Shown in pieces: positions 1-64,000 of a DNA stretch of 64,000 bases (position 1 is its first letter; every line of letters starts with the position of its first letter). A program made the translations under genes and the position numbers. The stretch is from the NCBI RefSeq assembly GCF_024448985.1, contig NZ_JAMOII010000006.1:1-64000 (forward strand), written 5' to 3'. Origin of the DNA: Stutzerimonas stutzeri. GTDB taxonomy: Bacteria > Pseudomonadota > Gammaproteobacteria > Pseudomonadales > Pseudomonadaceae. The notes beneath the pieces are model-generated. The model did no database searches. It saw only the letters and a list, made by a program, of their open reading frames with translations, and had not been told where the DNA came from.

Positions 1-240
1 CCCTCGGGGCGAAGCGGACTGAGCCGAAGACAGTGTGTGGACGAGTAGCCGCAGGCCTGCATTCGCCGTGGGTCGCGCCTTTACTTGGTGCTGTATGCAC
101 GGCTGCTTTTCGTAAGAGGCCCGCCCTCGGGGCGAAGCGGCTAGATGGTAAGGCCTACTGTGAGCTTGAAGCTCTCAGCCTGCAGCCTCAGGCCTTCAGC
201 TCAACGCCAAATGCCTGAATCCTCCAAGACCATCAACCAA
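1..240. other. intergenic region with two short repeat modules
   Basis: No gene is supported here. A GC-rich module (CCTCGGGGCGAAGCGG) occurs near 2-17 and again near 125-140, and relatives of it reappear at 8210-8400. The short reading frames across it have no recognisable start context or family. It lies downstream of rapA, whose stop is at 241-243. Confidence 0.5.
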
Positions 241-3090
241 TCACCCGGCAACCAGCACGCGTATCGCCTCCAGGCGCAGCGCTGCTTTCTCCAGCATTGC
301 CAGACCTTCTTCACGCTGCTTGCGCAGGGCTTCGATTTCGCTGTCGCGCACGCTGGGGTTGACCGCTTGCAGTGCGGTCAGGCGCGCCAGTTCTTCATCG
401 AGGTTGGCTTTCAACCGGCGCTGTGCTTCGGCTACGCGCTCGCTGTGACGTGGGGCGATCTTGGCTTCGGCGCCGGAAATCTGCGCCGACAGCACGTCGC
501 GTTGGGCCTGGACGAACTTGTTTGCGCTGGCGCGTGGCACGCTTTCCAACTGATCGCTGAGGGTTTCGAAGGCTACTTTCGGTGCCAGGTCGTTGCCATT
601 GGAATCGAGCAGGCAACGCAGCGCCAGCGGCGGCAGGAAGCGGTTGAGCTGCAGCGCACGCGGCGCTACCACTTCGCTGACGAACAGCAGTTCCAGCAGC
701 ACGGTGCCGGGCTTGAGCGCCTTGTTCTTGATCAGCGCCACGGCGGTGTTGCCCATGGAGCCGGACAGCACCAAGTCCATGCCGCCCTGCACCATGGGGT
801 GTTCCCAGGTAAGGAACTGCATGTCTTCGCGGGCCAGGGCCTGCTCGCGGTCATAGGTGATGGTCACGGCCTCGTCATCGCCGAGCGGGAAGCTGGCGTC
901 GAGCATTTTCTCGCTGGGGCGCAGGATCAGGGCGTTCTCGGAATGATCTTCGCTGTCGATGCCGAAGGCGTCGAACAGCTCTTCCATATAGATTGGCAAC
1001 GCGAACTGATCGTCCTGTTCCTCAATGGCCTCGACCAGCGCGGCGCCTTGTTCGCCACCGCCGGAATTGAGCTCAAGCAAACGGTCGCGACCGGCATGCA
1101 GTTCGGCTTCTAGGCGTTCGCGTTCGGCGCGTGCTTCGTCGATAAGCTGCTGGAACTCGTCATCGTCGCCTTCTTCCAGCTGGCTCAGCAGGCGCGGGCC
1201 GAACTGGTGCTGCAGGGCGTTGCCGGTGGGGCAGGTGTTGAGGAAGGCGTTCAGCGCCTGGTGATACCACTGGAACAGGCGTTCTTGCGGGCTGGTTTCC
1301 AGATAGGGCACGTGCAGCTGAATGACATGCTGCTGGCCGATGCGGTCGAGACGGCCGATGCGCTGCTCGAGTAGGTCCGGGTGGGCTGGCAGGTCGAACA
1401 GCACTAAATGATGAGCAAACTGGAAGTTGCGGCCTTCGCTGCCGATTTCCGAGCAAATCAGCACCTGTGCGCCGAACTCTTCATCGGCAAAGTAAGCCGC
1501 GGCGCGATCACGTTCGAGAATGCTCATGCCTTCATGGAACACCGTGGCCGGAATGCCGGAGCGCACGCGCAGGGCGTCTTCCAGATCCAGCGCGGTCTCT
1601 GCGTGGGCACAGATGACCAGTACCTTGAATTTCTTCAGCATTTTCAGCGTATCGATCAACCACTCGACGCGTGGATCGAAGGTCCACCAGCGGCTGTGCG
1701 CTTCGGGCTCGTCCAGCTGGCTCTGGAAGGCGACCTCCGGATACAGCTCGGCGTGCTCGCCCAATGGCAGCTCCAGATATTCGGCCGGGCAGGGCAGCGG
1801 ATAAGGATGCAGCTGGCGCTCTGGGAAGCCACGGACAGCGGCGCGGGTATTGCGGAACAACAAGCGCCCGGTGCCGTGGCGGTCGAGCAGTTCGCGGATC
1901 AGGCGGCTGCTGGCTTCTATGTCGCCGTCGGTAGCCGCTGCGAGCAGCGCTTCGCCCTCGGCGCCGAGGAATTCGTGAATCGTCTGGTGCGCCTTTTGCG
2001 ACAGGCGACCTTCGTCGAGCAGTTCCTGCACCGCTTCGGCGACCGGCTGGTAGCTGGCGCTTTCGGCGCGGAAAGCTTCCAGATCATGGAAGCGGTTCGG
2101 GTCGAGCAGGCGCAGACGAGCGAAATGGCTTTCCTGGCCCAGCTGTTCGGGCGTGGCGGTCAGCAGCAGCACGCCGGGAATGACCTCGGCCAATTGTTCG
2201 ACCAGCTTGTACTCGGCGCTGGCGTTTTCCGGGTGCCAGACCAGGTGATGCGCCTCGTCCACCACCAGCAGGTCCCAGCCGGCGGCGAAGGCGGCGTCTT
2301 GGGCGCGTTCGTCGTCCTTCAGCCATTCCAGCGACACCAATGCCAACTGGGTGTCTTCGAAGGGGTTGCTGGCATCGCTTTCGATGAAGCGCTCGTCGTC
2401 GAACAGCGCGACTTCCAGATTGAAGCGGCGGCGCATCTCCACCAGCCACTGATGCTGCAGGTTTTCCGGCACCAGGATGAGTACCCGGTTGGCGCGGCCG
2501 GAGAGCAGTTGGCGATGGATCACCAGGCCGGCTTCGATGGTCTTGCCCAGACCCACTTCGTCCGCCAGAAGTACTCGCGGCGCGATGCGGTCGGCGACTT
2601 CGCGGGCGATATGCAGCTGGTGCGCGATAGGTTGTGCACGCGCGCCACCCAGGCCCCACAGCGAGGAGGTCAGCTGTTTGCTCTGGTTTTCCAGCGTGTG
2701 GTAGCGCAGCTTGAACCAGTTCAGCGGGTCGATTTGGCCGGCGAACAGGCGATCGCTGGCGAGGCGGAACTGGATGAAATTGGACAGCTGGGTTTCCGGC
2801 AGGGTGCGGGCTTCGTTCTGCGCGGTCAGGCCGTGATAGACCAGCAGACCGTCGACGTCGTCGACTTCGCGCACGGTCATCTTCCAGCCTTCGAAATGCG
2901 TGACTTCATCGCCGGGGACGAAGCGCACGCGGGTCAGCGGAGCACTGCGCGCGGCGTACTGGCGAGTTTCGCCGGTCGCGGGGTAGAGCACGGTGAGCAT
3001 CCGCCCATCCTGCGTGAGGATGGTTCCAAGGCCGAGTTCCGCTTCGCTGTCGCTAATCCAGCGTTGCCCCGGTAGATACTGCTGCGCCAT
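241..3090 (-). CDS. rapA: RNA polymerase-associated ATPase RapA
   Basis: SWI2/SNF2-type ATPase that binds RNA polymerase and promotes its recycling after transcription. The protein is 949 aa, close to E. coli RapA (968 aa). Residues 1-110 form the Tudor-like N-terminal region. Walker A (DEVGLGKT) is at 177-184, followed by a DEAH box (VVDEAHHL) near 275 and motif III (LLTATP) near 310. The second helicase lobe carries the arginine-finger motif ([11 protein letters not shown]) near 580, and the long C-terminal RapA-specific region follows. The ATG is preceded by a strong GGGAGG ribosome binding site. It is transcribed alone, diverging from the small gene at 3271. Confidence 0.97.
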
Positions 3091-3270
3091 GCTGCCTCCC
3101 GCTGTGAAAAAAGCGCGCTATGGTAACGGAACACTGTCGCGAGAGCGACGACAGATGCCCACTGGAGTGTAGCTCTGCTGCTAAAGTCGGCAGCGGTTCA
3201 GCCGATGAACCGGTACAGGCCAATCTCACGGGCAACCGATTGATCCCGGGGCTGCTTATGGAGAGCGCAG

Positions 3271-3567
3271 ATGCTACCAATCATTCCGCCAGGCACCGTT
3301 CAGGTCACCGCGCAACAGGATGTGGTCAAGCCGCGCCCCGACATCGCCCCGGTTACCCCGGTAGAGCCGAGCGCTGATGAAAGCTCGGTCGAGCTCGATC
3401 GGCGACATCCGCATGAAGCTGAGCAGATGTTGCGCGACGAACAGCGCCGCCGTCGGCGCCGTGGTTATACCGCGCAGGAGCTTGCCGAGGGCGAAACCGC
3501 CGAAGAGGATCAGGACGCCCTTGATGAGTTGCCGCGCCAAGGGCTCTGGGTGGATGTCGAGGTTTGA
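3271..3567 (+). CDS. conserved hypothetical protein, 98 aa
   Basis: Small soluble protein with a Pro/Val-rich N-terminus, a very basic stretch of six consecutive arginines (about residues 58-63) and an acidic middle rich in Glu and Asp. It has no signal peptide or membrane segment. A GGAG-type ribosome binding site lies just before the ATG. It is followed after 23 bp by alkB and may be cotranscribed with it. I recall similar short proteins near rapA in Pseudomonas, but I cannot assign a function. Confidence 0.7.
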   Translation: MLPIIPPGTVQVTAQQDVVKPRPDIAPVTPVEPSADESSVELDRRHPHEAEQMLRDEQRRRRRRGYTAQELAEGETAEEDQDALDELPRQGLWVDVEV

Positions 3568-3590
3568 CATGTTCTTTAGCCGGTTCCGCG

Positions 3591-4178
3591 ATGATTGACC
3601 TGCCGCATGCCGAATTGGTCTACCTGCCGCAATGGGTCGGCGTGGATATAGCCGACCACTGGCTGCACGAGCTGATGCTGCAGACGCCCTGGTCGCAACC
3701 CCGGATAAAGCTCTACGGCCGCAGTTTCGCTGTGCCGCGATTGGTCGCCTGGTATGGAGATGCCGGGGTGGGCTACCGTTATTCGGGACTGGTTCATGAG
3801 CCGCTGTTGTGGACGCCGCTGTTGGCCGAGATCCGCGAGCGGGTGCAACGGCAGATCGGCCAACGACTGGACGGTGTTCTGCTCAATCTGTATCGCGACG
3901 GGCAGGACGCCATGGGCTGGCACAGCGATGACGAACCGGAGCTTGGCCCGGAGCCGCTGGTGGTCTCGCTCAACCTGGGCGCGACGCGGCGCTTCGACTT
4001 TCGTCGCAAGGGCACCAGCCGCATCGAGTATTCGCTCGATCTGGGACATGGTTCGCTGCTGGTCATGGGCGGCCCGACGCAGCATTATTGGCAACACCAG
4101 ATCGCCAGAACGCGCAAGGTATCCGAACCGCGCATCAACCTGACATTCCGCCAGATCATTCGCGAGCCAGCCTTATGA
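3591..4178 (+). CDS. alkB: AlkB-type 2-oxoglutarate/Fe(II) DNA dioxygenase
   Basis: Oxidative demethylase repairing N1-methyladenine and N3-methylcytosine in DNA. The protein is 195 aa and closer in style to the ALKBH2/3 branch, with NLYRDGQDAMGWHSDDE-like residues 99-115. The iron ligands are His111 and Asp113 in HSDD and probably His165 in GGPTQHYW. The 2-oxoglutarate-binding arginines sit in RINLTFR (181-187). I chose the ATG at 3591; an in-frame TTG at 3564 would add nine residues outside the conserved fold. The stop overlaps the next gene's start (ATGA), which implies translational coupling. Confidence 0.93.
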   Translation: MIDLPHAELVYLPQWVGVDIADHWLHELMLQTPWSQPRIKLYGRSFAVPRLVAWYGDAGVGYRYSGLVHEPLLWTPLLAEIRERVQRQIGQRLDGVLLNLYRDGQDAMGWHSDDEPELGPEPLVVSLNLGATRRFDFRRKGTSRIEYSLDLGHGSLLVMGGPTQHYWQHQIARTRKVSEPRINLTFRQIIREPAL

Positions 4179-4336
4179 GCAACGAAGTAAAACTGATCGA
4201 CTTCAGCGCCGAACGTGAAAAGCGCATTCATGACATCAAGGAAAAGCGCCTGGCTGAAATGCGCGATGCATTCGAACAGGCGCTGCCCTTGGCCAAGCCG
4301 AAAAAGAAAGTCAAAAACAAGCCGAAGAAGCGCTAA
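4175..4336 (+). CDS. small basic protein coupled to alkB, 53 aa
   Basis: Its ATG overlaps the alkB stop in an ATGA junction, so it is probably translated by coupling. The protein begins MSNEVKLIDFSAEREKR. The N-terminal two thirds look helical and charged, and the tail is extremely lysine-rich (KPKKKVKNKPKKR), suggesting nucleic-acid binding. No family is recognised. The link to alkB is positional only. Confidence 0.75.
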   Translation: MSNEVKLIDFSAEREKRIHDIKEKRLAEMRDAFEQALPLAKPKKKVKNKPKKR

Positions 4337-4426
4337 TAGGGCTATCCACAACGAGCTGCCCGCCGAGTTATTTACGACCGTTCGATACGGCGCCTTCCGC
4401 ATCCCCCTCCGATACGCCCCTTTTTC

Positions 4427-4440
4427 TTGATCCAGATCAG
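4427..4440 (+). promoter_or_regulatory. ANR/FNR box 1 upstream of ccoM
   Basis: TTGATCCAGATCAG matches the consensus TTGAT-N4-ATCAA at 9 of 10 fixed positions. It lies 119 bp before the ccoM start. Confidence 0.65.
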
Positions 4441-4476
4441 CTCGTACGGCGCCTGCTGTGCCCGGCGTCGCGCCTA

Positions 4477-4490
4477 TTGATTCCCGTCAA
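4477..4490 (+). promoter_or_regulatory. ANR/FNR box 2 upstream of ccoM
   Basis: TTGATTCCCGTCAA matches TTGAT-N4-ATCAA at 9 of 10 fixed positions. It is centred 50 bp from box 1 and 68 bp before the ccoM ATG, and an AT-rich stretch follows directly. Confidence 0.7.
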
Positions 4491-4558
4491 TTTTTTATTC
4501 GGGCGAGAAGGCGACTATGCAGCCATCAGACAGCGCAACACCTTGGAGGCAAGAAATC

Positions 4559-4669
4559 ATGTTCGTCGATAATGTGGTGCTCGCAGGGGTGGTCACGGTC
4601 GGCCTGATGGTCGCCTTCCTTGGCGGTTTTGGGTTTTTCATCTGGCGGGACGCGCAAAAGAAGCGGTGA
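4559..4669 (+). CDS. ccoM: cbb3-type cytochrome c oxidase small subunit CcoM
   Basis: A 36-residue single-pass membrane peptide starting MFVDNVVLAGVV and ending IWRDAQKKR, too short for ordinary gene finding. The hydrophobic helix covers about residues 6-29 and is followed by a positively charged cytoplasmic tail. It matches my memory of CcoM, the small subunit found in the P. stutzeri cbb3 oxidase and encoded apart from ccoNOQP. A GGAGG ribosome binding site sits 10 nt before the ATG. Two ANR-like boxes upstream and a strong terminator downstream support a one-gene, low-oxygen-induced transcript. Confidence 0.88.
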   Translation: MFVDNVVLAGVVTVGLMVAFLGGFGFFIWRDAQKKR

Positions 4670-4702
4670 TCCGGCCTGTATTACAGAGCACGCAAGGCAT
4701 TT

Positions 4703-4726
4703 GGGCGACTTAGGTCGCCCTTTTTT
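4703..4726 (+). terminator. rho-independent terminator after ccoM
   Basis: A perfect 7-bp stem (GGGCGAC / GTCGCCC) with a TTAG loop is followed by TTTTTT. It ends the ccoM transcript. The convergent pullulanase gene ends 13 bp further on. Confidence 0.9.
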
Positions 4727-4738
4727 ATTGCCTGCGGT

Positions 4739-7700
4739 TCAACGACGGCTCTGGGACTGTACGAACACCGCGCTGGTGAAGGGCGGTACCTCGAACTCGT
4801 CGGAAGTCACTTTGGCCTGACGCGCAATCGGATCGCTCGATTCCCGCAGCACCGGATGCAGCTGGTAACCGCTACCGCCTGGCAAGCGAACCCGCTCGGG
4901 CGAGGCGTTGAGCACCACCATCAACGACTGATAGCGCCGGTCGAGATCGCGGCCGTCGCGCGGGCCATCGGCCAGGCTGAAGGCGATCACGCCCGGTTGC
5001 TGCTCCGGACCCGTGTTGTGGAACTGCAAGCGGCGTTGCACCTCGCGGGCGCTGTCGAGCTGAAACAGCGGGCTGTCGCTGCGGATCGTCAGCAACTCGA
5101 GAAAACGACGCTTGGCGGCGACGATGTCCGCCGCGCTCGGTCTGGCATGAGGGTCGGCGATGACCTGGCGGATCAGCGGCCAGTTGTCGCCATCCTTGTC
5201 AGCACGCGGCAGGCCTTTGTTCCAGTTGTTGTCCTGGTAACTGAAATCCACCGCGTTGAACCAGTCACCGGAGTCGTAACTGTCACGCTGCATGGATTTG
5301 GAGCGCAGGATGTCCGAGCCGAGATGGATGAAGGGCAACCCCTGGCTGAACAGCGGCACGGACAACGCGACCAGTTGCAGGCGGACGCGGTCAGCAACCG
5401 GGAGGTTGGCCGGGAGCTTGTACTGGTTGTTGTCCCATAGCGTCTGGTTGTCATGCTTGGAGACGTAGTTGATGGTTTCCTGCGGATCGAGCGTGTACCC
5501 GGCGGGTTGTCCGTTGTAGTCGATTTCTCCGCCGCTGCGCAGGCTGCCGTCGGCGCTGATGAACTGGAAATCGCGCAGACCGCCGGCAATGCCGACGCGG
5601 ATCAGATCCGCCGCGTGCAGCAGTTGCGCCTTCTCCTGCGCGCCAGCGCTGGACAGCTCATTCGGTCGGACATAGAGGCCATTGGCGAAACCCTGATTGC
5701 GACGGATGCTCTCGCCGCCGTCGAATGGGCTGCCACCGCGCACTGCATCGCGCTGCCGATCGTTGAAAGTGCCGATGCCGGTGCCGGCCATGTTCAGCTG
5801 CGTGGCGTTGACGCCACGGGCGTTGCCTGCCACTTCGCCGAAATCCCAGCCTTCGCCGTAGAAGTAGGTGTTCCGGTCGATTCGGCGGACCGCCCGATAC
5901 GCATCGACCAGGTTTTTGCGCAGGTGGTGCCCCATCAGATCGAAGCGAAACCCGGCGATCTTGTAATCGCGCGCCCAGACTTCCAGTGAGTCGGTCATCA
6001 GCTTGGCCATCATGCGATGTTCGCTGGCGGTGTTCTCACAGCAGGTCGAGGTTTCCACTGCGCCGGTAGTCGGATTACGGCGGTGGTAATAGCCGGGCAC
6101 GATCTTGTCGAGCACCGATTTCTCGGCCAGGCCGGACGCGTTGGTGTGGTTGTAGACCACGTCCATTACAGTGGCGAGGCCTTGACCGGCTAGCGCCTGG
6201 ACCATCTGGCGGAACTCGATGATGCGCTGCACGCCTTCGGCGTCGCTGGCGTAGCTGCCTTCCGGCGCCGTGAAGTGGTAGGGGTCGTAGCCCCAATTGA
6301 AGTTGTCGAGCGAGCGCAGGTCGTTGTAGAGCGATTGTGCCTGTCCACTGGCCGGATCGAACCCTTGCAGCACCTGGCGAATGCTCGTCGCGCCGCAGTA
6401 CTGCGCCCAGCGCTGGCGAGCACCGGAAGACAGTTCGCAGAGCTTGGCGAAGGGGTCGTCCAGGTCGATGCGGCGAGCGGGGTCTTCGTCAACGGTGGCG
6501 ATGTCGAACGCAGGCAACAGCTGCACATGGGTTAGCCCGGCCTTGCGTAGATCCCGCAGGTGGCGCATGCCGTAGCTGTCCGGCCGGGTGAAGGCGCCGT
6601 AAGTGCCGCGCAGATCGGCCGGCAGGCTGGCATCGCTGGCGCTGAAATCACGGATATGCGTTTCGTAGATGATGCTCGCTTCGGGACGTTCCGGATGCGG
6701 CGTACGCAATGCGTCCCAACCGGCGGGCTTGAGGTCGCTGGCGTCCAGATCGACGACCTGAGCGTACTGGCTGTTGAGCGACAGGCTCAGCGCATAGGGA
6801 TCGCTGACCAGCGTCGTCTCGATCTTGCCGGTGCTTGGCCGATAGGCCGTGACTTCGTACTGGTAATACTGCCGGTCCAGCGAAGGCGGGCCGTCGAAGC
6901 TCCACACGCCGAGGCGTTCATGCATGGTCTTCGGGTAGCCAGGCAGCAGGCGCTTGGCCGCGTCGAACGCATGCAGGCGGACCCGCTGCGCCGTCGGCGC
7001 CCAGAGTTTGAACGACACGCCGTGCCCATCGACTCGCGCGCCGAGGTCGCCGTTGTAGGCGAATAGCTGATCGAGAACGCCCGCCGTCTGCACCTCGGTG
7101 GCGTCGAGTACCTGTTGCTGCGCGTCATAGGCGACCACCACCAGCTGACTCATGACGGCGCGACGTAACGCCTGTGCGCCGGCCACGAAGCGGAAGGCCT
7201 GCGCTTCGGCCAGATGCGGATGCTGGCGTTTGAGCCCTTCGCGAAGCGTTGCGGGTCGCAGCGCGAGCACGGTGCCGCCGCTGACCGTGCGTGTCTCCCC
7301 GTCGATGCGGATGCTGGCGTCGGTGGAATAGCGCAGTTCGAGCCGGCTGGCCGCTGGCGCGCCGTCAACCAGCGCCAGCGTGAACGGATCGAGCCAGTGG
7401 GCGCGTGCGCCCTTGATCGCGGCTTTGGGCCCGCTCAAGGGTGTGCTGGAAAGTTGCGCGGTGCCGCTAAGCGTAAAGACACGACGGCCCAGGTCGTCGA
7501 AGCGCCAGGTCAAGTCGCCGCCCCCAAGGTCCTTTTCGTCGCCCTTGTGCATGATCAGGTTAAGGCAACTGGCGTCAGCGGTCAGCGCTATACGGTAGTA
7601 GGCGCCGTGCTCCGGATCGGTGCCGGCTGCTTGCAAAGGTTGATCCCAGCCGGTTTCCGTTTGGCTGCCATTGCATGCGGCGGTGTTCCACAGATGCAGG

Positions 7701-7858
7701 CCCCAGCCGGCGTAATCGCCGTCGGCTCGTTGGTAATACAGCAGGGCCTCATCGGGGCCAGGGTCGAGCGGTGCGGCCGATGCTGGCTGGAAGGCCAGCG
7801 AGAAGCCGCCGAGAACGAGCGCCGCCAGGCGCCGATAAGCGATCGAGCGTATGAGCAT
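4739..7858 (-). CDS. pulA: secreted pullulanase-type alpha-1,6-glucosidase
   Basis: Debranching enzyme cleaving alpha-1,6 bonds in pullulan and starch-derived dextrins; GH13 family, 1039 aa. A Sec signal peptide (about 1-28, ending ASAAP) has no lipobox, so the protein is probably released. N-terminal pullulanase-associated and CBM-like domains lead to the CBM48-type module near 290-380 ([13 protein letters not shown]). The barrel motifs are VVYNHTN (about 565), [10 protein letters not shown] with the nucleophile Asp near 640, EGWDFGEV with the acid/base Glu near 670, and [10 protein letters not shown] near 800. A C-terminal DUF3372-like region follows. The gene converges with ccoM. Confidence 0.95.
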
Positions 7859-7873
7859 GGTTGAGGTCCCGGT

Positions 7874-7887
7874 GTTGTTATTGTTGT
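7874..7887 (-). promoter_or_regulatory. Hfq/Crc catabolite-activity motif in the pulA leader
   Basis: Read on the minus strand the leader contains ACAACAATAACAAC, which includes two overlapping matches to AANAANAA, the Hfq/Crc binding motif of Pseudomonas. It lies 16-29 nt upstream of the pulA ATG, where binding would hinder ribosome access. This is a motif match only. Confidence 0.5.
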
Positions 7888-8044
7888 ACCGCCTGCTCGA
7901 TGGTCGACGCCTAGCGGTCGCTACGCATCCTCCGTGGCGGTTGCTCGCGGGGCGTAGTCAGGGGCCGTAATAGCGTTCTGCTTGCCCCACCATGCCGAGA
8001 ACGTCTGGCTGAGAAAGATGGTGATATTGCCCGGTCCTCGCTGC

Positions 8045-8078
8045 GGTGGGCTGAAGCGGAACGCCGCCCGGCCCACCC
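8045..8078. repeat. REP-like palindrome, GGTGGGCTGAAGC family
   Basis: GGTGGGCTGAAGCGGA pairs imperfectly with CCGCCCGGCCCACCC. The same element recurs at 48495-48528 and 54555-54593, always between genes, as expected for Pseudomonas REP sequences. Confidence 0.75.
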
Positions 8079-8214
8079 TATAACTGGTTGAGCTTGGGGT
8101 AACCGGGTGGGGAACTGATCGAGGCCGGCAGGTGACTCGTCTTTCGGAGAAAGATGGATACGGCGTAATAGGGTCTAGAAAGTCCGACTGTTTACCAACG
8201 TCGTTCACTTAGGC

Positions 8215-8400
8215 GTTCGCCCCAAGGTCGGGCCTCCCACGAAAGCGACAAACGCCACCCATTCTGTAGGAGGCGCGACCTCGCGGCGAAAGTGTGCTGA
8301 GCGCCACAGAAAGCAAAAGCTTCGCCCCGGGGCGAGCCTCTCACGAAAGCTCAGCGCCCTGCTTTTAGGTGGTGCGCCCTCGCGGCGAATACCGGCCGCG
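8215..8400. repeat. cluster of GC-rich intergenic repeat modules
   Basis: Alternating direct and inverted short modules (CTCGCGGCGAA, CTTCGCCCCGGGGCGAG, TCCCACGAAAGC) fill this stretch. Related units are found at 1-140. They look like degenerate BIME-type repeats, not coding sequence. Confidence 0.5.
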
Positions 8401-8440
8401 GGCCTGTCCAAACGCACCTGTTTCGAACTCGCTTAATGGC

Positions 8441-8911
8441 TCAGCCGAAGCTGATCGGCGGCAGGTCCTTCAGCTCCACGGTTTCCTCCCGACGCGGCGC
8501 GAGGACTTCGGCTTCGCCATCCACGACTTGTTCATCGTTCTGATTGAACACGCGCGTGGCGATGCGTACGCGGTTCTTCGGCAGTTTTTCGAGAATTTCC
8601 AGGCGCACGGTCAGGGTGTCGCCAAGCTTGACCGGCCTGGTGAATTTCATTGTTTGGCCGAGATAGATGGTGCCCGGGCCGGGCAGGGTGCAAGCAACCG
8701 CCGCGCTGATCAGTGCACCGCTGAACATGCCGTGGGCGATACGCTCCTTGAACGGCGTGCCGGCGGCGAATTCCGCGTCGAGGTGGACGGGGTTGCGGTC
8801 GCCCGACATGGCAGCGAAGAGTTGGATGTCACGCTCCTCGACGGATTTCTCGAAGCTTGCGGTCTGGCCGACTTCCAGAGCGGAATAGGGCGTGTTGCTG
8901 ATGGTGGTCAT
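8441..8911 (-). CDS. phaJ: MaoC-family (R)-specific enoyl-CoA hydratase
   Basis: Hot-dog-fold hydratase of 156 aa that converts trans-2-enoyl-CoA to (R)-3-hydroxyacyl-CoA, linking beta-oxidation to polyhydroxyalkanoate synthesis. The MaoC hydratase motif is clear: FAAMSGDRNPVHLD (about 33-46) holds the catalytic Asp and His, followed by ERIAHGMFSGALISAA. The sequence resembles what I recall of PhaJ4-type enzymes. The ATG at 8911 is directly preceded by an in-frame TTG, which I do not use. It diverges from fadD1, a sensible partner since FadD supplies acyl-CoA. Confidence 0.88.
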   Translation of the reverse strand: MTTISNTPYSALEVGQTASFEKSVEERDIQLFAAMSGDRNPVHLDAEFAAGTPFKERIAHGMFSGALISAAVACTLPGPGTIYLGQTMKFTRPVKLGDTLTVRLEILEKLPKNRVRIATRVFNQNDEQVVDGEAEVLAPRREETVELKDLPPISFG

Positions 8912-9240
8912 CAAGTTTCCTCGGGCGCAGTCGGGGCTGGAGCCGTCCGACGATAGGGAAATGCGCCGCGCCGATGAGCGCTGTGCCTGCGATGCGGCTG
9001 CATTCTAGTGAGATGTCGCGGTCTTGTCCCGGCGAGAGTCACGGCATGACTCATGGGTTCCCGCTAGGCGCGGTACGTCTTGTTTCACTATTACGTATAC
9101 CTGACGTGTGCGCCTCGGAATCGTGGCTTGCCGTGACGAAAGATTCACAACAGTGATTTGCGCTACGCAACGCTGTTGCGCTGTGCGGTCGAACTGCTAA
9201 CTTCGCCGCAGCCCACTCTCAGGTAACGAGGCCAATAACA
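8912..9240. other. divergent promoter region between phaJ and fadD1
   Basis: About 330 bp with no gene. It must hold the promoters for phaJ (leftward) and fadD1 (rightward). Just before fadD1, CTGCTAACTTCG resembles CTGCTAACCTCG before fadD2 (near 11029), suggesting related core promoters in the two paralogues. Confidence 0.45.
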
Positions 9241-9241
9241 A
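9234..9241 (+). promoter_or_regulatory. Hfq/Crc-type motif overlapping the fadD1 start
   Basis: AATAACAA fits AANAANAA exactly and its last base is the A of the fadD1 ATG. Hfq/Crc bound here would block initiation. Motif match only. Confidence 0.42.
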
Positions 9242-10929
9242 TGCAACCTGATTTCTGGAACGACAAACGACCCGCCGGTGTGCCCAATGACGTCGACATG
9301 GGCGGGTTCCGCTCGGTGGTGGAGGTGTTCGAGCGCTCCTGCAAGACTCATGCGAACCGCCCCGCATTCAGCAATATGGGCGTAACGCTCACTTTCGCTG
9401 ACCTCGATCGTTACTCGGCGGCCTTTGCGGGCTGGTTGCAGAATCATACGGATCTGCGGCCGGGGGATCGCATCGCGGTCCAGATGCCCAACCTCCTGCA
9501 GTATCCGATCGCCGTTTTCGGTGCCCTGCGTGCTGGGCTGATTGTGGTCAACACCAACCCGCTGTACACCGCGCGGGAGATGCGCCACCAGTTTCAGGAT
9601 TCCGGCGCGCGGGCGCTGGTTTATCTCAATACCTTCGGCAAGCTAGTGCAGGAGGTGCTGCCTGATACCAGCATCGAAGTGCTTATCGAGGCGCGGATCG
9701 GCGACATGCTGCCCTCCTTCAAAGGCCTGCTGGTCAATGCCGCCGTCAAGCATGTGAAGAAGATGGTGCCGGCCTACAGCCTGCCTCAGGCGGTGTCGTT
9801 CAAGCATGTGCTGCGCGACGGTGCCCGCCACAGCCTGAAGCCGGTTCCGCTGACGCTCGACGACGTCGCGGTACTGCAATACACCGGCGGTACCACTGGC
9901 GTTGCCAAAGGCGCGATGCTCACCCACGGCAATCTGGTCGCCAACATGCGTCAGGCACATGCCAACATGCAGCAGCTCGGCGACGACGGCCATCCGATCA
10001 TCAAGGAAGGGCAGGAGGTGATGATCGCGCCGCTGCCGCTGTACCACATCTATGCATTCACGGTGAATTGCATGTGCATGATGGTGACCGGCAACCACAA
10101 CGTGCTGATCACCAATCCGCGGGACATCGACGGCTTCGTCAAGGAGCTGCAGAAGTGGCAGTTCACGGCCTTCCTCGGATTGAACACCCTGTTCGTCGCG
10201 CTCATGTCGCATCCGGAATTCAAGAAGATCGACTTCTCCTCGCTCAAAGGCACCAACTCCGGCGGTACCGCACTGGTATCGTCCGTGGCCGAGCGCTGGA
10301 AGAGCCTGACCGGCGTCACCGTGACCGAGGGCTACGGCCTGACCGAAACGTCACCCGTGGTTTGCGCTAACCCCCACGGAGACAAATCGCGTCTGGGCAC
10401 TGTCGGCCTGCCAGTACCGGGCACGGCGCTGAAGGTCATCGACGACGAGGGCATCGAACTCCCCACCGGGGAACGCGGCGAGTTATGCGTTCAGGGCCCG
10501 CAGGTAATGAAGGGCTATTGGCAGCGACCGGAAGCCACCGCCGAAGTGCTCGATAACCAGGGCTGGCTGAAGACCGGCGACATCGCGGTGATCGACCCTG
10601 ATGGTTTCGTGCGTATCGTCGATCGCAAGAAAGATCTGATCATCGTTTCCGGTTTCAATGTCTATCCGAACGAGATCGAAGACGTGGTCATGGCGCATCC
10701 AAAGGTGGCCGCCTGTGCCGCGATCGGTGTTCCCGACGAGAAGTCAGGGGAGGCGGTGAAGCTGTTCGTGGTGCGCAGCGATACCAGCCTGACGGTCGAA
10801 GAGCTGCAGGCCTACTGCCGGGAAAACTTCACCGGTTACAAGGTCCCCCGGCATCTGGTCTTCCGCGACGCGCTGCCGATGACGCCGGTTGGCAAGATCC
10901 TGCGCCGGGAGCTGCGTGAGCAGGCCTGA
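9241..10929 (+). CDS. fadD1: long-chain fatty acid-CoA ligase FadD1
   Basis: AMP-forming ligase of 562 aa that activates exogenous fatty acids to acyl-CoA at the inner membrane for beta-oxidation. The P-loop motif YTGGTTGVAKGA is at about 214-225, GYGLTETSP at about 366, and the C-terminal hinge and lysine motifs follow (DRKKDLIIVSGFNVYPNEIED, then TPVGKILRREL). It is the first of two tandem paralogues, the usual Pseudomonas arrangement. A hairpin lies between the copies, so each probably has its own transcript. Confidence 0.95.
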   Translation: MQPDFWNDKRPAGVPNDVDMGGFRSVVEVFERSCKTHANRPAFSNMGVTLTFADLDRYSAAFAGWLQNHTDLRPGDRIAVQMPNLLQYPIAVFGALRAGLIVVNTNPLYTAREMRHQFQDSGARALVYLNTFGKLVQEVLPDTSIEVLIEARIGDMLPSFKGLLVNAAVKHVKKMVPAYSLPQAVSFKHVLRDGARHSLKPVPLTLDDVAVLQYTGGTTGVAKGAMLTHGNLVANMRQAHANMQQLGDDGHPIIKEGQEVMIAPLPLYHIYAFTVNCMCMMVTGNHNVLITNPRDIDGFVKELQKWQFTAFLGLNTLFVALMSHPEFKKIDFSSLKGTNSGGTALVSSVAERWKSLTGVTVTEGYGLTETSPVVCANPHGDKSRLGTVGLPVPGTALKVIDDEGIELPTGERGELCVQGPQVMKGYWQRPEATAEVLDNQGWLKTGDIAVIDPDGFVRIVDRKKDLIIVSGFNVYPNEIEDVVMAHPKVAACAAIGVPDEKSGEAVKLFVVRSDTSLTVEELQAYCRENFTGYKVPRHLVFRDALPMTPVGKILRRELREQA

Positions 10930-10955
10930 GATCACGACTTTGTGCCACGCAGCGG

Positions 10956-10981
10956 GTGACTGATCGCTCGTGATCAGTCAC
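10956..10981 (+). terminator. probable terminator after fadD1
   Basis: A perfect 10-bp stem (GTGACTGATC / GATCAGTCAC) with a 6-nt loop is followed by TTTGTGTCGTTTTA. The T tract is interrupted, so efficiency is uncertain. Confidence 0.6.
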
Positions 10982-11136
10982 TTTGTGTCGTTTTATCCAG
11001 TCGCGGCCACTGTTCGGCCTGTGCCAAAGCTGCTAACCTCGGGCCGCTTTTTGACCGGAAAACCGGGTACAAAAATTAACAAAACACAACAAAACAGCTG
11101 CTATATGCAGTGAAGCTGTCGCTGAGGAGTGGGGTC

Positions 11137-12825
11137 ATGACCGATAACTTCTGGAAGGATAAATATCCTGTCGGGGTCGAGAGCGAAATCAATCCCGATG
11201 AGTTCCAGAACATCCAGGCAGTGCTGAAACAGTCCTGTGAGCGTTTCGCGGACAAACCGGCCTTCAGCAATCTCGGCAAGACCCTGACCTACAGTGAGCT
11301 GTACGCCCTGTCCGGCGAATTTGCCGCCTACCTTCAGCACAACACCGATCTGCAGCCGGGCGACCGGATAGCGGTGCAGCTGCCCAATCTGCTGCAATAT
11401 CCCGTCGTGGTATTCGGCGCCATGCGCGCCGGGCTGATCGTCGTCAACACCAACCCGCTGTATACCGCACGGGAAATGGAACATCAGTTCAACGACTCCG
11501 GCGCCAAAGCGCTGGTCTGCCTGGCCAACATGGCTCATCTGGCCGAAGAAGTGCTGCCCAAGACCGGCATCAGACACGTCGTCGTCACCGAAGTCGGTGA
11601 CATGCTGCCGACGGTCAAACGTCTGCTGGTCAATGCTGTGATCAAGCACGTGAAAAAGATGGTGCCCTCCTACAACCTGCCAAAGGCGGTCAAATTCAAC
11701 GACGCCATGGCCCTCGGCCGTGGTAAGGCGGTTCGAGAGTCCAATCCTGCCGGTGACGACATTGCCGTGCTGCAGTACACCGGCGGTACCACCGGCGTTG
11801 CCAAGGGTGCGATGCTGACCCACCGCAACATTGTCGCCAACATGCTGCAGTGCCGCGGTTTGATGGGCACGGAGCTGGGGGTCGGCTGTGAAACGATGGT
11901 TGCGCCGCTGCCGCTGTATCACATCTACGCGTTCACCTTTCATTGCATGACGATGATGCTGATCGGCGCACACAACGTGCTGATCACCAACCCGCGTGAC
12001 TTGCCGGCTTTCGTTAAGGATTTGGGCAAGTACCGCTTCAGCGGCTTCGTCGGGCTGAACACCCTGTTCGTGGCGCTGTGCAACAACGAAGATTTCCGCA
12101 AGCTGGACTTCTCTTCGCTGAAGGCAACCTTCTCCGGCGGTATGGCGCTGCAACAGGCAGCCGCCGAGCGCTGGCAACAGGTGACTGGCTGCTCCATCTG
12201 TGAAGGCTTCGGGATGACCGAAACCAGTCCGGTGGTATCGGTCAACCCGTTTGGCGGTATCCAGATCGGCACCATCGGCATCCCGATGCCATCCACCCTG
12301 TGCAAGGTCATCGACGACGAAGGTAATGACCTGCCGATCGGCGCGACGGGCGAGCTGTGTGTGAAAGGGCCGCAGGTGATGAAAGGCTACTGGCAGCGCC
12401 AGGAAGCCACCGACGAAGTTCTCAGCGCCGATGGTTGGCTGAAGACTGGCGATATCGGCATTATTCAGGAAGACGGCTATCTGCGGATCGTCGATCGCAA
12501 AAAGGACATGATTCTGGTGTCTGGCTTCAACGTCTATCCCAACGAACTTGAGGACGTACTCGCGACTCTGCCGGGCGTGATGCAGTGCGCTGCGATCGGG
12601 GTTCCGGACGACAAGTCCGGTGAGGCGATCAAGCTGTTCGTGGTGGTCAAGCCAGGCGAGAGCCTGACCAAGGAGCAGGTTATGCAGCACATGCATGACA
12701 ACGTAACGGGCTACAAGCGGCCCAAGGCCGTCGAGTTCCGAGACAGCCTGCCAACCACCAACGTCGGCAAGATTCTGCGTCGTGAATTGCGTGACGAGGA
12801 GTTGCGCAAGCTCGGCACGAAGTAA
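11137..12825 (+). CDS. fadD2: long-chain fatty acid-CoA ligase FadD2
   Basis: Second acyl-CoA ligase, 562 aa, colinear with FadD1 (YTGGTTGVAKGAMLTH at about 214-229, GFGMTETSPVV near 365, GKILRRELRDEELR near the C-terminus). The ATG at 11137 follows a GAGGAG ribosome binding site; an upstream in-frame GTG at 11110 is not needed. The leader near 11069-11097 is unusually A/C-rich (AACAAAACACAACAAAAC), a context sometimes bound by Hfq. The two ligases probably differ in chain-length preference or induction, as reported for other pseudomonads. Confidence 0.95.
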   Translation: MTDNFWKDKYPVGVESEINPDEFQNIQAVLKQSCERFADKPAFSNLGKTLTYSELYALSGEFAAYLQHNTDLQPGDRIAVQLPNLLQYPVVVFGAMRAGLIVVNTNPLYTAREMEHQFNDSGAKALVCLANMAHLAEEVLPKTGIRHVVVTEVGDMLPTVKRLLVNAVIKHVKKMVPSYNLPKAVKFNDAMALGRGKAVRESNPAGDDIAVLQYTGGTTGVAKGAMLTHRNIVANMLQCRGLMGTELGVGCETMVAPLPLYHIYAFTFHCMTMMLIGAHNVLITNPRDLPAFVKDLGKYRFSGFVGLNTLFVALCNNEDFRKLDFSSLKATFSGGMALQQAAAERWQQVTGCSICEGFGMTETSPVVSVNPFGGIQIGTIGIPMPSTLCKVIDDEGNDLPIGATGELCVKGPQVMKGYWQRQEATDEVLSADGWLKTGDIGIIQEDGYLRIVDRKKDMILVSGFNVYPNELEDVLATLPGVMQCAAIGVPDDKSGEAIKLFVVVKPGESLTKEQVMQHMHDNVTGYKRPKAVEFRDSLPTTNVGKILRRELRDEELRKLGTK

Positions 12826-12846
12826 CGCATCCGCCGGATAAAGGAA

Positions 12847-12870
12847 AGCCCCGCCGTTGCGGGGCTTTTC
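12847..12870 (+). terminator. rho-independent terminator after fadD2
   Basis: Stem AGCCCCGC / GCGGGGCT with a CGTT loop is followed by TTTCTTT. A textbook intrinsic terminator. Confidence 0.9.
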
Positions 12871-13214
12871 TTTATCCGCAGCGCTCGTCCGAACTCATCT
12901 GTTCCGAGCCCGTCGGTTTCGAGTTCACGCAACCCGACAAGCGGTGCTGCCGTCTGTCGCAAAGTTCGAACCGGGTCGATGTCGCCCCGGTCTAGGAGGC
13001 TATGGCCGCGTCCCGCTTTCCGGTCGTTGATCCCCAACCTGCCTCGCTATGTAACGCTGAAGCTGCAAGATCGTTTTGTAGATACGGTCTTGCAGGCGGC
13101 TTCGCTTTGCTATTCGCTGCTCGCCGGGTTTCAACGTCGGTCGTGCCGTAAGGGGACGATGGCGCACGCCATTCGCGGCCTGCCCATCAATCTCGTTGCA
13201 AGGATGAGTTACCC
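12871..13214. other. intergenic region before the M28 aminopeptidase
   Basis: About 340 bp with no convincing gene. AAGGA at 13199-13203 is the likely ribosome binding site of the gene at 13215. I see no strong palindrome or recognised operator. Confidence 0.4.
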
Positions 13215-14819
13215 ATGCAGAAAAAAAACAATGCACGTCGGGTAGTTGCTTCTCTCGCTCTAATCGCTTCCGCTTCAGCCCTGGCTGCGCCTTCTGCGGA
13301 AACGGCACGTTTCGATGAGTTATGGTCGCCCGGCAAGCCCGATTCCAGGGCTTGTCAGTCCCCTCTGCTGGTTGGCACGCCGCTGGGTCTGCCGCGCTGT
13401 ATGCAGGCCAGCAACATCATGAAGCACCTGGAGAATCTGCAGGACATCGCCGCGCTGAATCAGGGCAACCGGGCCTCTGGTCAGCCCGGCTACCAGGCCT
13501 CGGTGGATTACGTGCGCACGCACCTCGAGCGCGCCGGTTATGAAGTCAGGGTGCAGAGCTTCCCGTTCCTCGCTTTCTATCCGGCAGGCCCCGGCTCGTT
13601 GAATGCCGTGACGCCGCAACCGGTGCAATACACCTGGGAAGAAGACTTCACCTACGCCGACCAGACCGACCCGGGCAACGTCACCGCGCCAGTGGTTGCG
13701 GTGGACCTGTCGCTCGGCGCCGGCAATACCTCGACCAGCGGCTGCGAGGCGGCGGATTTCGCTGGCTTCCCGGCTGGCGCCATCGCATTGATGCAGCGTG
13801 GCACTTGCCCGTTCGGCGACAAGGCGACCAACGCGGCAGCGGCGGGCGCGTCCGGCGCAATTATCTTCAACCAGGGCGATACCGAAGATCGCAAGGGGCT
13901 GATGGCCGCCACGCTCGGTGAGGACTATCAAGGCGGTATCCCGGTCCTGTTTTCGACCTACGACCTCGGTGTCGCCTGGGCGGGTACCGAAGGCCTGCAG
14001 ATGAGCATGAACGTTGACGTGGTGCGCGAGCAGACCGAGACCTTTAACGTGCTGGCCGAAACCCGTCGGGGCAACCCCAACAACGTCATCGTGGTTGGCG
14101 CGCATCTGGACTCCGTATTCGAGGGGGCCGGCGTCAATGATAACGGCTCGGGCAGTGCCGCTTTGCTGGAAATGGCGGTATTGATGGGCAAGGCGCATCC
14201 GTTGAACAAGGTGCGCTTCGCCTGGTGGGGTGCGGAAGAGTCGGGTCTGGTCGGTTCGACGTATTACGTTAATCAGTTGCCGGACGAGGAGAAACAGCGA
14301 ATCAAGGCGTACCTGAACGTGGACATGATCGGCTCGCCGAACTACGCTAACTTCATCTACGACGGTGACGGCTCGGATTTCGGCCTGCAAGGCCCGCCCG
14401 GCTCGGCGGCGATCGAGCGTCTGTTCCGCTCCTACTTCCAGCTGCGCAACGAGCCGTCCGAAGGCACCGAGATCGACTTCCGTTCCGACTATGCGCAGTT
14501 CTTCGATGACGGCATCGCCTTCGGTGGTTTGTTCACCGGCGCCGAAGACATCAAGAGCCAGGAGCAGGCGCAGCGTTACGGCGGTACGGCGGGGCAGTCG
14601 TTCGATCCGTGCTACCACACCGAATGCGACAACCTCGGCAATATCTCCACCGAGGCGCTGGAGCTGCACGGCGATGCGCTGGCCTTCGCCACCAGCTGGC
14701 TGTCGCTGTCGACCAAGATGGTCGACGACGAGATTGCTGCCGCAGCCGAGCAGAGCATAGGCACCATGCGCATTCAGCAGGTTCAGGAAAGGTCTCGCTG
14801 GGGCCTTTGGATCAAGTAA
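13215..14819 (+). CDS. secreted M28 zinc aminopeptidase (PaAP-like)
   Basis: Secreted metallo-aminopeptidase of 534 aa, similar in layout to the P. aeruginosa leucine aminopeptidase PaAP. A Sec signal peptide covers residues 1-25. A protease-associated (PA) domain covers roughly 150-280 (CPFGDKATNAAAAGASGAI). The M28 catalytic domain follows with its metal ligands visible: His in GAHLDS, Asp in NDNGSG, the Glu pair in WWGAEESGL, Asp in NVDMIG, and His in CYHTEC flanked by a probable disulphide. It is monocistronic, with a hairpin after the stop. Confidence 0.92.
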   Translation: MQKKNNARRVVASLALIASASALAAPSAETARFDELWSPGKPDSRACQSPLLVGTPLGLPRCMQASNIMKHLENLQDIAALNQGNRASGQPGYQASVDYVRTHLERAGYEVRVQSFPFLAFYPAGPGSLNAVTPQPVQYTWEEDFTYADQTDPGNVTAPVVAVDLSLGAGNTSTSGCEAADFAGFPAGAIALMQRGTCPFGDKATNAAAAGASGAIIFNQGDTEDRKGLMAATLGEDYQGGIPVLFSTYDLGVAWAGTEGLQMSMNVDVVREQTETFNVLAETRRGNPNNVIVVGAHLDSVFEGAGVNDNGSGSAALLEMAVLMGKAHPLNKVRFAWWGAEESGLVGSTYYVNQLPDEEKQRIKAYLNVDMIGSPNYANFIYDGDGSDFGLQGPPGSAAIERLFRSYFQLRNEPSEGTEIDFRSDYAQFFDDGIAFGGLFTGAEDIKSQEQAQRYGGTAGQSFDPCYHTECDNLGNISTEALELHGDALAFATSWLSLSTKMVDDEIAAAAEQSIGTMRIQQVQERSRWGLWIK

Positions 14820-14829
14820 GCGCGTAACC

Positions 14830-14855
14830 CCGCGCCGATTCGTCGGCGCGGTTTC
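14830..14855 (+). terminator. hairpin after the aminopeptidase gene
   Basis: Stem CCGCGCCGA / TCGGCGCGG with a 4-nt loop is followed by TTTCTC. A likely intrinsic terminator with a short T run. Confidence 0.65.
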
Positions 14856-14947
14856 TCCCGTTCGGTCATCCAGCGCCCGATCCGCCTACGGCCAGCCGGC
14901 CAAATCTGCGACAATCGCCGTCCTCACGAAATCGCTTACGGCTGTCC

Positions 14948-17900
14948 ATGACCGACGCAACGCCCGCTTTCGACACCCTGCACAAAAATCTCGACCAGGC
15001 CTTCAGCGCCGACCGCCATCGCCTGCGCCGGCAGTTGCATGAACTGAGAAAAAAGCCAGACGAGGGCAAGCTCGCGCAGTGGCTCGAACGCTTCCAGGCC
15101 TCGGCCGCTAAGGTCGAGGCGCGGCGGCAGAGCGTGCCGGCCATCCGTTACGACGATGCCCTGCCTATCGCCGCCAAGCGCGACGAGATCAAGGCCGCGC
15201 TGGAGAAGCACCAGGTGCTGGTGATCGCCGGCGAAACTGGCTCGGGCAAGACAACCCAGCTGCCGAAGATCTGCCTGGAAATCGGTCGTGGCGTGCATGG
15301 GCTGATCGGCCATACCCAGCCGCGCCGCCTGGCAGCCCGCAGCGTTGCCACGCGCGTGGCCGAGGAAATCGGTACGCCGCTGGGCGAGCTGGTGGGCTAT
15401 CAGGTGCGCTTCGAGGACCAGAGCACCGACAGCACCCTGATCAAGCTGATGACCGACGGCATCCTGCTGGCTGAAACTCAGCACGACCGCTTTCTGGAAA
15501 AGTACGACACCATCATCGTCGACGAGGCCCACGAGCGGTCGCTGAACATCGACTTCCTGCTGGGCTTCCTAAAGACGCTGCTGCCGCGCCGGCCGGACCT
15601 GAAGGTCATCATCACCTCGGCGACCATCGATCTGGAGCGCTTCAGCAAGCACTTCAATGACGCCCCGATCATCGAGGTCTCCGGGCGCACCTATCCGGTG
15701 GACACCTGGTATCGCCCGCTGGCAGCCGAGACCGACGAGGACGGCAACCGCGTCGAGGACGACCTGACCGTCGACCAGGGCATTCTCGCCGCGCTGGATG
15801 AAATCGAAGCCCACGAGAAGTCCGTCAGCAAGCGCCCCGGCGACGTGCTGGTGTTCCTCCCCGGCGAGCGCGAGATTCGCGATGCCGCCGAAATGCTGCG
15901 CAAGGCCACCCTGCGCTTCACCGAGGTGCTGCCGCTGTATGCGCGCCTGACGCCGGGCGAGCAGCAGAAAATCTTCAAGCCCGCCGCTGGCCGCAAGATC
16001 GTGTTGGCCACCAACGTCGCCGAAACCTCGCTGACCGTGCCGGGCATCCGCTACGTGATCGATTCCGGCACCGCGCGTATCAGCCGCTACAGCTACCGCG
16101 CCAAGGTCCAGCGTCTGCCCATCGAGGCGGTATCCCAGGCCAGCGCCAACCAGCGCAAGGGCCGCTGCGGGCGGGTCGAGCCGGGTATCTGCATTCGCCT
16201 GTACAGCGAGGAGGATTTTCTCTCCCGCCCCGAATTCACCGACCCGGAGATCCTGCGCACCAACCTCGCCGCGGTGATCCTGCAGATGTTGCACCTGCGC
16301 CTGGGCGATATTCAGGACTTTCCCTTTATCGAGCCGCCGGACGGTAAGGCCATCAGCGACGGCTTCAACCTGTTGCAGGAGCTCTCGGCGGTCAATCGCG
16401 AGAACCAGCTGACGCCGCTCGGTCGCCAGCTGGCGCGCCTGCCCATCGATCCGCGGCTGGGTCGCATGCTGCTGGAAGCCGCGCAGCAAGGTAGCTTGGC
16501 TGAGGTGCTGATCGTCGCCAGTGCGCTCTCGGTACAGGACGTGCGCGAGCGCCCGGCCGATCGCCAGCAGCAGGCCGATCAGGCGCACGCGCAGTGGAAG
16601 GACCCGGATTCGGACTTCGCCGCGCTGATCAACCTCTGGCGCGGCTTCGAAGAGAAGCGTCAGGAACTGGGCTCCAACCCGTTGCGTACCTGGTGCCGGA
16701 AAAACTTCCTCAACTACCTGCGGCTGCGCGAGTGGCGCGATGCCCACCGCCAGCTCACTCTGATCGCCCGTGAGCTCAAGCTGGGCGCTAGCAAGGCCCC
16801 GGAAGCTGCTATGCCATCACCCTCCAAGGGCCGAAAAGCAGCCGAGCAGATCACGCCGACCACTGATACCAAGGTCAACGTGGTCCTCCGCCAGCAGGCC
16901 GAGGCTAGCGAAGCCGCACAGAAGGCCAAGGGCTACGCCGCGGTGCACAAGGCGATCCTCTCCGGCTTGCTCAGCCAGATCGGCCACAAGACCGAGGAGG
17001 GCGATTTCCTTGGCGCGCGCCAGCGGCGCTTCTGGGTGCATCCATCCAGCGTGATTGGGCGTAAAAAGCCCAACTGGATCATGGCCGCCGAGCTGGTGGA
17101 AACCACCAAGCTGTTCGCCCGGATGGTGGCAAAGATCGAGCCTGAGTGGATCGAGCCGCTGGCCGGCCACCTGATCAAGAAGAACCACTTCGAGCCGCAC
17201 TGGGAAAAGAAGCGTGGCCAGGTGGTGGCCTACGAGCAGATCACGCTCTACGGTCTGATCGTGGTCGGCAAGCGCCCGGTGCACTACGGCCCGATCGACC
17301 CGCAGGCGGCGCGCGAGCTGTTCATCCGCGAAGGCCTCGTGCGCGGAGAAATTACCAGTCGCGCCCGCGCGCTTTCCGCCAACCGTGAACTGCTCGAGCG
17401 CATGGACGAACTGGAAGCCAAGGCTCGCCGCCGCGACATTCTGGCCGACGAGGAAACCCTGTTCGGCTACTACGATGCGCGGCTGCCCGCCGATATCTAC
17501 CAGACCGCCAGCTTCGACAACTGGTACAAGCGCGAAAGCCAGAAGAACCCGCAATTGCTGGTCATGCGCGAGGAAGACGTGCTGGCCCGCGAGGCCCGCG
17601 AAGTCACCGCTGCGCAGTACCCCGATACCCTGCGTATCGGCGAGCTGCAATTGTCGTTGGATTACCACTTCGAGCCCAACCACCCGCGCGACGGCGTGAC
17701 CCTGCGCGTGCCGGCGCCGCTGCTGCCGCAACTGCGCCGTGAGCGGCTGGACTGGCTGGTGCCGGGCCTGATCGAGGCCAAGGCCGTGGCGCTGGTGCGC
17801 AACCTGCCCAAGGCGATTCGCAAGAACTTCGTGCCGGTGCCGGATTTTGTCGGCGCGGCGCTGGCGAAGATTACCTTCGGCGAGGGTTCGCTACCCGAGG

Positions 17901-18985
17901 CGCTGGGTCGTGAACTGCTGCGCATGACCGGCGCGCGCGTGCCGGAAGAAGCTTGGCACGACGCGGCTACGGGGCTCGACAGCCATTTGAAGATGAACAT
18001 CGAAGTGGTCGATGCCCGTGGCAAATTCCTCGGCGAAGGCCGCGACTTGGCAGAACTTACCGCTCGATTCAGTGAGGCCAGCCAGGCCGCGCTGGCGCCC
18101 CCCCAGCAGAAGGCCGAGCAGAAGCCGGTTGAGGCCAAGGGCTTTGCTCAGGTGGCGGAGAAGACCCAGGCGAAGATGGCGGGGTTGTCCATGACCGTTT
18201 ACCCGGCGTTGGTGGAAGAGCGTGGCGTGGTCAAGGAGGGGCGCTTCCCGACCCAGGCCGAGGCCGACTACCAACACCGCCGCGCCCTGCAGCGCCTGCT
18301 GCTGCAGCAACTGTCCGAGCCGGCCAAATACCTGCGCAACAAGCTGCCAGGACTTACAGAGCTGGGCCTGCTCTATCGCGACATGGGCAAGGTCGATGCG
18401 TTGGTTGAGGACATCCTGCTGGCGAGTCTGGACAGCTGCGTCCTCGACGGCGAAACCCAGCTACCGCGCGAAGGCGCTGCCCTAGCCGCGCTGGCCGGGA
18501 AAAAACGCGGCGAATGGACCGGCCACGCCGAGCGCCTGGCGCGCCTGGTGCTGGATATCCTCAAGCTCTGGCACGGCCTTCAGAAGCACTTCAAGGGCAA
18601 GATCGACTTGGCCCAGGCCGTGGCGCTCAACGATATCAAGGCGCAACTCGCTAACCTGATTTATGCAGGTTTCGTCCGCGACACGCCCGCCGAATGGCTG
18701 AAGGAATACCCGAGGTATCTGAAGGCCATCGAGCAGCGTTTCGAGAAGATCGGCGCGCAGCTACAGCGTGATCGCGTCTGGTCTGGCGAACTTGCAGGGT
18801 ACTGGGAGCAGTACCAGGCGCGGCTGAAGAAGCACCAGCAGGAAGGCAAGCGCGACCCGGAGCTGACCCTGTATCGCTGGATGCTGGAGGAGTACCGCGT
18901 TTCGCTCTGGGCGCAGCAGCTCGGGACGAAAATGCCGGCTTCGGACAAGCGGCTGAGCAAACAGTGGAGCCAGGTCGAGCCCTAG
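14948..18985 (+). CDS. hrpA: ATP-dependent RNA helicase HrpA (DEAH box)
   Basis: Very large DEAH/RHA-type helicase of 1345 aa, similar in length to E. coli HrpA (1300 aa), implicated in mRNA processing and rescue of collided ribosomes. Walker A (GETGSGKTTQ) is at about 95-104, DEAH at about 192-195, SAT in ITSATIDLERF near 220, and motif VI (QRKGRCGRVEPG) near 400. Helicase-associated and OB-fold regions follow, then the long DUF3418-type C-terminal part typical of HrpA. It is preceded by the aminopeptidase terminator and followed by REP-like palindromes, so it is monocistronic. Confidence 0.96.
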   Translation: MTDATPAFDTLHKNLDQAFSADRHRLRRQLHELRKKPDEGKLAQWLERFQASAAKVEARRQSVPAIRYDDALPIAAKRDEIKAALEKHQVLVIAGETGSGKTTQLPKICLEIGRGVHGLIGHTQPRRLAARSVATRVAEEIGTPLGELVGYQVRFEDQSTDSTLIKLMTDGILLAETQHDRFLEKYDTIIVDEAHERSLNIDFLLGFLKTLLPRRPDLKVIITSATIDLERFSKHFNDAPIIEVSGRTYPVDTWYRPLAAETDEDGNRVEDDLTVDQGILAALDEIEAHEKSVSKRPGDVLVFLPGEREIRDAAEMLRKATLRFTEVLPLYARLTPGEQQKIFKPAAGRKIVLATNVAETSLTVPGIRYVIDSGTARISRYSYRAKVQRLPIEAVSQASANQRKGRCGRVEPGICIRLYSEEDFLSRPEFTDPEILRTNLAAVILQMLHLRLGDIQDFPFIEPPDGKAISDGFNLLQELSAVNRENQLTPLGRQLARLPIDPRLGRMLLEAAQQGSLAEVLIVASALSVQDVRERPADRQQQADQAHAQWKDPDSDFAALINLWRGFEEKRQELGSNPLRTWCRKNFLNYLRLREWRDAHRQLTLIARELKLGASKAPEAAMPSPSKGRKAAEQITPTTDTKVNVVLRQQAEASEAAQKAKGYAAVHKAILSGLLSQIGHKTEEGDFLGARQRRFWVHPSSVIGRKKPNWIMAAELVETTKLFARMVAKIEPEWIEPLAGHLIKKNHFEPHWEKKRGQVVAYEQITLYGLIVVGKRPVHYGPIDPQAARELFIREGLVRGEITSRARALSANRELLERMDELEAKARRRDILADEETLFGYYDARLPADIYQTASFDNWYKRESQKNPQLLVMREEDVLAREAREVTAAQYPDTLRIGELQLSLDYHFEPNHPRDGVTLRVPAPLLPQLRRERLDWLVPGLIEAKAVALVRNLPKAIRKNFVPVPDFVGAALAKITFGEGSLPEALGRELLRMTGARVPEEAWHDAATGLDSHLKMNIEVVDARGKFLGEGRDLAELTARFSEASQAALAPPQQKAEQKPVEAKGFAQVAEKTQAKMAGLSMTVYPALVEERGVVKEGRFPTQAEADYQHRRALQRLLLQQLSEPAKYLRNKLPGLTELGLLYRDMGKVDALVEDILLASLDSCVLDGETQLPREGAALAALAGKKRGEWTGHAERLARLVLDILKLWHGLQKHFKGKIDLAQAVALNDIKAQLANLIYAGFVRDTPAEWLKEYPRYLKAIEQRFEKIGAQLQRDRVWSGELAGYWEQYQARLKKHQQEGKRDPELTLYRWMLEEYRVSLWAQQLGTKMPASDKRLSKQWSQVEP

Positions 18986-19008
18986 GTTCCGTCAAGCCTG
19001 TGCAATCC

Positions 19009-19103
19009 TAGGCCGAATAATTCGGCTCTACGGAAAACGGTCGCGACGGATCGGGTCTTTTCGGGTAGGCCGCAAGCTTGTAGGGCCGAACTTGTTCGGC
19101 CTA
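19009..19103. repeat. pair of GGCCGAA-type palindromes
   Basis: TAGGCCGAATAATTCGGCT (from 19009) and TAGGGCCGAACTTGTTCGG (from 19081) are two copies of a short palindrome spaced about 70 bp apart. The same family reappears at 62130-62217. Placed after hrpA, they could form transcript-end hairpins. Confidence 0.7.
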
Positions 19104-19190
19104 TACCAATTCGCAAATAAATAAAGCGGCTCGCGCGCTTCAATAACTTAGCCTGAGCCGTCAACGTGCCCAGCCTGCTACCCACTGGAT

Positions 19191-20093
19191 ATGGAACCTT
19201 GCATGCAAAGCCGTAACAACCTGCCGGGCGTAGCCAGCTCGGTTGGGGCGTCGGTGCTCTTCGCCACGCTGTACTACTACACCTCGCTGCTTGAACCGCT
19301 GGACGGCCAGCAGATATACGGCTGGCGCATCCTGCTTACCGCGCCCTGCCTGGCGGTGCTGCTGATCGGCTTCGGGCGCTGGGGCGAGGTTCGCCTGATC
19401 CTTGCGCGCCTGCTGGCAGAACCGAGGCTGTGGCTCGCGCTGCCGCTGTCTTCGGCACTGGTTGGGTTACAGCTCTGGCTGTTCATGTGGGCGCCCATCA
19501 ACGGCCACGGGCTGGACGTTTCCCTCGGCTACTTCCTACTGCCGCTGACCCTCGTGCTGACCGGCCGGCTGGTGTTCGGCGAGGCGATCAGCCGCCTGCA
19601 GCGCCTGGCCTGCATACTGGCGGCCGTTGGCGTCGGTAACGAACTGCTGCTTGCCTCGTCTCTTTCCTGGCCGGTGCTGGCGGTCGCGCTCGGCTATCCC
19701 TGCTACTTCATCCTGCGCCGCCGGATCGGCACTGCCAACCTCGGCGGTCTGTGGCTCGATCTGGTCATCAGCCTGCCGGTCGCCGCCACCTTCGCCCTGG
19801 GCGATAGCGCCACCCTGCAACACGTCATTGAAAGCCCACGGCTCCAGCTGCTGATCTTCGGTCTCGGTGCACTCAGCGCCCTGGCACTGGCCCTGATGAT
19901 CATCGCCACGCGCCTGAACCTTGCGCTGTTCGGCCTGCTCAGCTACGTCGAGCCGGTGCTGCTGGTTGTCGTGGCGCTACTGCTCGGCGAAAGCATCGCG
20001 CCGGACCAATGGCTGACCTATGGCGCGATCTGGGGTGCGATTGCAGTGCTGGTAGCCGAGGGAGTGAGGGCGTTGCGGAGGGGGAGGGGATAG
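19191..20093 (+). CDS. rarD: EamA-family transporter, RarD-like
   Basis: Integral membrane permease of 300 aa with about ten predicted helices arranged as two EamA repeats. The N-terminal region (LLEPLDGQQIYGWRILLTAP) follows the RarD pattern. RarD proteins are annotated as chloramphenicol-sensitivity proteins, but their substrate is not settled. Two starts are possible, 19191 or 19203 (MQSRNN), and neither has a strong ribosome binding site. It appears to be a single-gene unit. Confidence 0.78.
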   Translation: MEPCMQSRNNLPGVASSVGASVLFATLYYYTSLLEPLDGQQIYGWRILLTAPCLAVLLIGFGRWGEVRLILARLLAEPRLWLALPLSSALVGLQLWLFMWAPINGHGLDVSLGYFLLPLTLVLTGRLVFGEAISRLQRLACILAAVGVGNELLLASSLSWPVLAVALGYPCYFILRRRIGTANLGGLWLDLVISLPVAATFALGDSATLQHVIESPRLQLLIFGLGALSALALALMIIATRLNLALFGLLSYVEPVLLVVVALLLGESIAPDQWLTYGAIWGAIAVLVAEGVRALRRGRG

Positions 20094-20149
20094 TTGTTTG
20101 GGGGTAGATGCGACCGAGCGGCCGGTCGCGATAAGCAAATATCTTCCTC

Positions 20150-20623
20150 TCAGACAAAGCCGATCCAGCGGCCAGCTATGAGGATCGAAAGCCAAAGAAT
20201 GGCGGATGCGGCGGCCAGGACGCGAACTCGGACAGTTGGTTGGCCGCCGCACAGGGCCGTATCAAAGCGCTCGCCGCGATGCTGGAGTGCGATGTTGCAG
20301 ATCGCCAGCACTAGCAGCGCGGCCTTGCAGAGAAAGGCTGGGTTCTCTGCGTATTCCGCTGGCTTCACTGAGAACAACCAAAGCCCCGTCATCACCGCCA
20401 ACGCAGCCCCCGTTGCTGCAGCGCGTACCAAAAAGCGTCCAAGGACAGCCAGATCCCGTCTGTGCCTTGAACGCAAAAGGAGCAGATCGAGCGGCAGGAT
20501 CGCGCCCAGCAGCAGCCCTATGCCAAGGATGTGAGCCGCATTTACGACCAGATAGGCGATCCAGTATTCCTGCAGGAAGACGGCACCGGGCCAGCCGGCA
20601 ATTGATTGCAGAAAGCCTGTCAT
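20150..20623 (-). CDS. four-helix membrane protein, CopD-like (DUF2214/DUF6644 type)
   Basis: A 157-aa inner-membrane protein with four hydrophobic segments (about 20-48, 63-85, 95-112 and 133-155). The first helix contains NAAHILGIGLLLGA, a His-centred pattern resembling CopD/DUF2214 membrane proteins; the precise family name is from memory and uncertain. It begins 11 bp after the stop of the secreted DUF6152-like gene, so the two form a transcription unit. By analogy with CopC/CopD a metal- or redox-related role is possible, but this is inference. Confidence 0.65.
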   Translation of the reverse strand: MTGFLQSIAGWPGAVFLQEYWIAYLVVNAAHILGIGLLLGAILPLDLLLLRSRHRRDLAVLGRFLVRAAATGAALAVMTGLWLFSVKPAEYAENPAFLCKAALLVLAICNIALQHRGERFDTALCGGQPTVRVRVLAAASAILWLSILIAGRWIGFV

Positions 20624-20633
20624 CGCCGTGTCG

Positions 20634-21071
20634 TCATTCCTCGATGCGTTCCGGATACATGTCGTATTGCTTGCCGCCGACCGTAATGCGCACGGCTTTC
20701 ATGTGCGCCTTGTTCGGCTCTTTGGTGCGGTTGCCGAGTACGGTGATCTCATCCCCCACCTTGGCGGAATCGCTGGTGAAGCCGGAACGTTGCGTCTGGT
20801 TGGGATTCCCCAGGTCGACTTGCCATACACGGCCGTCTTGAGCCTCGACGCGCAAGGCGGGGTGAGGTGGCGCCATCGAAATCTTGGTAATCGTACCTGT
20901 CAACTCTGACTGCTCTTCTTCCGCCCAGCCCCACCCATGGTGAGCGAAGGCCTGTGTTGTAAACAGCACCATTGCCGTGACACAAAGCATCAAGACCATA
21001 CGCTGCGCGACATCGCGCGCCGTGACAGTGGTTAATCGGGTGATGGTGCGGCTTTCGCTTGATACCAACAT
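20634..21071 (-). CDS. secreted DUF6152-like protein with predicted N-terminal His-His
   Basis: Exported small protein of 145 aa. The signal sequence has a long N-region, a hydrophobic core (MVLMLCVTAMVLF) and a likely cleavage site after QAFA, so the mature protein would start HHGWGWAEEE. The remaining roughly 100 residues look like a compact beta barrel (ELTGTITKISM, VWQVDLGNP, VGDEITVLGNR). AAAGGAG lies 7 nt before the ATG at 21071 but only 1 nt before the ATG at 21077, so I chose 21071. It heads a two-gene unit with the membrane protein downstream and lies just outside the left repeat of the arsenic island. Confidence 0.7.
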   Translation of the reverse strand: MLVSSESRTITRLTTVTARDVAQRMVLMLCVTAMVLFTTQAFAHHGWGWAEEEQSELTGTITKISMAPPHPALRVEAQDGRVWQVDLGNPNQTQRSGFTSDSAKVGDEITVLGNRTKEPNKAHMKAVRITVGGKQYDMYPERIEE

Positions 21072-21205
21072 AACCATGCTCCTTTGCGCGAATAGATAAC
21101 TGAGAGTCGACACATTGGGCCCAGTTCCCGTTTTTACCGTAGAGGAACTGCCAGCCCTGCGTTCCTGAAGTGATGTGTAGGCAGCCTTCTTCGGCGACAG
21201 TTTTC
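21072..21205. other. promoter region of the DUF6152-like gene, outer flank of the arsenic island
   Basis: No gene. It carries the leftward promoter for the gene ending at 20634 and abuts the left 167-bp repeat. No target-site duplication could be matched with the far side of the island. Confidence 0.4.
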
Positions 21206-21372
21206 GGCCCAGAGTGTGTAAAAACGCTTCGTCAAAATTGAAGTGCGCGCGTCTACGTGAAATCTGAAATTTTTCGGCACCTCAGCAGATGTGGATTTCG
21301 CCCAGATGCGCGATTTCCAGTCCGGTTTTGAGTACCTGTCGCGCTCGAAAACGTTTTTACACAGCCTCGGCC
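21206..21372 (+). repeat. 167-bp MITE-like repeat, left copy
   Basis: The ends GGCCCAGAGTGTGTAAAAAC and GTTTTTACACAGCCTCGGCC are inverted repeats matching at 18 of 21 positions. The copy is identical, as far as I can read, to 30768-30934. It is too short for a transposase. The size and ends fit a MITE or an internally deleted insertion sequence. Confidence 0.85.
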
Positions 21373-21484
21373 AATAGCAGCCATTCACGTTTGGCTGCTT
21401 ACGCAACCCTTTGCAGGTATTACTGGCTGCCCTCTGGACTCACCACTAGCTACGGTTTCTTGTCATCTTTCGGGCGTGAGTGGC

Positions 21485-22570
21485 TCAGTTTTGCGCTACG
21501 GGTGCGCGAGCCTCTCCCGAGGCGCGAAGGCGGTGAAGCAAATCCGGCATTATGTATCCGGCATCTGGCCCTACGCCTCTGAGGGTTGCAGAAGCAAAGT
21601 TGCGTTGCTTAGGCAGGCCCACAAAGTACAAGCCGGGGACATGCACGGCTCGCCCGTCACGTTGCGTCACATGGCCTCGTTCGTCGATCACGGGCAGGCC
21701 TTCGAGGAATGGCAGGTTCGGACGAAAACCGGTGGCGAACACAATGCTATTGACGGCTTCATGCTGCCCATCGGCCCAAACAACACCTTTTGAAGTTACC
21801 TGAGTGAACATTGCGGCTTGTTTGAATAATCCGGCTTTCAGCGCCTTTCTGTAGGTGCCGTCGTCCAGTACAGGTGTGCTTTGGTCGTTCAGCCAGCGGG
21901 TTTTCTCCAGGCCTGTCCATTTCAGCCAGGTATGGAAATCTGCCCCCAATATCCGTTGTGGCACGAACCGAATCGCTTCTCGTGTGGCCAACGTAACGGT
22001 GGCCACTTTGGCTAAGTCGTAAGCGATCTGTACAGCGGAGTTCGCCGCGCCAATTACGACGATGCTTTGCCCACTGAAAGCCTCTGCATTCCGATAGTCG
22101 GCACTGTGAAGTCGAGTGCCGCTGAAGCTTTCGAGCCCAAGAATGCTTGGTATGTAGGGGCGACTAAAGGCTCCCGATGCCACTACCACCGCCCTCGCCC
22201 AAAAGCGTTGCCCGTCGGCGGCAGTTATTTGGAATCCTTCATCTTCCTGATCTACCCGTGTGACCTGAACGCCGTGGAGGATAGGTAGTTGGAAGAGGTA
22301 GGCGTACTGCTCTAGGTAACGCACCACTTCATCACGAGCGGGGTAGTGGTTTGGTGCTCCGGGGAACGGCATCCCCGGTAGAGCTGAGTAGGCTGCCGGC
22401 GAGAACAGTTCGAGGCTGTCGTAGTAGTTACGCCAGTTCCCACCAGGTTGCGATTGCTCATCGAGAATAATGAAGTTGAGCCCCTGCTGTTTCAGGTGCC
22501 AGCCGCTGGCCAACCCTGCTTGGCCAGCACCGATGACAACGACATCGAAAGGTTGGTCTTTTGTGTTCAT
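21485..22570 (-). CDS. arsO: ArsO-like flavin-dependent monooxygenase (left copy)
   Basis: FAD/NAD(P)H-dependent monooxygenase-like protein of 361 aa. The FAD-binding motif VIGAGQAGLASGWHL is at about 12-26, a second dinucleotide motif (VVIGAANSAVQIAY) is near 165-180, and the conserved ATGFRPN is near 290. Proteins of this kind are found in ars clusters and called ArsO; the reaction is not firmly established. It lies 36 bp downstream of arsR1 on the same strand, so the pair is an operon. I use the ATG at 22570; an ATG at 22588 is also in frame. A sequence resembling the arsR1 operator overlaps this start. Confidence 0.75.
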   Translation of the reverse strand: MNTKDQPFDVVVIGAGQAGLASGWHLKQQGLNFIILDEQSQPGGNWRNYYDSLELFSPAAYSALPGMPFPGAPNHYPARDEVVRYLEQYAYLFQLPILHGVQVTRVDQEDEGFQITAADGQRFWARAVVVASGAFSRPYIPSILGLESFSGTRLHSADYRNAEAFSGQSIVVIGAANSAVQIAYDLAKVATVTLATREAIRFVPQRILGADFHTWLKWTGLEKTRWLNDQSTPVLDDGTYRKALKAGLFKQAAMFTQVTSKGVVWADGQHEAVNSIVFATGFRPNLPFLEGLPVIDERGHVTQRDGRAVHVPGLYFVGLPKQRNFASATLRGVGPDAGYIMPDLLHRLRASGEARAPVAQN

Positions 22571-22606
22571 ATATGCGCACTCATGCACGTTATTGGATAA
22601 ATGAAA

Positions 22607-22954
22607 TCAGTCCTGGCTGCCTGGGCAGCAGAACGGGGCGATGCTTTTTGTGTGGAGGAGGATATTTTCCAGACGCTGGATAATGGCTAGGCCATCCACT
22701 TCGTAGAACATCTGCCGTCCAACCTTCGAGGCACGAACGATCCCGGCTTCAAGCAGTACCTGAAGATGACGTGAGACTACCGAGCGCTCCTGAGGCAGCT
22801 CAGCCGCAATCTCGGTGACATCTGCTCGGCCTAATTGCATAACGCGTTTCAACACGGCGACTCGTGGTGGCTCGCACAGGGCTTTGAAGAATGCACCATC
22901 AAGTGATTCGATGGCGGCCTCGATGGCTTGGGTTCGGGTCGGTGATGTAGTCAT
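22607..22954 (-). CDS. arsR: ArsR-family repressor with C-terminal Cys-Cys pair
   Basis: Winged-helix repressor of 115 aa; the recognition helix region is ERSVVSRHLQVLLEAGIV (about 56-73). The CVC motif of E. coli-type ArsR is absent. The only cysteines are Cys27 and the vicinal pair Cys109-Cys110 near the C-terminus (APFCCPGSQD), recalling ArsR proteins that bind As(III) at C-terminal cysteines. It leads a two-gene unit with arsO and has a palindrome just upstream, so autoregulation is likely. The inducer could be arsenite or an organoarsenical; sequence alone does not decide. Confidence 0.82.
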   Translation of the reverse strand: MTTSPTRTQAIEAAIESLDGAFFKALCEPPRVAVLKRVMQLGRADVTEIAAELPQERSVVSRHLQVLLEAGIVRASKVGRQMFYEVDGLAIIQRLENILLHTKSIAPFCCPGSQD

Positions 22955-22963
22955 GCGGCGACT

Positions 22964-22987
22964 ATATGTGCATCTGTGTGCACGTGT
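22964..22987. promoter_or_regulatory. candidate operator of arsR1
   Basis: GTGCATCTGTGTGCAC (22968-22983) is an inverted repeat (GTGCA / TGCAC) 14 bp upstream of the arsR1 ATG. A related sequence, ATATGCGCACTCATGCACGT, lies at 22570-22589 over the arsO start. Both are good ArsR-site candidates, by motif only. Confidence 0.5.
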
Positions 22988-23049
22988 AAAGCGCTGATAG
23001 GACGCTAGGCACCACCCCCTCCAGAGTAGAGAGCAGTGCCTTGTGCGGA

Positions 23050-23320
23050 TTACTTCTTAATTGCTTGCAGGTAGTCCTTCAGAGTCGACTCGTCGGCAGA
23101 CTTGACGGTCATGCCTTCAGGGCCAGTGCCGATGTCGGTGAACTGCTTAGCAGGCTCGCCTGTTTTTTTGAACTCTTCCAGCTCCTTGGAGCCTTCGCGG
23201 AATACCCACAGGCGACCATCTTCAACCTCGGTGACAAAGCCAGGTTTATCGTACTGGCTGGCCAAGGCGGCGGTGGCGAACAGGCTGGTCAACAGCATTG
23301 CAGTCAAAGTTAGTTTTCAT
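23050..23320 (-). pseudogene. small exported protein with a frameshift in its signal peptide
   Basis: The body encodes a small protein of about 65 mature residues (SQYDKPGFVTEVEDGRLW and onward to YLQAIKK). The ATG at 23320, which has a well-placed AGGA site, reads MKTNFDC and stops after about two dozen codons. Removing one A from the AAAA at 23314-23317 gives MKLTLTAMLLTSLFATAALA, an ideal Sec signal peptide in frame with the body. So there is a +1 insertion in a homopolymer. In-frame initiation at the TTG at 23307 would give a shortened signal (85 aa). Sequencing error, slippage or real inactivation are all possible. Function is unknown; it sits within the ars island. Confidence 0.72.
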
Positions 23321-23533
23321 CGCAAGGTTCCTGCTTGGGTTAGAGATGCGATAAAGCCTAAAGCTCTCCTGATGACGGAAAGATTACAAAATATGGATAT
23401 GCGATTAATCAGATGTTTCAGAGTGTTTCTCGCTCTAAGCGTCGACCTTCTTGCTGCCTTAAGGCAGAGGAGCTAGGCCCTTCAGGCATGTTTGCATGCG
23501 CTTCACGCAATGGGTTGCTATTTTCGCTTTACT

Positions 23534-23557
23534 GAATATTCGATAAAACGTATATTC
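23534..23557. promoter_or_regulatory. candidate ArsR operator for the main ars operon
   Basis: GAATAT, 12 bp, then ATATTC form a perfect inverted repeat 31 bp before the arsC1 start, in the most AT-rich part of the island. Position and form fit an ArsR/SmtB-type operator overlapping the promoter. Confidence 0.6.
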
Positions 23558-23587
23558 ACCAGACCATATTCGGTTCGAGATTTGGCA

Positions 23588-24001
23588 ATGGTTTACAAGA
23601 CCCGCGTACTGTTCGTTTGTGTGGCTAACGCTGCTCGTTCGCAGCTGGCTGAAGCGCTGCTGCGACACACTGATTCCGAACGTTTCGAGGCATACAGCGC
23701 CGGCACCGTGCCCGGCGAAGTCGATCCACGCACCCTGGATGCACTTGAGCATCTGGGTGTGAACACCGAGGGGCTGCATAGCAAGTCCATCGATGAGTTT
23801 GCCGGCGAGCGTTTCGAATACGTCATCACACTGTGCGATAAATCGTCGCTGGAGTGTCATGCTCTGCCCGGTGCTGGAGAGTTACTGGCGTGGAACTTCG
23901 AAGACCCAGTAACAAGCACCAAGCCTGACGCATTCCGCCACACCCTTCACGAGATACACGAGCGCATCAAGATGTTCGTGCTGGTGAAAACTAAACGTTG
24001 A
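23588..24001 (+). CDS. arsC: arsenate reductase, LMW-phosphatase type (ArsC1)
   Basis: Thioredoxin-coupled arsenate reductase with the low-molecular-weight phosphatase fold, 137 aa. The CX5R loop is Cys11-VANAA-Arg17, and the redox pair Cys83 and Cys90 (LCDKSSLEC) matches the three-cysteine relay of the Gram-positive-type enzyme. I chose the ATG at 23588 (MVYKTRVLFVC); an upstream in-frame start at 23492 would run through the operator palindrome. It is the first gene of the main operon and is followed 7 bp later by arsR2. Confidence 0.87.
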   Translation: MVYKTRVLFVCVANAARSQLAEALLRHTDSERFEAYSAGTVPGEVDPRTLDALEHLGVNTEGLHSKSIDEFAGERFEYVITLCDKSSLECHALPGAGELLAWNFEDPVTSTKPDAFRHTLHEIHERIKMFVLVKTKR

Positions 24002-24008
24002 GACCTTT

Positions 24009-24365
24009 ATGGCTGACCATCTGACCCCGACCACCGTATTCAAATGCTTGGCTGACGAGACCCGCGTTCGCCTGATGCTGCTCATCACCCGTGAGGATGA
24101 GTTGTGTGTCTGTGAGCTGACCTGCGCGCTCGATGAAAGTCAGCCGAAGGTATCCCGCCACCTGGCGCAGCTGCGCAACTGCGGACTGCTGGAAGATCGC
24201 CGGCAGGGACAGTGGGTCTATTACCGCCTGCACCCGAGCCTGCCGGACTGGGTGATTGCCATCCTGAAAACCACTCTAGATGCCAATCAGCACTGGCTCA
24301 GCCCAGATGCCAAACGCCTCGATGTAATGGGTGACCGCCCGCAGCGCCTTGCCGCCTGCTGCTGA
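24009..24365 (+). CDS. arsR: ArsR arsenite-responsive repressor (canonical)
   Basis: Winged-helix repressor of 118 aa. The As(III)-binding site in helix 3 is ELCVCELTC: Cys33, Cys35 and Cys39, with the CVC motif of classical ArsR. The recognition helix is SQPKVSRHLAQLRNCGLL (about 44-61). It lies inside the operon it presumably controls, between the two arsC genes, with 7-bp and 29-bp gaps. It most likely binds the palindrome at 23534-23557 and releases it on arsenite binding. Confidence 0.92.
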   Translation: MADHLTPTTVFKCLADETRVRLMLLITREDELCVCELTCALDESQPKVSRHLAQLRNCGLLEDRRQGQWVYYRLHPSLPDWVIAILKTTLDANQHWLSPDAKRLDVMGDRPQRLAACC

Positions 24366-24394
24366 GTTGCGCCCGGCCTTTACGAGATAGCCTC

Positions 24395-24865
24395 ATGAAA
24401 ATTTTATTCCTCTGCACCGCCAACAGCTGCCGCAGCATTCTTTGCGAAGCTGTGTTCAATCACTTGGCACCGGCGGGCATGAAAGCCTACAGCGCCGGCA
24501 GTCAGCCGAAAGGTGTCGTGCATCCGTTGAGCCTGAAAACGCTGGAAAACGCCAGCATCTCGACCGCAGGGCTCTCCAGCAAATCCAGCGATGTTCATGA
24601 GGGTCTAGCCCCTGACTACGTGATCACAGTCTGCGACAAGGCTGCCGGCGAAGCCTGCCCGGTGTTTTTCGGGCCCGCGACCAAGGCTCACTGGGGGCTG
24701 GCTGATCCGTCGGAATACCAGGGCAGTGCAGACGAGATCGAAGCCGCTTTTGATGCCACCTTGGAGCAGATCAGAACCCGCATCGAAGCCTTCCTGGCTT
24801 TACCGCTCAAGCAGATGGATGCCGAGCAACTCAAGGCCGAGTTGGCCTTGATCGGCACACTCTGA
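24395..24865 (+). CDS. arsC: arsenate reductase, LMW-phosphatase type (ArsC2)
   Basis: Second thioredoxin-type arsenate reductase, 156 aa. It has the phosphatase loop Cys7-TANSC-Arg13 and the distal pair Cys80 and Cys88 in [10 protein letters not shown], followed by the conserved HWGLADPS. It reduces As(V) to As(III) for export by Acr3. The two ArsC proteins are only distantly alike, so they probably arose separately and not by recent duplication. It is followed after 16 bp by acr3. Confidence 0.93.
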
Positions 24866-24881
24866 CATGGGAGGCATGACG

Positions 24882-25943
24882 ATGAGCAAAAGCCGTCTTT
24901 CATTTCTGGATCGCTACCTGACGGTCTGGATCTTTCTCGCCATGGCGATTGGTGTCAGCCTGGGCAGCCTATTCGAAGGCCTGCCGGTCTGGCTCAACAG
25001 TCTGTCGGTAGGTTCGACCAATATCCCGATTGCCATTGGCCTGATCGTGATGATGTACCCGCCACTGGCCAAGGTCAGGTATGAAGAGCTGCCCGAGGTA
25101 TTCAAGGACAAACGCATTCTCGCGCTGTCGCTGATCCAGAACTGGGTGATCGGCCCGGTACTGATGTTTGCGCTGGCAGTGATTTTCCTGCGTGATCAAC
25201 CTGAATACATGACCGGCCTGATTCTTATCGGCCTGGCACGCTGCATTGCTATGGTGCTGGTGTGGAACCAAATCGCAGGCGGCAACAACCAGTACGTCGC
25301 AGGCCTGGTCGCGTTCAACAGCATCTTCCAGATCCTGTTCTTCAGCGTGTATGCCTGGATCTTCCTTGGCCTGCTGCCGCCCTTGTTCGGCATACAGGGC
25401 AGCGTGATTGATGTGAGCTTTGTCAGCATCGCCGAGTCTGTGCTGATTTACCTCGGCATTCCGTTTCTGGCTGGTTTCCTGACGCGAAAGATCCTGATCA
25501 GCCGCAAAGGCGAAGAGTGGTTCAACCAGCGTTTTATCCCACGCATCAGCCCGCTGACACTGGTGGCGCTGCTGCTGACCATCGTAGCGATGTTCAGCCT
25601 CAAGGGCGAAATGGTGCTGCAACTGCCGCTGGATGTGTTGCGTATCGCCATCCCGCTGACTATCTACTTCGTGGTGATGTTCTTTATTAGCTTCTGGATG
25701 GGCAAGCTGTTGAAGGCAGATTATCCACGTACTACCGCACTGGCCTTTACCGCTGCCAGCAACAACTTTGAACTCGCAATTGCTGTGGCCATTGCCACTT
25801 TCGGTCTGGCTTCGCCTGTGGCCTTTGCCACGGTGATTGGCCCGCTGGTTGAAGTGCCGGTGCTGATCGCCTTGGTCGGTGTAGCCCTTTGGCTCAAACG
25901 CCGCTGGTTTGACCAGCCTCGCGCAGCACTCGCTCAGGAGTAG
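24882..25943 (+). CDS. acr3: arsenite efflux permease Acr3
   Basis: Inner-membrane As(III)/H+ antiporter of the ACR3 (bile/arsenite/riboflavin transporter) superfamily, 353 aa with ten predicted helices. The family signature with the essential cysteine is visible as [18 protein letters not shown] (Cys about 121), and the conserved [17 protein letters not shown] lies near 290. The ATG at 24882 follows GGGAGG; an earlier in-frame ATG at 24867 would overlap the arsC2 end more tightly and lacks a site. It is often labelled arsB in Pseudomonas but is not related to E. coli ArsB. Confidence 0.95.
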
Positions 25944-25947
25944 ACGT

Positions 25948-26664
25948 ATGTCTGAAGAACACATCCCCAATCTCGATGCCGAACTGGTCGATCTGCCCAC
26001 CCTCGACAAGCTCGGCAGCCCGCTTACCGTTACGCACAAGCCACGCATTCTGCTGCTCTACGGATCGACCCGCGCACGCTCGTTCAGCCGCTTGCTAACC
26101 GAGGAAGCCGCTCGCCTGCTGGAGCACTTCGGGGCCGAAACGCGGATCTTCAATCCATCTGGACTGCCTTTGCCGGACGATGCTCCGGACAACCATCCCA
26201 AGGTGCAGGAACTGCGTGAGTTGATGCAGTGGTCGGAAGGCCAGGTCTGGTGCTCGCCGGAGCGTCACGGCTCAATGACAGGAGTGTTCAAGGCGCAGAT
26301 CGACTGGGTTCCGCTGGCGATTGGCGCGGTACGCCCGACCCAGGGTAAGACCTTGGCGTTGATGCAGGTCTGTGGCGGCTCGCAGTCCTTCAACGTAGTC
26401 AACCAACTGCGTGTGCTTGGCCGCTGGATGCGCATGTTCACCATCCCCAACCAGTCCTCCGTACCGAAGGCCTACCTGGAGTTCGATGAGGCAGGCCGGA
26501 TGAAACCATCGGCTTTTTATGATCGCGTGGTGGACGTGATGGAGGAACTGGTGAAGTTCACCCTGCTGCTGCGTGAGCGCTCCGACTACCTGGTTGACCG
26601 CTATTCCGAGCGCAAGGAATCGGCGGAAGAACTCTCCAAACGCGTTAATCAACGTTCCATCTGA
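25948..26664 (+). CDS. arsH: ArsH organoarsenical oxidase (NADPH:FMN oxidoreductase)
   Basis: Flavodoxin-like NADPH-dependent FMN protein of 238 aa that oxidises trivalent methyl- and aryl-arsenicals to the less toxic pentavalent forms. The FMN phosphate loop [12 protein letters not shown] is at about 37-48, and the conserved [18 protein letters not shown] near 105-122 is diagnostic for ArsH. The ATG lies 5 bp after the acr3 stop with CAGGAG upstream, so the two are tightly coupled in expression. Confidence 0.95.
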
Positions 26665-26677
26665 AGGATTTTTGATC

Positions 26678-27184
26678 GTGCAACAACATCCGTATTCCGT
26701 GCTGACCTCCGAGCAGGTCAAGGGCCAACTGATCTTCACGCCGTGCCCTGGCACTAAAGACACCTCAGTCGCGGAGGCGCTGGACACTCTCAAGGAGGCC
26801 GGTACTTCAGCCTTGCTGACCTTGATGCCCACTCAAGAACTGACCCAGAACGAAGTCGAGAATCTGTCAGGGCAGTGCCAGCAGCGCGGCATCGAGTGGT
26901 TCCACCTCCCAGTGGAAGACGACCAGGCACCCGGCGAGCCTTTCCAGGCGGCCTGGGACGCCAATCGCGAGCAGATCAAGCAACTACTCACAGAAGGCAA
27001 GAACATCGCCATTCACTGCAAAGGCGGTTCGGGTCGTACCGGTCTGATTGCCGCGCAGCTGCTGATCGAATGCGGCGCCCCATTCCGCGATGCGGTCAGT
27101 GAAGTTCAGGCGCTGCGCCCCCGTGCGATTCAGCACCCGGCGCATATCAACTACATCAGCCAGTTCGACAGCGCCAAGTCTTAA
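26678..27184 (+). CDS. dual-specificity-type cysteine phosphatase of the ars operon
   Basis: A 168-aa protein with the HCX5R signature: His-Cys-KGGSG-Arg-Thr in AIHCKGGSGRTGLIAAQ (about 109-125), and an upstream Asp in PVEDDQAPG that could be the general acid. It resembles the CDKN3/dual-specificity phosphatase group. I chose the GTG at 26678, 9 nt after GAAGGA; a TTG at 26672 is too close to that site. It sits between arsH and gap with 13- and 35-bp gaps, so it is cotranscribed. Its substrate is unknown; tyrosine, a phosphosugar or an arsenate ester are all guesses. Confidence 0.8.
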   Translation: MQQHPYSVLTSEQVKGQLIFTPCPGTKDTSVAEALDTLKEAGTSALLTLMPTQELTQNEVENLSGQCQQRGIEWFHLPVEDDQAPGEPFQAAWDANREQIKQLLTEGKNIAIHCKGGSGRTGLIAAQLLIECGAPFRDAVSEVQALRPRAIQHPAHINYISQFDSAKS

Positions 27185-27219
27185 TTGCCCGCAGCTAGCC
27201 GCCCCGAGAGAACAAAAAC

Positions 27220-28224
27220 ATGAGCATCAAAGTAGGTATCAACGGTTTCGGTCGTATCGGTCGTCTCGCCCTGCGTGCGGCCTGGAGTTGGCCAGAGTTC
27301 GAGTTCGTGCAGATCAACGACCCGGCAGGCGACGCAGCGACTCACGCCCACCTGATCAACTTCGATTCGGTGCATGGCCGCTGGAACAACGAAGCTAGCG
27401 CCGAGGGTGAGCATGTCGTGATCGGCGGCAAGCGCATCAAGGTCACCGCCAACAAGGCGATTGCTGAAACCGATTGGTCGGGCTGCGATCTGGTCATTGA
27501 AGCCAGTGGCAAGATGAAGACCGTCGCCGTGCTTCAGGCCTACCTGGATCAGGGCGTGAAGCGAGTGGTGGTCTGCGCACCGGTCAAGGAGAAAGGTGCG
27601 CTGAACGTGGTCATGGGCGTCAACCAGCACCTGTTCGATCCCGCGCAGCACCGCATCGTCACCGCTGCGTCCTGTACCACCAACTGCCTGGCCCCAGTGG
27701 TCAAGGTGATCCATGAGAACCTGGGCATTCGCCATGGTTCGATCACCACGATTCACGACCTGACCAATACCCAGAGCATCCTTGATCAGCCACACAAGGA
27801 TCTGCGCCGCGCCCGTGCCTCGGGTATGAGCCTGATTCCGACGACCACGGGTTCGGCCACCGCAATTGCCGAGATTTTTCCCGAGCTGCGCGGCAAGTTG
27901 AATGGTCATGCCGTACGCGTGCCGCTGGCTAATGCCTCGCTGACCGACTGCGTATTCGAAGTCGAGCGTGCCACTTCGGCGGATGAGGTCAATGCACTGC
28001 TCAAAGCTGCCGCCGAAGGGCCGTTGAAGAGCATCCTCGGCTACGAAGAGCGTCCCCTGGTCTCCATCGATTACCGCACCGACCCGCGCTCCTCGATCAT
28101 CGATGCTCTGTCGACCATGGTGGTGAATGAAACCCAGGTGAAGATCTACGCCTGGTACGACAACGAGTGGGGATACGCCAACCGTGCTGTCGAGTTGGCC
28201 AAACTGGTCGGCTTGGCCATTTAA
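27220..28224 (+). CDS. gap: ars-operon glyceraldehyde-3-phosphate dehydrogenase
   Basis: GAPDH paralogue of 334 aa. The NAD-binding start [15 protein letters not shown] and the active-site SCTTNC with nucleophile Cys152 are intact, as is His in [10 protein letters not shown]. Alone it would be taken for a glycolytic enzyme, but its place directly before arsJ identifies the arsenate-linked form: it uses arsenate in place of phosphate to make unstable 1-arseno-3-phosphoglycerate, which ArsJ exports (the route described in P. aeruginosa). ArsJ begins 12 bp downstream. Confidence 0.93.
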
Positions 28225-28236
28225 CAGGGAGCGATC

Positions 28237-29457
28237 ATGAAGGCGTTGTCAGCTCTTTCCCCGGAAGTGCGCCAGTACCTGCTGGTCACCGGCAATTACT
28301 GGGCCTTTACCCTCACCGATGGCGCGTTGCGCATGTTGGTGGTGCTGCACTTCCACACGCTGGGCTACACGCCTCTGCAAATCGCTGCGCTGTTCCTGTT
28401 CTACGAGATCTTCGGTGTTATCACCAACTTGGTCGGCGGCTATCTCGGAGCACGCCTGGGCCTGAATCGCACCATGAACATTGGCTTGGGCCTACAGGTG
28501 GCGGCCTTGCTGATGCTGACGGTGCCAGCCGCCTGGCTGACCATCCCCTGGGTGATGGGGGCTCAGGCCATGTCGGGTATCGCCAAAGACCTCAATAAGA
28601 TGAGCGCTAAGAGTTCGATCAAGCTGTTGGTGCCTGACAACCAGCAAGGCACGCTCTACAAGTGGGTGGCGATCCTCACTGGCTCAAAGAATGCGCTGAA
28701 AGGGGTTGGCTTCTTTCTCGGCGGTGCGTTGCTGGCATTGATGGGGTTCACGGGCGCAGTGCTGGCGATGGCCGCCGTACTGGCCCTGATCTGGATAGCC
28801 AGCCTGTTCCTGCTGAAGAAAGACCTGGGCAAGGCCAAAGCCAAGCCTAAGTTTCGCGACATCCTCTCCAAGAGCCGGGCGATTAACATTCTCTCGGCGG
28901 CCCGACTATTCCTCTTCGGGGCCCGTGATGTGTGGTTCGTGGTGGCCTTGCCGGTCTACCTGAGCACCGTGTTTGGCTGGGACTTCTGGCTGGTAGGCGG
29001 CTTCCTGGCGGCTTGGGTCATCGGCTACGGCATCGTGCAGTCGTTCGCCCCGAACATCACTGGGAAAAAGCGCGGTCACGTCCCTGATGGACGAGCAGCC
29101 TTCATTTGGGCGGCGCTGCTGGCTGGACTGCCTGCGGCGATTGCCCTCGGCCTTTCGGCGGGCTGGTCGCCTCAGGTTGTGCTGCTGGGTGGGCTGATGG
29201 TGTTTGGCGCACTGTTCGCGGTGAACTCATCGCTACACAGCTACCTGATCGTTTCCTACGCCAAGGAAGACGGTGTGTCGCTGGACGTGGGGTTCTACTA
29301 CATGTCCAACGCCTTGGGCCGTTTACTCGGCACAGTGTTGTCGGGCTGGATTTATCAGAACTACGGACTGGAGGCTTGCTTGTGGGTATCCACGGCATTC
29401 GTTCTGTTGGCCGCTCTGATTTCTATCGCCTTACCCAGGCACGCTGAGGCGATATGA
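28237..29457 (+). CDS. arsJ: ArsJ organoarsenical (1-arseno-3-phosphoglycerate) exporter
   Basis: Major-facilitator permease of 406 aa with twelve predicted helices, beginning MKALSALSPEVRQYLLVTGNYW. It is the last gene of the main operon. ArsJ exports 1-arseno-3-phosphoglycerate made by the adjacent GAPDH; outside the cell this breaks down to arsenate, so the pair gives arsenate resistance without reduction. Family and pairing are recognised from sequence and synteny. A weak hairpin (AGCCCGT / ACGGGCT, 29457-29477) follows without a T run. Confidence 0.93.
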   Translation: MKALSALSPEVRQYLLVTGNYWAFTLTDGALRMLVVLHFHTLGYTPLQIAALFLFYEIFGVITNLVGGYLGARLGLNRTMNIGLGLQVAALLMLTVPAAWLTIPWVMGAQAMSGIAKDLNKMSAKSSIKLLVPDNQQGTLYKWVAILTGSKNALKGVGFFLGGALLALMGFTGAVLAMAAVLALIWIASLFLLKKDLGKAKAKPKFRDILSKSRAINILSAARLFLFGARDVWFVVALPVYLSTVFGWDFWLVGGFLAAWVIGYGIVQSFAPNITGKKRGHVPDGRAAFIWAALLAGLPAAIALGLSAGWSPQVVLLGGLMVFGALFAVNSSLHSYLIVSYAKEDGVSLDVGFYYMSNALGRLLGTVLSGWIYQNYGLEACLWVSTAFVLLAALISIALPRHAEAI

Positions 29458-29566
29458 GCCCGTCAACATCACGGGCTGCTGTATGTGGAGAGGCGCCTGT
29501 GGAAGCCATCAAGCAAGGCTCTCCTGAGCGGTTAATGGTGTATACGAAGGTAGGCTTCGATTCGAC

Positions 29567-30643
29567 TCAGGCACATTGACAGCCGAGCAAGGCATCAATC
29601 TCGCTGACCGTGCTTCGAGCTGTACGAGTGACGCCGATCAGTGTGGCTGAAGCTGCGCCTGTCCATTCGCCATAGCCAACCAGCCAAAGCCTGGGCTCTT
29701 GGGTCGAGTGAGTGCCGGATATGTCAACACGACCCTCCGTGTTGAGTACGCCCAGAGTAGACAAGTGCTCTAAGGCGGGCCTGAAGCCGGTACACCAGAT
29801 CACCGCGTCCACGACAGATTCTGAGCCATCATCCCAGATGACTCCGTTGCGAGTGAAGCGCTCGAAAGGGCGCACAGACTTGAGCACACCGCGCTCGCGA
29901 GCCTCAACAACGGGCGGCACCATCACAATGTCGCCGAGCCCACCGACCGGCTGATCAATGGTGTGGCCTTCCAGTTGTGCTTTCCAGCGCTCTGTCGCGC
30001 GCTCGAACAATACCTTTCCATCTACATCGTCCGGCAAGAACAACGGCTCAACAGGCGTCACCCAGGTCGTGTCTGCGACCTTGGACACCTCGGCAAATAT
30101 CTGAGCACCGGAGTTGCCGCCACCTACCACCAATACTCTCTTGCCGGCGAATGGTTGGGCTTCGACGTAATGAGCGGAGTGCAGTTGCTGGCCTGCGAAT
30201 AGCTCTACATCCGGGTAGCTTGGGATGAAAGGATTGCTCCAAGTGCCAGTTGCACTGACTACTGCCTTCGTATCCCAGTGCTCGTCGCCAGACCATACCC
30301 GTAACCCTGACTCTATGCGTTCCACAGATGTCACGCGAACAGGCCGCACAACCGGGAATTGGTAGCGCTGTTCATACTGGTTGAGGTAGTCGATTACATG
30401 GTTGCGACTGGGATAACCATCCTGAACAGGCGGCATCATCCAACCAGGGATTGAACTCCAAGTGGCTGGCGAGAACAGACGCAGCGAGTTCCAGCCATGC
30501 CGCCACGCGCCACCAGATTCCTCTTCCGCATCGAGGAGCACGAATGAGCATTTGGTTCGACGCAGAAAGTAGGCCACCGCCAAGGCAGACTGCCCACCTC
30601 CGATGATGACGACATCTAGTTTTGGCGTTTGCGCGATATCCAT
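29567..30643 (-). CDS. arsO: ArsO-like flavin-dependent monooxygenase (right copy)
   Basis: FAD/NAD(P)H monooxygenase-like protein of 358 aa, convergent with arsJ. The FAD motif [17 protein letters not shown] lies near residue 10, the NADP-type motif [16 protein letters not shown] near 160, and CTGFRP near 290. It shares the order of motifs with the left ArsO-like protein but is clearly divergent (different substrate-facing residues, insertion [11 protein letters not shown]). The ATG at 30643 gives MDIAQTPKL; upstream in-frame starts would only add a non-conserved leader. It is the last gene before the right repeat and has its own promoter. Confidence 0.75.
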
Positions 30644-30767
30644 GCTTCGGGCCTTCCATAATGCAGAACAGGAAGTATATCGGCACGGCTCCACGTTCAA
30701 ATGATTTGGCTCAAGAGTGGACGTGAATCGCCCCAGCCTTCCTAGACGCTTGCGGCCGCCTGCTTTT
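30644..30767. other. promoter region of the right arsO-like gene
   Basis: No gene; must contain the leftward promoter. It abuts the right 167-bp repeat. Confidence 0.4.
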
Positions 30768-30934
30768 GGCCCAGAGTGTGTAAAAACGCTTCGTCAAAAT
30801 TGAAGTGCGCGCGTCTACGTGAAATCTGAAATTTTTCGGCACCTCAGCAGATGTGGATTTCGCCCAGATGCGCGATTTCCAGTCCGGTTTTGAGTACCTG
30901 TCGCGCTCGAAAACGTTTTTACACAGCCTCGGCC
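30768..30934 (+). repeat. 167-bp MITE-like repeat, right copy
   Basis: Identical to 21206-21372 by eye and in the same orientation. The flanking bases of the two copies differ (TTTTC and AATAG on the left copy, CTTTT and GAAAT on the right), and no direct target duplication is evident. Confidence 0.85.
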
Positions 30935-31096
30935 GAAATCAGCCCTTCATGCGGTGGTGCGCCCGGAGCAGCAATTGGTGGGCTCTCGGTCGGTATTCTA
31001 GGCGTCGCACTACAGTCCGGCAGTGCAGCACATCAGTCTCAGACGACTGACTCTTCGCCCACTGGAACCCACTGCGCCACACGGCGTCCATGAGAA
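30935..31096. other. short gap between the island and the decarboxylase-like gene
   Basis: No gene or strong motif. It should contain the promoter of the gene at 31097. Confidence 0.4.
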
Positions 31097-31738
31097 ATGG
31101 ACATACTCGACGAAACCATTTACCCCGAAGCCCCCTGGCATTTGACCGGCACCGCCTGCGTGTCGGCCTGGCGGGTGCCGACGCGGGAGTTACCGCCAGC
31201 GCCGAAGGGGCTGGGCTATGCCACATTGGGTGACAACGCTCTGTTGTTGACGATTTGGTCCGCCTATCTGCCGGGCGGCACGTTGGCTTACAACGAGCTG
31301 GCGGTGGCTGCGGTGGTGCGGGGGCACGGCATGCTGGCGCCGGCCGGTACGGTGACGCATATCTGGGTCGACGAGGAGCGCTCGGTTGCTGGTGGCCGCC
31401 AGCTGTGGTCGATCCCCAAGCAAATGGGCGATTTCGTCATCGAGCCGGGTACCGGTGAGCGTGGCTTCGCTGGGCAGTTGAGCGTCGACGATCAGGCGGT
31501 GGCCTCGGTGCGCTTCGCGCCGAACATGAGATTGCCAGGGCAGCCGAGCGCCAGTGGTTTCGTGATTCAACAGAACGATTGCGGGCTGTTGCGTACGCGC
31601 TGTCGTGGCCGTGGACGGATAGTTACCGGGCGCGCCGAGTGGGATTTTTCCACTACCGGCCCGCTGGCCTTTCTGCATGGCCGCGCGCCGTTTTTCAGCC
31701 TGTATCTGCGCGATCTGCAGGCCTCGTTCGGCATCTGA
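31097..31738 (+). CDS. acetoacetate decarboxylase-family protein
   Basis: A 213-aa protein of the acetoacetate decarboxylase (ADC) fold. The recognisable stretch is YNELAVAAVVRGHGMLAP and HIWVDEERSVAGGRQLWSIPKQMGDF (about 70-115), with the ADC-typical Glu/Arg and a Lys in IPKQM at the Schiff-base region. It is shorter than classical ADC (about 245 aa), so decarboxylase activity should not be assumed. It converges with the HpnE-like flavoprotein, with only 4 bp between the stops. It is the first gene right of the island. Confidence 0.7.
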   Translation: MDILDETIYPEAPWHLTGTACVSAWRVPTRELPPAPKGLGYATLGDNALLLTIWSAYLPGGTLAYNELAVAAVVRGHGMLAPAGTVTHIWVDEERSVAGGRQLWSIPKQMGDFVIEPGTGERGFAGQLSVDDQAVASVRFAPNMRLPGQPSASGFVIQQNDCGLLRTRCRGRGRIVTGRAEWDFSTTGPLAFLHGRAPFFSLYLRDLQASFGI

Positions 31739-31742
31739 ACGA

Positions 31743-33161
31743 TCAGAAATCTTCTCCGGGTTCGCCTGTTCTCAACCAGCGACCGAGGCCGCCCGGCTTG
31801 GGCGGCGGTAGCGCGAGTGACCGACCTAGGCCGCGCTCGGCAAGCACCGCTTCTGCGGCCAGCGCGCCGGCTCGGGTGGCGCTCTCCATGCAATACGGCA
31901 AGCCGGTATCGACCCAATCACCTGCTACCCATAAACCCGGCTCTACCGCCGTGTTAGGCCTTGCCGTTTCGGTGCCGGGGAAGGCAGCCGGAATCGCCAT
32001 GGGAATACGGTGTACCGAGGCCGACAGCAGCGCCGCGCGTTGTGCCTCAGGCGCGAACTCGGCGATCTCCCGACGAGTGGCTTCGATGATCGCCGCGTCA
32101 GACAGGTGCTCGACCCGCTGACTCCAGATGATGTTGCTGGCAATCAGCGCACCGCCGCAGGTCGCCGGACGGATATTGGTCAGGTTGTAGAAATCGGTGT
32201 TGAGGCCCCCCGGGTTCCACGGCCGAGCCCAGAAGCGCGAGGCGGTGATCGGCCGGTCGAACCAGAGGTAGCAACTGATATAGGGGCTTGGCTGGAAGCG
32301 CCGCGCGGTCTGCGTCAGCGCATGAGTTTCGGGCAGCAGCGGGGCGATGGCGGTCGGCTGCACGGCCAGCACCACCGCCGACGCCTCGACCTCTGCGCCG
32401 TTGCGCACGCACACCCCGGTGACTTTCCCTTGCTGGCGCAACAGCCCGTCCACCCCGCAGCCGAGCCGCACCTCGCCGCCATGGCGACGGATGAATTCGA
32501 TCGCCGGCCAGGCATAGAGGTCGCTTAGCCCGACCTTTGGCATTCCGAAGGCGATGTCGTTGTGGCCGAGCGCCTGGGCCAGGAGACGCATCAGCGATGC
32601 CGCCGAGCAGCGTTCCACCGGGACTGCGAGGACGGCGACGGCCGCCGAGGCCCAGAACCAGTCGATGAAGAAGTCGCTGACACCGCAGCGTTCCAGGTGC
32701 TCGCGTCCGCTGAGATCGTCCAATTGCATCAGTTCCGGCCCGCTGCTGCGTTGGGTGCGCCAAGCCAGTCGTGTGTTGCTCAGCAGATGACGCAAGGGCA
32801 CGCTCGGCAAGATGCGCGGTAGGTTGCGGACGTAGTGCAGCGGGGCCGGCAAACCGCCGACTTTGAAGTGCATCGAGCGGCCACGATCAAACACGGTCAG
32901 CAGCTCTTCGGTCTGCCACAGCACCTGATCCGCCGTGCCCAGCCGCTGGAGCAGGGCGCACATGTTGGCGTATTTGTTGAGCAGGATATGGGGGCCGATA
33001 TCGACGCTGTCGCCCATTACCGGATCGGCCCAGCTCCGAGCCCGACCGCCAGGCACGTCGGATGCCTCCAGGACGCTGACCTTCAGGCCTGCCTCGGCCA
33101 GCCAGACCGCTGCGGACAACCCGGCGATACCGGCGCCGATGATGACGACGTCGGGCTTCAT
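31743..33161 (-). CDS. HpnE/phytoene desaturase-like FAD oxidoreductase
   Basis: Flavin amine-oxidase-fold protein of 472 aa. The N-terminal FAD motif is VVIIGAGIAGLSAAVWLAEAG (5-25), followed by GGRARSW and the C-terminal GLWVAGDWVDTGLPYCMESATRAG signature of the squalene/phytoene desaturase group. It is closest in style to hydroxysqualene dehydroxylase HpnE, but no squalene-hopene genes are nearby, so the substrate is open. The gene has a clear ATG. Its neighbours are the ADC-like gene (convergent) and the TonB receptor, which is on the same strand and upstream. Confidence 0.75.
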   Translation of the reverse strand: MKPDVVIIGAGIAGLSAAVWLAEAGLKVSVLEASDVPGGRARSWADPVMGDSVDIGPHILLNKYANMCALLQRLGTADQVLWQTEELLTVFDRGRSMHFKVGGLPAPLHYVRNLPRILPSVPLRHLLSNTRLAWRTQRSSGPELMQLDDLSGREHLERCGVSDFFIDWFWASAAVAVLAVPVERCSAASLMRLLAQALGHNDIAFGMPKVGLSDLYAWPAIEFIRRHGGEVRLGCGVDGLLRQQGKVTGVCVRNGAEVEASAVVLAVQPTAIAPLLPETHALTQTARRFQPSPYISCYLWFDRPITASRFWARPWNPGGLNTDFYNLTNIRPATCGGALIASNIIWSQRVEHLSDAAIIEATRREIAEFAPEAQRAALLSASVHRIPMAIPAAFPGTETARPNTAVEPGLWVAGDWVDTGLPYCMESATRAGALAAEAVLAERGLGRSLALPPPKPGGLGRWLRTGEPGEDF

Positions 33162-33293
33162 CCGGCGGTTGCGCCACAGCGGGAGGGTTGACAGGGCATC
33201 GGCAGCACTCTTCGGGACTCGGGTCTGCTTGTGACTCCGCGCGCCGTGGAAGATGCCGAAGCGGGAGCGCTTTCGACGCTCGCCGGACCAGCT

Positions 33294-33313
33294 GAGCCGC
33301 CTTTCGGCGGCTC
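33294..33313 (-). terminator. hairpin after the TonB-dependent receptor gene
   Basis: Perfect 8-bp stem (GAGCCGCC / GGCGGCTC) with a tetraloop (GAAA on the minus strand), 15 bp after the receptor stop. There is no T run, so termination is uncertain. Confidence 0.45.
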
Positions 33314-33327
33314 GCGGACCGGATGGC

Positions 33328-35697
33328 TCAGAGCGTCCAGTTCACGCTGAACATCAGGTTGCGTGGCTCTCCGTAAACGACGCTGGCGTTGTTGGTGATG
33401 CTCGAGTAGTAAGTCTTGTCGAACAGGTTGTTGAGGTTCAGGCGCGTATCGATGTGCTCGTTGACGCGATAACCCAGCATCAGGTTGACCAGGGTGTAAG
33501 CGTCCTGATCGATGCGATAGCTCGAAGCCTCGCTGTAGGTACTGTTCTGGCTGTTCAGGCTGCCGCCGATGCGCCATTTTTCGAGCGTGCCCGGCAGATG
33601 GTAGACGGTGGAGGCTTTGAACAGGTGGCGCGGCTGTTTCGGATCGAAGAGCTCGCCTTCGTTGGTCGGGTCGGCGTCCTTGCGGTACTTGGCTTCGACG
33701 TAGGTGTAACCGACGCTCGCTTGCCAGCGCTCGGTGAGCGAGCCGGCGAGTTCCAGATCGATGCCCTTGCTTTCCACTTCTCCGGCAGCCTCGTAGCAGC
33801 TGACGGCGGGGAAGCTGGGGCACGTGCTGGCCTGGTCGTCGAGGAGCCTGGCGCGATTTTCCTGAAGGATGCGGAAGACCGCCGCCGAGGCGTTGAGCCT
33901 GCCGTCGAAGTACTCGCCCTTGAGACCGATCTCGTAGTTGATGCCGGTCATGGGTTCGATGACGCTGCCGCTAACGTCGCGGCTGTCTTGCGGCTTGAAG
34001 ATATCGGTGTAGCTGGCGTAGACCGAGTAGGTCTCGTTGAGGTCGTAGACGATGCCGGCGTAGCGGGTGACGTTGCGCGTGACCTTGTAGCTGCCGGTGT
34101 CGGTGCCGTCATCGTAGTCGTACCAGTCCAGCCGCCCACCGAGGATGACTGTCAGCGGGTCGGTGATGCTAAGGCGGGTGGCGCTGTACAGGCCTTTCTG
34201 CTGCGCCTCGAACTTCAGGTTCCAGAGGTCCATGTCGTAACTCGGCTTGGGAACCGCGCCGCTGTCCCAGTTGCCGGGGTCGATGTCCGTGCCCGTATCG
34301 CCCCAGCCGCCGTGGCCGTCGAAGATTTCGGTTCGGGTGCTGGCGCCCACCACCAATTCGTGGCGCCGGCCGAACAGCGTGAACGGGCCCGAAAGGTTAC
34401 CGTCGTAGGCGTCGTAGTCGTTGACGTAGGTGTAAGCGCCCGAGCCCTGATTGAGTTCGTCCGCGTTGAACCAGAAGTACGAACCGAGCATGTTGATGCG
34501 GCCCCACATCTTGTTGCCGGCAAGGCGCAGCTTCCAGTCGTTGTCGAAGCGGTGCTCGAGCTCGGCGAACAGGTGCCGGGTATTGGTATCCCAATAGGCC
34601 CAGTCATTGCCCAGGTAGGTCGAGCGGGAGAGGTGCAGGTCGCTGCCATCCGGTGCGGTTGGCAGGCCGCCCCAGTCCGAGTCCTTGTTGTCGTTCTGGT
34701 ACGACGCGCCGAGCGTGAACAGCGTTCTGTCGGTAATGTCCGCTTCGACGATGCCGTAGGCAAAGGCATGTTCGCTGCCGCCGTAATCGATATAGGTGCC
34801 GTTGTCTTCGTAGGCCGTGACGAAGCGCCCGCGCAGGGTGCCGGTCTCGTTTAGCGCGTTGGAGGCGTCCACCTCGGTGCGGTAGCGATCCCAGCTGCCG
34901 GCGCTGGCGCCGATGCTCACGTAGGGCTCGGAGGTTGGGCGCTTGCGGATCATGTTGATGGCCGCCGCCGGGTTGCCGGCGCCCTGCATCAGCCCGGTAG
35001 CCCCGCGAACCACTTCAACGTGGTCGAACATGGCGCTGTCGGGGGCGGTGATGACGTCCTGCGAGAATCGCGACAGGCTCATCGGTAACCCGTCGTACAT
35101 GATGTTGTCGACCTGAAAGCCGCGCGCGAAATAACGCTGACGTTCCGGACCGGACTGTTGGATGGTCAGTCCGGGCGTGCTCAGCACCACGTCGTGCAGG
35201 TTGCTCAGCCCCTGGTCTTCGATCTGCTGACGGGTAATCACGCTGACCGATTGCGGTGTCTCCCGCAGCGACATGGGCAGCTTTGTCGAGGAGTTCACCA
35301 CGCCGGTGGTGTAGGAGCCGGTGCCCTCGGTGGTGCCATCGACCGGCGCGTGTTCGGCGACGATATTCATCTGCCCGAGATTCAATTCGTCCTCTTCACT
35401 GGCGGCGCTGAATACCGTTGCGGTGCCGGCTCGTAGCTCGGCCTCGTATCCCGTCCCCGCCAGTAAACGCCGCAGTGCTTCGGCTGGCTCCAGCGCGCCT
35501 TGAACGGCTGAAGAGGTTCGGCCCGCGAGCGCGTCGGCGCCGAACACCACCTGCACACCGCTCTGGGCCTGGAATTGCTGCAGGGCATCGGTAAGCGGCT
35601 GTGCCGGCACGTCCAGCTCGATGGGAGCCGCATATGCCCCAGCACAGGCACCGAGCCAGGCTGAAAGCATCAGGGGTTGGATAAGTCTAGGTTTCAC
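33328..35697 (-). CDS. TonB-dependent siderophore receptor with STN domain
   Basis: Outer-membrane receptor of 789 aa. After a Sec signal (ending AGAYAAP), an STN (secretin/TonB N-terminal) domain spans about 27-78 (ALQQFQAQSGVQVVFGADAL), the plug covers about 130-240 (LRETPQSVSVITRQQIEDQG), and the rest is a 22-strand barrel ending LMFSVNWTL. The start is a GTG at 35697 with AAGGA upstream. STN domains usually signal to a FecR/FecI pair, but none is adjacent. The plug resembles ferrichrome/ferrioxamine-type (FhuA/FoxA) receptors; the ligand is unassigned. Confidence 0.9.
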   Translation of the reverse strand: MKPRLIQPLMLSAWLGACAGAYAAPIELDVPAQPLTDALQQFQAQSGVQVVFGADALAGRTSSAVQGALEPAEALRRLLAGTGYEAELRAGTATVFSAASEEDELNLGQMNIVAEHAPVDGTTEGTGSYTTGVVNSSTKLPMSLRETPQSVSVITRQQIEDQGLSNLHDVVLSTPGLTIQQSGPERQRYFARGFQVDNIMYDGLPMSLSRFSQDVITAPDSAMFDHVEVVRGATGLMQGAGNPAAAINMIRKRPTSEPYVSIGASAGSWDRYRTEVDASNALNETGTLRGRFVTAYEDNGTYIDYGGSEHAFAYGIVEADITDRTLFTLGASYQNDNKDSDWGGLPTAPDGSDLHLSRSTYLGNDWAYWDTNTRHLFAELEHRFDNDWKLRLAGNKMWGRINMLGSYFWFNADELNQGSGAYTYVNDYDAYDGNLSGPFTLFGRRHELVVGASTRTEIFDGHGGWGDTGTDIDPGNWDSGAVPKPSYDMDLWNLKFEAQQKGLYSATRLSITDPLTVILGGRLDWYDYDDGTDTGSYKVTRNVTRYAGIVYDLNETYSVYASYTDIFKPQDSRDVSGSVIEPMTGINYEIGLKGEYFDGRLNASAAVFRILQENRARLLDDQASTCPSFPAVSCYEAAGEVESKGIDLELAGSLTERWQASVGYTYVEAKYRKDADPTNEGELFDPKQPRHLFKASTVYHLPGTLEKWRIGGSLNSQNSTYSEASSYRIDQDAYTLVNLMLGYRVNEHIDTRLNLNNLFDKTYYSSITNNASVVYGEPRNLMFSVNWTL

Positions 35698-35842
35698 CGT
35701 GGTCTGTCCTTGGCATGCGTGAGTACGAGCGCGGCCGTATCGCCTGCTGCAGACGATGATGAGCGGCGCTTGAAGGCGGCATCGGTGCGGCGTGGAAGCA
35801 GCGGGAACGACGCCGACAGCAAGCCTAGGCAAGGATCGAATG

Positions 35843-35863
35843 CTTGTAAATGAGAAATATTCG
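35843..35863. promoter_or_regulatory. possible Fur box upstream of the TonB receptor
   Basis: On the minus strand GAATATTTCTCATTTAC agrees with about 10 of 16 positions of the Fur consensus. Position, about 150 bp before the GTG, is plausible. Weak match. Confidence 0.3.
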
Positions 35864-35975
35864 CGGATGCATGTGGATACTAAATGCGTGTTTGTCGCGT
35901 TTGTCGTGATTTCATAATCACCGAGCTTGGTAGCGCACGCGCTTCGGATCGGCGGCGGTAAGCCCGCTACAGCGC

Positions 35976-36956
35976 CTAGGCTTCCCCGGAAATTATCCTG
36001 TTGTCAAAGCCCAACACCCCGTCTTTCCCCAGCCTTAACCACAGAAGGTCCTTCGCCAAAAACAGCTCTCCCTGATAGCGCTCGGCAGCCTCCGCTCGGA
36101 TATCGTCCATCGATAATCCTCGCCCCGGAGCGTTCTGGTAGCGCGCGCTAAAGTGCGTCAGCACCAGGTTCGGTAGCCCGACGGACTGCGCAAAGGCTGC
36201 AACCTGTGCCGCAGTGCTGTGGCCGAAATCGTTTTTGCCGGCGTCGGCGATGGGCTGGGTATAAGTGGCTTCGTGAACGAGTACGTGCGCATCCTGGCAG
36301 GCGTCACGTAGCAGCTCGGGGCGGTCATTGTCGCCGGCAACGACGACGCGGCGGGGCGGGCGGGTGGACAGCAGATAATCCTCGCTGCGCAAGGAGTGAC
36401 CTTGGAATTCGACGTCATGGCCGCGCACCAGTTGCCCCCAGAGCGGGCCACGAGGGATGCCGTCGCGGTCGAGCTTTTCGATATCGAGGCGCGGGTCGGG
36501 CCGCGCTTCGGTGAAACGGTAGCCCCAGCTCGGCACGCGATGGGAGAGGGCGATGGCTTCGACGCGCACCTGTGGGTTGCGCCAGCCTTCGAAGGTCTCG
36601 ATGGCGTGAAAGCGGAGTTCATAGGGCAGGCGGCTCTGGCTCATTTCGAGCGTAGCGCGGACCCAGCCTTCAATCGCCGCGGGCGCGATGATCTCCAACG
36701 GCTCCTGCCGGCGCGCCATGCCGGCGCTGGCGAGCAGACCAGGCAGGCCAAAGCAGTGATCGCCGTGCACATGCGTGATGAAAATCGCGCGCAGCCCATG
36801 CAAGGTCAAAGGTGTGCGCAGCAGCTGGTGCTGAGTGGCCTCGCCGCAGTCGATCAGGTACCAACCTTTTCCGCTGTCTTCCACCAACGCCAGCCCGCTG
36901 ACATTGCGGGCCTTGGTCGGTGTGCCGGACGAGGTTCCGAGAAATAGCAGATCCAC
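35976..36956 (-). CDS. rnz: ribonuclease Z (tRNA 3' endonuclease)
   Basis: Metallo-beta-lactamase-fold endonuclease that cleaves the 3' trailer of tRNA precursors, 326 aa. The zinc motif HVHGDH is at about 63-68, with later ligands in AGDNDR, HEATY and TLTHFSARY-like LTHFSARY. The GTG at 36956 (VDLLFLGTSSGTPT) has AGGAG 7 nt upstream and matches the usual RNase Z start; the TTG at 36977 would add seven residues and lies inside that site. It diverges from the CitMHS transporter. Confidence 0.93.
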   Translation of the reverse strand: MDLLFLGTSSGTPTKARNVSGLALVEDSGKGWYLIDCGEATQHQLLRTPLTLHGLRAIFITHVHGDHCFGLPGLLASAGMARRQEPLEIIAPAAIEGWVRATLEMSQSRLPYELRFHAIETFEGWRNPQVRVEAIALSHRVPSWGYRFTEARPDPRLDIEKLDRDGIPRGPLWGQLVRGHDVEFQGHSLRSEDYLLSTRPPRRVVVAGDNDRPELLRDACQDAHVLVHEATYTQPIADAGKNDFGHSTAAQVAAFAQSVGLPNLVLTHFSARYQNAPGRGLSMDDIRAEAAERYQGELFLAKDLLWLRLGKDGVLGFDNRIISGEA

Positions 36957-37138
36957 ACCTGTGCTCCTGTTCTGCAATATTTGTGATTCGTGACGGCAGC
37001 GCCCTGATCAATGCAAGCACCGCCATTTCTTGAGGGCCGACATATTTCCTCACAGTTGCCCAGCGTTTCGTTTGGTGGGTTAAAGGTTGCTGAAAGCTTC
37101 GCTTCGTAGCCTATCCGGCTCACCTGTTTCAGCTGGAT

Positions 37139-37146
37139 AAGAATAA
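37139..37146 (+). promoter_or_regulatory. Hfq/Crc-type motif beside the CitMHS ribosome binding site
   Basis: AAGAATAA fits AANAANAA and directly abuts the AGAGGAGA ribosome binding site. Occupancy would repress translation of the citrate transporter. Motif match only. Confidence 0.42.
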
Positions 37147-37160
37147 AGAGGAGATTAGGC

Positions 37161-38474
37161 TTGTTGACTCTGATTGGTCTGTTGACCATTGGCAGCTTGG
37201 TAGTACTGCTGCTCGTCGGGCGCATGGCGCCGATTCTGCCGTTGATCGTAGTACCGCTGGTAGGCGCATTGCTGGCCGGCTTCGGACCGGAGGCGATCTC
37301 CGGTTTTTTCACTGACGGCCTGGAGCGTGTGATATCCATCGCCGCCATGTTCGTCTTCGCCATCACCTTTTTCGGCGTGCTGCAGGATACCGGGCTGTTC
37401 CGTCCGATCATTGGCGCCATGGTGAAGATCACTCGTGGCAACGTGATCGCCGTGGCGATGGCCACTGCTGTGATCGGCATGCTGGCGCACCTCGACGGCG
37501 CCGGCGCGACTACCTTTCTGCTGACCATTCCTGCACTGCTGCCGCTGTATCGTCAGCTGCGGATGAGCCCGTACCTAATGCTCATGCTGCTGGCCCTCGG
37601 CGCCGGCATTTTCAATATGCTGCCTTGGGCTGGCCCGTTGGGCCGCGCGGCGGCGGTGACCGGCATTGAAGTGACTGAGCTGTGGCGGCCGCTTGTTGCC
37701 GTGCAGGGAATCGGCGTGGTGTTGCTGGTGGCACTGGCCGCCTTACTCGGCTGGCGCGAACAGAGGCGCATCGCGTCGGGCAATGTACCGGCAGATGTTG
37801 GCGTGCTGGTCGATACCCACGCGGGTCTTCACGAACCTACCCCTGAAGAGCGCGCGCTGGAGCGCCCCGGACGTCTCTGGGTCAATGGAAGCCTGTTCTT
37901 AGTCGTATTGATTGCGTTGTTCGCGGGTGTGTTACCGGCTGGCTACATCTTCATGATTGGCCTGTCGCTTGCGCTGTTCATCAACTACCCCGGCGGCAAG
38001 GCACAGATGCAGCGCATCGCGGCGCATGCGCCGGCAGCCCTGAGCATGGGCATGATTATCCTCGCGGCGGGCTCGATGCTGGGGATGCTGACCGGCACCG
38101 GCATGCTGACGTCCATCGCCCAGGATCTGGTTCAGGTGCTGCCTGCCTCGATGGTGTCGCAGCTGCACATCGTTCTCGGTGTATTTGGTCTGCCGTTGGA
38201 GCTGATGCTGAGCACCGACGCCTATTACTTCGGTCTGCTACCGGTCACGCTGGAAGTGGTGACCAATCACGGTATCGAGCCAGCCAGCGTCGTCTACGCG
38301 ATGACCATCGGCAACATCATCGGTACATTCATCAGCCCGTTCTCGCCAGCACTCTGGTTGGCCCTCGGGTTGGCCGGGCTGGATCTGGGCCGGCATATCC
38401 GCTACTCGCTATGGTGGATGTGGGGCTTTTCCTTGTTGCTGTTCGTCGCCGCTTGGATGCTTGGCCTGTTCTGA
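37161..38474 (+). CDS. CitMHS-family citrate/proton symporter
   Basis: Inner-membrane permease of 437 aa with about twelve hydrophobic segments, matching the CitMHS (CitM/CitH) family that takes up metal-citrate complexes: VVPLVGALLAGFGPEAISGFFTDGL near 28-52, HLDGAGATTFLLTIPALLPLY near 112-132 and LSTDAYYFGLLPV near 350. The start is a TTG at 37161 with GAGGAG 7 nt upstream. A Crc/Hfq-type motif sits just before this site, which would fit a carbon-source transporter. No two-component regulator is adjacent. Confidence 0.88.
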   Translation: MLTLIGLLTIGSLVVLLLVGRMAPILPLIVVPLVGALLAGFGPEAISGFFTDGLERVISIAAMFVFAITFFGVLQDTGLFRPIIGAMVKITRGNVIAVAMATAVIGMLAHLDGAGATTFLLTIPALLPLYRQLRMSPYLMLMLLALGAGIFNMLPWAGPLGRAAAVTGIEVTELWRPLVAVQGIGVVLLVALAALLGWREQRRIASGNVPADVGVLVDTHAGLHEPTPEERALERPGRLWVNGSLFLVVLIALFAGVLPAGYIFMIGLSLALFINYPGGKAQMQRIAAHAPAALSMGMIILAAGSMLGMLTGTGMLTSIAQDLVQVLPASMVSQLHIVLGVFGLPLELMLSTDAYYFGLLPVTLEVVTNHGIEPASVVYAMTIGNIIGTFISPFSPALWLALGLAGLDLGRHIRYSLWWMWGFSLLLFVAAWMLGLF

Positions 38475-38611
38475 TGATCCGAGACGTAGCAATCCTGCTT
38501 ATATCGTTTAGCTACTAAAAAAGAACAAACTTATATTAAGGATTGCTAGTCCTCACCGTTATGCTGCTCCCCTTTGACACGGCCCAGGCGGGCCTCAACG
38601 GGAAGCGAACG

Positions 38612-39394
38612 ATGGAATTAGGTGTTATCGGCTTTGTGGTGGCCGGCCTGCTGGTGGGGTTCATCGTTGGCATGACAGGCGTTGGCGGTGGCTCGCTGAT
38701 GACGCCTATTCTCCTGTGGTTTGGCGTCAACCCGGCTGCCGCCGTGGGTACCGACCTGCTTTACGCGGCGATCACCAAGGCTGGTGGCGTCTGGGTGCAT
38801 CAGAAGAATCGCAACATCGACTGGAGCATCACCGGCTGGCTGGCGCTTGGCAGTGTGCCGGCAGCGGGCCTGACGCTCTGGGTGCTGAGCGGGTTGCACT
38901 CCGATCCTGAGGTGCTCAACGCGATTATCAAACAGTCGCTGGGCGTCGTTCTGGTGCTCACCGCGCTGGCGGTGCTGTTCAAAATGCGGCTGCTCGCATT
39001 CGCCGCTCGTCTGTCCGGGCCGACGCCTCGGCTTTCGCCGCGCGGGCTAAATGTGCTGACCGTTGTGGTCGGCGGGGTGCTCGGTGCGATTGTGACGCTG
39101 ACCTCCATCGGTGCCGGCGCACTGGGTACTGTGGCGCTGTTCTTTCTCTACCCTCTATTGAGCACGCGCCGTCTGGTCGGAACGGAGATTGCCCATGCCG
39201 TGCCACTTACGCTGGTGGCAGGGCTGGGTCACGCCGGCATGGGGAATATGGATTGGACCATCTTGGCCTATTTGCTGGTGGGCTCGTTGCCTGGGATTTA
39301 CCTGGGCAGCAACCTGGCCGGCAAGGTACCGGATACCGTCCTGCGTCCCTTCATGGCGATTATGCTGGCAGCCATCGGGTACAAGCTGATCTGA
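38612..39394 (+). CDS. TauE/SafE-family sulfite/anion exporter
   Basis: Membrane protein of 260 aa with about eight helices. TauE signature residues are visible: GMTGVGGGSLMTPILLWFGVNP (about 19-40) and the repeat GAIVTLTSIGAGALGTVALFFLYP near 160. The family moves sulfite, sulfoacetate or related anions. I prefer the ATG at 38612, with GGAAG upstream; an earlier start at 38543 would add 23 residues that look like a poor second signal. It converges with the VOC gene across a hairpin. Confidence 0.85.
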   Translation: MELGVIGFVVAGLLVGFIVGMTGVGGGSLMTPILLWFGVNPAAAVGTDLLYAAITKAGGVWVHQKNRNIDWSITGWLALGSVPAAGLTLWVLSGLHSDPEVLNAIIKQSLGVVLVLTALAVLFKMRLLAFAARLSGPTPRLSPRGLNVLTVVVGGVLGAIVTLTSIGAGALGTVALFFLYPLLSTRRLVGTEIAHAVPLTLVAGLGHAGMGNMDWTILAYLLVGSLPGIYLGSNLAGKVPDTVLRPFMAIMLAAIGYKLI

Positions 39395-39402
39395 CCCCTT
39401 TC

Positions 39403-39426
39403 GGCCGGATGGTCTGTTATCCGGCC
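39403..39426. terminator. hairpin between tauE-like and VOC genes
   Basis: Perfect 8-bp stem (GGCCGGAT / ATCCGGCC) with an 8-nt loop, overlapping the end of the VOC gene. It lacks a T run. It could be a shared transcript-end structure for the convergent genes. Confidence 0.45.
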
Positions 39427-39845
39427 TGTTCGCAATTGACCATCCAGGAAACGCCGAAGCGGTCGGTCAGCATGCCGAAACACTCGGCCCAGAAAGTTTT
39501 TTCCAGCGGCATCACGACCTGTCCGCCCTCGGCCAGCCCGTTGAACAGGCGTTCGCACTCGGCAACGCTTTTTGGATGCAGGGATATCGAGCAACCCTTG
39601 ATTCCTTCGTATGGGCCGCCGCCACAGGCTGCGTCGCCGGGCATGGTGTCGGATGCCATGAGCTGGTAATCGCCCAGGTTCAAACAGACGTGCATGATTC
39701 GCTCGCGGTGCTCGGCAGGGAAGTGCTCGGCTTCGGGCGCCTGAGCAAAGGTCATCATTTCCAGCGTGCCGCCCAGTACTTGTTGATAAAGCGTAAAGGC
39801 GTCGCGTGCCTGGCCGTCGAAGGTGAGATAAGGGGTTATCTTCAT
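39417..39845 (-). CDS. VOC/PhnB-like glyoxalase-fold protein
   Basis: A 142-aa protein of the 3-demethylubiquinone/PhnB-like branch of the VOC superfamily (MKITPYLTFDGQARDAFTLY, then CECERLFNGLAEGGQVVMPLEKTFWAECFGM-like motifs). The enzymatic role is unknown in most members. The ATG at 39845 has AGGAG 7 nt upstream; the ATG two codons earlier is too close to it. It follows the YciI gene by 19 bp on the same strand and the two are probably cotranscribed. Such VOC/YciI pairs are common in bacteria and often accompany ECF sigma genes. Confidence 0.85.
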   Translation of the reverse strand: MKITPYLTFDGQARDAFTLYQQVLGGTLEMMTFAQAPEAEHFPAEHRERIMHVCLNLGDYQLMASDTMPGDAACGGGPYEGIKGCSISLHPKSVAECERLFNGLAEGGQVVMPLEKTFWAECFGMLTDRFGVSWMVNCEQAG

Positions 39846-39864
39846 GGTCATTCTCCTGTTTCGA

Positions 39865-40284
39865 TCAGTGGGAAATCCGGGCGCGCAGTCGTTCTTCCTG
39901 CTCGCGCAATTCGGGCGTGAATTCAGCGCCGAAGTCATCGGCTTCGAATACCTGACGGATCTCGATTTCCGATTCGCCAACGGCTGACGCGGGGCAGCGC
40001 TTTACCCAGTCGACGGCTTCCTGCAGCGAGCCGGTCTGGAACATCCAGTAGCCGGCGATCAGCTCGCGGGTTTCGGCGAACGGGCCATCGACGACCGAGC
40101 ACTGCCCTTCGCTGAAACACACCCGTGCGCCTCGGCTACTCGGATGCAAGCCTTCGCCGCCCAGCAGTACACCGGCATTTGCCAATTCCTCGTTGTACTG
40201 GCCCATGGCCGCAAGCACTTCCTCGCTTGGCATGACCCCCGTTTCGGTATCGTGGTTGGCCTTGATCATCACCATGAATCGCAT
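39865..40284 (-). CDS. YciI/DGPF-domain protein
   Basis: Small protein of 139 aa with the YCII/DGPF fold: MRFMVMIKANHDTE at the start and VVDGPFAETRELIAGYWMFQ (about 64-83) containing the family-naming DGPF. The function of the family is unsettled. A good AAGGAG ribosome binding site precedes the ATG. It is first in a two-gene unit with the VOC gene. The nearest ECF sigma gene is 0.9 kb away on the other strand. Confidence 0.88.
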   Translation of the reverse strand: MRFMVMIKANHDTETGVMPSEEVLAAMGQYNEELANAGVLLGGEGLHPSSRGARVCFSEGQCSVVDGPFAETRELIAGYWMFQTGSLQEAVDWVKRCPASAVGESEIEIRQVFEADDFGAEFTPELREQEERLRARISH

Positions 40285-40476
40285 CGTCTGACTCCTTCAT
40301 TGATGGGTCGAATCAGCCTAGACGGATCTGCACGAATTTCCGCTGGCTCTGATCATTGGTCGAGTGGGGGAGGTGAGAATCGACATGGCATTCGCGAAAA
40401 AGAAGGGCTGTGAAATACCAACGCTACCGTGCGGTCCGCGCATCGATTGGAGGCCCGAAAATATTTTTGCAAGTGC

Positions 40477-40506
40477 TGCATCCGATCCGGCTTGTCGCGG
40501 GTAGTA
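40477..40506 (+). promoter_or_regulatory. possible ECF-type promoter before the DUF3455 gene
   Basis: TGCATCC and GGTAGTA are separated by 16 bp, similar in form to promoters of ECF sigma factors controlled by RskA/ChrR-type anti-sigma factors. It lies about 50 nt before the DUF3455 start, close to an ECF sigma/anti-sigma pair. Tentative. Confidence 0.3.
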
Positions 40507-40556
40507 CAGATAGCGGCCTTCGTCGCCGCCCACCTGATCACTACCGGAGATTCAAA

Positions 40557-41087
40557 ATGGACGCGCAAAAGATCCTCTGCCTCACCGGGCTTTCCCTAGC
40601 GCTCGGATGCTCGGCCAGTGCCTTCGCCAAAACGGATGTACCCGACGCCGTCAACGTCCCGGATGGCCACACCGTTAGCATGGAAACTGTCGGCGTCGGC
40701 AAAATTACCTATGAATGCCAAGCCAAAGCCGATATGCCAGACAAGATGGAGTGGGTATTCGTCGGTCCCAGGGCCGCGCTCAATGACCGCAGCGGCAAAC
40801 AGGTCGGCAGCTATTACGGCCCGCCTGCCACCTGGGAGGCGGCGGATGGCTCCCTGATTACCGGCACCCAGGTTGCGGTGGCGCCCGGTGGTGATGGCAA
40901 TATCCCGTATCAGTTGGTCAAGGCCAACCCGGCCGAAGGCAACGGCGCGATGAAGGGCGTCAGCTATATTCAGCGTGTAGCGACCAAGGGCGGCGTAGCG
41001 CCAGCGGCAACGTGCGAGGCAGCCAACAAGGGCGAGCGCCAGGTCGTGGATTATCAGGCCGACTACCTGTTCTGGACCAATAAGTGA
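40557..41087 (+). CDS. exported DUF3455 protein
   Basis: Periplasmic protein of 176 aa with a Sec signal (about 1-24, ending ASAFA) and a DUF3455 body (GKITYECQAKADMPDKMEWVFVGPRAALND; YYGPPATWEAADGSLITG; VSYIQRVATKGGVAP). The signal contains LGCS, but the position and context favour SPI cleavage at AFA-K over lipid attachment. Two Cys in the body could form a disulphide. It lies 97 bp before the ECF sigma gene and is probably part of the same regulon. Function unknown. Confidence 0.82.
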   Translation: MDAQKILCLTGLSLALGCSASAFAKTDVPDAVNVPDGHTVSMETVGVGKITYECQAKADMPDKMEWVFVGPRAALNDRSGKQVGSYYGPPATWEAADGSLITGTQVAVAPGGDGNIPYQLVKANPAEGNGAMKGVSYIQRVATKGGVAPAATCEAANKGERQVVDYQADYLFWTNK

Positions 41088-41147
41088 GCCCAGCATAGCG
41101 GGCAGGTCGCTCGATATGAGCGCCGAATGTTTCTATGCTCCACGGAC

Positions 41148-41169
41148 GCCCCGGCCTGCCCGCCGGGGC
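41148..41169. other. hairpin between DUF3455 and sigma genes
   Basis: An 8-bp GC stem (GCCCCGGC / GCCGGGGC) with a 6-nt loop ends 15 nt before the sigma factor ATG. It could attenuate read-through or hide the ribosome binding region. Confidence 0.45.
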
Positions 41170-41184
41170 AATTACAATCAGCCA

Positions 41185-41760
41185 ATGGCAGATCCATTGA
41201 CAGCGACCCCATCCCTATTCGATTACGAAGCATCGTTGCGTGCCTGCGCGCGCGGCGAGCGCACGGCATTGCAGCAACTCTATGAACAGGAAAGCCCGCG
41301 CCTGCTCGGCGTGGTTCAGCGCATCGTGCGAGACGCCGCGCTGGCGGAGGACATCGTGCATGACGCCTTCATCCGCATCTGGAACAAAGCGGCGACTTAT
41401 GACCAGTCGCGCGGCTCGGCCCGTGGTTGGATCTTCAGCGTGACCCGCCACCTTGCGCTCAACGCCGTGCGCAACGATGCCCGGCAGATGCAGTTGGACC
41501 CAGACGAGGACGGCGAAACCAGCCACGCAGTAATTGATGGTTGGCAAGAACAGACCGACGCCTTCGATTGGCGAGTCAATCCTGGCCGGGTCGAAGCCTG
41601 TCTCGAACAGCTTGAGCCGGTGCGCCGCAACTGTGTATTACATGCCTACGTCGACGGCTATTCCCATCAGGAAATCGCCCAGCGCCTGGGTGCTCCGCTG
41701 GGCACGGTGAAAGCCTGGATCCGCCGCAGCCTGGCCGCCCTTCGTGAGTGCATCGGATGA
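41185..41760 (+). CDS. ECF RNA polymerase sigma factor
   Basis: Group IV sigma factor of 191 aa. Region 2 is clear (AEDIVHDAFIRIWNKAATYD, then ARGWIFSVTRHLALNAVRND) and region 4 contains GYSHQEIAQRLGAPLGTVKAWIRRSLAALREC. It resembles the SigK/RskA-linked class. I prefer the ATG at 41185 (MADPLTATPSLFDYEA); a start at 41116 is in frame but has no better site. The stop overlaps the anti-sigma gene start, so the two are made in step. Confidence 0.92.
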   Translation: MADPLTATPSLFDYEASLRACARGERTALQQLYEQESPRLLGVVQRIVRDAALAEDIVHDAFIRIWNKAATYDQSRGSARGWIFSVTRHLALNAVRNDARQMQLDPDEDGETSHAVIDGWQEQTDAFDWRVNPGRVEACLEQLEPVRRNCVLHAYVDGYSHQEIAQRLGAPLGTVKAWIRRSLAALRECIG

Positions 41761-42485
41761 ATACCGAGCTCAACGACAGCGGAGAAAGCCTGCATGAATT
41801 GGCCGGCGAATATGTCCTCGGGACCTTGCCTGCGTCGCAGCGAGAGGAAGTCGAACGACGTTTGGCGGTCGAGCCCGAACTGCAAGCCGCCGTGGATTAT
41901 TGGGAAGCACGCCTGCTGCACCTGACCGATCTGGTAGAGCCACAAACGCCTTCGCCGCGCCTGTGGGCTCGCATACAACGGACCTTGGATGAGTCCTCTC
42001 GACAGACCGTACCGGTGCCGCGGCCTCGCCAATCGAAATGGTGGGACAACCTGTCGCTGTGGCGAGGGTTCGCCGCCGCTGGCATGGCCGCGACGTTGGT
42101 GTTGGGGACGTTGTTGCTTACAAGGGCCGCGCCGGAGCCATCGCCGACCTGGCTGGTGGTGCTCGCCACCCCGCAGGATCTGGCTCCCGGTTGGGTGATG
42201 CAGGCCAGTAATCAGTCGCGGGAAATCGAGCTGATCCCTCTCGGTGTTACCGAGCTGCCGCCGGACAAGGCCTTGCAGCTCTGGACCAAGGCCGAAGGCT
42301 GGCAGGCACCGGTTTCGCTCGGATTGGTCAAGCCCGGCGAGCCAGTGAAGATTCGCCTCGACGAACTTCCGCCGCTACAGCCCAACCAGCTGTTCGAACT
42401 CACGCTTGAGCAACCGACCGGCTCGCCAACCGGCAAGCCGACCGGGCCGATCCAGTTCATCGGGCGCGCGGCTAAGGTGATCTAA
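41757..42485 (+). CDS. RskA-like anti-sigma factor
   Basis: Single-pass membrane regulator of 242 aa. The N-terminal cytoplasmic part (HELAGEYVLGTLPASQREEVERRL, about 12-35) is the anti-sigma domain without the zinc Cys residues. A transmembrane helix lies at about 104-123 (GMAATLVLGTLLLTRA) and the periplasmic RskA domain follows (LVVLATPQDLAPGWVMQA; ALQLWTKAEG). The ATGA overlap with the sigma gene shows translational coupling. Signal release would be by regulated proteolysis, by analogy with RskA. Confidence 0.9.
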   Translation: MNTELNDSGESLHELAGEYVLGTLPASQREEVERRLAVEPELQAAVDYWEARLLHLTDLVEPQTPSPRLWARIQRTLDESSRQTVPVPRPRQSKWWDNLSLWRGFAAAGMAATLVLGTLLLTRAAPEPSPTWLVVLATPQDLAPGWVMQASNQSREIELIPLGVTELPPDKALQLWTKAEGWQAPVSLGLVKPGEPVKIRLDELPPLQPNQLFELTLEQPTGSPTGKPTGPIQFIGRAAKVI

Positions 42486-42569
42486 GCTTCCACGTCTCGG
42501 CACAAAATCTCTGGTTCGCTCGCAGCGATCTATTTGGAACCCCTCGCAGCAACATCCGAAAACTGCCTG

Positions 42570-42615
42570 CCCCCTCTCCTCCCGGAGAGGGTTGGGGCGC
42601 CCGGCATAGGGTGAG
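42570..42615. repeat. intergenic palindrome CCTCTCC/GGAGAGG
   Basis: CCCCTCTCCTCCCGGAGAGG followed by GTTGGGGCGCCCGGCATAGG is a repeat type common between Pseudomonas genes. It is downstream of both the anti-sigma gene and the convergent glutathione transferase gene. Confidence 0.6.
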
Positions 42616-42656
42616 GGCTGCTGTAATAAGCACAGAGCGCCTGGCGGAAGCCTGTT

Positions 42657-43361
42657 TCACCCGCGGGGTGGAATGTTCAGACCCTTGGCCACCGCAGGCC
42701 GCGCAACGAAGGCATCCAGAACCCGCTGGACGTTGACGAATCGCTCGAATTCCACCAGCTCGCGGGCCTCGTAGAAGCCCACCAGGTTACGCACCCAGGG
42801 GAAAGTGGCGATATCGGCAATGCTGTAGCGCCCACCCATGAGCCACTCCCGACCTTCCAAGCGCTGGTCGAGCACGCCCAGCAGCCGCTGGGATTCTGCG
42901 ACGTAACGATCACGTGGGCGCTTGTCCTCGTATTCCTTGCCGGCGAATTTGTGGAAGAAGCCGAGCTGGCCGAACATCGGCCCAACGCCCCCCATCTGGA
43001 ACATCAACCATTGGATTGTCTCGTAGCGCGCCGCCGTGTCCTCGGGCATCAACTGGCCCGTCTTGTCCGCCAGATACAGCAGAATCGCCCCCGATTCGAA
43101 TAGTGCCAGCGGCTTACCGTCCGGCCCGTTCGGGTCGAGGATCGCCGGGATCTTGTTGTTCGGGTTCAGAGATAGGAATTCCTGCGACAACTGATCGTTG
43201 GTCTCGAAGCTGACCAGGTGCGCCTCGTAGGGCAGGCCGGTCTCCTCCAGCATGATCGACGCCTTTACCCCGTTGGGCGTGGGGAGTGAGTAGAGCTGCA
43301 GGCGTTCCGGATAGCTGGCAGGCCATTTCTGGGTGATGGGAAACGCAGATAGATCGGACAT
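42657..43361 (-). CDS. glutathione S-transferase, Nu-class-like
   Basis: Cytosolic glutathione transferase of 234 aa. The N-terminal thioredoxin-fold part carries LYSLPTPNGVKASIMLEETGLPYEAHLV, where Thr-Pro-Asn-Gly takes the catalytic position typical of YfcG/YghU-type enzymes, followed by NPNNKIPAILDPNG and the ESGAILLYLAD motif for glutathione binding. The helical C-terminal domain spans about 105-220. Nu-class members show disulphide-bond oxidoreductase activity. It is monocistronic and converges with the sigma/anti-sigma operon. Confidence 0.9.
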   Translation of the reverse strand: MSDLSAFPITQKWPASYPERLQLYSLPTPNGVKASIMLEETGLPYEAHLVSFETNDQLSQEFLSLNPNNKIPAILDPNGPDGKPLALFESGAILLYLADKTGQLMPEDTAARYETIQWLMFQMGGVGPMFGQLGFFHKFAGKEYEDKRPRDRYVAESQRLLGVLDQRLEGREWLMGGRYSIADIATFPWVRNLVGFYEARELVEFERFVNVQRVLDAFVARPAVAKGLNIPPRG

Positions 43362-43524
43362 GCAGCATGCTCTCCGTACGATGAGGGGATTGAGGATAGC
43401 TCACCCGTTGGCGCAGTTGGTCGAACGGGAACGGGGGCGTGGTTCTCAATTGATCGGGCCAGGCATCATGCAGGCGCTTCGATGGCTTCGGGTGTCGCCG
43501 ACAAGCTGCACTATGCTCAACGCA

Positions 43525-43546
43525 GCGCAGGCACCGTCGCCTGCGC
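43525..43546. promoter_or_regulatory. palindrome in the gntP leader
   Basis: Perfect 8-bp inverted repeat (GCGCAGGC / GCCTGCGC, 6-nt loop) ending 31 nt before the gntP start. It could be an operator or an mRNA hairpin. Confidence 0.45.
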
Positions 43547-43577
43547 GTTCTGGGCCCAACACACGAGGCGTTTGACC

Positions 43578-44945
43578 ATGGTGCTGATCCTCATCCTGCT
43601 ATTGCTGATTGCCTTCATTGTGTATTCCACGGTGAGCTGGAAGCTGCATCCCTTTCTAGCGCTGCTGGCAGCGGCGATCCTCGCCGGCTTCGCCTACCAA
43701 GTCCCGACTGCGGAAATTCTCAAAACGGTGGCGTCCGGCTTCGGCGGCATCCTCGGCTACATCGGGATTGTCATCGCCCTAGGCACCATTATTGGTGTCA
43801 TCCTCGAACGTTCCGGCGCGGCGATCACTATGGCCGAAAGCGTGATCCGGCTGCTGGGCGAACGCTTCCCGACCCTGACGCTTTCGATCATCGGCTATCT
43901 GGTGTCGATCCCGGTGTTCTGCGATTCCGGCTACGTCATCCTCAACTCGCTGAAAAATGCACTGGCGGCGCGGATGAAGGTCTCGGTGGTAGCGATGAGT
44001 GTGGCGTTGGCCACCGGCCTGTATGCCACTCACACCTTTGTGCCGCCGACGCCCGGCCCAATCGCCGCCGCAGGCAACCTGGGGTTGGAAGATTCGCTGG
44101 GGCTGGTGATTGCCGTCGGCCTGCTGGTATCCGTGGTGGCCGCGCTGGCCGGGATGCTTTGGGCCAACCGCTTTCTCAAGCAGGACGACCGTGACCTGCT
44201 GGACGAAGCCCCCAGCGAGCTGCTCGCCGAGGATGTGGATTTCGATACCTTGCGAGCCCGCTATGGCGTGCTGCCCAGTGCGTGGCAGGCCTTTGCGCCG
44301 ATCTTCATTCCCATTGGGTTGATCTGCATCGGCACGGTTGCCGCCTTGCCGGGCAGGCCGCTGGGCGAGGGCGTTTTGTTTTCGGTGCTTAGTTTCCTCG
44401 GCCAGCCGGTGGCTGCATTGCTGATAGGCCTGGGCTTCGCCTGCACGCTGCTTAAGAGCGAGAACAAGCGCCAGCAGTTTCATGATCAGGTGGCCGCAGG
44501 CATCGTCTCGGCTGCGCCGATCCTGCTCATCACCGGTGCCGGCGGTGCCTTCGGCGCCATGCTGAAGATCACGCCGCTAGGCGATTACCTGGGCCAGAGC
44601 TTGTCGGCGCTGGGTATCGGTTTGTTCATGCCCTTCATCGTCTCCGCCGCACTGAAGACTGCGCAGGGTTCCACCACCGTTGCGCTGGTCACCACCTCGG
44701 CAATGGTTGCGCCGCTGCTGGGCAGCCTCGGTCTGGATAGCGAAATGGGCCGGGTGCTCACGGTAATGGCTATCGGCGCGGGCGGTATGACCGTGTCCCA
44801 TGCCAATGACAGCTTCTTCTGGGTCGTCTCGCAGTTCAGTCGGATGAAGGTATCCACTGCCTACCGCGCGCAAACCATGGCGACGCTGGTTCAAGGCGTG
44901 GTGGGTATGTTGACTGTCTGGTTGCTGAGCCTAGTGCTGCTCTGA
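43578..44945 (+). CDS. gntP: GntP-family gluconate/organic acid permease
   Basis: Inner-membrane proton symporter of 455 aa with about twelve to fourteen hydrophobic segments. GntP signatures are present: GFGGILGYIGIVIALGTIIGVILE (about 53-76), IPVFCDSGYVILNSL near 113, FVPPTPGPIAAAGNLG near 155 and MTVSHANDSFFWVVSQFSRM near 405. The family imports gluconate and related hydroxy acids such as glycerate. The ATG at 43578 matches the usual start. A palindrome lies in the leader. No gluconate kinase or regulator is next to it. Confidence 0.9.
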   Translation: MVLILILLLLIAFIVYSTVSWKLHPFLALLAAAILAGFAYQVPTAEILKTVASGFGGILGYIGIVIALGTIIGVILERSGAAITMAESVIRLLGERFPTLTLSIIGYLVSIPVFCDSGYVILNSLKNALAARMKVSVVAMSVALATGLYATHTFVPPTPGPIAAAGNLGLEDSLGLVIAVGLLVSVVAALAGMLWANRFLKQDDRDLLDEAPSELLAEDVDFDTLRARYGVLPSAWQAFAPIFIPIGLICIGTVAALPGRPLGEGVLFSVLSFLGQPVAALLIGLGFACTLLKSENKRQQFHDQVAAGIVSAAPILLITGAGGAFGAMLKITPLGDYLGQSLSALGIGLFMPFIVSAALKTAQGSTTVALVTTSAMVAPLLGSLGLDSEMGRVLTVMAIGAGGMTVSHANDSFFWVVSQFSRMKVSTAYRAQTMATLVQGVVGMLTVWLLSLVLL

Positions 44946-45153
44946 GATATCGACCTGCCGCATCGCTGGATCGATGGCGGTTAGCGGGCGCCTTTCAGGT
45001 TTCGCTGCCGTACAGCCGTTTGCTCCAGTCTCAACGGTGCGTTCCTGCAGGCGGCCCTCCACTAGATTGCGCCAGGACGGCACTAATGGCAGTTCGTACA
45101 GTTCATGCAGGGCGGGCTGGTCCAGGGTGCGCTGTCGTTGACCGCCGCGCCTG

Positions 45154-45369
45154 TCAGGCCTTCCAGATGAAAGGCGGCTCTGGTTCTTCAGCAGGACGTA
45201 CCACCCGTTGGCAGACCAACCCGGTTTCGGCCGTCAAGTGCCGGGCGGCTTCGGGATCGTCCGCGAAGGGCAGCAGGGCAGTCTGCTCCGCGTCGTGGCT
45301 GGATAGATTCGTCAGGCTCAGCGCCGCGCCTAGCAGCGCTATAACGGTGAAGAAAATCAGCATCGCCAT
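45154..45369 (-). CDS. 71-aa membrane-anchored partner of the orphan CcoN
   Basis: Starts 3 bp after the orphan ccoN stop, so it is cotranscribed and probably translationally coupled. It has one N-terminal hydrophobic helix (MAMLIFFTVIALLGAALSL) and a soluble tail containing one Cys (GLVCQRV) and an acidic Pro-rich end (EEPEPPFIWKA). It is unlike CcoO, CcoP or CcoQ. I recall that P. aeruginosa ccoN4 is also followed by a small uncharacterised gene. A role as accessory subunit is inferred from position and topology. Confidence 0.7.
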   Translation of the reverse strand: MAMLIFFTVIALLGAALSLTNLSSHDAEQTALLPFADDPEAARHLTAETGLVCQRVVRPAEEPEPPFIWKA

Positions 45370-45372
45370 GGT

Positions 45373-46821
45373 TTACCCCGCCGTGACCAGATGGGGAATC
45401 GGCGCCTGAACGGCATTGTCGCCAGCACGCACGGTGCGCCAGGTGTTGTAGGCCATCAGCAGCATGCCGAAGGCGAACAGCCCGCCGCCAATCATGCGTA
45501 CCACGTAGCCGGGATGGCTGGCTTCCAGGGCTTCGACGAAGGAGTAGGTGAGGGTGCCGTCTTCGTTGATCGCACGCCACATCAGACCCTGGGTGATGCC
45601 GTTGACCCACATCGAGGCAATGTAGAGCACGGTGCCGATGGTGCTCAGCCAGAAATGGGCATTGATCAGGCCGACGCTGTGCATCTGCTCGCGTCCCCAG
45701 AGTTTGGGGATCATGTGGTACAGCGTGCCGATGCTGATCATCGCCACCCAGCCGAGGGCGCCGGCATGCACATGGCCGATGGTCCAGTCGGTGTAGTGGG
45801 ACAACGCGTTGACGGTCTTGATGGCCATCATCGGACCTTCGAAGGTCGACATGCCGTAGAAGGCCAGAGACACCACCAGGAAGCGCAGGATCGGGTCGGT
45901 GCGCAGCTTATGCCAGGCGCCCGACAGGGTCATCATGCCGTTGATCATGCCGCCCCAGCTCGGCGCGAGCAGGATGATCGACATCACCATGCCCAGGCTT
46001 TGCGCCCAATCTGGCAGTGCGGTGTAGTGCAGGTGGTGCGGGCCGGCCCAGATGTACAGGCTGATGATCGCCCAGAAATGCACGATGGACAGCCGGTAGG
46101 AATAGATCGGTCGCTCCGCCTGTTTCGGCACGAAGTAATACATCATCCCGAGGAAACCCACCGAGAGAATGAAGCCCACCACGCTGTGCCCATACCACCA
46201 CTGCACCATGGCATCGGTGGCGCCCGAATAGATCGGATAAGACTTGAGCAGTGTCACCGGCACCAGCATGTGATTGACGATGTGTACCATCGCCGTGACG
46301 ATGATGAACGCACCGTAGAACCAGTTGCCGACGTAGATATGGCTGACCGTGCGCTTGGCGATGGTGCCGAAGAACAGCCATGTGTAGGCGATCCACACGA
46401 AGGTGACCAGCAAGGCGATGGGCCATTCCATCTCCGCGTATTCCTTGGAGGTGGTGTAGCCCAGAGGATAGCTGATCAGCATCGCCACGATCGCCGTCTG
46501 CCAGCCCCAGAACACGAAGCTCGCCACGCCGTCGGAAATCACGCGCACCCGGCTGGTGCGCTGCACGACGTACAGGGACGTGGCAAACAGCGCGTTGCCA
46601 CCGAACGCGAAGATCACCAGATTGGTGTGCAACGGCCGGATGCGGCCAAAGCTGGTCCAGGGAAGGTCGAAATTCAGTTGCGGCCACACTAGTTGGGCCG
46701 CGATGAACACACCCATGCCCATGCCGAGGATGCCCCAAATCAGGGTCATCAAGGTGAACTGGCGGACGATGCGGTAGTTGTAGGTTTCGCCAGACGAGCC
46801 GGCAGGAATCACTCGGGACAT
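45373..46821 (-). CDS. ccoN: orphan cbb3-type cytochrome c oxidase subunit CcoN
   Basis: Catalytic haem-copper subunit of 482 aa with twelve helices, encoded without ccoO or ccoP nearby. Haem and copper ligands are intact: His65 in [12 protein letters not shown], His in [10 protein letters not shown], the His pair in GPHHLHY, and HVHAGALGW; the cross-linked Tyr is in [10 protein letters not shown]. It resembles the orphan CcoN3/CcoN4 isoforms of P. aeruginosa, which can replace the main CcoN and alter cyanide or nitrite tolerance. I use the ATG at 46821 with GGAA upstream; an earlier start at 46854 is possible. No ANR box was found upstream. Confidence 0.92.
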
Positions 46822-47183
46822 GAAATTTCCAGATGCACGCAAGGAGGTTTGCAAGAGTTTCGTTCAGCCTTTACGCCTCGTGGGCTTCCTCTGCGGGGGC
46901 CTCGTTGCGAGTCGTACCTGGCGCCATGCGAGCGCTGAAGGTGAACGCCAGGCAGTGTGATCTTCCTGTTTTGTCTAGGCAAAGGAATAATAATGAACGT
47001 TAAATACATTTATTTTTATTTATCATGTGGCCGGCCTCGGTTGCTTTAAGGGCAATCCAGCGGCGGCGAAGCAAAAAGACTGCACCGTCGCGGCAGGATT
47101 TTTCATTGTTGGTCGCTGTTGACATGCGGCTAGCATGGTTCCGGCCAGCTGCAGGCTGATCACCGAACAAGGAAAAGAAAAAG
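46822..47183. other. divergent regulatory region between orphan ccoN and the 47184 gene
   Basis: About 360 bp without a gene. It holds the promoters for both divergent genes. The stretch 46985-47025 is strikingly AT-rich (AATAATAATGAACG, then ATTTATTTTTATTTATCATG) in an otherwise GC-rich window. I see no convincing TTGAT-N4-ATCAA site. Confidence 0.5.
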
Positions 47184-47621
47184 ATGACTGTGGAATCGTT
47201 AGGAATCGAGCGGGAGCGCCTGATCGAGGCGCTCGATGAGCTGTTGAGCGCTGAGCGGGCCGGGGCACAGGTTGCCCATGCCAGCCTCGCGGAAGCCAAG
47301 GGAGACCTGCAGCGTAGTGTGCTGGCGCAGGTGCATCGTGGCGAAGCCGATAGTTGCCGGCGATTGCGAGATTGCTTGCTGATGCTGGATGCCGAGCCGG
47401 GGCACGAGCGCGGCGCCTTCTACGAAAAATGCATGGCGATCGCCGATCTGGGCGAGCGCCTGGCGCTGGTCGACCGAGGCCAGAAATGGGTGATTCGAAA
47501 ACTCGAGGCGCTGCTTCAGGATGTCACTCATCCGCAGATTCGTCAGGAGCTGGAGGCCGTGCTCCGCACCCATGAAATCAACAGCGATGACTATGCCGCC
47601 AAGGCGGAGGAATTGCGTTAG
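47184..47621 (+). CDS. helical-bundle protein of unknown function, 145 aa
   Basis: Soluble, almost entirely helical protein with no signal peptide. Four amphipathic helices can be drawn (about 7-32, 35-65, 74-105 and 112-140). It carries ERLIEALDELLSAERAGAQ, HRGEADSCRRLRDCL and ALVDRGQKWVIRKLEALL. Glu, His and Asp at helix positions recall ferritin-like or haemerythrin-like bundles, but no metal motif is complete. An AAGGAA site precedes the ATG. It is divergent from the orphan ccoN and may share its regulation. I cannot name a family with confidence. Confidence 0.7.
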   Translation: MTVESLGIERERLIEALDELLSAERAGAQVAHASLAEAKGDLQRSVLAQVHRGEADSCRRLRDCLLMLDAEPGHERGAFYEKCMAIADLGERLALVDRGQKWVIRKLEALLQDVTHPQIRQELEAVLRTHEINSDDYAAKAEELR

Positions 47622-47687
47622 GCGTCTCGCAGATTTTGTCGAGGCGCAATGGCGGTGCTGCTCCGGCGGCGCACTACTCATTTCAAA

Positions 47688-47764
47688 GCTCGCGGTGCGC
47701 GGAGCGCACCCTACAGACTTGGCGGGTGCAGATGCTTTTGTAGGATGCGCTTTGCGCACCAAGG
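47688..47764. repeat. GGTGCGC-type palindromic repeat pair
   Basis: GCGGTGCGCGGAGCGCACC and TAGGATGCGCTTTGCGCACC are two short palindromes about 45 bp apart between genes. They form a third family of intergenic repeat in this window. Confidence 0.6.
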
Positions 47765-47889
47765 TGATCCGAGTTCTGGCTGTTCTGGGCACGAGGTAGA
47801 CGTGGCTTTGCTATCGGACATCGGCCACGATTCGGTTTACTACTTCTGACCGGTATGGTCTGCCTTCCCATTCGTCCTGGAGAAAATCG

Positions 47890-48333
47890 GTGTCCCTGAT
47901 CACGCCCTACGACCCGCAGAACATCTTTGCTCAGATCATTCGGGGCGATGCGCCTTGCTACAAGCTCTACGAGGATGACGACGTGCTCGCCTTTCTCGAT
48001 CTGTTTCCGCAATCCTTTGGCCATACGTTGGTGATTCCAAAGCGCTCCGCTGCCTGCAATATCCTCGATGTGGATACCGAGGCGTTGTGCAAAGTGATGG
48101 CGGTTGTGCAGAAGCTCACCCGTGTGATCGTCGATGAATTGCAGCCCGATGGCGTGCAGGTGGCGCAGTTCAATGGCGCGCCGGCGGGGCAGACGGTGTT
48201 TCATATTCACGTGCATATCGTTCCGCGATACACCGGCGAGGGCTTGGGCATCCATGCAGCGGGCAAGGCCGAACCGGAGGCGCTGGAGAGGTTGCAAGCG
48301 CGGCTGGTGCAGCGGTTGGCGCAGCGAGCGTAG
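47890..48333 (+). CDS. HIT-family nucleotide hydrolase
   Basis: Histidine-triad protein of 147 aa. The HIT motif is HIHVHIVPR (about 103-111), and the N-terminal part (IFAQIIRGDAPCYKLYEDDDVLAFLD) is typical of the Hint/HinT branch. Such enzymes hydrolyse nucleoside phosphoramidates or adenylated products. The start is a GTG with GGAG upstream. It is monocistronic, with palindromic repeats after the stop. Confidence 0.92.
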   Translation: MSLITPYDPQNIFAQIIRGDAPCYKLYEDDDVLAFLDLFPQSFGHTLVIPKRSAACNILDVDTEALCKVMAVVQKLTRVIVDELQPDGVQVAQFNGAPAGQTVFHIHVHIVPRYTGEGLGIHAAGKAEPEALERLQARLVQRLAQRA

Positions 48334-48528
48334 GGTGGGCTGGGCGGGTCTTCGCTTAACACCACTACGACCGAGGCGCTTCTGTGGTGGGCTAAAGCCC
48401 ACCCTACGGCCCATCGAGAGATAGCAGCCATCAGGGTCTCAATGCGTGACCAATGTCGTAGGGTGGGCTTCAGCCCACCACAGGTAGCTTCGCTGGTGGG
48501 CTAAGGCGGAGCACCGCCCGACCCATCC
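48334..48528. repeat. cluster of three to four REP-like palindromes
   Basis: Palindromes of the GTGGGCT/AGCCCAC family are packed between the convergent HIT and DUF445 genes: 48384-48407, 48458-48481 and 48495-48528, plus a degenerate one near 48332-48352. The first two are perfect inverted copies of one another, like a BIME. The cluster probably also serves as the transcript end for both genes. Confidence 0.8.
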
Positions 48529-48538
48529 TTCAACCTAC

Positions 48539-49804
48539 CTAGCCGGCCACCAGCTGCGTCAGCGCATGCAGCACCAGCCCGACCAAGCCACCGACCAGCG
48601 TGCCGTTGATGCGGATGTATTGCAGGTCCTTGCCAACGCTCTGCTCCATCTGCTCGACCAATTCGCGGCTTTCCCAGTTCTCCACGCGCTGGGCAATGTA
48701 ATGGCCGATCTTGCCGCGATAGCGCTCGAGCATTGCCGGTGCGGCCGCCATCAACTGCTCATTGATCCAGCTGCGCATGGTGGCATCCGCTGCCAGCGAG
48801 TCGCCTAGGCCTTGGGTCAGCTTGACGATACGCGTGCCGATGCGTGAGTCCGCGCTCTCCAGATCGGCCTCCAGCCAATCGGTCAGCTCTTGCCAGAGGG
48901 TCTGGATGTAGTCGGTGGTGGCGGGGTGCTCCAGCAGTTGAGCGACAAGGCGTTCGATCTCTAGCCGATAGCCCGGGTCGTGCTTGAGCCGCTCGATATA
49001 TTCCCCGACGTGCTCGTCGAAGCGCTCTCGCAGTGGATGTTCTGGATCGCCCGCGACCTCAGCGATCACGGCCGAAACCCCGTCGACGAACTTATTCGCC
49101 GACCAGCCCCCTAGGGCCTTGCCTAACCCCAGATAACGCAAGGTTCGAACCTCGGCGGTGATGGCCTCGGCCACCAGCGCACGGGTATCGTCGTCCTGCA
49201 ATAGCGCGTCGAGTTTGATCAGCCCCTCGTCGAGCATCGCCTGGTGTTTGCCTTGGCGGGTGAGCATTTCCAGCACCTGTCCGCATACCGGTGCGAGGTC
49301 GATCTTGCGCACACGGTTGATCAGCTTGGCCTGGACGAACGCCTGCACACGCTCGTCATGCAGGGACTCGACGCCGAAACGCGTCATACCGGTGAGCTGC
49401 CGACCGACCGCAGCGGCGTTGTCTGGATGGCGCAGCCAATTGGCCAGGCGCCCGCCAACATCCAGCGCTTCCAGCTTGGCCAGTACCAGTGGTGTGGACA
49501 GGAAATGGATGGTGATGAAGGTCGACAGATTCTGTCCGATGCGTGCCTTGCTGCGCGGGATGATCGCTGTGTGCGGAATGGGCAGGCCGAGCGGATGGCG
49601 GAACAGGGCGGTGACGGCGAACCAGTCGGCAATGGCGCCGACCATCGCGGCTTCGGCGAACGAGGCGAGATAGCCCCAGGCCGGATGACGTGGCTCCATG
49701 GCGGTGGCGATGATGTAGAGCAGGGCGGCGAGCAGCAGGAGCATGCCAGCGACCAGCTTCATGCGTGCGACCGGTGATTGCCAGCGGCGGTGCAGAGGGC
49801 TCAT
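48539..49804 (-). CDS. DUF445 membrane protein (YjiN-like)
   Basis: Inner-membrane protein of 421 aa with two N-terminal helices (about 15-35 and 42-65), a conserved GAIADWFAVTALFRHPLGLPIPHTAIIP motif (about 56-83), a long helical cytoplasmic or periplasmic region and a C-terminal helix (INGTLVGGLVGLVLHALTQL). DUF445/YjiN proteins have no settled function. An AGAGGA site precedes the ATG. It is transcribed alone, towards the HIT gene. Confidence 0.88.
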   Translation of the reverse strand: MSPLHRRWQSPVARMKLVAGMLLLLAALLYIIATAMEPRHPAWGYLASFAEAAMVGAIADWFAVTALFRHPLGLPIPHTAIIPRSKARIGQNLSTFITIHFLSTPLVLAKLEALDVGGRLANWLRHPDNAAAVGRQLTGMTRFGVESLHDERVQAFVQAKLINRVRKIDLAPVCGQVLEMLTRQGKHQAMLDEGLIKLDALLQDDDTRALVAEAITAEVRTLRYLGLGKALGGWSANKFVDGVSAVIAEVAGDPEHPLRERFDEHVGEYIERLKHDPGYRLEIERLVAQLLEHPATTDYIQTLWQELTDWLEADLESADSRIGTRIVKLTQGLGDSLAADATMRSWINEQLMAAAPAMLERYRGKIGHYIAQRVENWESRELVEQMEQSVGKDLQYIRINGTLVGGLVGLVLHALTQLVAG

Positions 49805-49944
49805 GCGATTCCTCTTGGTGGCGGCGATGATGAAACGAGGCGGTGCCGGCCGAAGGGCCGACGGGTCTGCCCATACAGCACAGACCCGTTTGGGCGGGAG
49901 CGGGTTCGATGAGCCCGCTTGCTGCGCGTGGTGAAAGGAGCGGC

Positions 49945-50337
49945 TTATTCCTCGTCATCTTCCTCGCGGAGCAGCACGTAGGTGCCGTCAGCCAGGCGCT
50001 CGCAGATATAGAACATGGAAATCGTACCGTCCTGCTCGGTCACCGCGGCGTAATCGTCCGCCTCGACGGTGAAGTAGCCCTTGGAGTCAGAACCGGCTTC
50101 GCTGGCGAATACGGCGGTGAAGAACGCGTCTTCAGGCATGCCGTCGAAATAGTCGGCGCGTTCCTTGGCATCCCACTCGGCCGGCGGTTCGAAGTTGCCG
50201 GTGATGATGACACGGGCGTCGCCCATGTCCTGCTCTTCGCCGTCCGGGTCCGATTCGTGGGCGCGGTAGATGGTGCAGCTCAGGGCATTCGCGTCGGCCA
50301 GAATGCTGTCGCGCGTGTATTGATGGTTGGCAGGCAT
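49945..50337 (-). CDS. acidic conserved hypothetical protein, 130 aa
   Basis: Soluble protein with a high share of Asp and Glu, ending LLREEDDEE. It begins MPANHQYTRDSILADANAL, which fits the ATG at 50337 with GGAG 8 nt upstream; longer in-frame starts pass through atypical Arg/Pro-rich sequence. The pattern of short beta strands with aromatic residues (GYFTVEADDYAAVTEQDGTISMFY) suggests a compact alpha/beta fold. No family is recognised. It lies upstream of the DUF445 gene on the same strand with a 140-bp gap. Confidence 0.72.
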   Translation of the reverse strand: MPANHQYTRDSILADANALSCTIYRAHESDPDGEEQDMGDARVIITGNFEPPAEWDAKERADYFDGMPEDAFFTAVFASEAGSDSKGYFTVEADDYAAVTEQDGTISMFYICERLADGTYVLLREEDDEE

Positions 50338-50533
50338 GGAGCGGCTCCGGTGCAGGTGGGATTGCGGGGAGTGTGGTGGAGTCCTTGGGCGGCTGCAATC
50401 GCAAGTTGAGCGGGGCGGCGGATTCTTTTTGTCACGGCGTGATGAGCGACCGCCGGCAAGCGCACGGATGAACGCCCTCCGGCTGGGACGGCTCCAATCG
50501 ATAGAACCCATCGGGCCATACAACGAGGTCGCC

Positions 50534-50683
50534 ATGAACCAGAACCACCAGGATCACTCCGAGCACGAGATGCCCACCGAGGAATCACCAGACATCACCA
50601 TGACCGACAGCGGCGAGAAGGAGCCGGGCGAGGACCCGGACTTCGACGACAGTGAAATCGATGGCGGCGAAGACCGCGGCTGA
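50534..50683 (+). CDS. very acidic 49-aa protein
   Basis: Short protein rich in Asp, Glu, His and Asn, with no hydrophobic core (MNQNHQDHSEHEMPTEESPD, ending DGGEDRG). A good GAGG ribosome binding site precedes the ATG at 50534, and codon use fits the genome. It is probably intrinsically disordered. It is followed 50 bp later by the DUF2188-like gene on the same strand. Function unknown; the coding call rests on the start site and composition. Confidence 0.55.
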   Translation: MNQNHQDHSEHEMPTEESPDITMTDSGEKEPGEDPDFDDSEIDGGEDRG

Positions 50684-50733
50684 CCCGATCCTCCGAGCGC
50701 AGCTGAATCTGCGCTCGCTACCAGGAGCGTTCC

Positions 50734-50955
50734 ATGGACAAATATCACGTGAACCCGACCCCGATGGGCTGGGAATTGACCGATCCGCAATCCCAGGAAA
50801 CGTTGCTGCGTACCCTGACCAAGGATGAAATGCTGAGCGAACTGGACACGCTCATGGCAGGCAAGACCGCTTCGGTCGAGGTTTACAGGCGAGACGGAGG
50901 GATCGAGGAAGAGCGGCCTTATCCCGGTAGCAGCCATCCGATATCGACCCGCTAG
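50734..50955 (+). CDS. DUF2188-like small protein, 73 aa
   Basis: Small soluble protein beginning MDKYHVNPTPMGWELTDPQS and ending in a basic/hydrophobic tail. The pattern of a short WELT strand, a helical middle (TKDEMLSELDTLMAGK) and VEVYRRDGGIEEER matches the DUF2188-type small proteins that are frequent in Pseudomonas and often stress-induced. A strong CAGGAG site lies upstream. Function unknown. Confidence 0.72.
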   Translation: MDKYHVNPTPMGWELTDPQSQETLLRTLTKDEMLSELDTLMAGKTASVEVYRRDGGIEEERPYPGSSHPISTR

Positions 50956-51071
50956 CAGACCGTTAAAGAACTACCCAACGGCCTGCTAGATAGCGATCGC
51001 AGTATCTTTGCGCACGGCGAGCGAGCAAACCTGTCATACCATCACCGCTTCGCTTATATGGAGAAACCTGT

Positions 51072-51500
51072 ATGCGCTTGCTCCTTGTCCTCGTTCCCCT
51101 TCTGGCACTGGCCGGCTGTTCGTCCTGGCAAGCTGACCCGGAAGACATCAAACCGGTGCCGCAAGAGCGCTTGCGCGGCTATCAGACGCCCATCGCAAAT
51201 GGCGGTGAGCTGGTGGTGACGCGTGATTTCGGCCTGCGAGGGGGCGGATGCTATGTGGCGCTGATGGTGGACCGCAAGCTCGCCGCGCGCGTGCATGTCG
51301 GCGAGCAGGTGCGGTTGCAGGTTCCGGCGGGGATGCGCATTGTCAGCATCGAGTCCGATCCGGAGGACGATACCCTGTGCGGCAAGGGCAATCTGCTGCG
51401 CGAAAAGGCGGCGCGGGTCGAGACTGGCGAGACGCTGCACTTTCGTATCAGCGCCGACAATCGTATTGGCTTCGACATCCAGCAGGTCGAGGTCAAATAG
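51072..51500 (+). CDS. putative lipoprotein, 142 aa
   Basis: Short signal peptide with a lipobox LAGC (Cys16) directly followed by SSWQAD, so the mature protein is lipid-anchored. Asp at position +5 rather than +2 favours outer-membrane sorting. The body is beta-rich (GELVVTRDFGLRGGGCYVALMVDRKLAARV) with two further Cys that could pair. It resembles small Pseudomonas lipoproteins of unknown function. GGAG precedes the ATG. Monocistronic. Confidence 0.82.
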   Translation: MRLLLVLVPLLALAGCSSWQADPEDIKPVPQERLRGYQTPIANGGELVVTRDFGLRGGGCYVALMVDRKLAARVHVGEQVRLQVPAGMRIVSIESDPEDDTLCGKGNLLREKAARVETGETLHFRISADNRIGFDIQQVEVK

Positions 51501-51713
51501 CAACTCCTCGCCAAAGCGGTAAACGTCCAGGTTGCCGCGTTTCACATGGTGAAATAATCGCTCTGTAGCCTCGACGAACCCTTACGCGGCTTTGCGCTCC
51601 ATTTAGCAGAACCGTTGTGCTTGAGCCTTTGCAGTCCAGCTTTGCTGTCGCTACGGCTCCCAGCGACTATCCCAATGACCTCGCGGCCACGCTGCCGCTA
51701 CAAGGAGTGATGC

Positions 51714-52724
51714 GTGAAGAAAGTCCTACCCTCGTTGATGTGTGCCGCCGGCCTCGCGCTGGTCCCCTCGCTGCATGCCGAACAACGACCGGCCTATGGA
51801 CCGCAGCTGGAAGGCTTCAGCTATCCGCATCCCATCGAGCGCTACGAGTTCTCATCGCAGGAGAAGGCGCTGTCCATGGCCTATATGGATGTCGAGCCCG
51901 AGGGAAAGGCCAATGGCCGCACCGTTGTGCTGTTGCATGGCAAGAATTTCTGCGCCGCGACCTGGCAGGAGACCATCGCGGTCCTTTCCCAAAATGGCTA
52001 CCGGGTCATCGCGCCGGACCAGATCGGCTTCTGCAGCTCCAGCAAACCGCAGGGCTATCAATTCAGCTTCGCTCAGCTGGCGCATAACACCCAGGCGCTG
52101 CTGCAATCACTGGACGTGGATCGGGCCACCGTCATCGGCCACTCCATGGGCGGCATGCTGGCGGCGCGGTTTGCGCTGAACTATCCGAACATGGTCGAGC
52201 AGTTGGTGCTGGTCAATCCGATCGGTCTGGAAGACTGGCAGGCCGAGGGCGTGCCTTACGCGCCGATCGATCAGCTGTACCAGGGCGAGCTGAAAACTGA
52301 CTTCGACAAAATCAAGGCCTATCAAAAGAAGTTCTACTACAACGGCAACTGGAAGCCCGAGTACGACCGTTGGGTGAACATGCTGGCGGGCATGTATGCC
52401 GGGGAGGGCAAGGAGATCGTCGCCTGGAACCAGGCGCAGACGTCAGAAATGCTCTTCACCCAGCCGGTCATCCATGAGTTCGAAAAGCTCAGCATGCCGA
52501 CGCTGTTGCTCATTGGTGGCAAGGACCGCACCGCGCCCGGCGCCAACCGCGCGCCCGAGGAAGTGGCGCAGCGCCTCGGCAATTACCCGGAGCTGGGTCG
52601 GCAGGCTGCCGCACTTATCCCCGATGCCACGCTGGTCCCATTCCCCGAGCTCGGTCATTCGCCGCAGGTTGAAGCCCCGCAGGTGTTTCACAAGGCGTTA
52701 CTGAACGGGCTCCGGGCGCGCTGA
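51714..52724 (+). CDS. exported alpha/beta hydrolase
   Basis: Secreted serine hydrolase of 336 aa with a Sec signal peptide (about 1-23, ending SLHA-EQ). The nucleophile elbow GHSMGG (Ser about 144), the oxyanion motif LLHGKNFCAATW near 75, and the Asp (GGKDRTAPG) and His (ELGHSPQVEAP) of the triad are all present. Similar proteins are annotated as haloalkane dehalogenase- or esterase-like. The GTG at 51714 has AAGGAG 6 nt upstream. The substrate is unassigned. Confidence 0.87.
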   Translation: MKKVLPSLMCAAGLALVPSLHAEQRPAYGPQLEGFSYPHPIERYEFSSQEKALSMAYMDVEPEGKANGRTVVLLHGKNFCAATWQETIAVLSQNGYRVIAPDQIGFCSSSKPQGYQFSFAQLAHNTQALLQSLDVDRATVIGHSMGGMLAARFALNYPNMVEQLVLVNPIGLEDWQAEGVPYAPIDQLYQGELKTDFDKIKAYQKKFYYNGNWKPEYDRWVNMLAGMYAGEGKEIVAWNQAQTSEMLFTQPVIHEFEKLSMPTLLLIGGKDRTAPGANRAPEEVAQRLGNYPELGRQAAALIPDATLVPFPELGHSPQVEAPQVFHKALLNGLRAR

Positions 52725-52844
52725 TTGATTGCTGCGCTGGCAGCGCGTTGCTGCCAACACTGGCGAACGTTGCGGCCATCGCGACTGTGCCTGGGTCAAC
52801 TGCCTTACTGAGTGACCGCTACGCTGTCGTCCCACGTCCGGCGC

Positions 52845-53843
52845 TCAGTAGGGAAAGCTGATGGTGACCTGGGCACCGTTCTGGTTGCGCCGGGTTACGG
52901 TCGCCCTGAAGCTTCGCGCCAGCGCACCGATCAGTTCCATACCCTTGGCTCCACCGCGTGGGGCGTCGTCGGCGAGGGCTTCTTCGCTGAAACCACGGCC
53001 TTGATCGGCGACGCAGATCTCAGCCATTCCCGGCCCGGTCTGCCTGACGGTGAGAAACACGCGATCCACTCCGCCGTGCTTGATGGCATTGATCATCAGC
53101 TCATTGACGATCAAACCGAGGTTGGAAGCGGTCTGGAACGGGACCTTAACGGTCTGTGCCTCGGTCACCAGTGTGGCGCTTTCGCCGCTCTCGATGCTCA
53201 AAACGTTGCGTGCCAGATTGGGCAGGTACTCGGCGAGGTCCACCGTACCGCTGGTGTATTAGTGCAGCTCGTTCTGCACCGCGCCGACACCGTGAATGCG
53301 ACTGATCGCACCCTGTAGCAGGGTCTTCGCTTCATCTCTGCGGGCGCGGTTCTTGGATAGCTGCAGGAAGGAAATAATCAGCTGCAGGTTGTTTTTGACC
53401 CGATGGTTGAGTTCGGCCAGCAATACCCGCTGATGCTCTTCGAGGTCGCGCTGCTCGGTGATGTCGATGCAACTGCCGAAATAACCGGCGAACTCGCCGT
53501 TGCGAAAGAAGGGCGCGCCGTTATCCAGGAACCAGCGGTAAACGCCATCGCTACGGCGCAGTCGGTAGGGCATGGTGAAGGGTTCACGAGCATCGAAGGC
53601 GTCTGTGTACGTCGCCACGCAGCGGTCGAAATCGTCCGGGTGGACGTCTTCTGCCCAGCCATAGCCGAACAGTTCTTCTTGGGTCTTGCCGGTAAAATCC
53701 TGCCAAGGTTTGTTGAACCAGTCGCAGAGTTTGTCAGTGCGTGAACGCCAGATCATGACCGGGGCATTGTCTGCAAGTTCGCGAAACTCGCGCTCGCCCA
53801 TGCCATCGATCTGCCCGCTCCCAATGCTGTCCGTCTGGTTCAT
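52845..53843 (-). pseudogene. PAS/HisKA_2 sensor histidine kinase interrupted by a stop codon
   Basis: The gene encodes a 332-codon cytoplasmic kinase: PAS domain (about 20-140, FRELADNAPVMIWRS, with PAC motif), HisKA_2 box with the phospho-acceptor His in LAELNHRVKNNLQLI near 150, then the HATPase domain (NELMINAIKHGG; ADQGRGFSE; GGAKGMELIGA). Codon 195 is TAA (53259-53261), splitting the two parts in the same frame. The surrounding reading frame is intact, so a single substitution (for example CAA to TAA) is likely. The downstream half could restart at the GTG at 53243. It follows the response regulator by 12 bp. Confidence 0.85.
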
Positions 53844-53854
53844 GTTCCGGGTCC

Positions 53855-54319
53855 TTAACAATCGTTGGCTTGGCCAGGGGAAAAGATTTCCAGTGACGCC
53901 GGCACGCGTATCGGCAACACCGGCCGGCCATTGAGCAACGCCTGCGCGATGCTTACGCTAAGCGCCAGGTCGCCTGGCTCGTACGGCTTACGCAACAAGC
54001 CTAGCGCGGCATCGGCGTTACTGCGCGCCGCCTCGAGCTGACCACTGACGAACACCGAGGCGATACCGTGCCGCTTTAGTAGGCTACGGGCGAGCGATAT
54101 GCCTTCATCATGTCCGGCAAGGTTGATATCGACGAGTGCAATGTCGGCGCTCTGGGTTTCGGCAAGGGCCATGGCTTGCTCATCGTCATAGGCGGGACCG
54201 ACGATCTGATGACCTTCGTCCTCCAACGCTGAGGCGGCTATCAGCGCGAGAATGGGATCGTCTTCAACCAACAGGATACGTATGGCTTCCTTTTTTTCGA
54301 TATCGAAAGAGAGTGACAA
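53855..54319 (-). CDS. single-domain response regulator
   Basis: CheY-like receiver of about 125 residues: IRILLVEDDPILALIAASAL, phospho-acceptor Asp in ALVDINLAGHDEG, Ser in VFVSGQ and Lys in LRKPYEPGDL. No output domain, so it probably relays phosphate. The start is unclear: AAAAGGAAG lies directly before an ATA (54283) at the beginning of the domain, and the only usual start nearby is a TTG at 54319 (reading MSLSFDIEKKEAIRI), used here. It lies upstream of the broken kinase on the same strand and is its likely partner. Confidence 0.75.
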   Translation of the reverse strand: MSLSFDIEKKEAIRILLVEDDPILALIAASALEDEGHQIVGPAYDDEQAMALAETQSADIALVDINLAGHDEGISLARSLLKRHGIASVFVSGQLEAARSNADAALGLLRKPYEPGDLALSVSIAQALLNGRPVLPIRVPASLEIFSPGQANDC

Positions 54320-54779
54320 CCGTCTCGTGGCCTCATGAACTGGCAGACGGCAGGGCGCGAAGTGTAGCAACGACAGCACGCCTGACGTGACCGTTGGCTG
54401 CTGCGATGATGGCCACTTAGAGAACGGATGATGGCACCAGTTCCATGATGGTTCGCCAGGCCTTGATGTTTGCCGGATTCGGACGTTCGTCGGCGTCCCG
54501 ACAGCCTTTATAGCCGCATTATTTGCCAAAAGCTCCGGCCATGCTTCGCTCGTTGTGGTGGGCTGAAGCGGAGCGCCGCCCGGCCCACCCTACTAGCCCA
54601 CCCAACTGGCATCGTCACAAAGAGTAGGGCGGGCAGCGCCTTGCTTGCCCACCAGAATCACTATCTCAGCGTCCGGTGCGGTGAAGGCGGTTGGTATCCC
54701 AACGGGTTCTACGGCTGTGCTGGCCAAAATCCGTCCAAGCGGGCAAGGTTGCATGAGGCCCACGGAACGACGATCAGCT
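54320..54779. other. intergenic region with REP elements upstream of the response regulator
   Basis: No supported gene. It must contain the leftward promoter of the response regulator and the rightward promoter of the hydrolase at 54780. Two palindromes lie at 54555-54593 and 54623-54652. Confidence 0.5.
54555..54652. repeat. REP-like palindromes, GTGGGCTGAAGC family
   Basis: The first (54555-54593) is nearly identical to 8045-8078. The second (54623-54652, GTAGGGCGGGCAGCGCCTTG) is a shorter inverted relative. Together they form a BIME-like pair. Confidence 0.75.
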
Positions 54780-55721
54780 ATGCCCAAACACATCCTTTTG
54801 CCGTGCCGCGATGGTTATCAGCTCGCCGCGCAACTCTGGCTGCCGCCGGGCGAGGCGCGCGGTTCGGTGATCGTCAGTAGCGCGACCGGCGTGCTGGCGC
54901 GCTACTACGCCCGGTACGCCGGCTTCCTGCGCGAGCAGGGCTACACAGTGCTGACTTATGACTACCGTGGCATCGGCGGCTCACGACCGGCGAACTTGCG
55001 CGGCGCAGGTATCCGCTGGCGCGACTGGGGCGATTACGATTTCGATGCGGCCGTGCGCTGGATGCGCCAGCGCGACCCGGATGGTTTGTTAGTGGCGGTG
55101 GGGCACAGCATCGGCGGCTTCCTGCCGGGCTTTGCCAGGGCCGCGACCGAGGTCGACCGCTTTCTCAGTGTCGGCGCGCAGTATGCCTACTGGCGTGATT
55201 ACGCTGCCGCGCAGCGCTGGCAGATGTTCGCCAGATGGCATCTATTCATGCCAGCTGTGACCGCGCTGTACGGTTATTTTCCAGGCCGGCGGCTGGGCTG
55301 GCTGGAAGACCTGCCGGCCGGTGTCGCGCAGGAATGGGCGTTTCGCCGGGCGCGGCTGGAGGCCAGCTATCCACCGAACGAGCGCGCCGAGGTTCTGCAA
55401 CGCTTCGCGGCGATCCGTGCGCCGATACTCGCGGTCAGCATGAGTGACGATGAATATGGAACCCCGCCGGCCATTCGCCGTGGCCTGGATTACTACCGCA
55501 ACAGTCACCGGCAGCACGTTCAGCTCAGCCCGGCGGCGTTGGGCATGCAGAAGGTCGGGCACTTCGATCTGTTTCGTGAGCGCCACCGCGACGGCTTCTG
55601 GCAATCGACGCTGGAATGGATCGGCACGGGCCACAATCCTTGGCCGCTGTTCGAAGCCCTTGCGCCTGAAGCGCCTGCCACGGTCGAGCTGGTTGCCAAC
55701 CGCGCTGCCGATCCCGGTTGA
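54780..55721 (+). CDS. alpha/beta hydrolase (YheT/serine aminopeptidase-like)
   Basis: Cytosolic hydrolase of 313 aa starting MPKHILLPCRDGYQLAAQLW. The nucleophile elbow is GHSIGG (Ser about 107), with YDYRGIGGS near 65, a probable acid in SMSDDEYG near 220 and His in KVGHFDLF near 260. It resembles predicted alpha/beta hydrolases with an S33 aminopeptidase-like core. The ATG at 54780 gives the conserved N-terminus; longer starts read through a repeat. Substrate unknown. Confidence 0.85.
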   Translation: MPKHILLPCRDGYQLAAQLWLPPGEARGSVIVSSATGVLARYYARYAGFLREQGYTVLTYDYRGIGGSRPANLRGAGIRWRDWGDYDFDAAVRWMRQRDPDGLLVAVGHSIGGFLPGFARAATEVDRFLSVGAQYAYWRDYAAAQRWQMFARWHLFMPAVTALYGYFPGRRLGWLEDLPAGVAQEWAFRRARLEASYPPNERAEVLQRFAAIRAPILAVSMSDDEYGTPPAIRRGLDYYRNSHRQHVQLSPAALGMQKVGHFDLFRERHRDGFWQSTLEWIGTGHNPWPLFEALAPEAPATVELVANRAADPG

Positions 55722-55954
55722 TGCGTGGGGCATCATTTCTTTGCTTCATGCAACCTCTTGGCGCTCCCTGCGTTTATGCACGTGAATGTGCAGCTTTTCG
55801 CTTAGCCCGTGGTGGACAGATAGATAACCGACCAAGCAGCTGCCTTGTTGAATCGGATGAATGAAAGGGTTCAGGGGAAACCCTCGCAGGAACCTGGGGT
55901 CGCTAGACAGACGCCCTTTTTGATGTCTATCGATCAACGCTACGGAGGTTTCGC

Positions 55955-57085
55955 ATGCACCGTCGCTCCTTTATCTCGACCGCTGCGCTAGGCGGAATTG
56001 GGCTCGCCTTGTCGCCTATGCTGGCACATGCCCAGACGCGGACCGACAGCACAGGGGCAAGCCAGTCGGCCAACAGCCTGCCGATGAACAGCGGCAATCA
56101 TGAGCGGTACCGGCCTTTGTATCGCTTCGGTCTCGGCGGTGCGGTCGGGCTGGGTGACATGCGTCGTGAAATGTCCGAGCAGCAGGCGCTGATGTTGTTG
56201 CAGGAGGCTTGGAAACTTGGGGTTCGCTACTACGACACCTCGCCATGGTACGGCCTCGGGCTCAGCGAGCGGCGCCACGCCATGCTGCTCTCGGCGCGCG
56301 AGCATGACGCCTACATACTGTCGACCAAAATTGGTCGTCTGCTGAAGCCCGAGCCTGGCTATTCTCACGACAACTGGAAGGGCGTGAACAACTTCAACTA
56401 CGAATATGACTACACCGCGGCGGGTACCCGTCGCTCCATTGAAGACAGTCTGCAGCGCATGGGCGTGCCCAGCTTGGATGTGGTGTTCATACACGACCTG
56501 TCGCCGGATAACGTCGACATGGGTGAGGGCTGGAAAGAGCACTTCGAGGTGGCGGTCAAAGGTGCGATGCCCGAGCTGGTGAAAATGCGCGAAGAGGGAC
56601 TGATCAAGGCCTGGGGCATGGGGGTCAATACGTTGCCGCCCGCGCTCGGCGCCATTGAACGGTCGGACCCGGACATCATTCTTTCAGCCACTCAATATTC
56701 GTTGCTCAAGCATAAGGATGCGCTGAATCAGCTGTTTCCGGCGGCGGAAAAACGAGGGGTTTCGATAGTCGCCGGAGCGCCGCTCAATTCCGGGTATCTG
56801 GCCGGTAACGACTATTTCAATTACAGCCAGGACGTGCCGCCCGAGATTCAACAGAAGCGAGAACGCTATCGCCAGCTGGCCCAAGAGCATCAGGTAGATC
56901 TTCGGACTGCGGCGTTGCAATTTGCCAATGCACCTTCAGTGGTCTCGGCGATCATTCCCGGCGCCAGCAAGCCCGAGCACGTGCGCGAGAACGTTGCCTC
57001 CATGTCCGTCCAGGTGCCGAGCGAGTTCTGGTCGGCAGCCAAGCAGGCCGGGTTGATCGAAGAGAACGCGCCGACTCCCGATTGA
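55955..57085 (+). CDS. Tat-exported aldo/keto reductase
   Basis: Aldo/keto reductase of 376 aa with an N-terminal twin-arginine signal: HRRSFISTAALGGIGLALSP (RRSF motif, cleavage near AHAQ). The AKR tetrad is visible: Asp and Tyr in YYDTSPWYGLG (about 93-103), Lys in LSTKIGRLL and His in VVFIHDLSPDN. It resembles D-threo-aldose dehydrogenase-type enzymes. A strong GGAGG precedes the ATG. Export is unusual for an NAD(P)H enzyme; the cofactor could be loaded before Tat export. Confidence 0.87.
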   Translation: MHRRSFISTAALGGIGLALSPMLAHAQTRTDSTGASQSANSLPMNSGNHERYRPLYRFGLGGAVGLGDMRREMSEQQALMLLQEAWKLGVRYYDTSPWYGLGLSERRHAMLLSAREHDAYILSTKIGRLLKPEPGYSHDNWKGVNNFNYEYDYTAAGTRRSIEDSLQRMGVPSLDVVFIHDLSPDNVDMGEGWKEHFEVAVKGAMPELVKMREEGLIKAWGMGVNTLPPALGAIERSDPDIILSATQYSLLKHKDALNQLFPAAEKRGVSIVAGAPLNSGYLAGNDYFNYSQDVPPEIQQKRERYRQLAQEHQVDLRTAALQFANAPSVVSAIIPGASKPEHVRENVASMSVQVPSEFWSAAKQAGLIEENAPTPD

Positions 57086-57099
57086 CGATAATGCTGCGC

Positions 57100-58041
57100 T
57101 TAGCCCGCCGCGTCTTTCTCGTCCATCGGTGCGTCGCCTAGCTGACTACCACGATCGTCGAGCAGTTCGTCCAGTGCGCTGCGATAGGCCTGTCGCCCAA
57201 GCCGCATGCTGTTGTTGTGGGTGCCGCCTTCGATCAGCAACAGGCGTTTGGGCGGCCGTGCGGCGTCATAGAGTGCTTCGCTGAAGCGTGCCGGCACGTA
57301 TTGATCGGCCGTGCCGTGCACCACCAGCAGAGGCATACCGACCTGGTGGATCTTGTCGATGGAATCGAATTTCTGCGACAGGAGCCAGCGGATTGGCCAG
57401 GACGTGTCGGCCACTTCGGTGGCGATGTCGGCCAGGTTGGTAAAGGTGGACTCGATGATCAGCGCCCGCGCATCCGGCGCCTCGCCGCGACGCTCGGCCT
57501 CGCGGCCAAGCTCGGCGGCCAGATCCACGGCTACCGCTCCGCCCAACGAATGGCCATAGATCAGGCGTTTGTCAGCGTCGGGCTGAAGCGTTTTCAAGTG
57601 ATCCCAGGCGATGCGCGCATCCTGGTAAACACTCGCTTCGGACGGCAGCTCGCCGAGGCTTTGGCCGAAGCCGCGGTAATCGATGGCCAGTATCGAAAAG
57701 CCCAGCGCACGAAGCTGCTCGAGGCGAAACAGATGACCGGTGAGATTCCAGCGCGAGCCATGCAGATAGAGCACTGCGGGCGCGTCGGCCTGCGCCGCCG
57801 GCCACCACCAGGCGTGGATGTTCTGACTGTCACCGAACGCCGGCGTGGTCAGCTCCAGCTCCTCGACGCCATTCGGCAACCCGCGGTACCAGCTGGCGGT
57901 GCCGGGCTCGATGCGAAACACTAGCTCGCGCTCCTTCTGTTCGAGCATGGAACAGCCGACTGGCAGCAGGGCCAGCAGCGCTGCCATGACCAACGAGGCG
58001 AACATTCGGGTTCGGGTGCGAAACAACGGGAATTTCGACAT
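57100..58041 (-). CDS. lipoprotein alpha/beta hydrolase (S33-like)
   Basis: Membrane-anchored hydrolase of 313 aa with lipobox PVGC (Cys about 30) after a hydrophobic signal. The catalytic core has LYLHGSRWNLTGH, IDYRGFGQS, nucleophile elbow GHSLGG (Ser about 165), Asp in HGTADQYVP and His in GGTHNNSM. It belongs to the group annotated as serine aminopeptidase or 2-hydroxymuconate semialdehyde hydrolase-like lipoproteins. AGGAGG upstream. It converges with the aldo/keto reductase gene. Confidence 0.86.
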   Translation of the reverse strand: MSKFPLFRTRTRMFASLVMAALLALLPVGCSMLEQKERELVFRIEPGTASWYRGLPNGVEELELTTPAFGDSQNIHAWWWPAAQADAPAVLYLHGSRWNLTGHLFRLEQLRALGFSILAIDYRGFGQSLGELPSEASVYQDARIAWDHLKTLQPDADKRLIYGHSLGGAVAVDLAAELGREAERRGEAPDARALIIESTFTNLADIATEVADTSWPIRWLLSQKFDSIDKIHQVGMPLLVVHGTADQYVPARFSEALYDAARPPKRLLLIEGGTHNNSMRLGRQAYRSALDELLDDRGSQLGDAPMDEKDAAG

Positions 58042-58173
58042 GACGGCTCAGGTTCCTCCTGCTGAGCCGGCATTGAGCGTGCGGTCTGCCGGCTACGCAA
58101 GCGGTGGGTGAGAAGAAGTCTTTACCGTAGATTACGGCGCCGTTCGGGTTGATCGTCTTGCCAGCTTGGCTGC

Positions 58174-59397
58174 TCAGTCACAGGCCGCCGCAACGCTAGC
58201 GCCATGCGCGGGTTCGTTCCGTGCCGTCCAGGCCCACCAGAACACCAGCAAACCGGCCGCTCCGGTCGCCGCGCCGATGTAGCCAGTCGAGGTCCAGCCG
58301 AGACCAGCGCTGATGGCCAACCCGCCAAGCCAGGGACCGAGTGCGTTGGCGATATTGAATGCGGCATGGTTGGAGGCCGCCGCGAGCGTTTGCGCATCGG
58401 CGGCGACGTCCATCAGATGCGTCTGCAGCGCTGGCGACAGAGAAACCATGGTGCCCACCGCGAAGGCCGCCGGCAGGATGGTCCATAGCGAGTGCGCGGC
58501 GAAGGGGAAGACCAGCAGCACTGCGATGCTCCAGAGCAGCAACAAGGGAATCGCCTTGAAGCGCAACCGATCGAACAGCCAGCCGCCAAACAGGTTGCCG
58601 ATGATGCCGCCCAGGCCAAAGGCGGCCAGGCCTACGGGAATCCAGCTTTCGCTGACGCCGGTGACCTCCAGCAGCGTCGGCGCCAGATAGGCGAAAACAC
58701 AGAACATCCCGGCAAACCCGACGGAGCTGATCGCCAGCGCCAGCCAGACCTGTTTGCGGTTGAAGTCACGCAGCTCGCGCATCGGGTTGGTGCGTGGTTC
58801 GTTGCGGTCGAGCGGCAGGAATATCGCCACCAGCAGCACCGTCAGCAGTGCGATCAGTCCCACCAGCCCGAATGCCCAGCGCCAGCTGAGCCATTGTCCG
58901 AGCCAGGTGGCGATGGGGTTGCCGATCAGCATGGCGATGGTCAGCCCGGCCAGTACACGGCTGACCGCCTTGGCGCGCTGATCCGGCGCCACCATCGAGG
59001 CGGCCACCAGCATCGCCACGCCGAAGTAGGCCCCATGAGGCAGACCGGCAATGAAGCGGAACAGCATCAGTGAGTGATAGTCCGGCGCCATGGCGCTGGC
59101 GAAATTGCCTAAGGCGAAGAAGCCCATCAGCAACAGCAGCAAATGCCGGCGAAACAGCCGCGCGCCGAGAATCGCCAGCAACGGCGCCCCGACCACCACG
59201 CCCAGCGCATAGGTGCTGATCACATGCCCTACCTGCGGCTCGCTGATGCCTAGGCCCAGCGCGACGTTAGGCATCAACCCCATGATGGCGAACTCGCCGG
59301 TGCCGATGGCGAATCCGCCCATGGCCAGTGCTAGTTCGATCAACAGGATGGCGCGCGGCGAAAAGCGCTGCGTCGACGGATTGGCGTGCGCCGTCAT
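58174..59397 (-). CDS. MFS transporter, AraJ/sugar-efflux type
   Basis: Twelve-helix major-facilitator permease of 407 aa. The early loop GTGEFAIMGLMPNVALGLG (about 31-50) and GHVISTYALGVVVGAPL (about 57-73) match the DHA1/AraJ-like drug and sugar efflux group, with the MFS motif A region LGARLFRRHLLL near 80. Family-level assignment is secure, the substrate is not. It is monocistronic and no regulator is adjacent. Confidence 0.88.
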   Translation of the reverse strand: MTAHANPSTQRFSPRAILLIELALAMGGFAIGTGEFAIMGLMPNVALGLGISEPQVGHVISTYALGVVVGAPLLAILGARLFRRHLLLLLMGFFALGNFASAMAPDYHSLMLFRFIAGLPHGAYFGVAMLVAASMVAPDQRAKAVSRVLAGLTIAMLIGNPIATWLGQWLSWRWAFGLVGLIALLTVLLVAIFLPLDRNEPRTNPMRELRDFNRKQVWLALAISSVGFAGMFCVFAYLAPTLLEVTGVSESWIPVGLAAFGLGGIIGNLFGGWLFDRLRFKAIPLLLLWSIAVLLVFPFAAHSLWTILPAAFAVGTMVSLSPALQTHLMDVAADAQTLAAASNHAAFNIANALGPWLGGLAISAGLGWTSTGYIGAATGAAGLLVFWWAWTARNEPAHGASVAAACD

Positions 59398-59573
59398 GGT
59401 TGGCCTCGGATGGTATTGGAAAAGCGCGGGATTATCCCGATAAGGCGCCCGGAAGGGGAGGGCCGCCGATGATCGATTCAGAACACAGAGATCGAACGGC
59501 GGCGCGATGGTTCAACGGCGCGCCACGGATCGTCGTTCCCGGCGACCCGTAGAGAGCAGGAATGCCCGTGTCG

Positions 59574-60098
59574 TCAGCTGCCGATCTTGCTCAGCAGCGC
59601 GTGGGTATCGGCGGCACCCATCAGCGCCGCGGCGGCGAGTGGCGTGGCGCCGTTATTGTCGGCAGCCTGAGGGTTCGCGCCCTGGGCAATCAGGTGCTCG
59701 ACGATCTCGGTGCGGTTGAACATCGCGGCAATCATCAGGGCGGTCTTGCCATCGGGCGATGCGCCCTCGACGTCAGCGCCATGTTCGAGTAACAGCTTGA
59801 TCATCGCCAGGTCGCCTTTGAAGGCTGCTCCTGCCAAGGGTGTCTGGCCCTTGTCGTTGCGCAATTGAGGGTCGGCTCCGTTTTCCAGCAGCACGCGCGC
59901 CGCATCACGATGCCCATGGTAGGCGGCGAGCATCAACAGACTGTCGCCGTTGTGGTTGCGGATATTCGGTGGCAGACCGCGGCCAAGGAGGTCGGCGAGG
60001 CGCGCGGCGTCTCCTTGACGGGTGCTGTCGAACACCTGCTCGGCAAAGGCGAGGGCGGCGTCGTCCAATTGGGGCTTGGGTTTGTCGGCTTGGCTCAT
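59574..60098 (-). CDS. ankyrin-repeat protein, 174 aa
   Basis: Cytosolic protein made of a short N-terminal helix pair and four ankyrin repeats: NHNGDSLLMLAAYHGHRDAARVLL, NDKGQTPLAGAAFKGDLAMIKLLL, SPDGKTALMIAAMFNRTEIVEHLI and NNGATPLAAAALMGA (from about residue 52). It probably serves as a protein-binding module; similar proteins in Pseudomonas neighbour catalase or peroxidase genes, which fits the di-haem peroxidase-like gene just upstream. GAGGAG precedes the ATG. Confidence 0.92.
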   Translation of the reverse strand: MSQADKPKPQLDDAALAFAEQVFDSTRQGDAARLADLLGRGLPPNIRNHNGDSLLMLAAYHGHRDAARVLLENGADPQLRNDKGQTPLAGAAFKGDLAMIKLLLEHGADVEGASPDGKTALMIAAMFNRTEIVEHLIAQGANPQAADNNGATPLAAAALMGAADTHALLSKIGS

Positions 60099-60120
60099 GC
60101 TGGCTCCTCGATATGCACTA

Positions 60121-60144
60121 CCGCTGGCCTCGATTGGCCAGCGG
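60121..60144. terminator. hairpin between the di-haem gene and the ankyrin gene
   Basis: Perfect 9-bp stem (CCGCTGGCC / GGCCAGCGG) with a 6-nt loop. No T run on the minus strand, so it may limit rather than stop read-through into the ankyrin gene. Confidence 0.45.
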
Positions 60145-60225
60145 TCGCCATTGTGCCAAGCGCTGCGCCGGTTGGCGTGCTTGCATCGGCTATCCGGCGC
60201 ATAGACCGGTTTTATCGGTTGGTGT

Positions 60226-61617
60226 TCAAAGGGTGCGCAGAAAGGCCACCAGATCGGCCTTCTCGTCTTGGTTCAGACCGCGCTGCAGCACCAGGTTGAA
60301 AAACTCCACCGTATCTTCCAGCGTCAGCAGGCGCCCATCGTGCAGGTACGGCGGCGAATCCTTGATGCCGCGCAGCGGGAAGGTCTTGATCGGTCCGTCG
60401 CCCACCGCCATTACCCCGTTGTATTCCTGCGGTTCGTAAAATCGCTCGGTCTGCAGGTTATGCATCAGATGGTCGGTGTAGTAGGGCGGCACATGACAGC
60501 CGGCGCAGGCGCCCTTGCCATGAAATATCTGCTCGCCACGCAGTTCCTGCTCGCTGGCCTTGGCAGGATCGAGACGGCCTTCGACGTTGAGTTTAGGTGC
60601 CGGTGGGAAGTCGAGCAGGGCCTGAAACTCGCCCATGAAATGCACCTGGCTGCCGCGTTCGAGCACGTTCACGCCTTTCTTTGCGGCCATAACGATATCG
60701 CCGTCGAAGTAGGCCGCGCGCTGCTCGAACTCGGTGAAATCCTCCACGGTCTTCAGCGCCCGCTGCGAGCCGAAGATTTGCTGGACGTTCACGCCGCGCA
60801 GGGTCGGGGTGTCGATGCGGTGGCGGAATTCCTGTGGCCGAACATCGCCCGCCAGGTGAGTGGAGGCGTTGGTGTGACCGTTGGCATGGCAATCGAAGCA
60901 GGCGACGCCCGTGTGCGGATGCTCGCTGCGACGGTCGTCGGTGGCGTTGAATTGCTGTTGCGGAAAGGTCGTGACCAGCAGCCGCAGGCCTTCTAGCTGT
61001 TTGGGATTGAGAACTCCGTTGAACATCTCGAAGTAGTTGCGGATGTTCACCAGCTTGCCCTGGGATACATCTCCCAAATCTGGTCGAGTAGTGAGGTAGA
61101 TCGGTGCCGGGAACTCCGGCAGGAAATGATCCGGGAGATCGAAATCCAGATCGAAACGGGTGAGGTCTCGGCCTTCTATTGCGTTGACCTCATCGATATG
61201 GAACTGCGGGAAAACCATGCCGCCTTCGGGATGGTTGGGATGCGGCAGAGGCATGAAACCGGCCGGAAAGCGTTTCTGCTGGCGAATCTGCTCGGGGCTG
61301 AGCTTGGCCAGTTCCTCCCAGTTGCCGTCTGCCAGCTTGACCCGCACGCCAGTCTGTATCGGCTTGCCGCGAGCCATGGTGATCTCATCGTCGGGCGTGT
61401 CGCTGAGGTCGTAGCGCTGCTCGAGCAGGCTCATGTGGGTTTCGCGGATGGCCGGTTTTTCCTCTTTCATGCGCTGCATGATCGAGTCGAAGTGCTCGGT
61501 GATTCTCACCGGGTTATAGCTGGATGGCTTTTCTCCGTCGGCCCCATGTACGCATGGCAAGACGAGGGTGGCGCCGAGTGCAACGGCCAGGCGCCAGGGG
61601 ACTCTGCAGGTTTTCAT
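60226..61617 (-). CDS. di-haem cytochrome c peroxidase-like protein
   Basis: Exported c-type cytochrome of 463 aa. After a Sec signal (ending VHGADG), two haem-binding motifs are seen: CFDCH (about 239-243) and CAGCH (about 371-375). The architecture resembles bacterial di-haem peroxidase/MauG-type proteins, although the protein is longer and has a large N-terminal extension. The ATG at 61617 fits the GAGG site; a GTG at 61632 is also in frame. AATAATAA overlaps the start and could be an Hfq/Crc-type site. The electron donor and substrate are unknown. Confidence 0.87.
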   Translation of the reverse strand: MKTCRVPWRLAVALGATLVLPCVHGADGEKPSSYNPVRITEHFDSIMQRMKEEKPAIRETHMSLLEQRYDLSDTPDDEITMARGKPIQTGVRVKLADGNWEELAKLSPEQIRQQKRFPAGFMPLPHPNHPEGGMVFPQFHIDEVNAIEGRDLTRFDLDFDLPDHFLPEFPAPIYLTTRPDLGDVSQGKLVNIRNYFEMFNGVLNPKQLEGLRLLVTTFPQQQFNATDDRRSEHPHTGVACFDCHANGHTNASTHLAGDVRPQEFRHRIDTPTLRGVNVQQIFGSQRALKTVEDFTEFEQRAAYFDGDIVMAAKKGVNVLERGSQVHFMGEFQALLDFPPAPKLNVEGRLDPAKASEQELRGEQIFHGKGACAGCHVPPYYTDHLMHNLQTERFYEPQEYNGVMAVGDGPIKTFPLRGIKDSPPYLHDGRLLTLEDTVEFFNLVLQRGLNQDEKADLVAFLRTL

Positions 61618-61911
61618 TATTATTTTCCTCACGGGCTGGTAGGTACTAAAGGCCTAGAAGCGAATCGCAATGTGGGAAAATAGGCTCAGGCTATCGCGGC
61701 GATAGTCTCTTCGCTATATAGCGGTCATGTACGCGCGCAGCGCACGTCTGCCCTGAACAAGCGCATTTTCGATAGCGCATTGCCTTATAGCCGGATTAAG
61801 GAAAATCGCTGCTTTTATGTAGAAGCGATCCAAGCCACAGGTGCCGTAACGGATCTGTCGAAGCCGGGTGGCTGTGGCAATATTCCGCTCCCGCTGAATC
61901 GAACGCCGCAC

Positions 61912-62124
61912 ATGAAACCCGAAGACCTCGAACGCCTGGTGACCCAGACCATGCCCTACGGCAAGTACAAGGGGCGATTGATCGCCGACCTGCCGGGCAA
62001 CTACCTCAACTGGTTCGCCAGGGTGGGTTTCCCGCCAGGAGAAATCGGCCAGTTGCTGGCGCTGATGCAAGAGATCGATCACAACGGCCTGTCGCCCCTG
62101 CTCGATCCGCTACGCCGACGCTGA
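61912..62124 (+). CDS. DUF3820-family small protein, 70 aa
   Basis: Small protein with the DUF3820 signature MPYGKYKGRLIADLPGNYLNWFARVGFP (about 14-41), a fold also called putative quorum-sensing-regulated virulence factor and found fused or linked to DNA polymerase III epsilon-type exonucleases. The ATG at 61912 (MKPEDLERLV) gives the family length; an in-frame extension upstream to 61780 is not conserved in character. No strong ribosome binding site. Divergent from the di-haem gene. Confidence 0.85.
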   Translation: MKPEDLERLVTQTMPYGKYKGRLIADLPGNYLNWFARVGFPPGEIGQLLALMQEIDHNGLSPLLDPLRRR

Positions 62125-62129
62125 ACCCG

Positions 62130-62217
62130 TAGAGCCGAATTTATTCGGCCGGTTCTGCTGAGGGCCGATTGATAAAAGCGGCATCACGTTCCACCAAGGC
62201 CGAACAAGTTCGGCCTA
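62130..62217. repeat. pair of GGCCGAA-type palindromes
   Basis: TAGAGCCGAATTTATTCGGC (62130-62150) and AAGGCCGAACAAGTTCGGCC (62196-62217) belong to the family seen at 19009-19103, again two copies at about 65-bp spacing between genes. Confidence 0.72.
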
Positions 62218-62229
62218 CGGTGTTGTGAG

Positions 62230-62760
62230 TTATTCGCTGAGTTCCGCCTGCAGCGCAGCCAACGCAGGCGTGGCGTAGAGGCCGACTTCCACGGCCAGCG
62301 CCATTACCCGTTCGACATCGCTGGTGTACACGAGCACCGCTTGCAACTCGTCATCCAGCGGTTCGCTGAAGTCCACCAGTACGTAGCCGCCCTTCTCGGG
62401 GTAGAGCGCGCCGAGTTGCGTCTGGATGCGGTTGAGCGCCTTTAGAGGCTCGGTCTTGGCTAGCTGTTTGGGTTGCAGCACGAAGTTGACGCTCTCGCCG
62501 AACGAGGCGCGAATCTGTTCGAACAACGTCTGATAGTCGTCGGCCTGGAACAGCACCGTGTCCGGCAGGCTGCCTACGACGACCCATTCGCCCAGTGGTA
62601 TGGGGAAGTCGTCGTCGTAGTTGATATCCGGATTGGCCTGCAGAAAGCCCTGGGGATCGGCATAGGCCTGCGCGGCTTCGTCGGCGACGCGGTTGATTTC
62701 CTCATCGCTCATGCAGCCGGAACTGATCAGGCGGATCAATTCGGCGAGTGGGTCTTTCAT
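62230..62760 (-). CDS. conserved hypothetical protein, 176 aa
   Basis: Soluble acidic protein starting MKDPLAELIRLISSG with AGGAC upstream. The N-terminal helical part (1-45) is followed by an alpha/beta region (DFPIPLGEWVVVGSLPDTVLFQADDYQTLFEQI; GGYVLVDFSEPLDDELQAVLVYTSDVERVM). It carries no signal, membrane segment or known catalytic motif. It converges with the DUF3820 gene across the palindromes. Function unknown. Confidence 0.78.
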   Translation of the reverse strand: MKDPLAELIRLISSGCMSDEEINRVADEAAQAYADPQGFLQANPDINYDDDFPIPLGEWVVVGSLPDTVLFQADDYQTLFEQIRASFGESVNFVLQPKQLAKTEPLKALNRIQTQLGALYPEKGGYVLVDFSEPLDDELQAVLVYTSDVERVMALAVEVGLYATPALAALQAELSE

Positions 62761-63058
62761 CGGACAGTCCTGGCTCGTTGGGCGCGCAAGAATAACGTAA
62801 GCCGGTTGCGGCCGGCAGCAACCGCCCTGATGAGCGATATGGAGCGGCACCGGAGGCCGACAGCGTGGCCGGCGCTACGATTGCCGACCTGTGATCTGCT
62901 TGTCCGCTTTTCAACGCGCGGCTGCAGCTTCTGTCAGGTTTTCGTGCACAATAGCCGCCATATAAAACAGATGCGGGATGAGGCTAGCGATCGGCGCTGC
63001 CGGCATCGCTCTGTTCCGACGCCAGACAACGATCAGCCAATATTCAAGAGGAACGACT

Positions 63059-64000
63059 GTGCATAACGTCGTCATCAGCGGTACCGGCCTTTATACCCCT
63101 GCCCAGAGCATTTCCAACGACGAGCTGGTGGAATCCTTCAATACCTACTCGCTCCGCTTCAATACCCAGCATGCCGCTGCCATCGAAGCTGGTGAAGTGC
63201 AGCCGATGCCCGAATCCAGCTCGGCCTTCATCGAGAAGGCGTCCGGTATCAAGAGCCGTTTCGTGACCGACAAGGCCGGCATCCTCGATCCCGACCGCAT
63301 GGTTCCGCGCATTCCCGAGCGCAGCAATGACGAGTGGTCGATTCTTTGCGAAATGTCGGTGAAAGCTGCCGAAGAGTCGTTAGCCAGAGCGGGCAAAACC
63401 GCCGCGGACATCGATGGGGTGATAGTGGCGTGCTCCAACCTGCAGCGTGCCTACCCGGCGGTAGCCATCGAAGTGCAGGCGGCACTGGGCATCAAGGGCT
63501 TCGGCTTCGACATGAACGTGGCCTGCTCCTCGGCCACCTTCGGTATCCAGAACGCCGCAAACGCGGTGCAACTGGGCCAGGCGCGGGCGGTGTTGATGGT
63601 CAATCCCGAAATCTGCACTGGTCACATGAACTTCCGCGATCGCGACAGCCACTTCATCTTTGGCGACGCCTGCACCGCAGTGATCGTCGAGCGCGCCGAC
63701 CTGGCGACCTCCAACCATCAGTGGGATGTCATCAGCACCAAACTGGTGACGGAATTCTCCAACAACATCCGCAACAACTTCGGCTTCCTCAACCGCACCG
63801 CCGAGGAATACATGACCAACCCGGACAAGCTGTTCGTCCAGGAAGGTCGCAAGGTGTTCAAGGAAGTCTGCCCGATGGTGGCCGAGCTGATTGGCGAGCA
63901 CCTTAAGGAAAACGATATTGAGGTCGGCTCGGTCAAGCGCTTCTGGCTGCATCAGGCCAACCTCAACATGAACCACCTCATCGTGCGCAAGTTGCTGGGT
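63059..64000 (+). CDS. beta-ketoacyl-ACP synthase III-like protein, 3' end outside the window
   Basis: Partial thiolase-fold condensing enzyme; 314 codons are visible and the frame runs off the edge. It starts at a GTG (MHNVVISGTGLYTP) with AGAGGA upstream. The active-site Cys156 lies in NVACSSATFG and the catalytic His in WLHQANLNMNHLI near 298; the Asn would lie beyond the end. It closely recalls P. aeruginosa PA3286, a FabH-like enzyme that feeds beta-oxidation-derived octanoyl-CoA into fatty acid synthesis. The insert around residues 35-75 sets it apart from classical FabH. Confidence 0.88.
   Translation, partial: MHNVVISGTGLYTPAQSISNDELVESFNTYSLRFNTQHAAAIEAGEVQPMPESSSAFIEKASGIKSRFVTDKAGILDPDRMVPRIPERSNDEWSILCEMSVKAAEESLARAGKTAADIDGVIVACSNLQRAYPAVAIEVQAALGIKGFGFDMNVACSSATFGIQNAANAVQLGQARAVLMVNPEICTGHMNFRDRDSHFIFGDACTAVIVERADLATSNHQWDVISTKLVTEFSNNIRNNFGFLNRTAEEYMTNPDKLFVQEGRKVFKEVCPMVAELIGEHLKENDIEVGSVKRFWLHQANLNMNHLIVRKLLG

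Follow-up and report, generated by a model that had tools for sequence, protein, structure and literature searches.

An arsenic-resistance block of Stutzerimonas stutzeri as a probable gene cassette between palindromic core sites, with IS1182-type MITEs at its borders

Background

Integrons combine a tyrosine recombinase with palindromic sites and gene cassettes, and their attC boxes read RYYYAAC/GTTRRRY. FimB and FimE are small tyrosine recombinases with a fimbrial switch, while shufflons are known with a pilin switch. Among transposable elements, IS1272 of the IS1182 family is reported to target palindromes, replacing the stem-loop (PMC5678879). In Acinetobacter, NFM2 MITEs are described around integrons and MITE-297 around a mer region (PMC6382973), and the TIMEs of Pseudomonas, which are Tn3-derived, non-autonomous miniature elements, are reported to form mosaic transposons (PMC4133298).

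The locus considered here lies in the window, by which we mean the whole analysed stretch of 64,000 nucleotides of S. stutzeri contig NZ_JAMOII010000006.1. It shares with the Acinetobacter structures paired identical short non-coding inverted-repeat elements around resistance cargo, but here an ars block border also occurs MITE-free. The window MITE resembles the TIMEs in being a non-autonomous miniature element, whereas its ends are of the IS1182 type and not Tn3-derived. The transposase family and the targeting of palindromes are common to IS1272 and relatives; IS1272 is reported to replace the stem-loop, while the elements described here leave both palindrome arms in place and duplicate 4 bp. 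In the literature searched, with most subscription journals outside its coverage, no description of the 167-nt repeat or of the recombinase system discussed below was found.

Results

A single long direct-repeat family occurs in the window, at 21195-21387 and 30757-30949 (96% over 193 nt, start-to-start distance 9562), and within it a 167-nt core is 100% identical between the copies:

21206..21372, plus strand: MITE copy 1, 167 nt counting the GGCC at each end
30768..30934, plus strand: MITE copy 2, with the sequence and orientation of copy 1

The repeat is not due to chance, because the 167 nt recur exactly at five places in the own genome; one more copy there has 89% identity. A sequence-only reading had proposed that two identical copies in the same orientation bracket an ars block and carry imperfect 21-bp terminal inverted repeats, and repeat comparison bears out both points (GGCCCAGAGTGTGTAAAAACG versus GGCCGAGGCTGTGTAAAAACG, 18/21 identical). 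Its extent of 167 bp holds for the identity but probably not for the element proper, as the GGCC at either extremity most likely stems from duplication of the target. Loss of 9.56 kb through homologous recombination between the two copies is possible.

The NCBIfam/Pfam scan covered 11 ORFs in the interval between the copies, though not the smaller ones that overlap at around 23.0-24.0 kb. None of the 11 matched a transposase, in agreement with the earlier claim that the block lacks one, and ORF 23459-23860 had no match in these collections. The assigned genes are:

21485..22588, minus strand: ArsO-like flavin monooxygenase (311.7 bits, under the ArsO cut-off of 425)
22607..22954, minus strand: ArsR/SmtB-family regulator
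24009..24365, plus strand: ArsR regulator
24395..24865, plus strand: ArsC-like arsenate reductase (under the curated cut-off)
24867..25943, plus strand: ACR3 arsenite efflux transporter
25909..26664, plus strand: ArsH
26573..27184, plus strand: dual-specificity-phosphatase-like protein
27220..28224, plus strand: ArsJ-associated GAPDH
28237..29457, plus strand: ArsJ organoarsenical efflux
29567..30700, minus strand: ArsO flavin monooxygenase

Parts of the block were found on 50 plasmids, none of which holds at least 80% of it.

The 167-nt repeat is short and has no transposase gene; judged by its sequence, it resembles a MITE and is related to an insertion sequence of the IS1182 family. An IS of this family with the ends of the MITE is present as a truncated copy in the own genome and at full length elsewhere in the genus, which supports the former description of the repeat as "a MITE or a deleted insertion sequence". 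The full-length transposase scores 491.5 bits against NF033551 (IS1182 family, cut-off 270), and both IS ends match the left end of the MITE at 92-93% over 28 and 36 nt, some flanking bases included. The MITE is also found elsewhere in the own genome and in the family and on five plasmid records; a search of the phage collection gave no match.

Insertion of the MITE or the IS duplicates 4 bp of target, GGCC in nearly every case, in the middle of a palindromic core site with the approximate consensus GNCNGCNNNN-GGCC-NNNNGCNGNC. Core-like sites were found at 33 of 43 distinct MITE insertions versus 49 of 5433 GGCC (Fisher P 6e-55), with the qualification that the 43 include orthologous copies and hence are not all independent events; the remaining 10 missed the core criterion. 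This count leaves out two matches with incomplete ends and matches too close to a locus end, and sites with both 10-nt flanks equal to those of an earlier site were skipped, by which a few distinct places were merged (L165:4879 with L037, for instance). Fifteen IS spans were listed, and the ten of 1655-1669 bp were counted: eight have GGCC on both sides, one GGCC/AGCC and one GTTC/GTTC (L053). GGCC on both sides was likewise seen in three of the five others, namely L007 (truncated), L162 (two inverted MITEs) and L167, while L071 and L072 have other repeats. The GTTC/GTTC at L053, together with GGTC/GGTC instead of GGCC at one MITE site (L143), suggests that the 4 bp belong to the target and not to the element. 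By-eye reading places the IS1182 relatives of L071 and L072 apparently in terminator loops.

At the borders of the ars block, the arms of two such core sites adjoin the MITE copies:

21196..21205, plus strand: outer arm of the left core site, GACAGTTTTC, B type, adjoining GGCC 21206-21209
21373..21382, plus strand: inner arm of the left core site, AATAGCAGCC, A' type, start of the putative ars cassette; homology to genome G049 begins at the preceding GGCC
30758..30767, plus strand: inner arm of the right core site, GCCTGCTTTT, A type, end of the putative ars cassette
30935..30944, plus strand: outer arm of the right core site, GAAATCAGCC, B' type; G041 and G024, neither of which has the MITE at this place, carry a similar sequence after their GGCC

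Both sites are imperfect, with one outer-arm mismatch each. The palindrome model had no match at either of them, strict palindrome patterns gave 0 and 3 matches in the window (one of the strict patterns has a single match across the own genome), and a position-weight scan did not separate the window sites from shuffles, partly since the MITE splits them. The outer arms are of types B and B' and the inner ones A' and A. Single MITE copies with B and B' arms occur (L172, L176), so a B-GGCC-B' target is possible, and the arm pattern of the window is compatible both with separate insertions and with a composite hop from donor copies in cores.

Comparison with relatives locates the block borders. 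The flanks of G041 and G024 match the window up to 21193/21209 and again from 30931, with another module and no MITE between; the sequence-only reading had suggested looking for an empty site or a single repeat copy in strains lacking the block, and these two have the same flanks and no repeat copy there. G049 holds window 21367-23207 at 99.7% from the GGCC on; its DNA beyond that stretch differs and the MITE is absent. A DUF1508-gene unit of 725 bp ends exactly at GGCC in several species, and Stutzerimonas chloritidismutans AW-1 and Pseudomonas peli are among the carriers of a DUF1508 cassette. Since GGCC borders without a MITE exist in G041, G024, G049 and at the DUF1508 unit, MITEs are, on these alignments, not required for such borders. 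In the same alignments core sites do not account for every breakpoint, because the left homology of G041 stops 12 nt short of GGCC, the right edge of the G049 homology (window 23207) has no core site, and in G024 just one of the two ends of the inverted segment lies at a core.

The palindrome is genus-wide at low copy (48/56 genomes). Core half-flanks present in at least two loci had at least two partners in 12 of 13 cases versus 269 of 1224 for control GGCC, the count being restricted to distinct 90-mers (93 core, 7510 control). All loci compared in this study were reached by searching with the MITE, the palindrome, the flanks, a cassette or the recombinase, and the sample is biased accordingly.

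A further element of about 745 bp, common in the genus, codes for a 206-aa, catalytic-domain-only tyrosine recombinase. Across 16 distinct upstream contexts, of which 14 also cover the downstream end, GGCC bounds the element in 14/16 cases upstream and 14/14 downstream. Of the 35 recombinase matches with E below 1e-80, 9 have one of the palindromes listed less than 10 kb away, with 0.45 expected if three palindromes per 4.7 Mb are assumed. The recombinase was found in 32 of 48 palindrome-bearing genomes versus 2 of 8 without the palindrome. The own genome of the window has no match at E 1e-30, and for this reason site-specific recombination probably does not move the block there at present. 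The bounded anatomy is seen in Pseudomonadaceae and not in five plasmids from outside the family (Paraburkholderia, Thauera, Methylomonas, Cupriavidus, Acidovorax), none of which has the GGCC-bounded unit; a single core-like half-site lies downstream of the copy from Methylomonas. One Pseudomonas plasmid copy carries GGTC/GACC in place of GGCC.

The likeness to integrons extends to the tyrosine recombinase, palindromic sites, putative gene cassettes and, in places, several joints in tandem (L111, L113), and cassette-like GGCC-bounded units appear by genome comparison. In contrast to integrons, the recombinase has only 206 aa and falls short of the IntI integrase model (24.3 bits, cut-off 265), its gene is itself bounded like a cassette, and the core is GGCC-centred; a by-eye comparison of the core sites with the attC boxes gave no match. 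Small size is shared with FimB/FimE-type recombinases (29.1 bits against the tyrosine-type DNA invertase model, cut-off 222). One joint has its interior in opposite orientations in G048 and G023 and unlike DNA further out; it parallels these and the shufflons in the inversion of a segment between short inverted sites, but no fimbrial or pilin switch was seen and the system goes with the exchange of unrelated gene blocks.

Discussion

We consider it probable (roughly 0.6), from sequence comparison, that the ars block is a gene cassette with palindromic core sites as its ends and that members of the family exchange such blocks at the GGCC of these sites; the junctions come from the comparison of genomes, the enzyme from association. 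The two MITEs would derive from an IS1182-family IS which, like them, aims at the palindrome centre and duplicates 4 bp, usually GGCC. Most likely they entered the left and the right core site separately and thereby came to mark the block borders. The exchange itself would probably be driven by the tyrosine recombinase of about 206 aa, whose element of about 745 bp has borders of a like kind.

The two identical copies in direct orientation around the ars block could instead mark a composite transposon, moved as a unit by its two MITEs with an IS1182-type transposase acting in trans, as the sequence-only reading had favoured. MITE pairs within 10 kb are far above chance, occurring in 7 of the 23 family genomes in which two copies were scored (6/22 without the own genome; best two candidates per genome scored), another pair of the own genome and the pair of G033 bracket Gabija systems, and the outer arms of the pairs in G383 (L162) and G344 (L164) could form the halves of one core. 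The arm pattern of the window fits such a hop as well as it does separate insertions, and the MITE-flanked integrons of Acinetobacter offer a precedent (PMC6382973). However, clustering of target palindromes accounts for clustering of MITEs too, the left ars end in G049 lies at the same GGCC with the MITE absent, and MITE-free joints elsewhere likewise show GGCC-exact block borders. G041 and G024 have the same flanks around another module without the repeat, which also occurs elsewhere in the genome and the family, and a search of 398 family genomes sampled from a larger group (MITE or ars-left query, best two candidates per genome) did not turn up the MITE-ars-MITE unit anywhere else. The claim of a composite mobile unit is therefore not supported, and we regard it as unlikely.

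A dedicated recombinase would be superfluous if the palindromes were ordinary REP-like repeats or terminators, with which borders coincide through tolerated intergenic insertion. The genus-wide, low-copy occurrence of the palindrome, the by-eye placement of L071 and L072 in apparent terminator loops, and the joints in the window's genome despite its lack of a recombinase match are in line with this. It is nevertheless decidedly improbable in view of the 725-bp unit with exact GGCC at both borders, the inverted joint interior (G048 vs G023), the switching of partners in 12/13 and the similar borders of the recombinase element. Still less credible is that resident MITE copies underwent homologous recombination with incoming ones and the block was swapped in that way: the five exact copies in the genome would supply 167 nt of homology, and the genomes compared are drafts, but G041 and G024 share the flanks without a MITE there, the right-flank junction lies at the GGCC itself, and MITE-free joints show a like pattern.

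Beyond cassette exchange at this locus we propose, more tentatively and with somewhat less than even confidence, that Pseudomonadaceae harbour an unrecognised integron-like system. It would comprise the recombinase element, GGCC-centred cores and cassettes holding anything from a single gene to many, those with ars, Gabija and DUF1508 among them. At the cores these cassettes would be integrated, inverted and swapped, and IS1182-type IS and MITEs would be parasites aiming at the same sites.

Should the recombinase act on the core sites, some of the exchange of defence and metal-resistance blocks among Pseudomonadaceae would be traceable to a defined and testable pair of enzyme and site, beyond classical integrons. 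The core motif would then be a direct predictor of block borders in draft genomes, and the presence of MITEs around such blocks would, if this is true, be explained without the need for a role as vehicles.

The repeat pair and its cargo

The two 167-nt repeats of the window (21206-21372 and 30768-30934, each counted with a GGCC at either end) are identical over their full length and lie in the same orientation, as the sequence-only reading held, and its imperfect 21-bp terminal inverted repeats correspond to matches at 18 of 21 terminal bases. None of the 11 ORFs scanned between the copies is a transposase, and the predicted arsenic cargo is recognised as a gene module encoding ACR3, ArsH, ArsJ with its associated GAPDH, an ArsC-like protein, two ArsR-type regulators and two ArsO-type monooxygenases.

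The window's genome holds five copies of the repeat at 100% identity and one at 89%. It is present in 22 of 56 genus genomes and, with the top two candidates per genome scored, in 79 of the 398 sampled from the family. Ten genus genomes have it at one orthologous place, with 100% identity in nine and 99% in the tenth; this identity reflects shared ancestry rather than ten insertions. In the one of these genomes that was annotated (L108), an OLD-nuclease/UvrD-helicase pair adjoins the repeat.

A probable MITE of an IS1182-family element

The suggestion of a "MITE or deleted insertion sequence" is supported, and an IS1182-family IS with like ends resides in the same genome. Both ends of this 1.3-kb element (contig C29) match the left end of the repeat over 28 and 36 nt at 92-93%, a few flanking bases included, and its truncated IS1182-family transposase scores 196.9 bits, below the cut-off of 270. 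The genus has longer relatives of 1655-1669 bp, one of which yields a 476-aa transposase with 491.5 bits against NF033551. Ten such spans are bordered by GGCC on both sides in eight cases, by GGCC/AGCC in one and by GTTC/GTTC in one; because the latter IS span, and one MITE with GGTC/GGTC borders, carry other repeats, the 4 bp at the element ends suggest a duplicated target. PMC5678879 reports inverted-repeat structures as the targets of IS1272, which is assigned to the IS1182 family, and cites the view that palindromes are targeted by some of the family's members. Taken together, these findings make a MITE of this IS family the best reading of the repeat, and an IS1182 transposase would be what moves it. 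The MITE itself is new; the kind of element is already known. More distant IS1182-like spans (L071, L072) lie, by eye, in apparent terminator hairpin loops with 4-5 bp repeats.

The insertion site

Taking out the MITE leaves a palindromic core, GNCNGCNNNN-GGCC-NNNNGCNGNC, as its target. By a fixed rule, a site was counted as core-like if one arm was perfect at four positions and the other had no more than a single mismatch. This holds for 33 of 43 distinct MITE sites, some of which are orthologous copies; among GGCC in general it holds for 49 of 5433 within the large loci and for 1 of 554 within the window. Both window MITE sites count as core-like, with one outer-arm mismatch apiece. Comparison of loci shows IS and MITE insertions into cores with the 4-bp repeat on both sides. 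Many cores occur paired, in a double palindrome approximately 62 bp long that reads A-GGCC-B'-loop-B-GGCC-A' (letters denoting arm types). Its covariance model matches at low copy in 48 of 56 genus genomes and gives no score at the two window sites, whose distal halves look decayed.

Borders with and without the MITE

Genomes G041 and G024 share the left flank with the window up to 21193 and 21209, respectively, and the right flank from 30931. Between these flanks they hold another module of about 6 kb (by eye a MocR-like regulator and thioredoxin-like, DsbD-like and quinone-oxidoreductase-like genes), and over the flanks compared neither has a MITE at this locus. A neighbouring 1.07-kb segment is inverted in G024 and has a GGCC core on one side. 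G049 matches window positions 21367-23207 at 99.7%, starting at GGCC, beyond which lie another outer arm and an HsdR-like gene (by eye); its match has no MITE at the left border and no core at the right end.

A 725-bp unit with a DUF1508 gene has both GGCC ends in G023, S. chloritidismutans AW-1 (a record matching G005), S. stutzeri 95A6 and a Pseudomonas MAG. The DNA outside its left end differs among copies; to its right, G023 and 95A6 continue into a recombinase unit, AW-1 and the MAG into other DNA. It also stands at contig ends in Pseudomonas peli:

DUF1508 cassette in P. peli
L180, L181, L182: three contig ends, 100% protein identity

The position and identity of these copies suggest a mobile unit, present several times, at which the assembly breaks. 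One border with DNA beyond it is seen in two of them and none on that side in the third. G048 agrees with G023 at 99.8% up to a joint (a place holding cores) with inverted interior and diverges beyond, and a P. fluorescens plasmid and G329 have 6.2 kb in common at 99.7%, starting within one core joint. Comparison thus shows GGCC cores as cassette borders, and that one locus can hold different modules.

Among half-flanks seen in at least two loci, at least two different partners were found for 12 of 13 at cores versus 269 of 1224 at poor-arm GGCC of the same loci. Since these loci were gathered by MITE, palindrome, flank, cassette or recombinase queries, the test is supportive of partner switching at cores rather than unbiased. 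In L113 and L111 three or four joints follow one another, some of them bearing a MITE, and are separated by one to three genes, much as in a short cassette array; L113 adjoins TniQ/TniB-like genes (by eye).

One hop or two insertions

MITE copies lie at most 10 kb apart in 7 of the 23 family genomes with two scored copies, the window's own included (P about 1e-12 for seven close pairs under random placement). Besides other genes, they enclose the ars block and, in G033, a Gabija system; a second pair in the window's own genome brackets another Gabija system, whose GajA and GajB match PADLOC models at E below 1e-230.

Close MITE pairs around Gabija systems
L010 (window's genome G000, contig C10), 8557-12750: two inverted copies around Gabija (GajA/GajB)
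L112 (G033), 7369-15357: direct-orientation pair around a Gabija system different from that of L010

L010 has a third copy at 2207, and its Gabija pair adjoins umuC-like genes; the L112 pair also encloses an IS66-like transposase gene (both by eye).

In the eight close pairs, core arms stand on both sides of all 16 copies, with an imperfect GGCC at one end of two. The window, C10 and G033 pairs read B-GGCC-[MITE]-GGCC-A'-cargo-A-GGCC-[MITE]-GGCC-B', and arm types differ among the remaining pairs. Two separate insertions would explain this pattern simply, and clustering follows if the target sites themselves bracket cargo. A pair could also have moved with its cargo in one hop, out of a donor in which both copies already occupied cores. 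Such a hop would leave the same arm pattern, and in L162 and L164 the outer arms might be the halves of a single core. GGCC block borders occur without a MITE in G041, G024, G049 and the DUF1508 unit. The arm pattern fits both readings, and the case against the MITE as vehicle therefore rests on these MITE-free borders. Of the composite mobile unit proposed earlier, the two copies around cargo stand; the comparable borders without a MITE speak against the remainder.

A candidate recombinase

Complete recombinase units (about 745 bp) read GGCC-GGTTAGCGAC...GTCGCTAACC-GGCC and encode a 206-aa tyrosine recombinase (PF00589, 2.3e-19). By eye it has the catalytic residues R, K, H-R, H and Y. Against the XerC, XerD and integron-integrase models its scores fall well short of the cut-offs, and related solved structures are XerD/XerC-like (E about 1e-5). 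At 206 aa it would be too short for both a core-binding and a catalytic domain. According to PMC8138268, simple tyrosine recombinases usually have both domains.

The upstream border is GGCC in 14 of 16 distinct contexts and the downstream border in 14 of 14. Of 56 genus genomes, 34 have a match at E 1e-30 or better, 25 of them below 1e-80 and the remainder as fragments only; at 1e-30 the window's genome has none. Matches are present in 32 of 48 genus genomes with the palindrome versus 2 of 8 without, and 9 of 35 matches below 1e-80 have a listed palindrome within 10 kb (0.45 expected). In L170 (G397, 5947-6772) a MITE occupies the core immediately downstream of the recombinase gene.

Relatives occur in 401 plasmid records, and five plasmid copies examined from other families lack the GGCC-bounded unit. 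A Pseudomonas plasmid copy (L273) is bordered by GGTC at one end and by GACC at the opposite end, which would fit a core that need not be GGCC and a unit able to flip. On a Methylomonas koyamae plasmid (L276), outside Pseudomonadaceae, GACCGCTTTT-GGCC, the A half of the core, lies about 75 nt downstream of the gene.

Proposed mechanism

The small recombinase would join cores by crossover within GGCC, with cassettes passing through a circular form. Read as a cassette system, it is comparable to integrons and to small invertases; the integron-integrase score below cut-off places it outside the integron definition. Literature searches of partial coverage returned no description of the core site or the recombinase element. 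The ars-block locus would have undergone past exchange by this route, and its two MITEs would have inserted separately. For want of this recombinase the ars block may be immobile in the window's genome; recombination between the two MITEs could still remove 9.56 kb.
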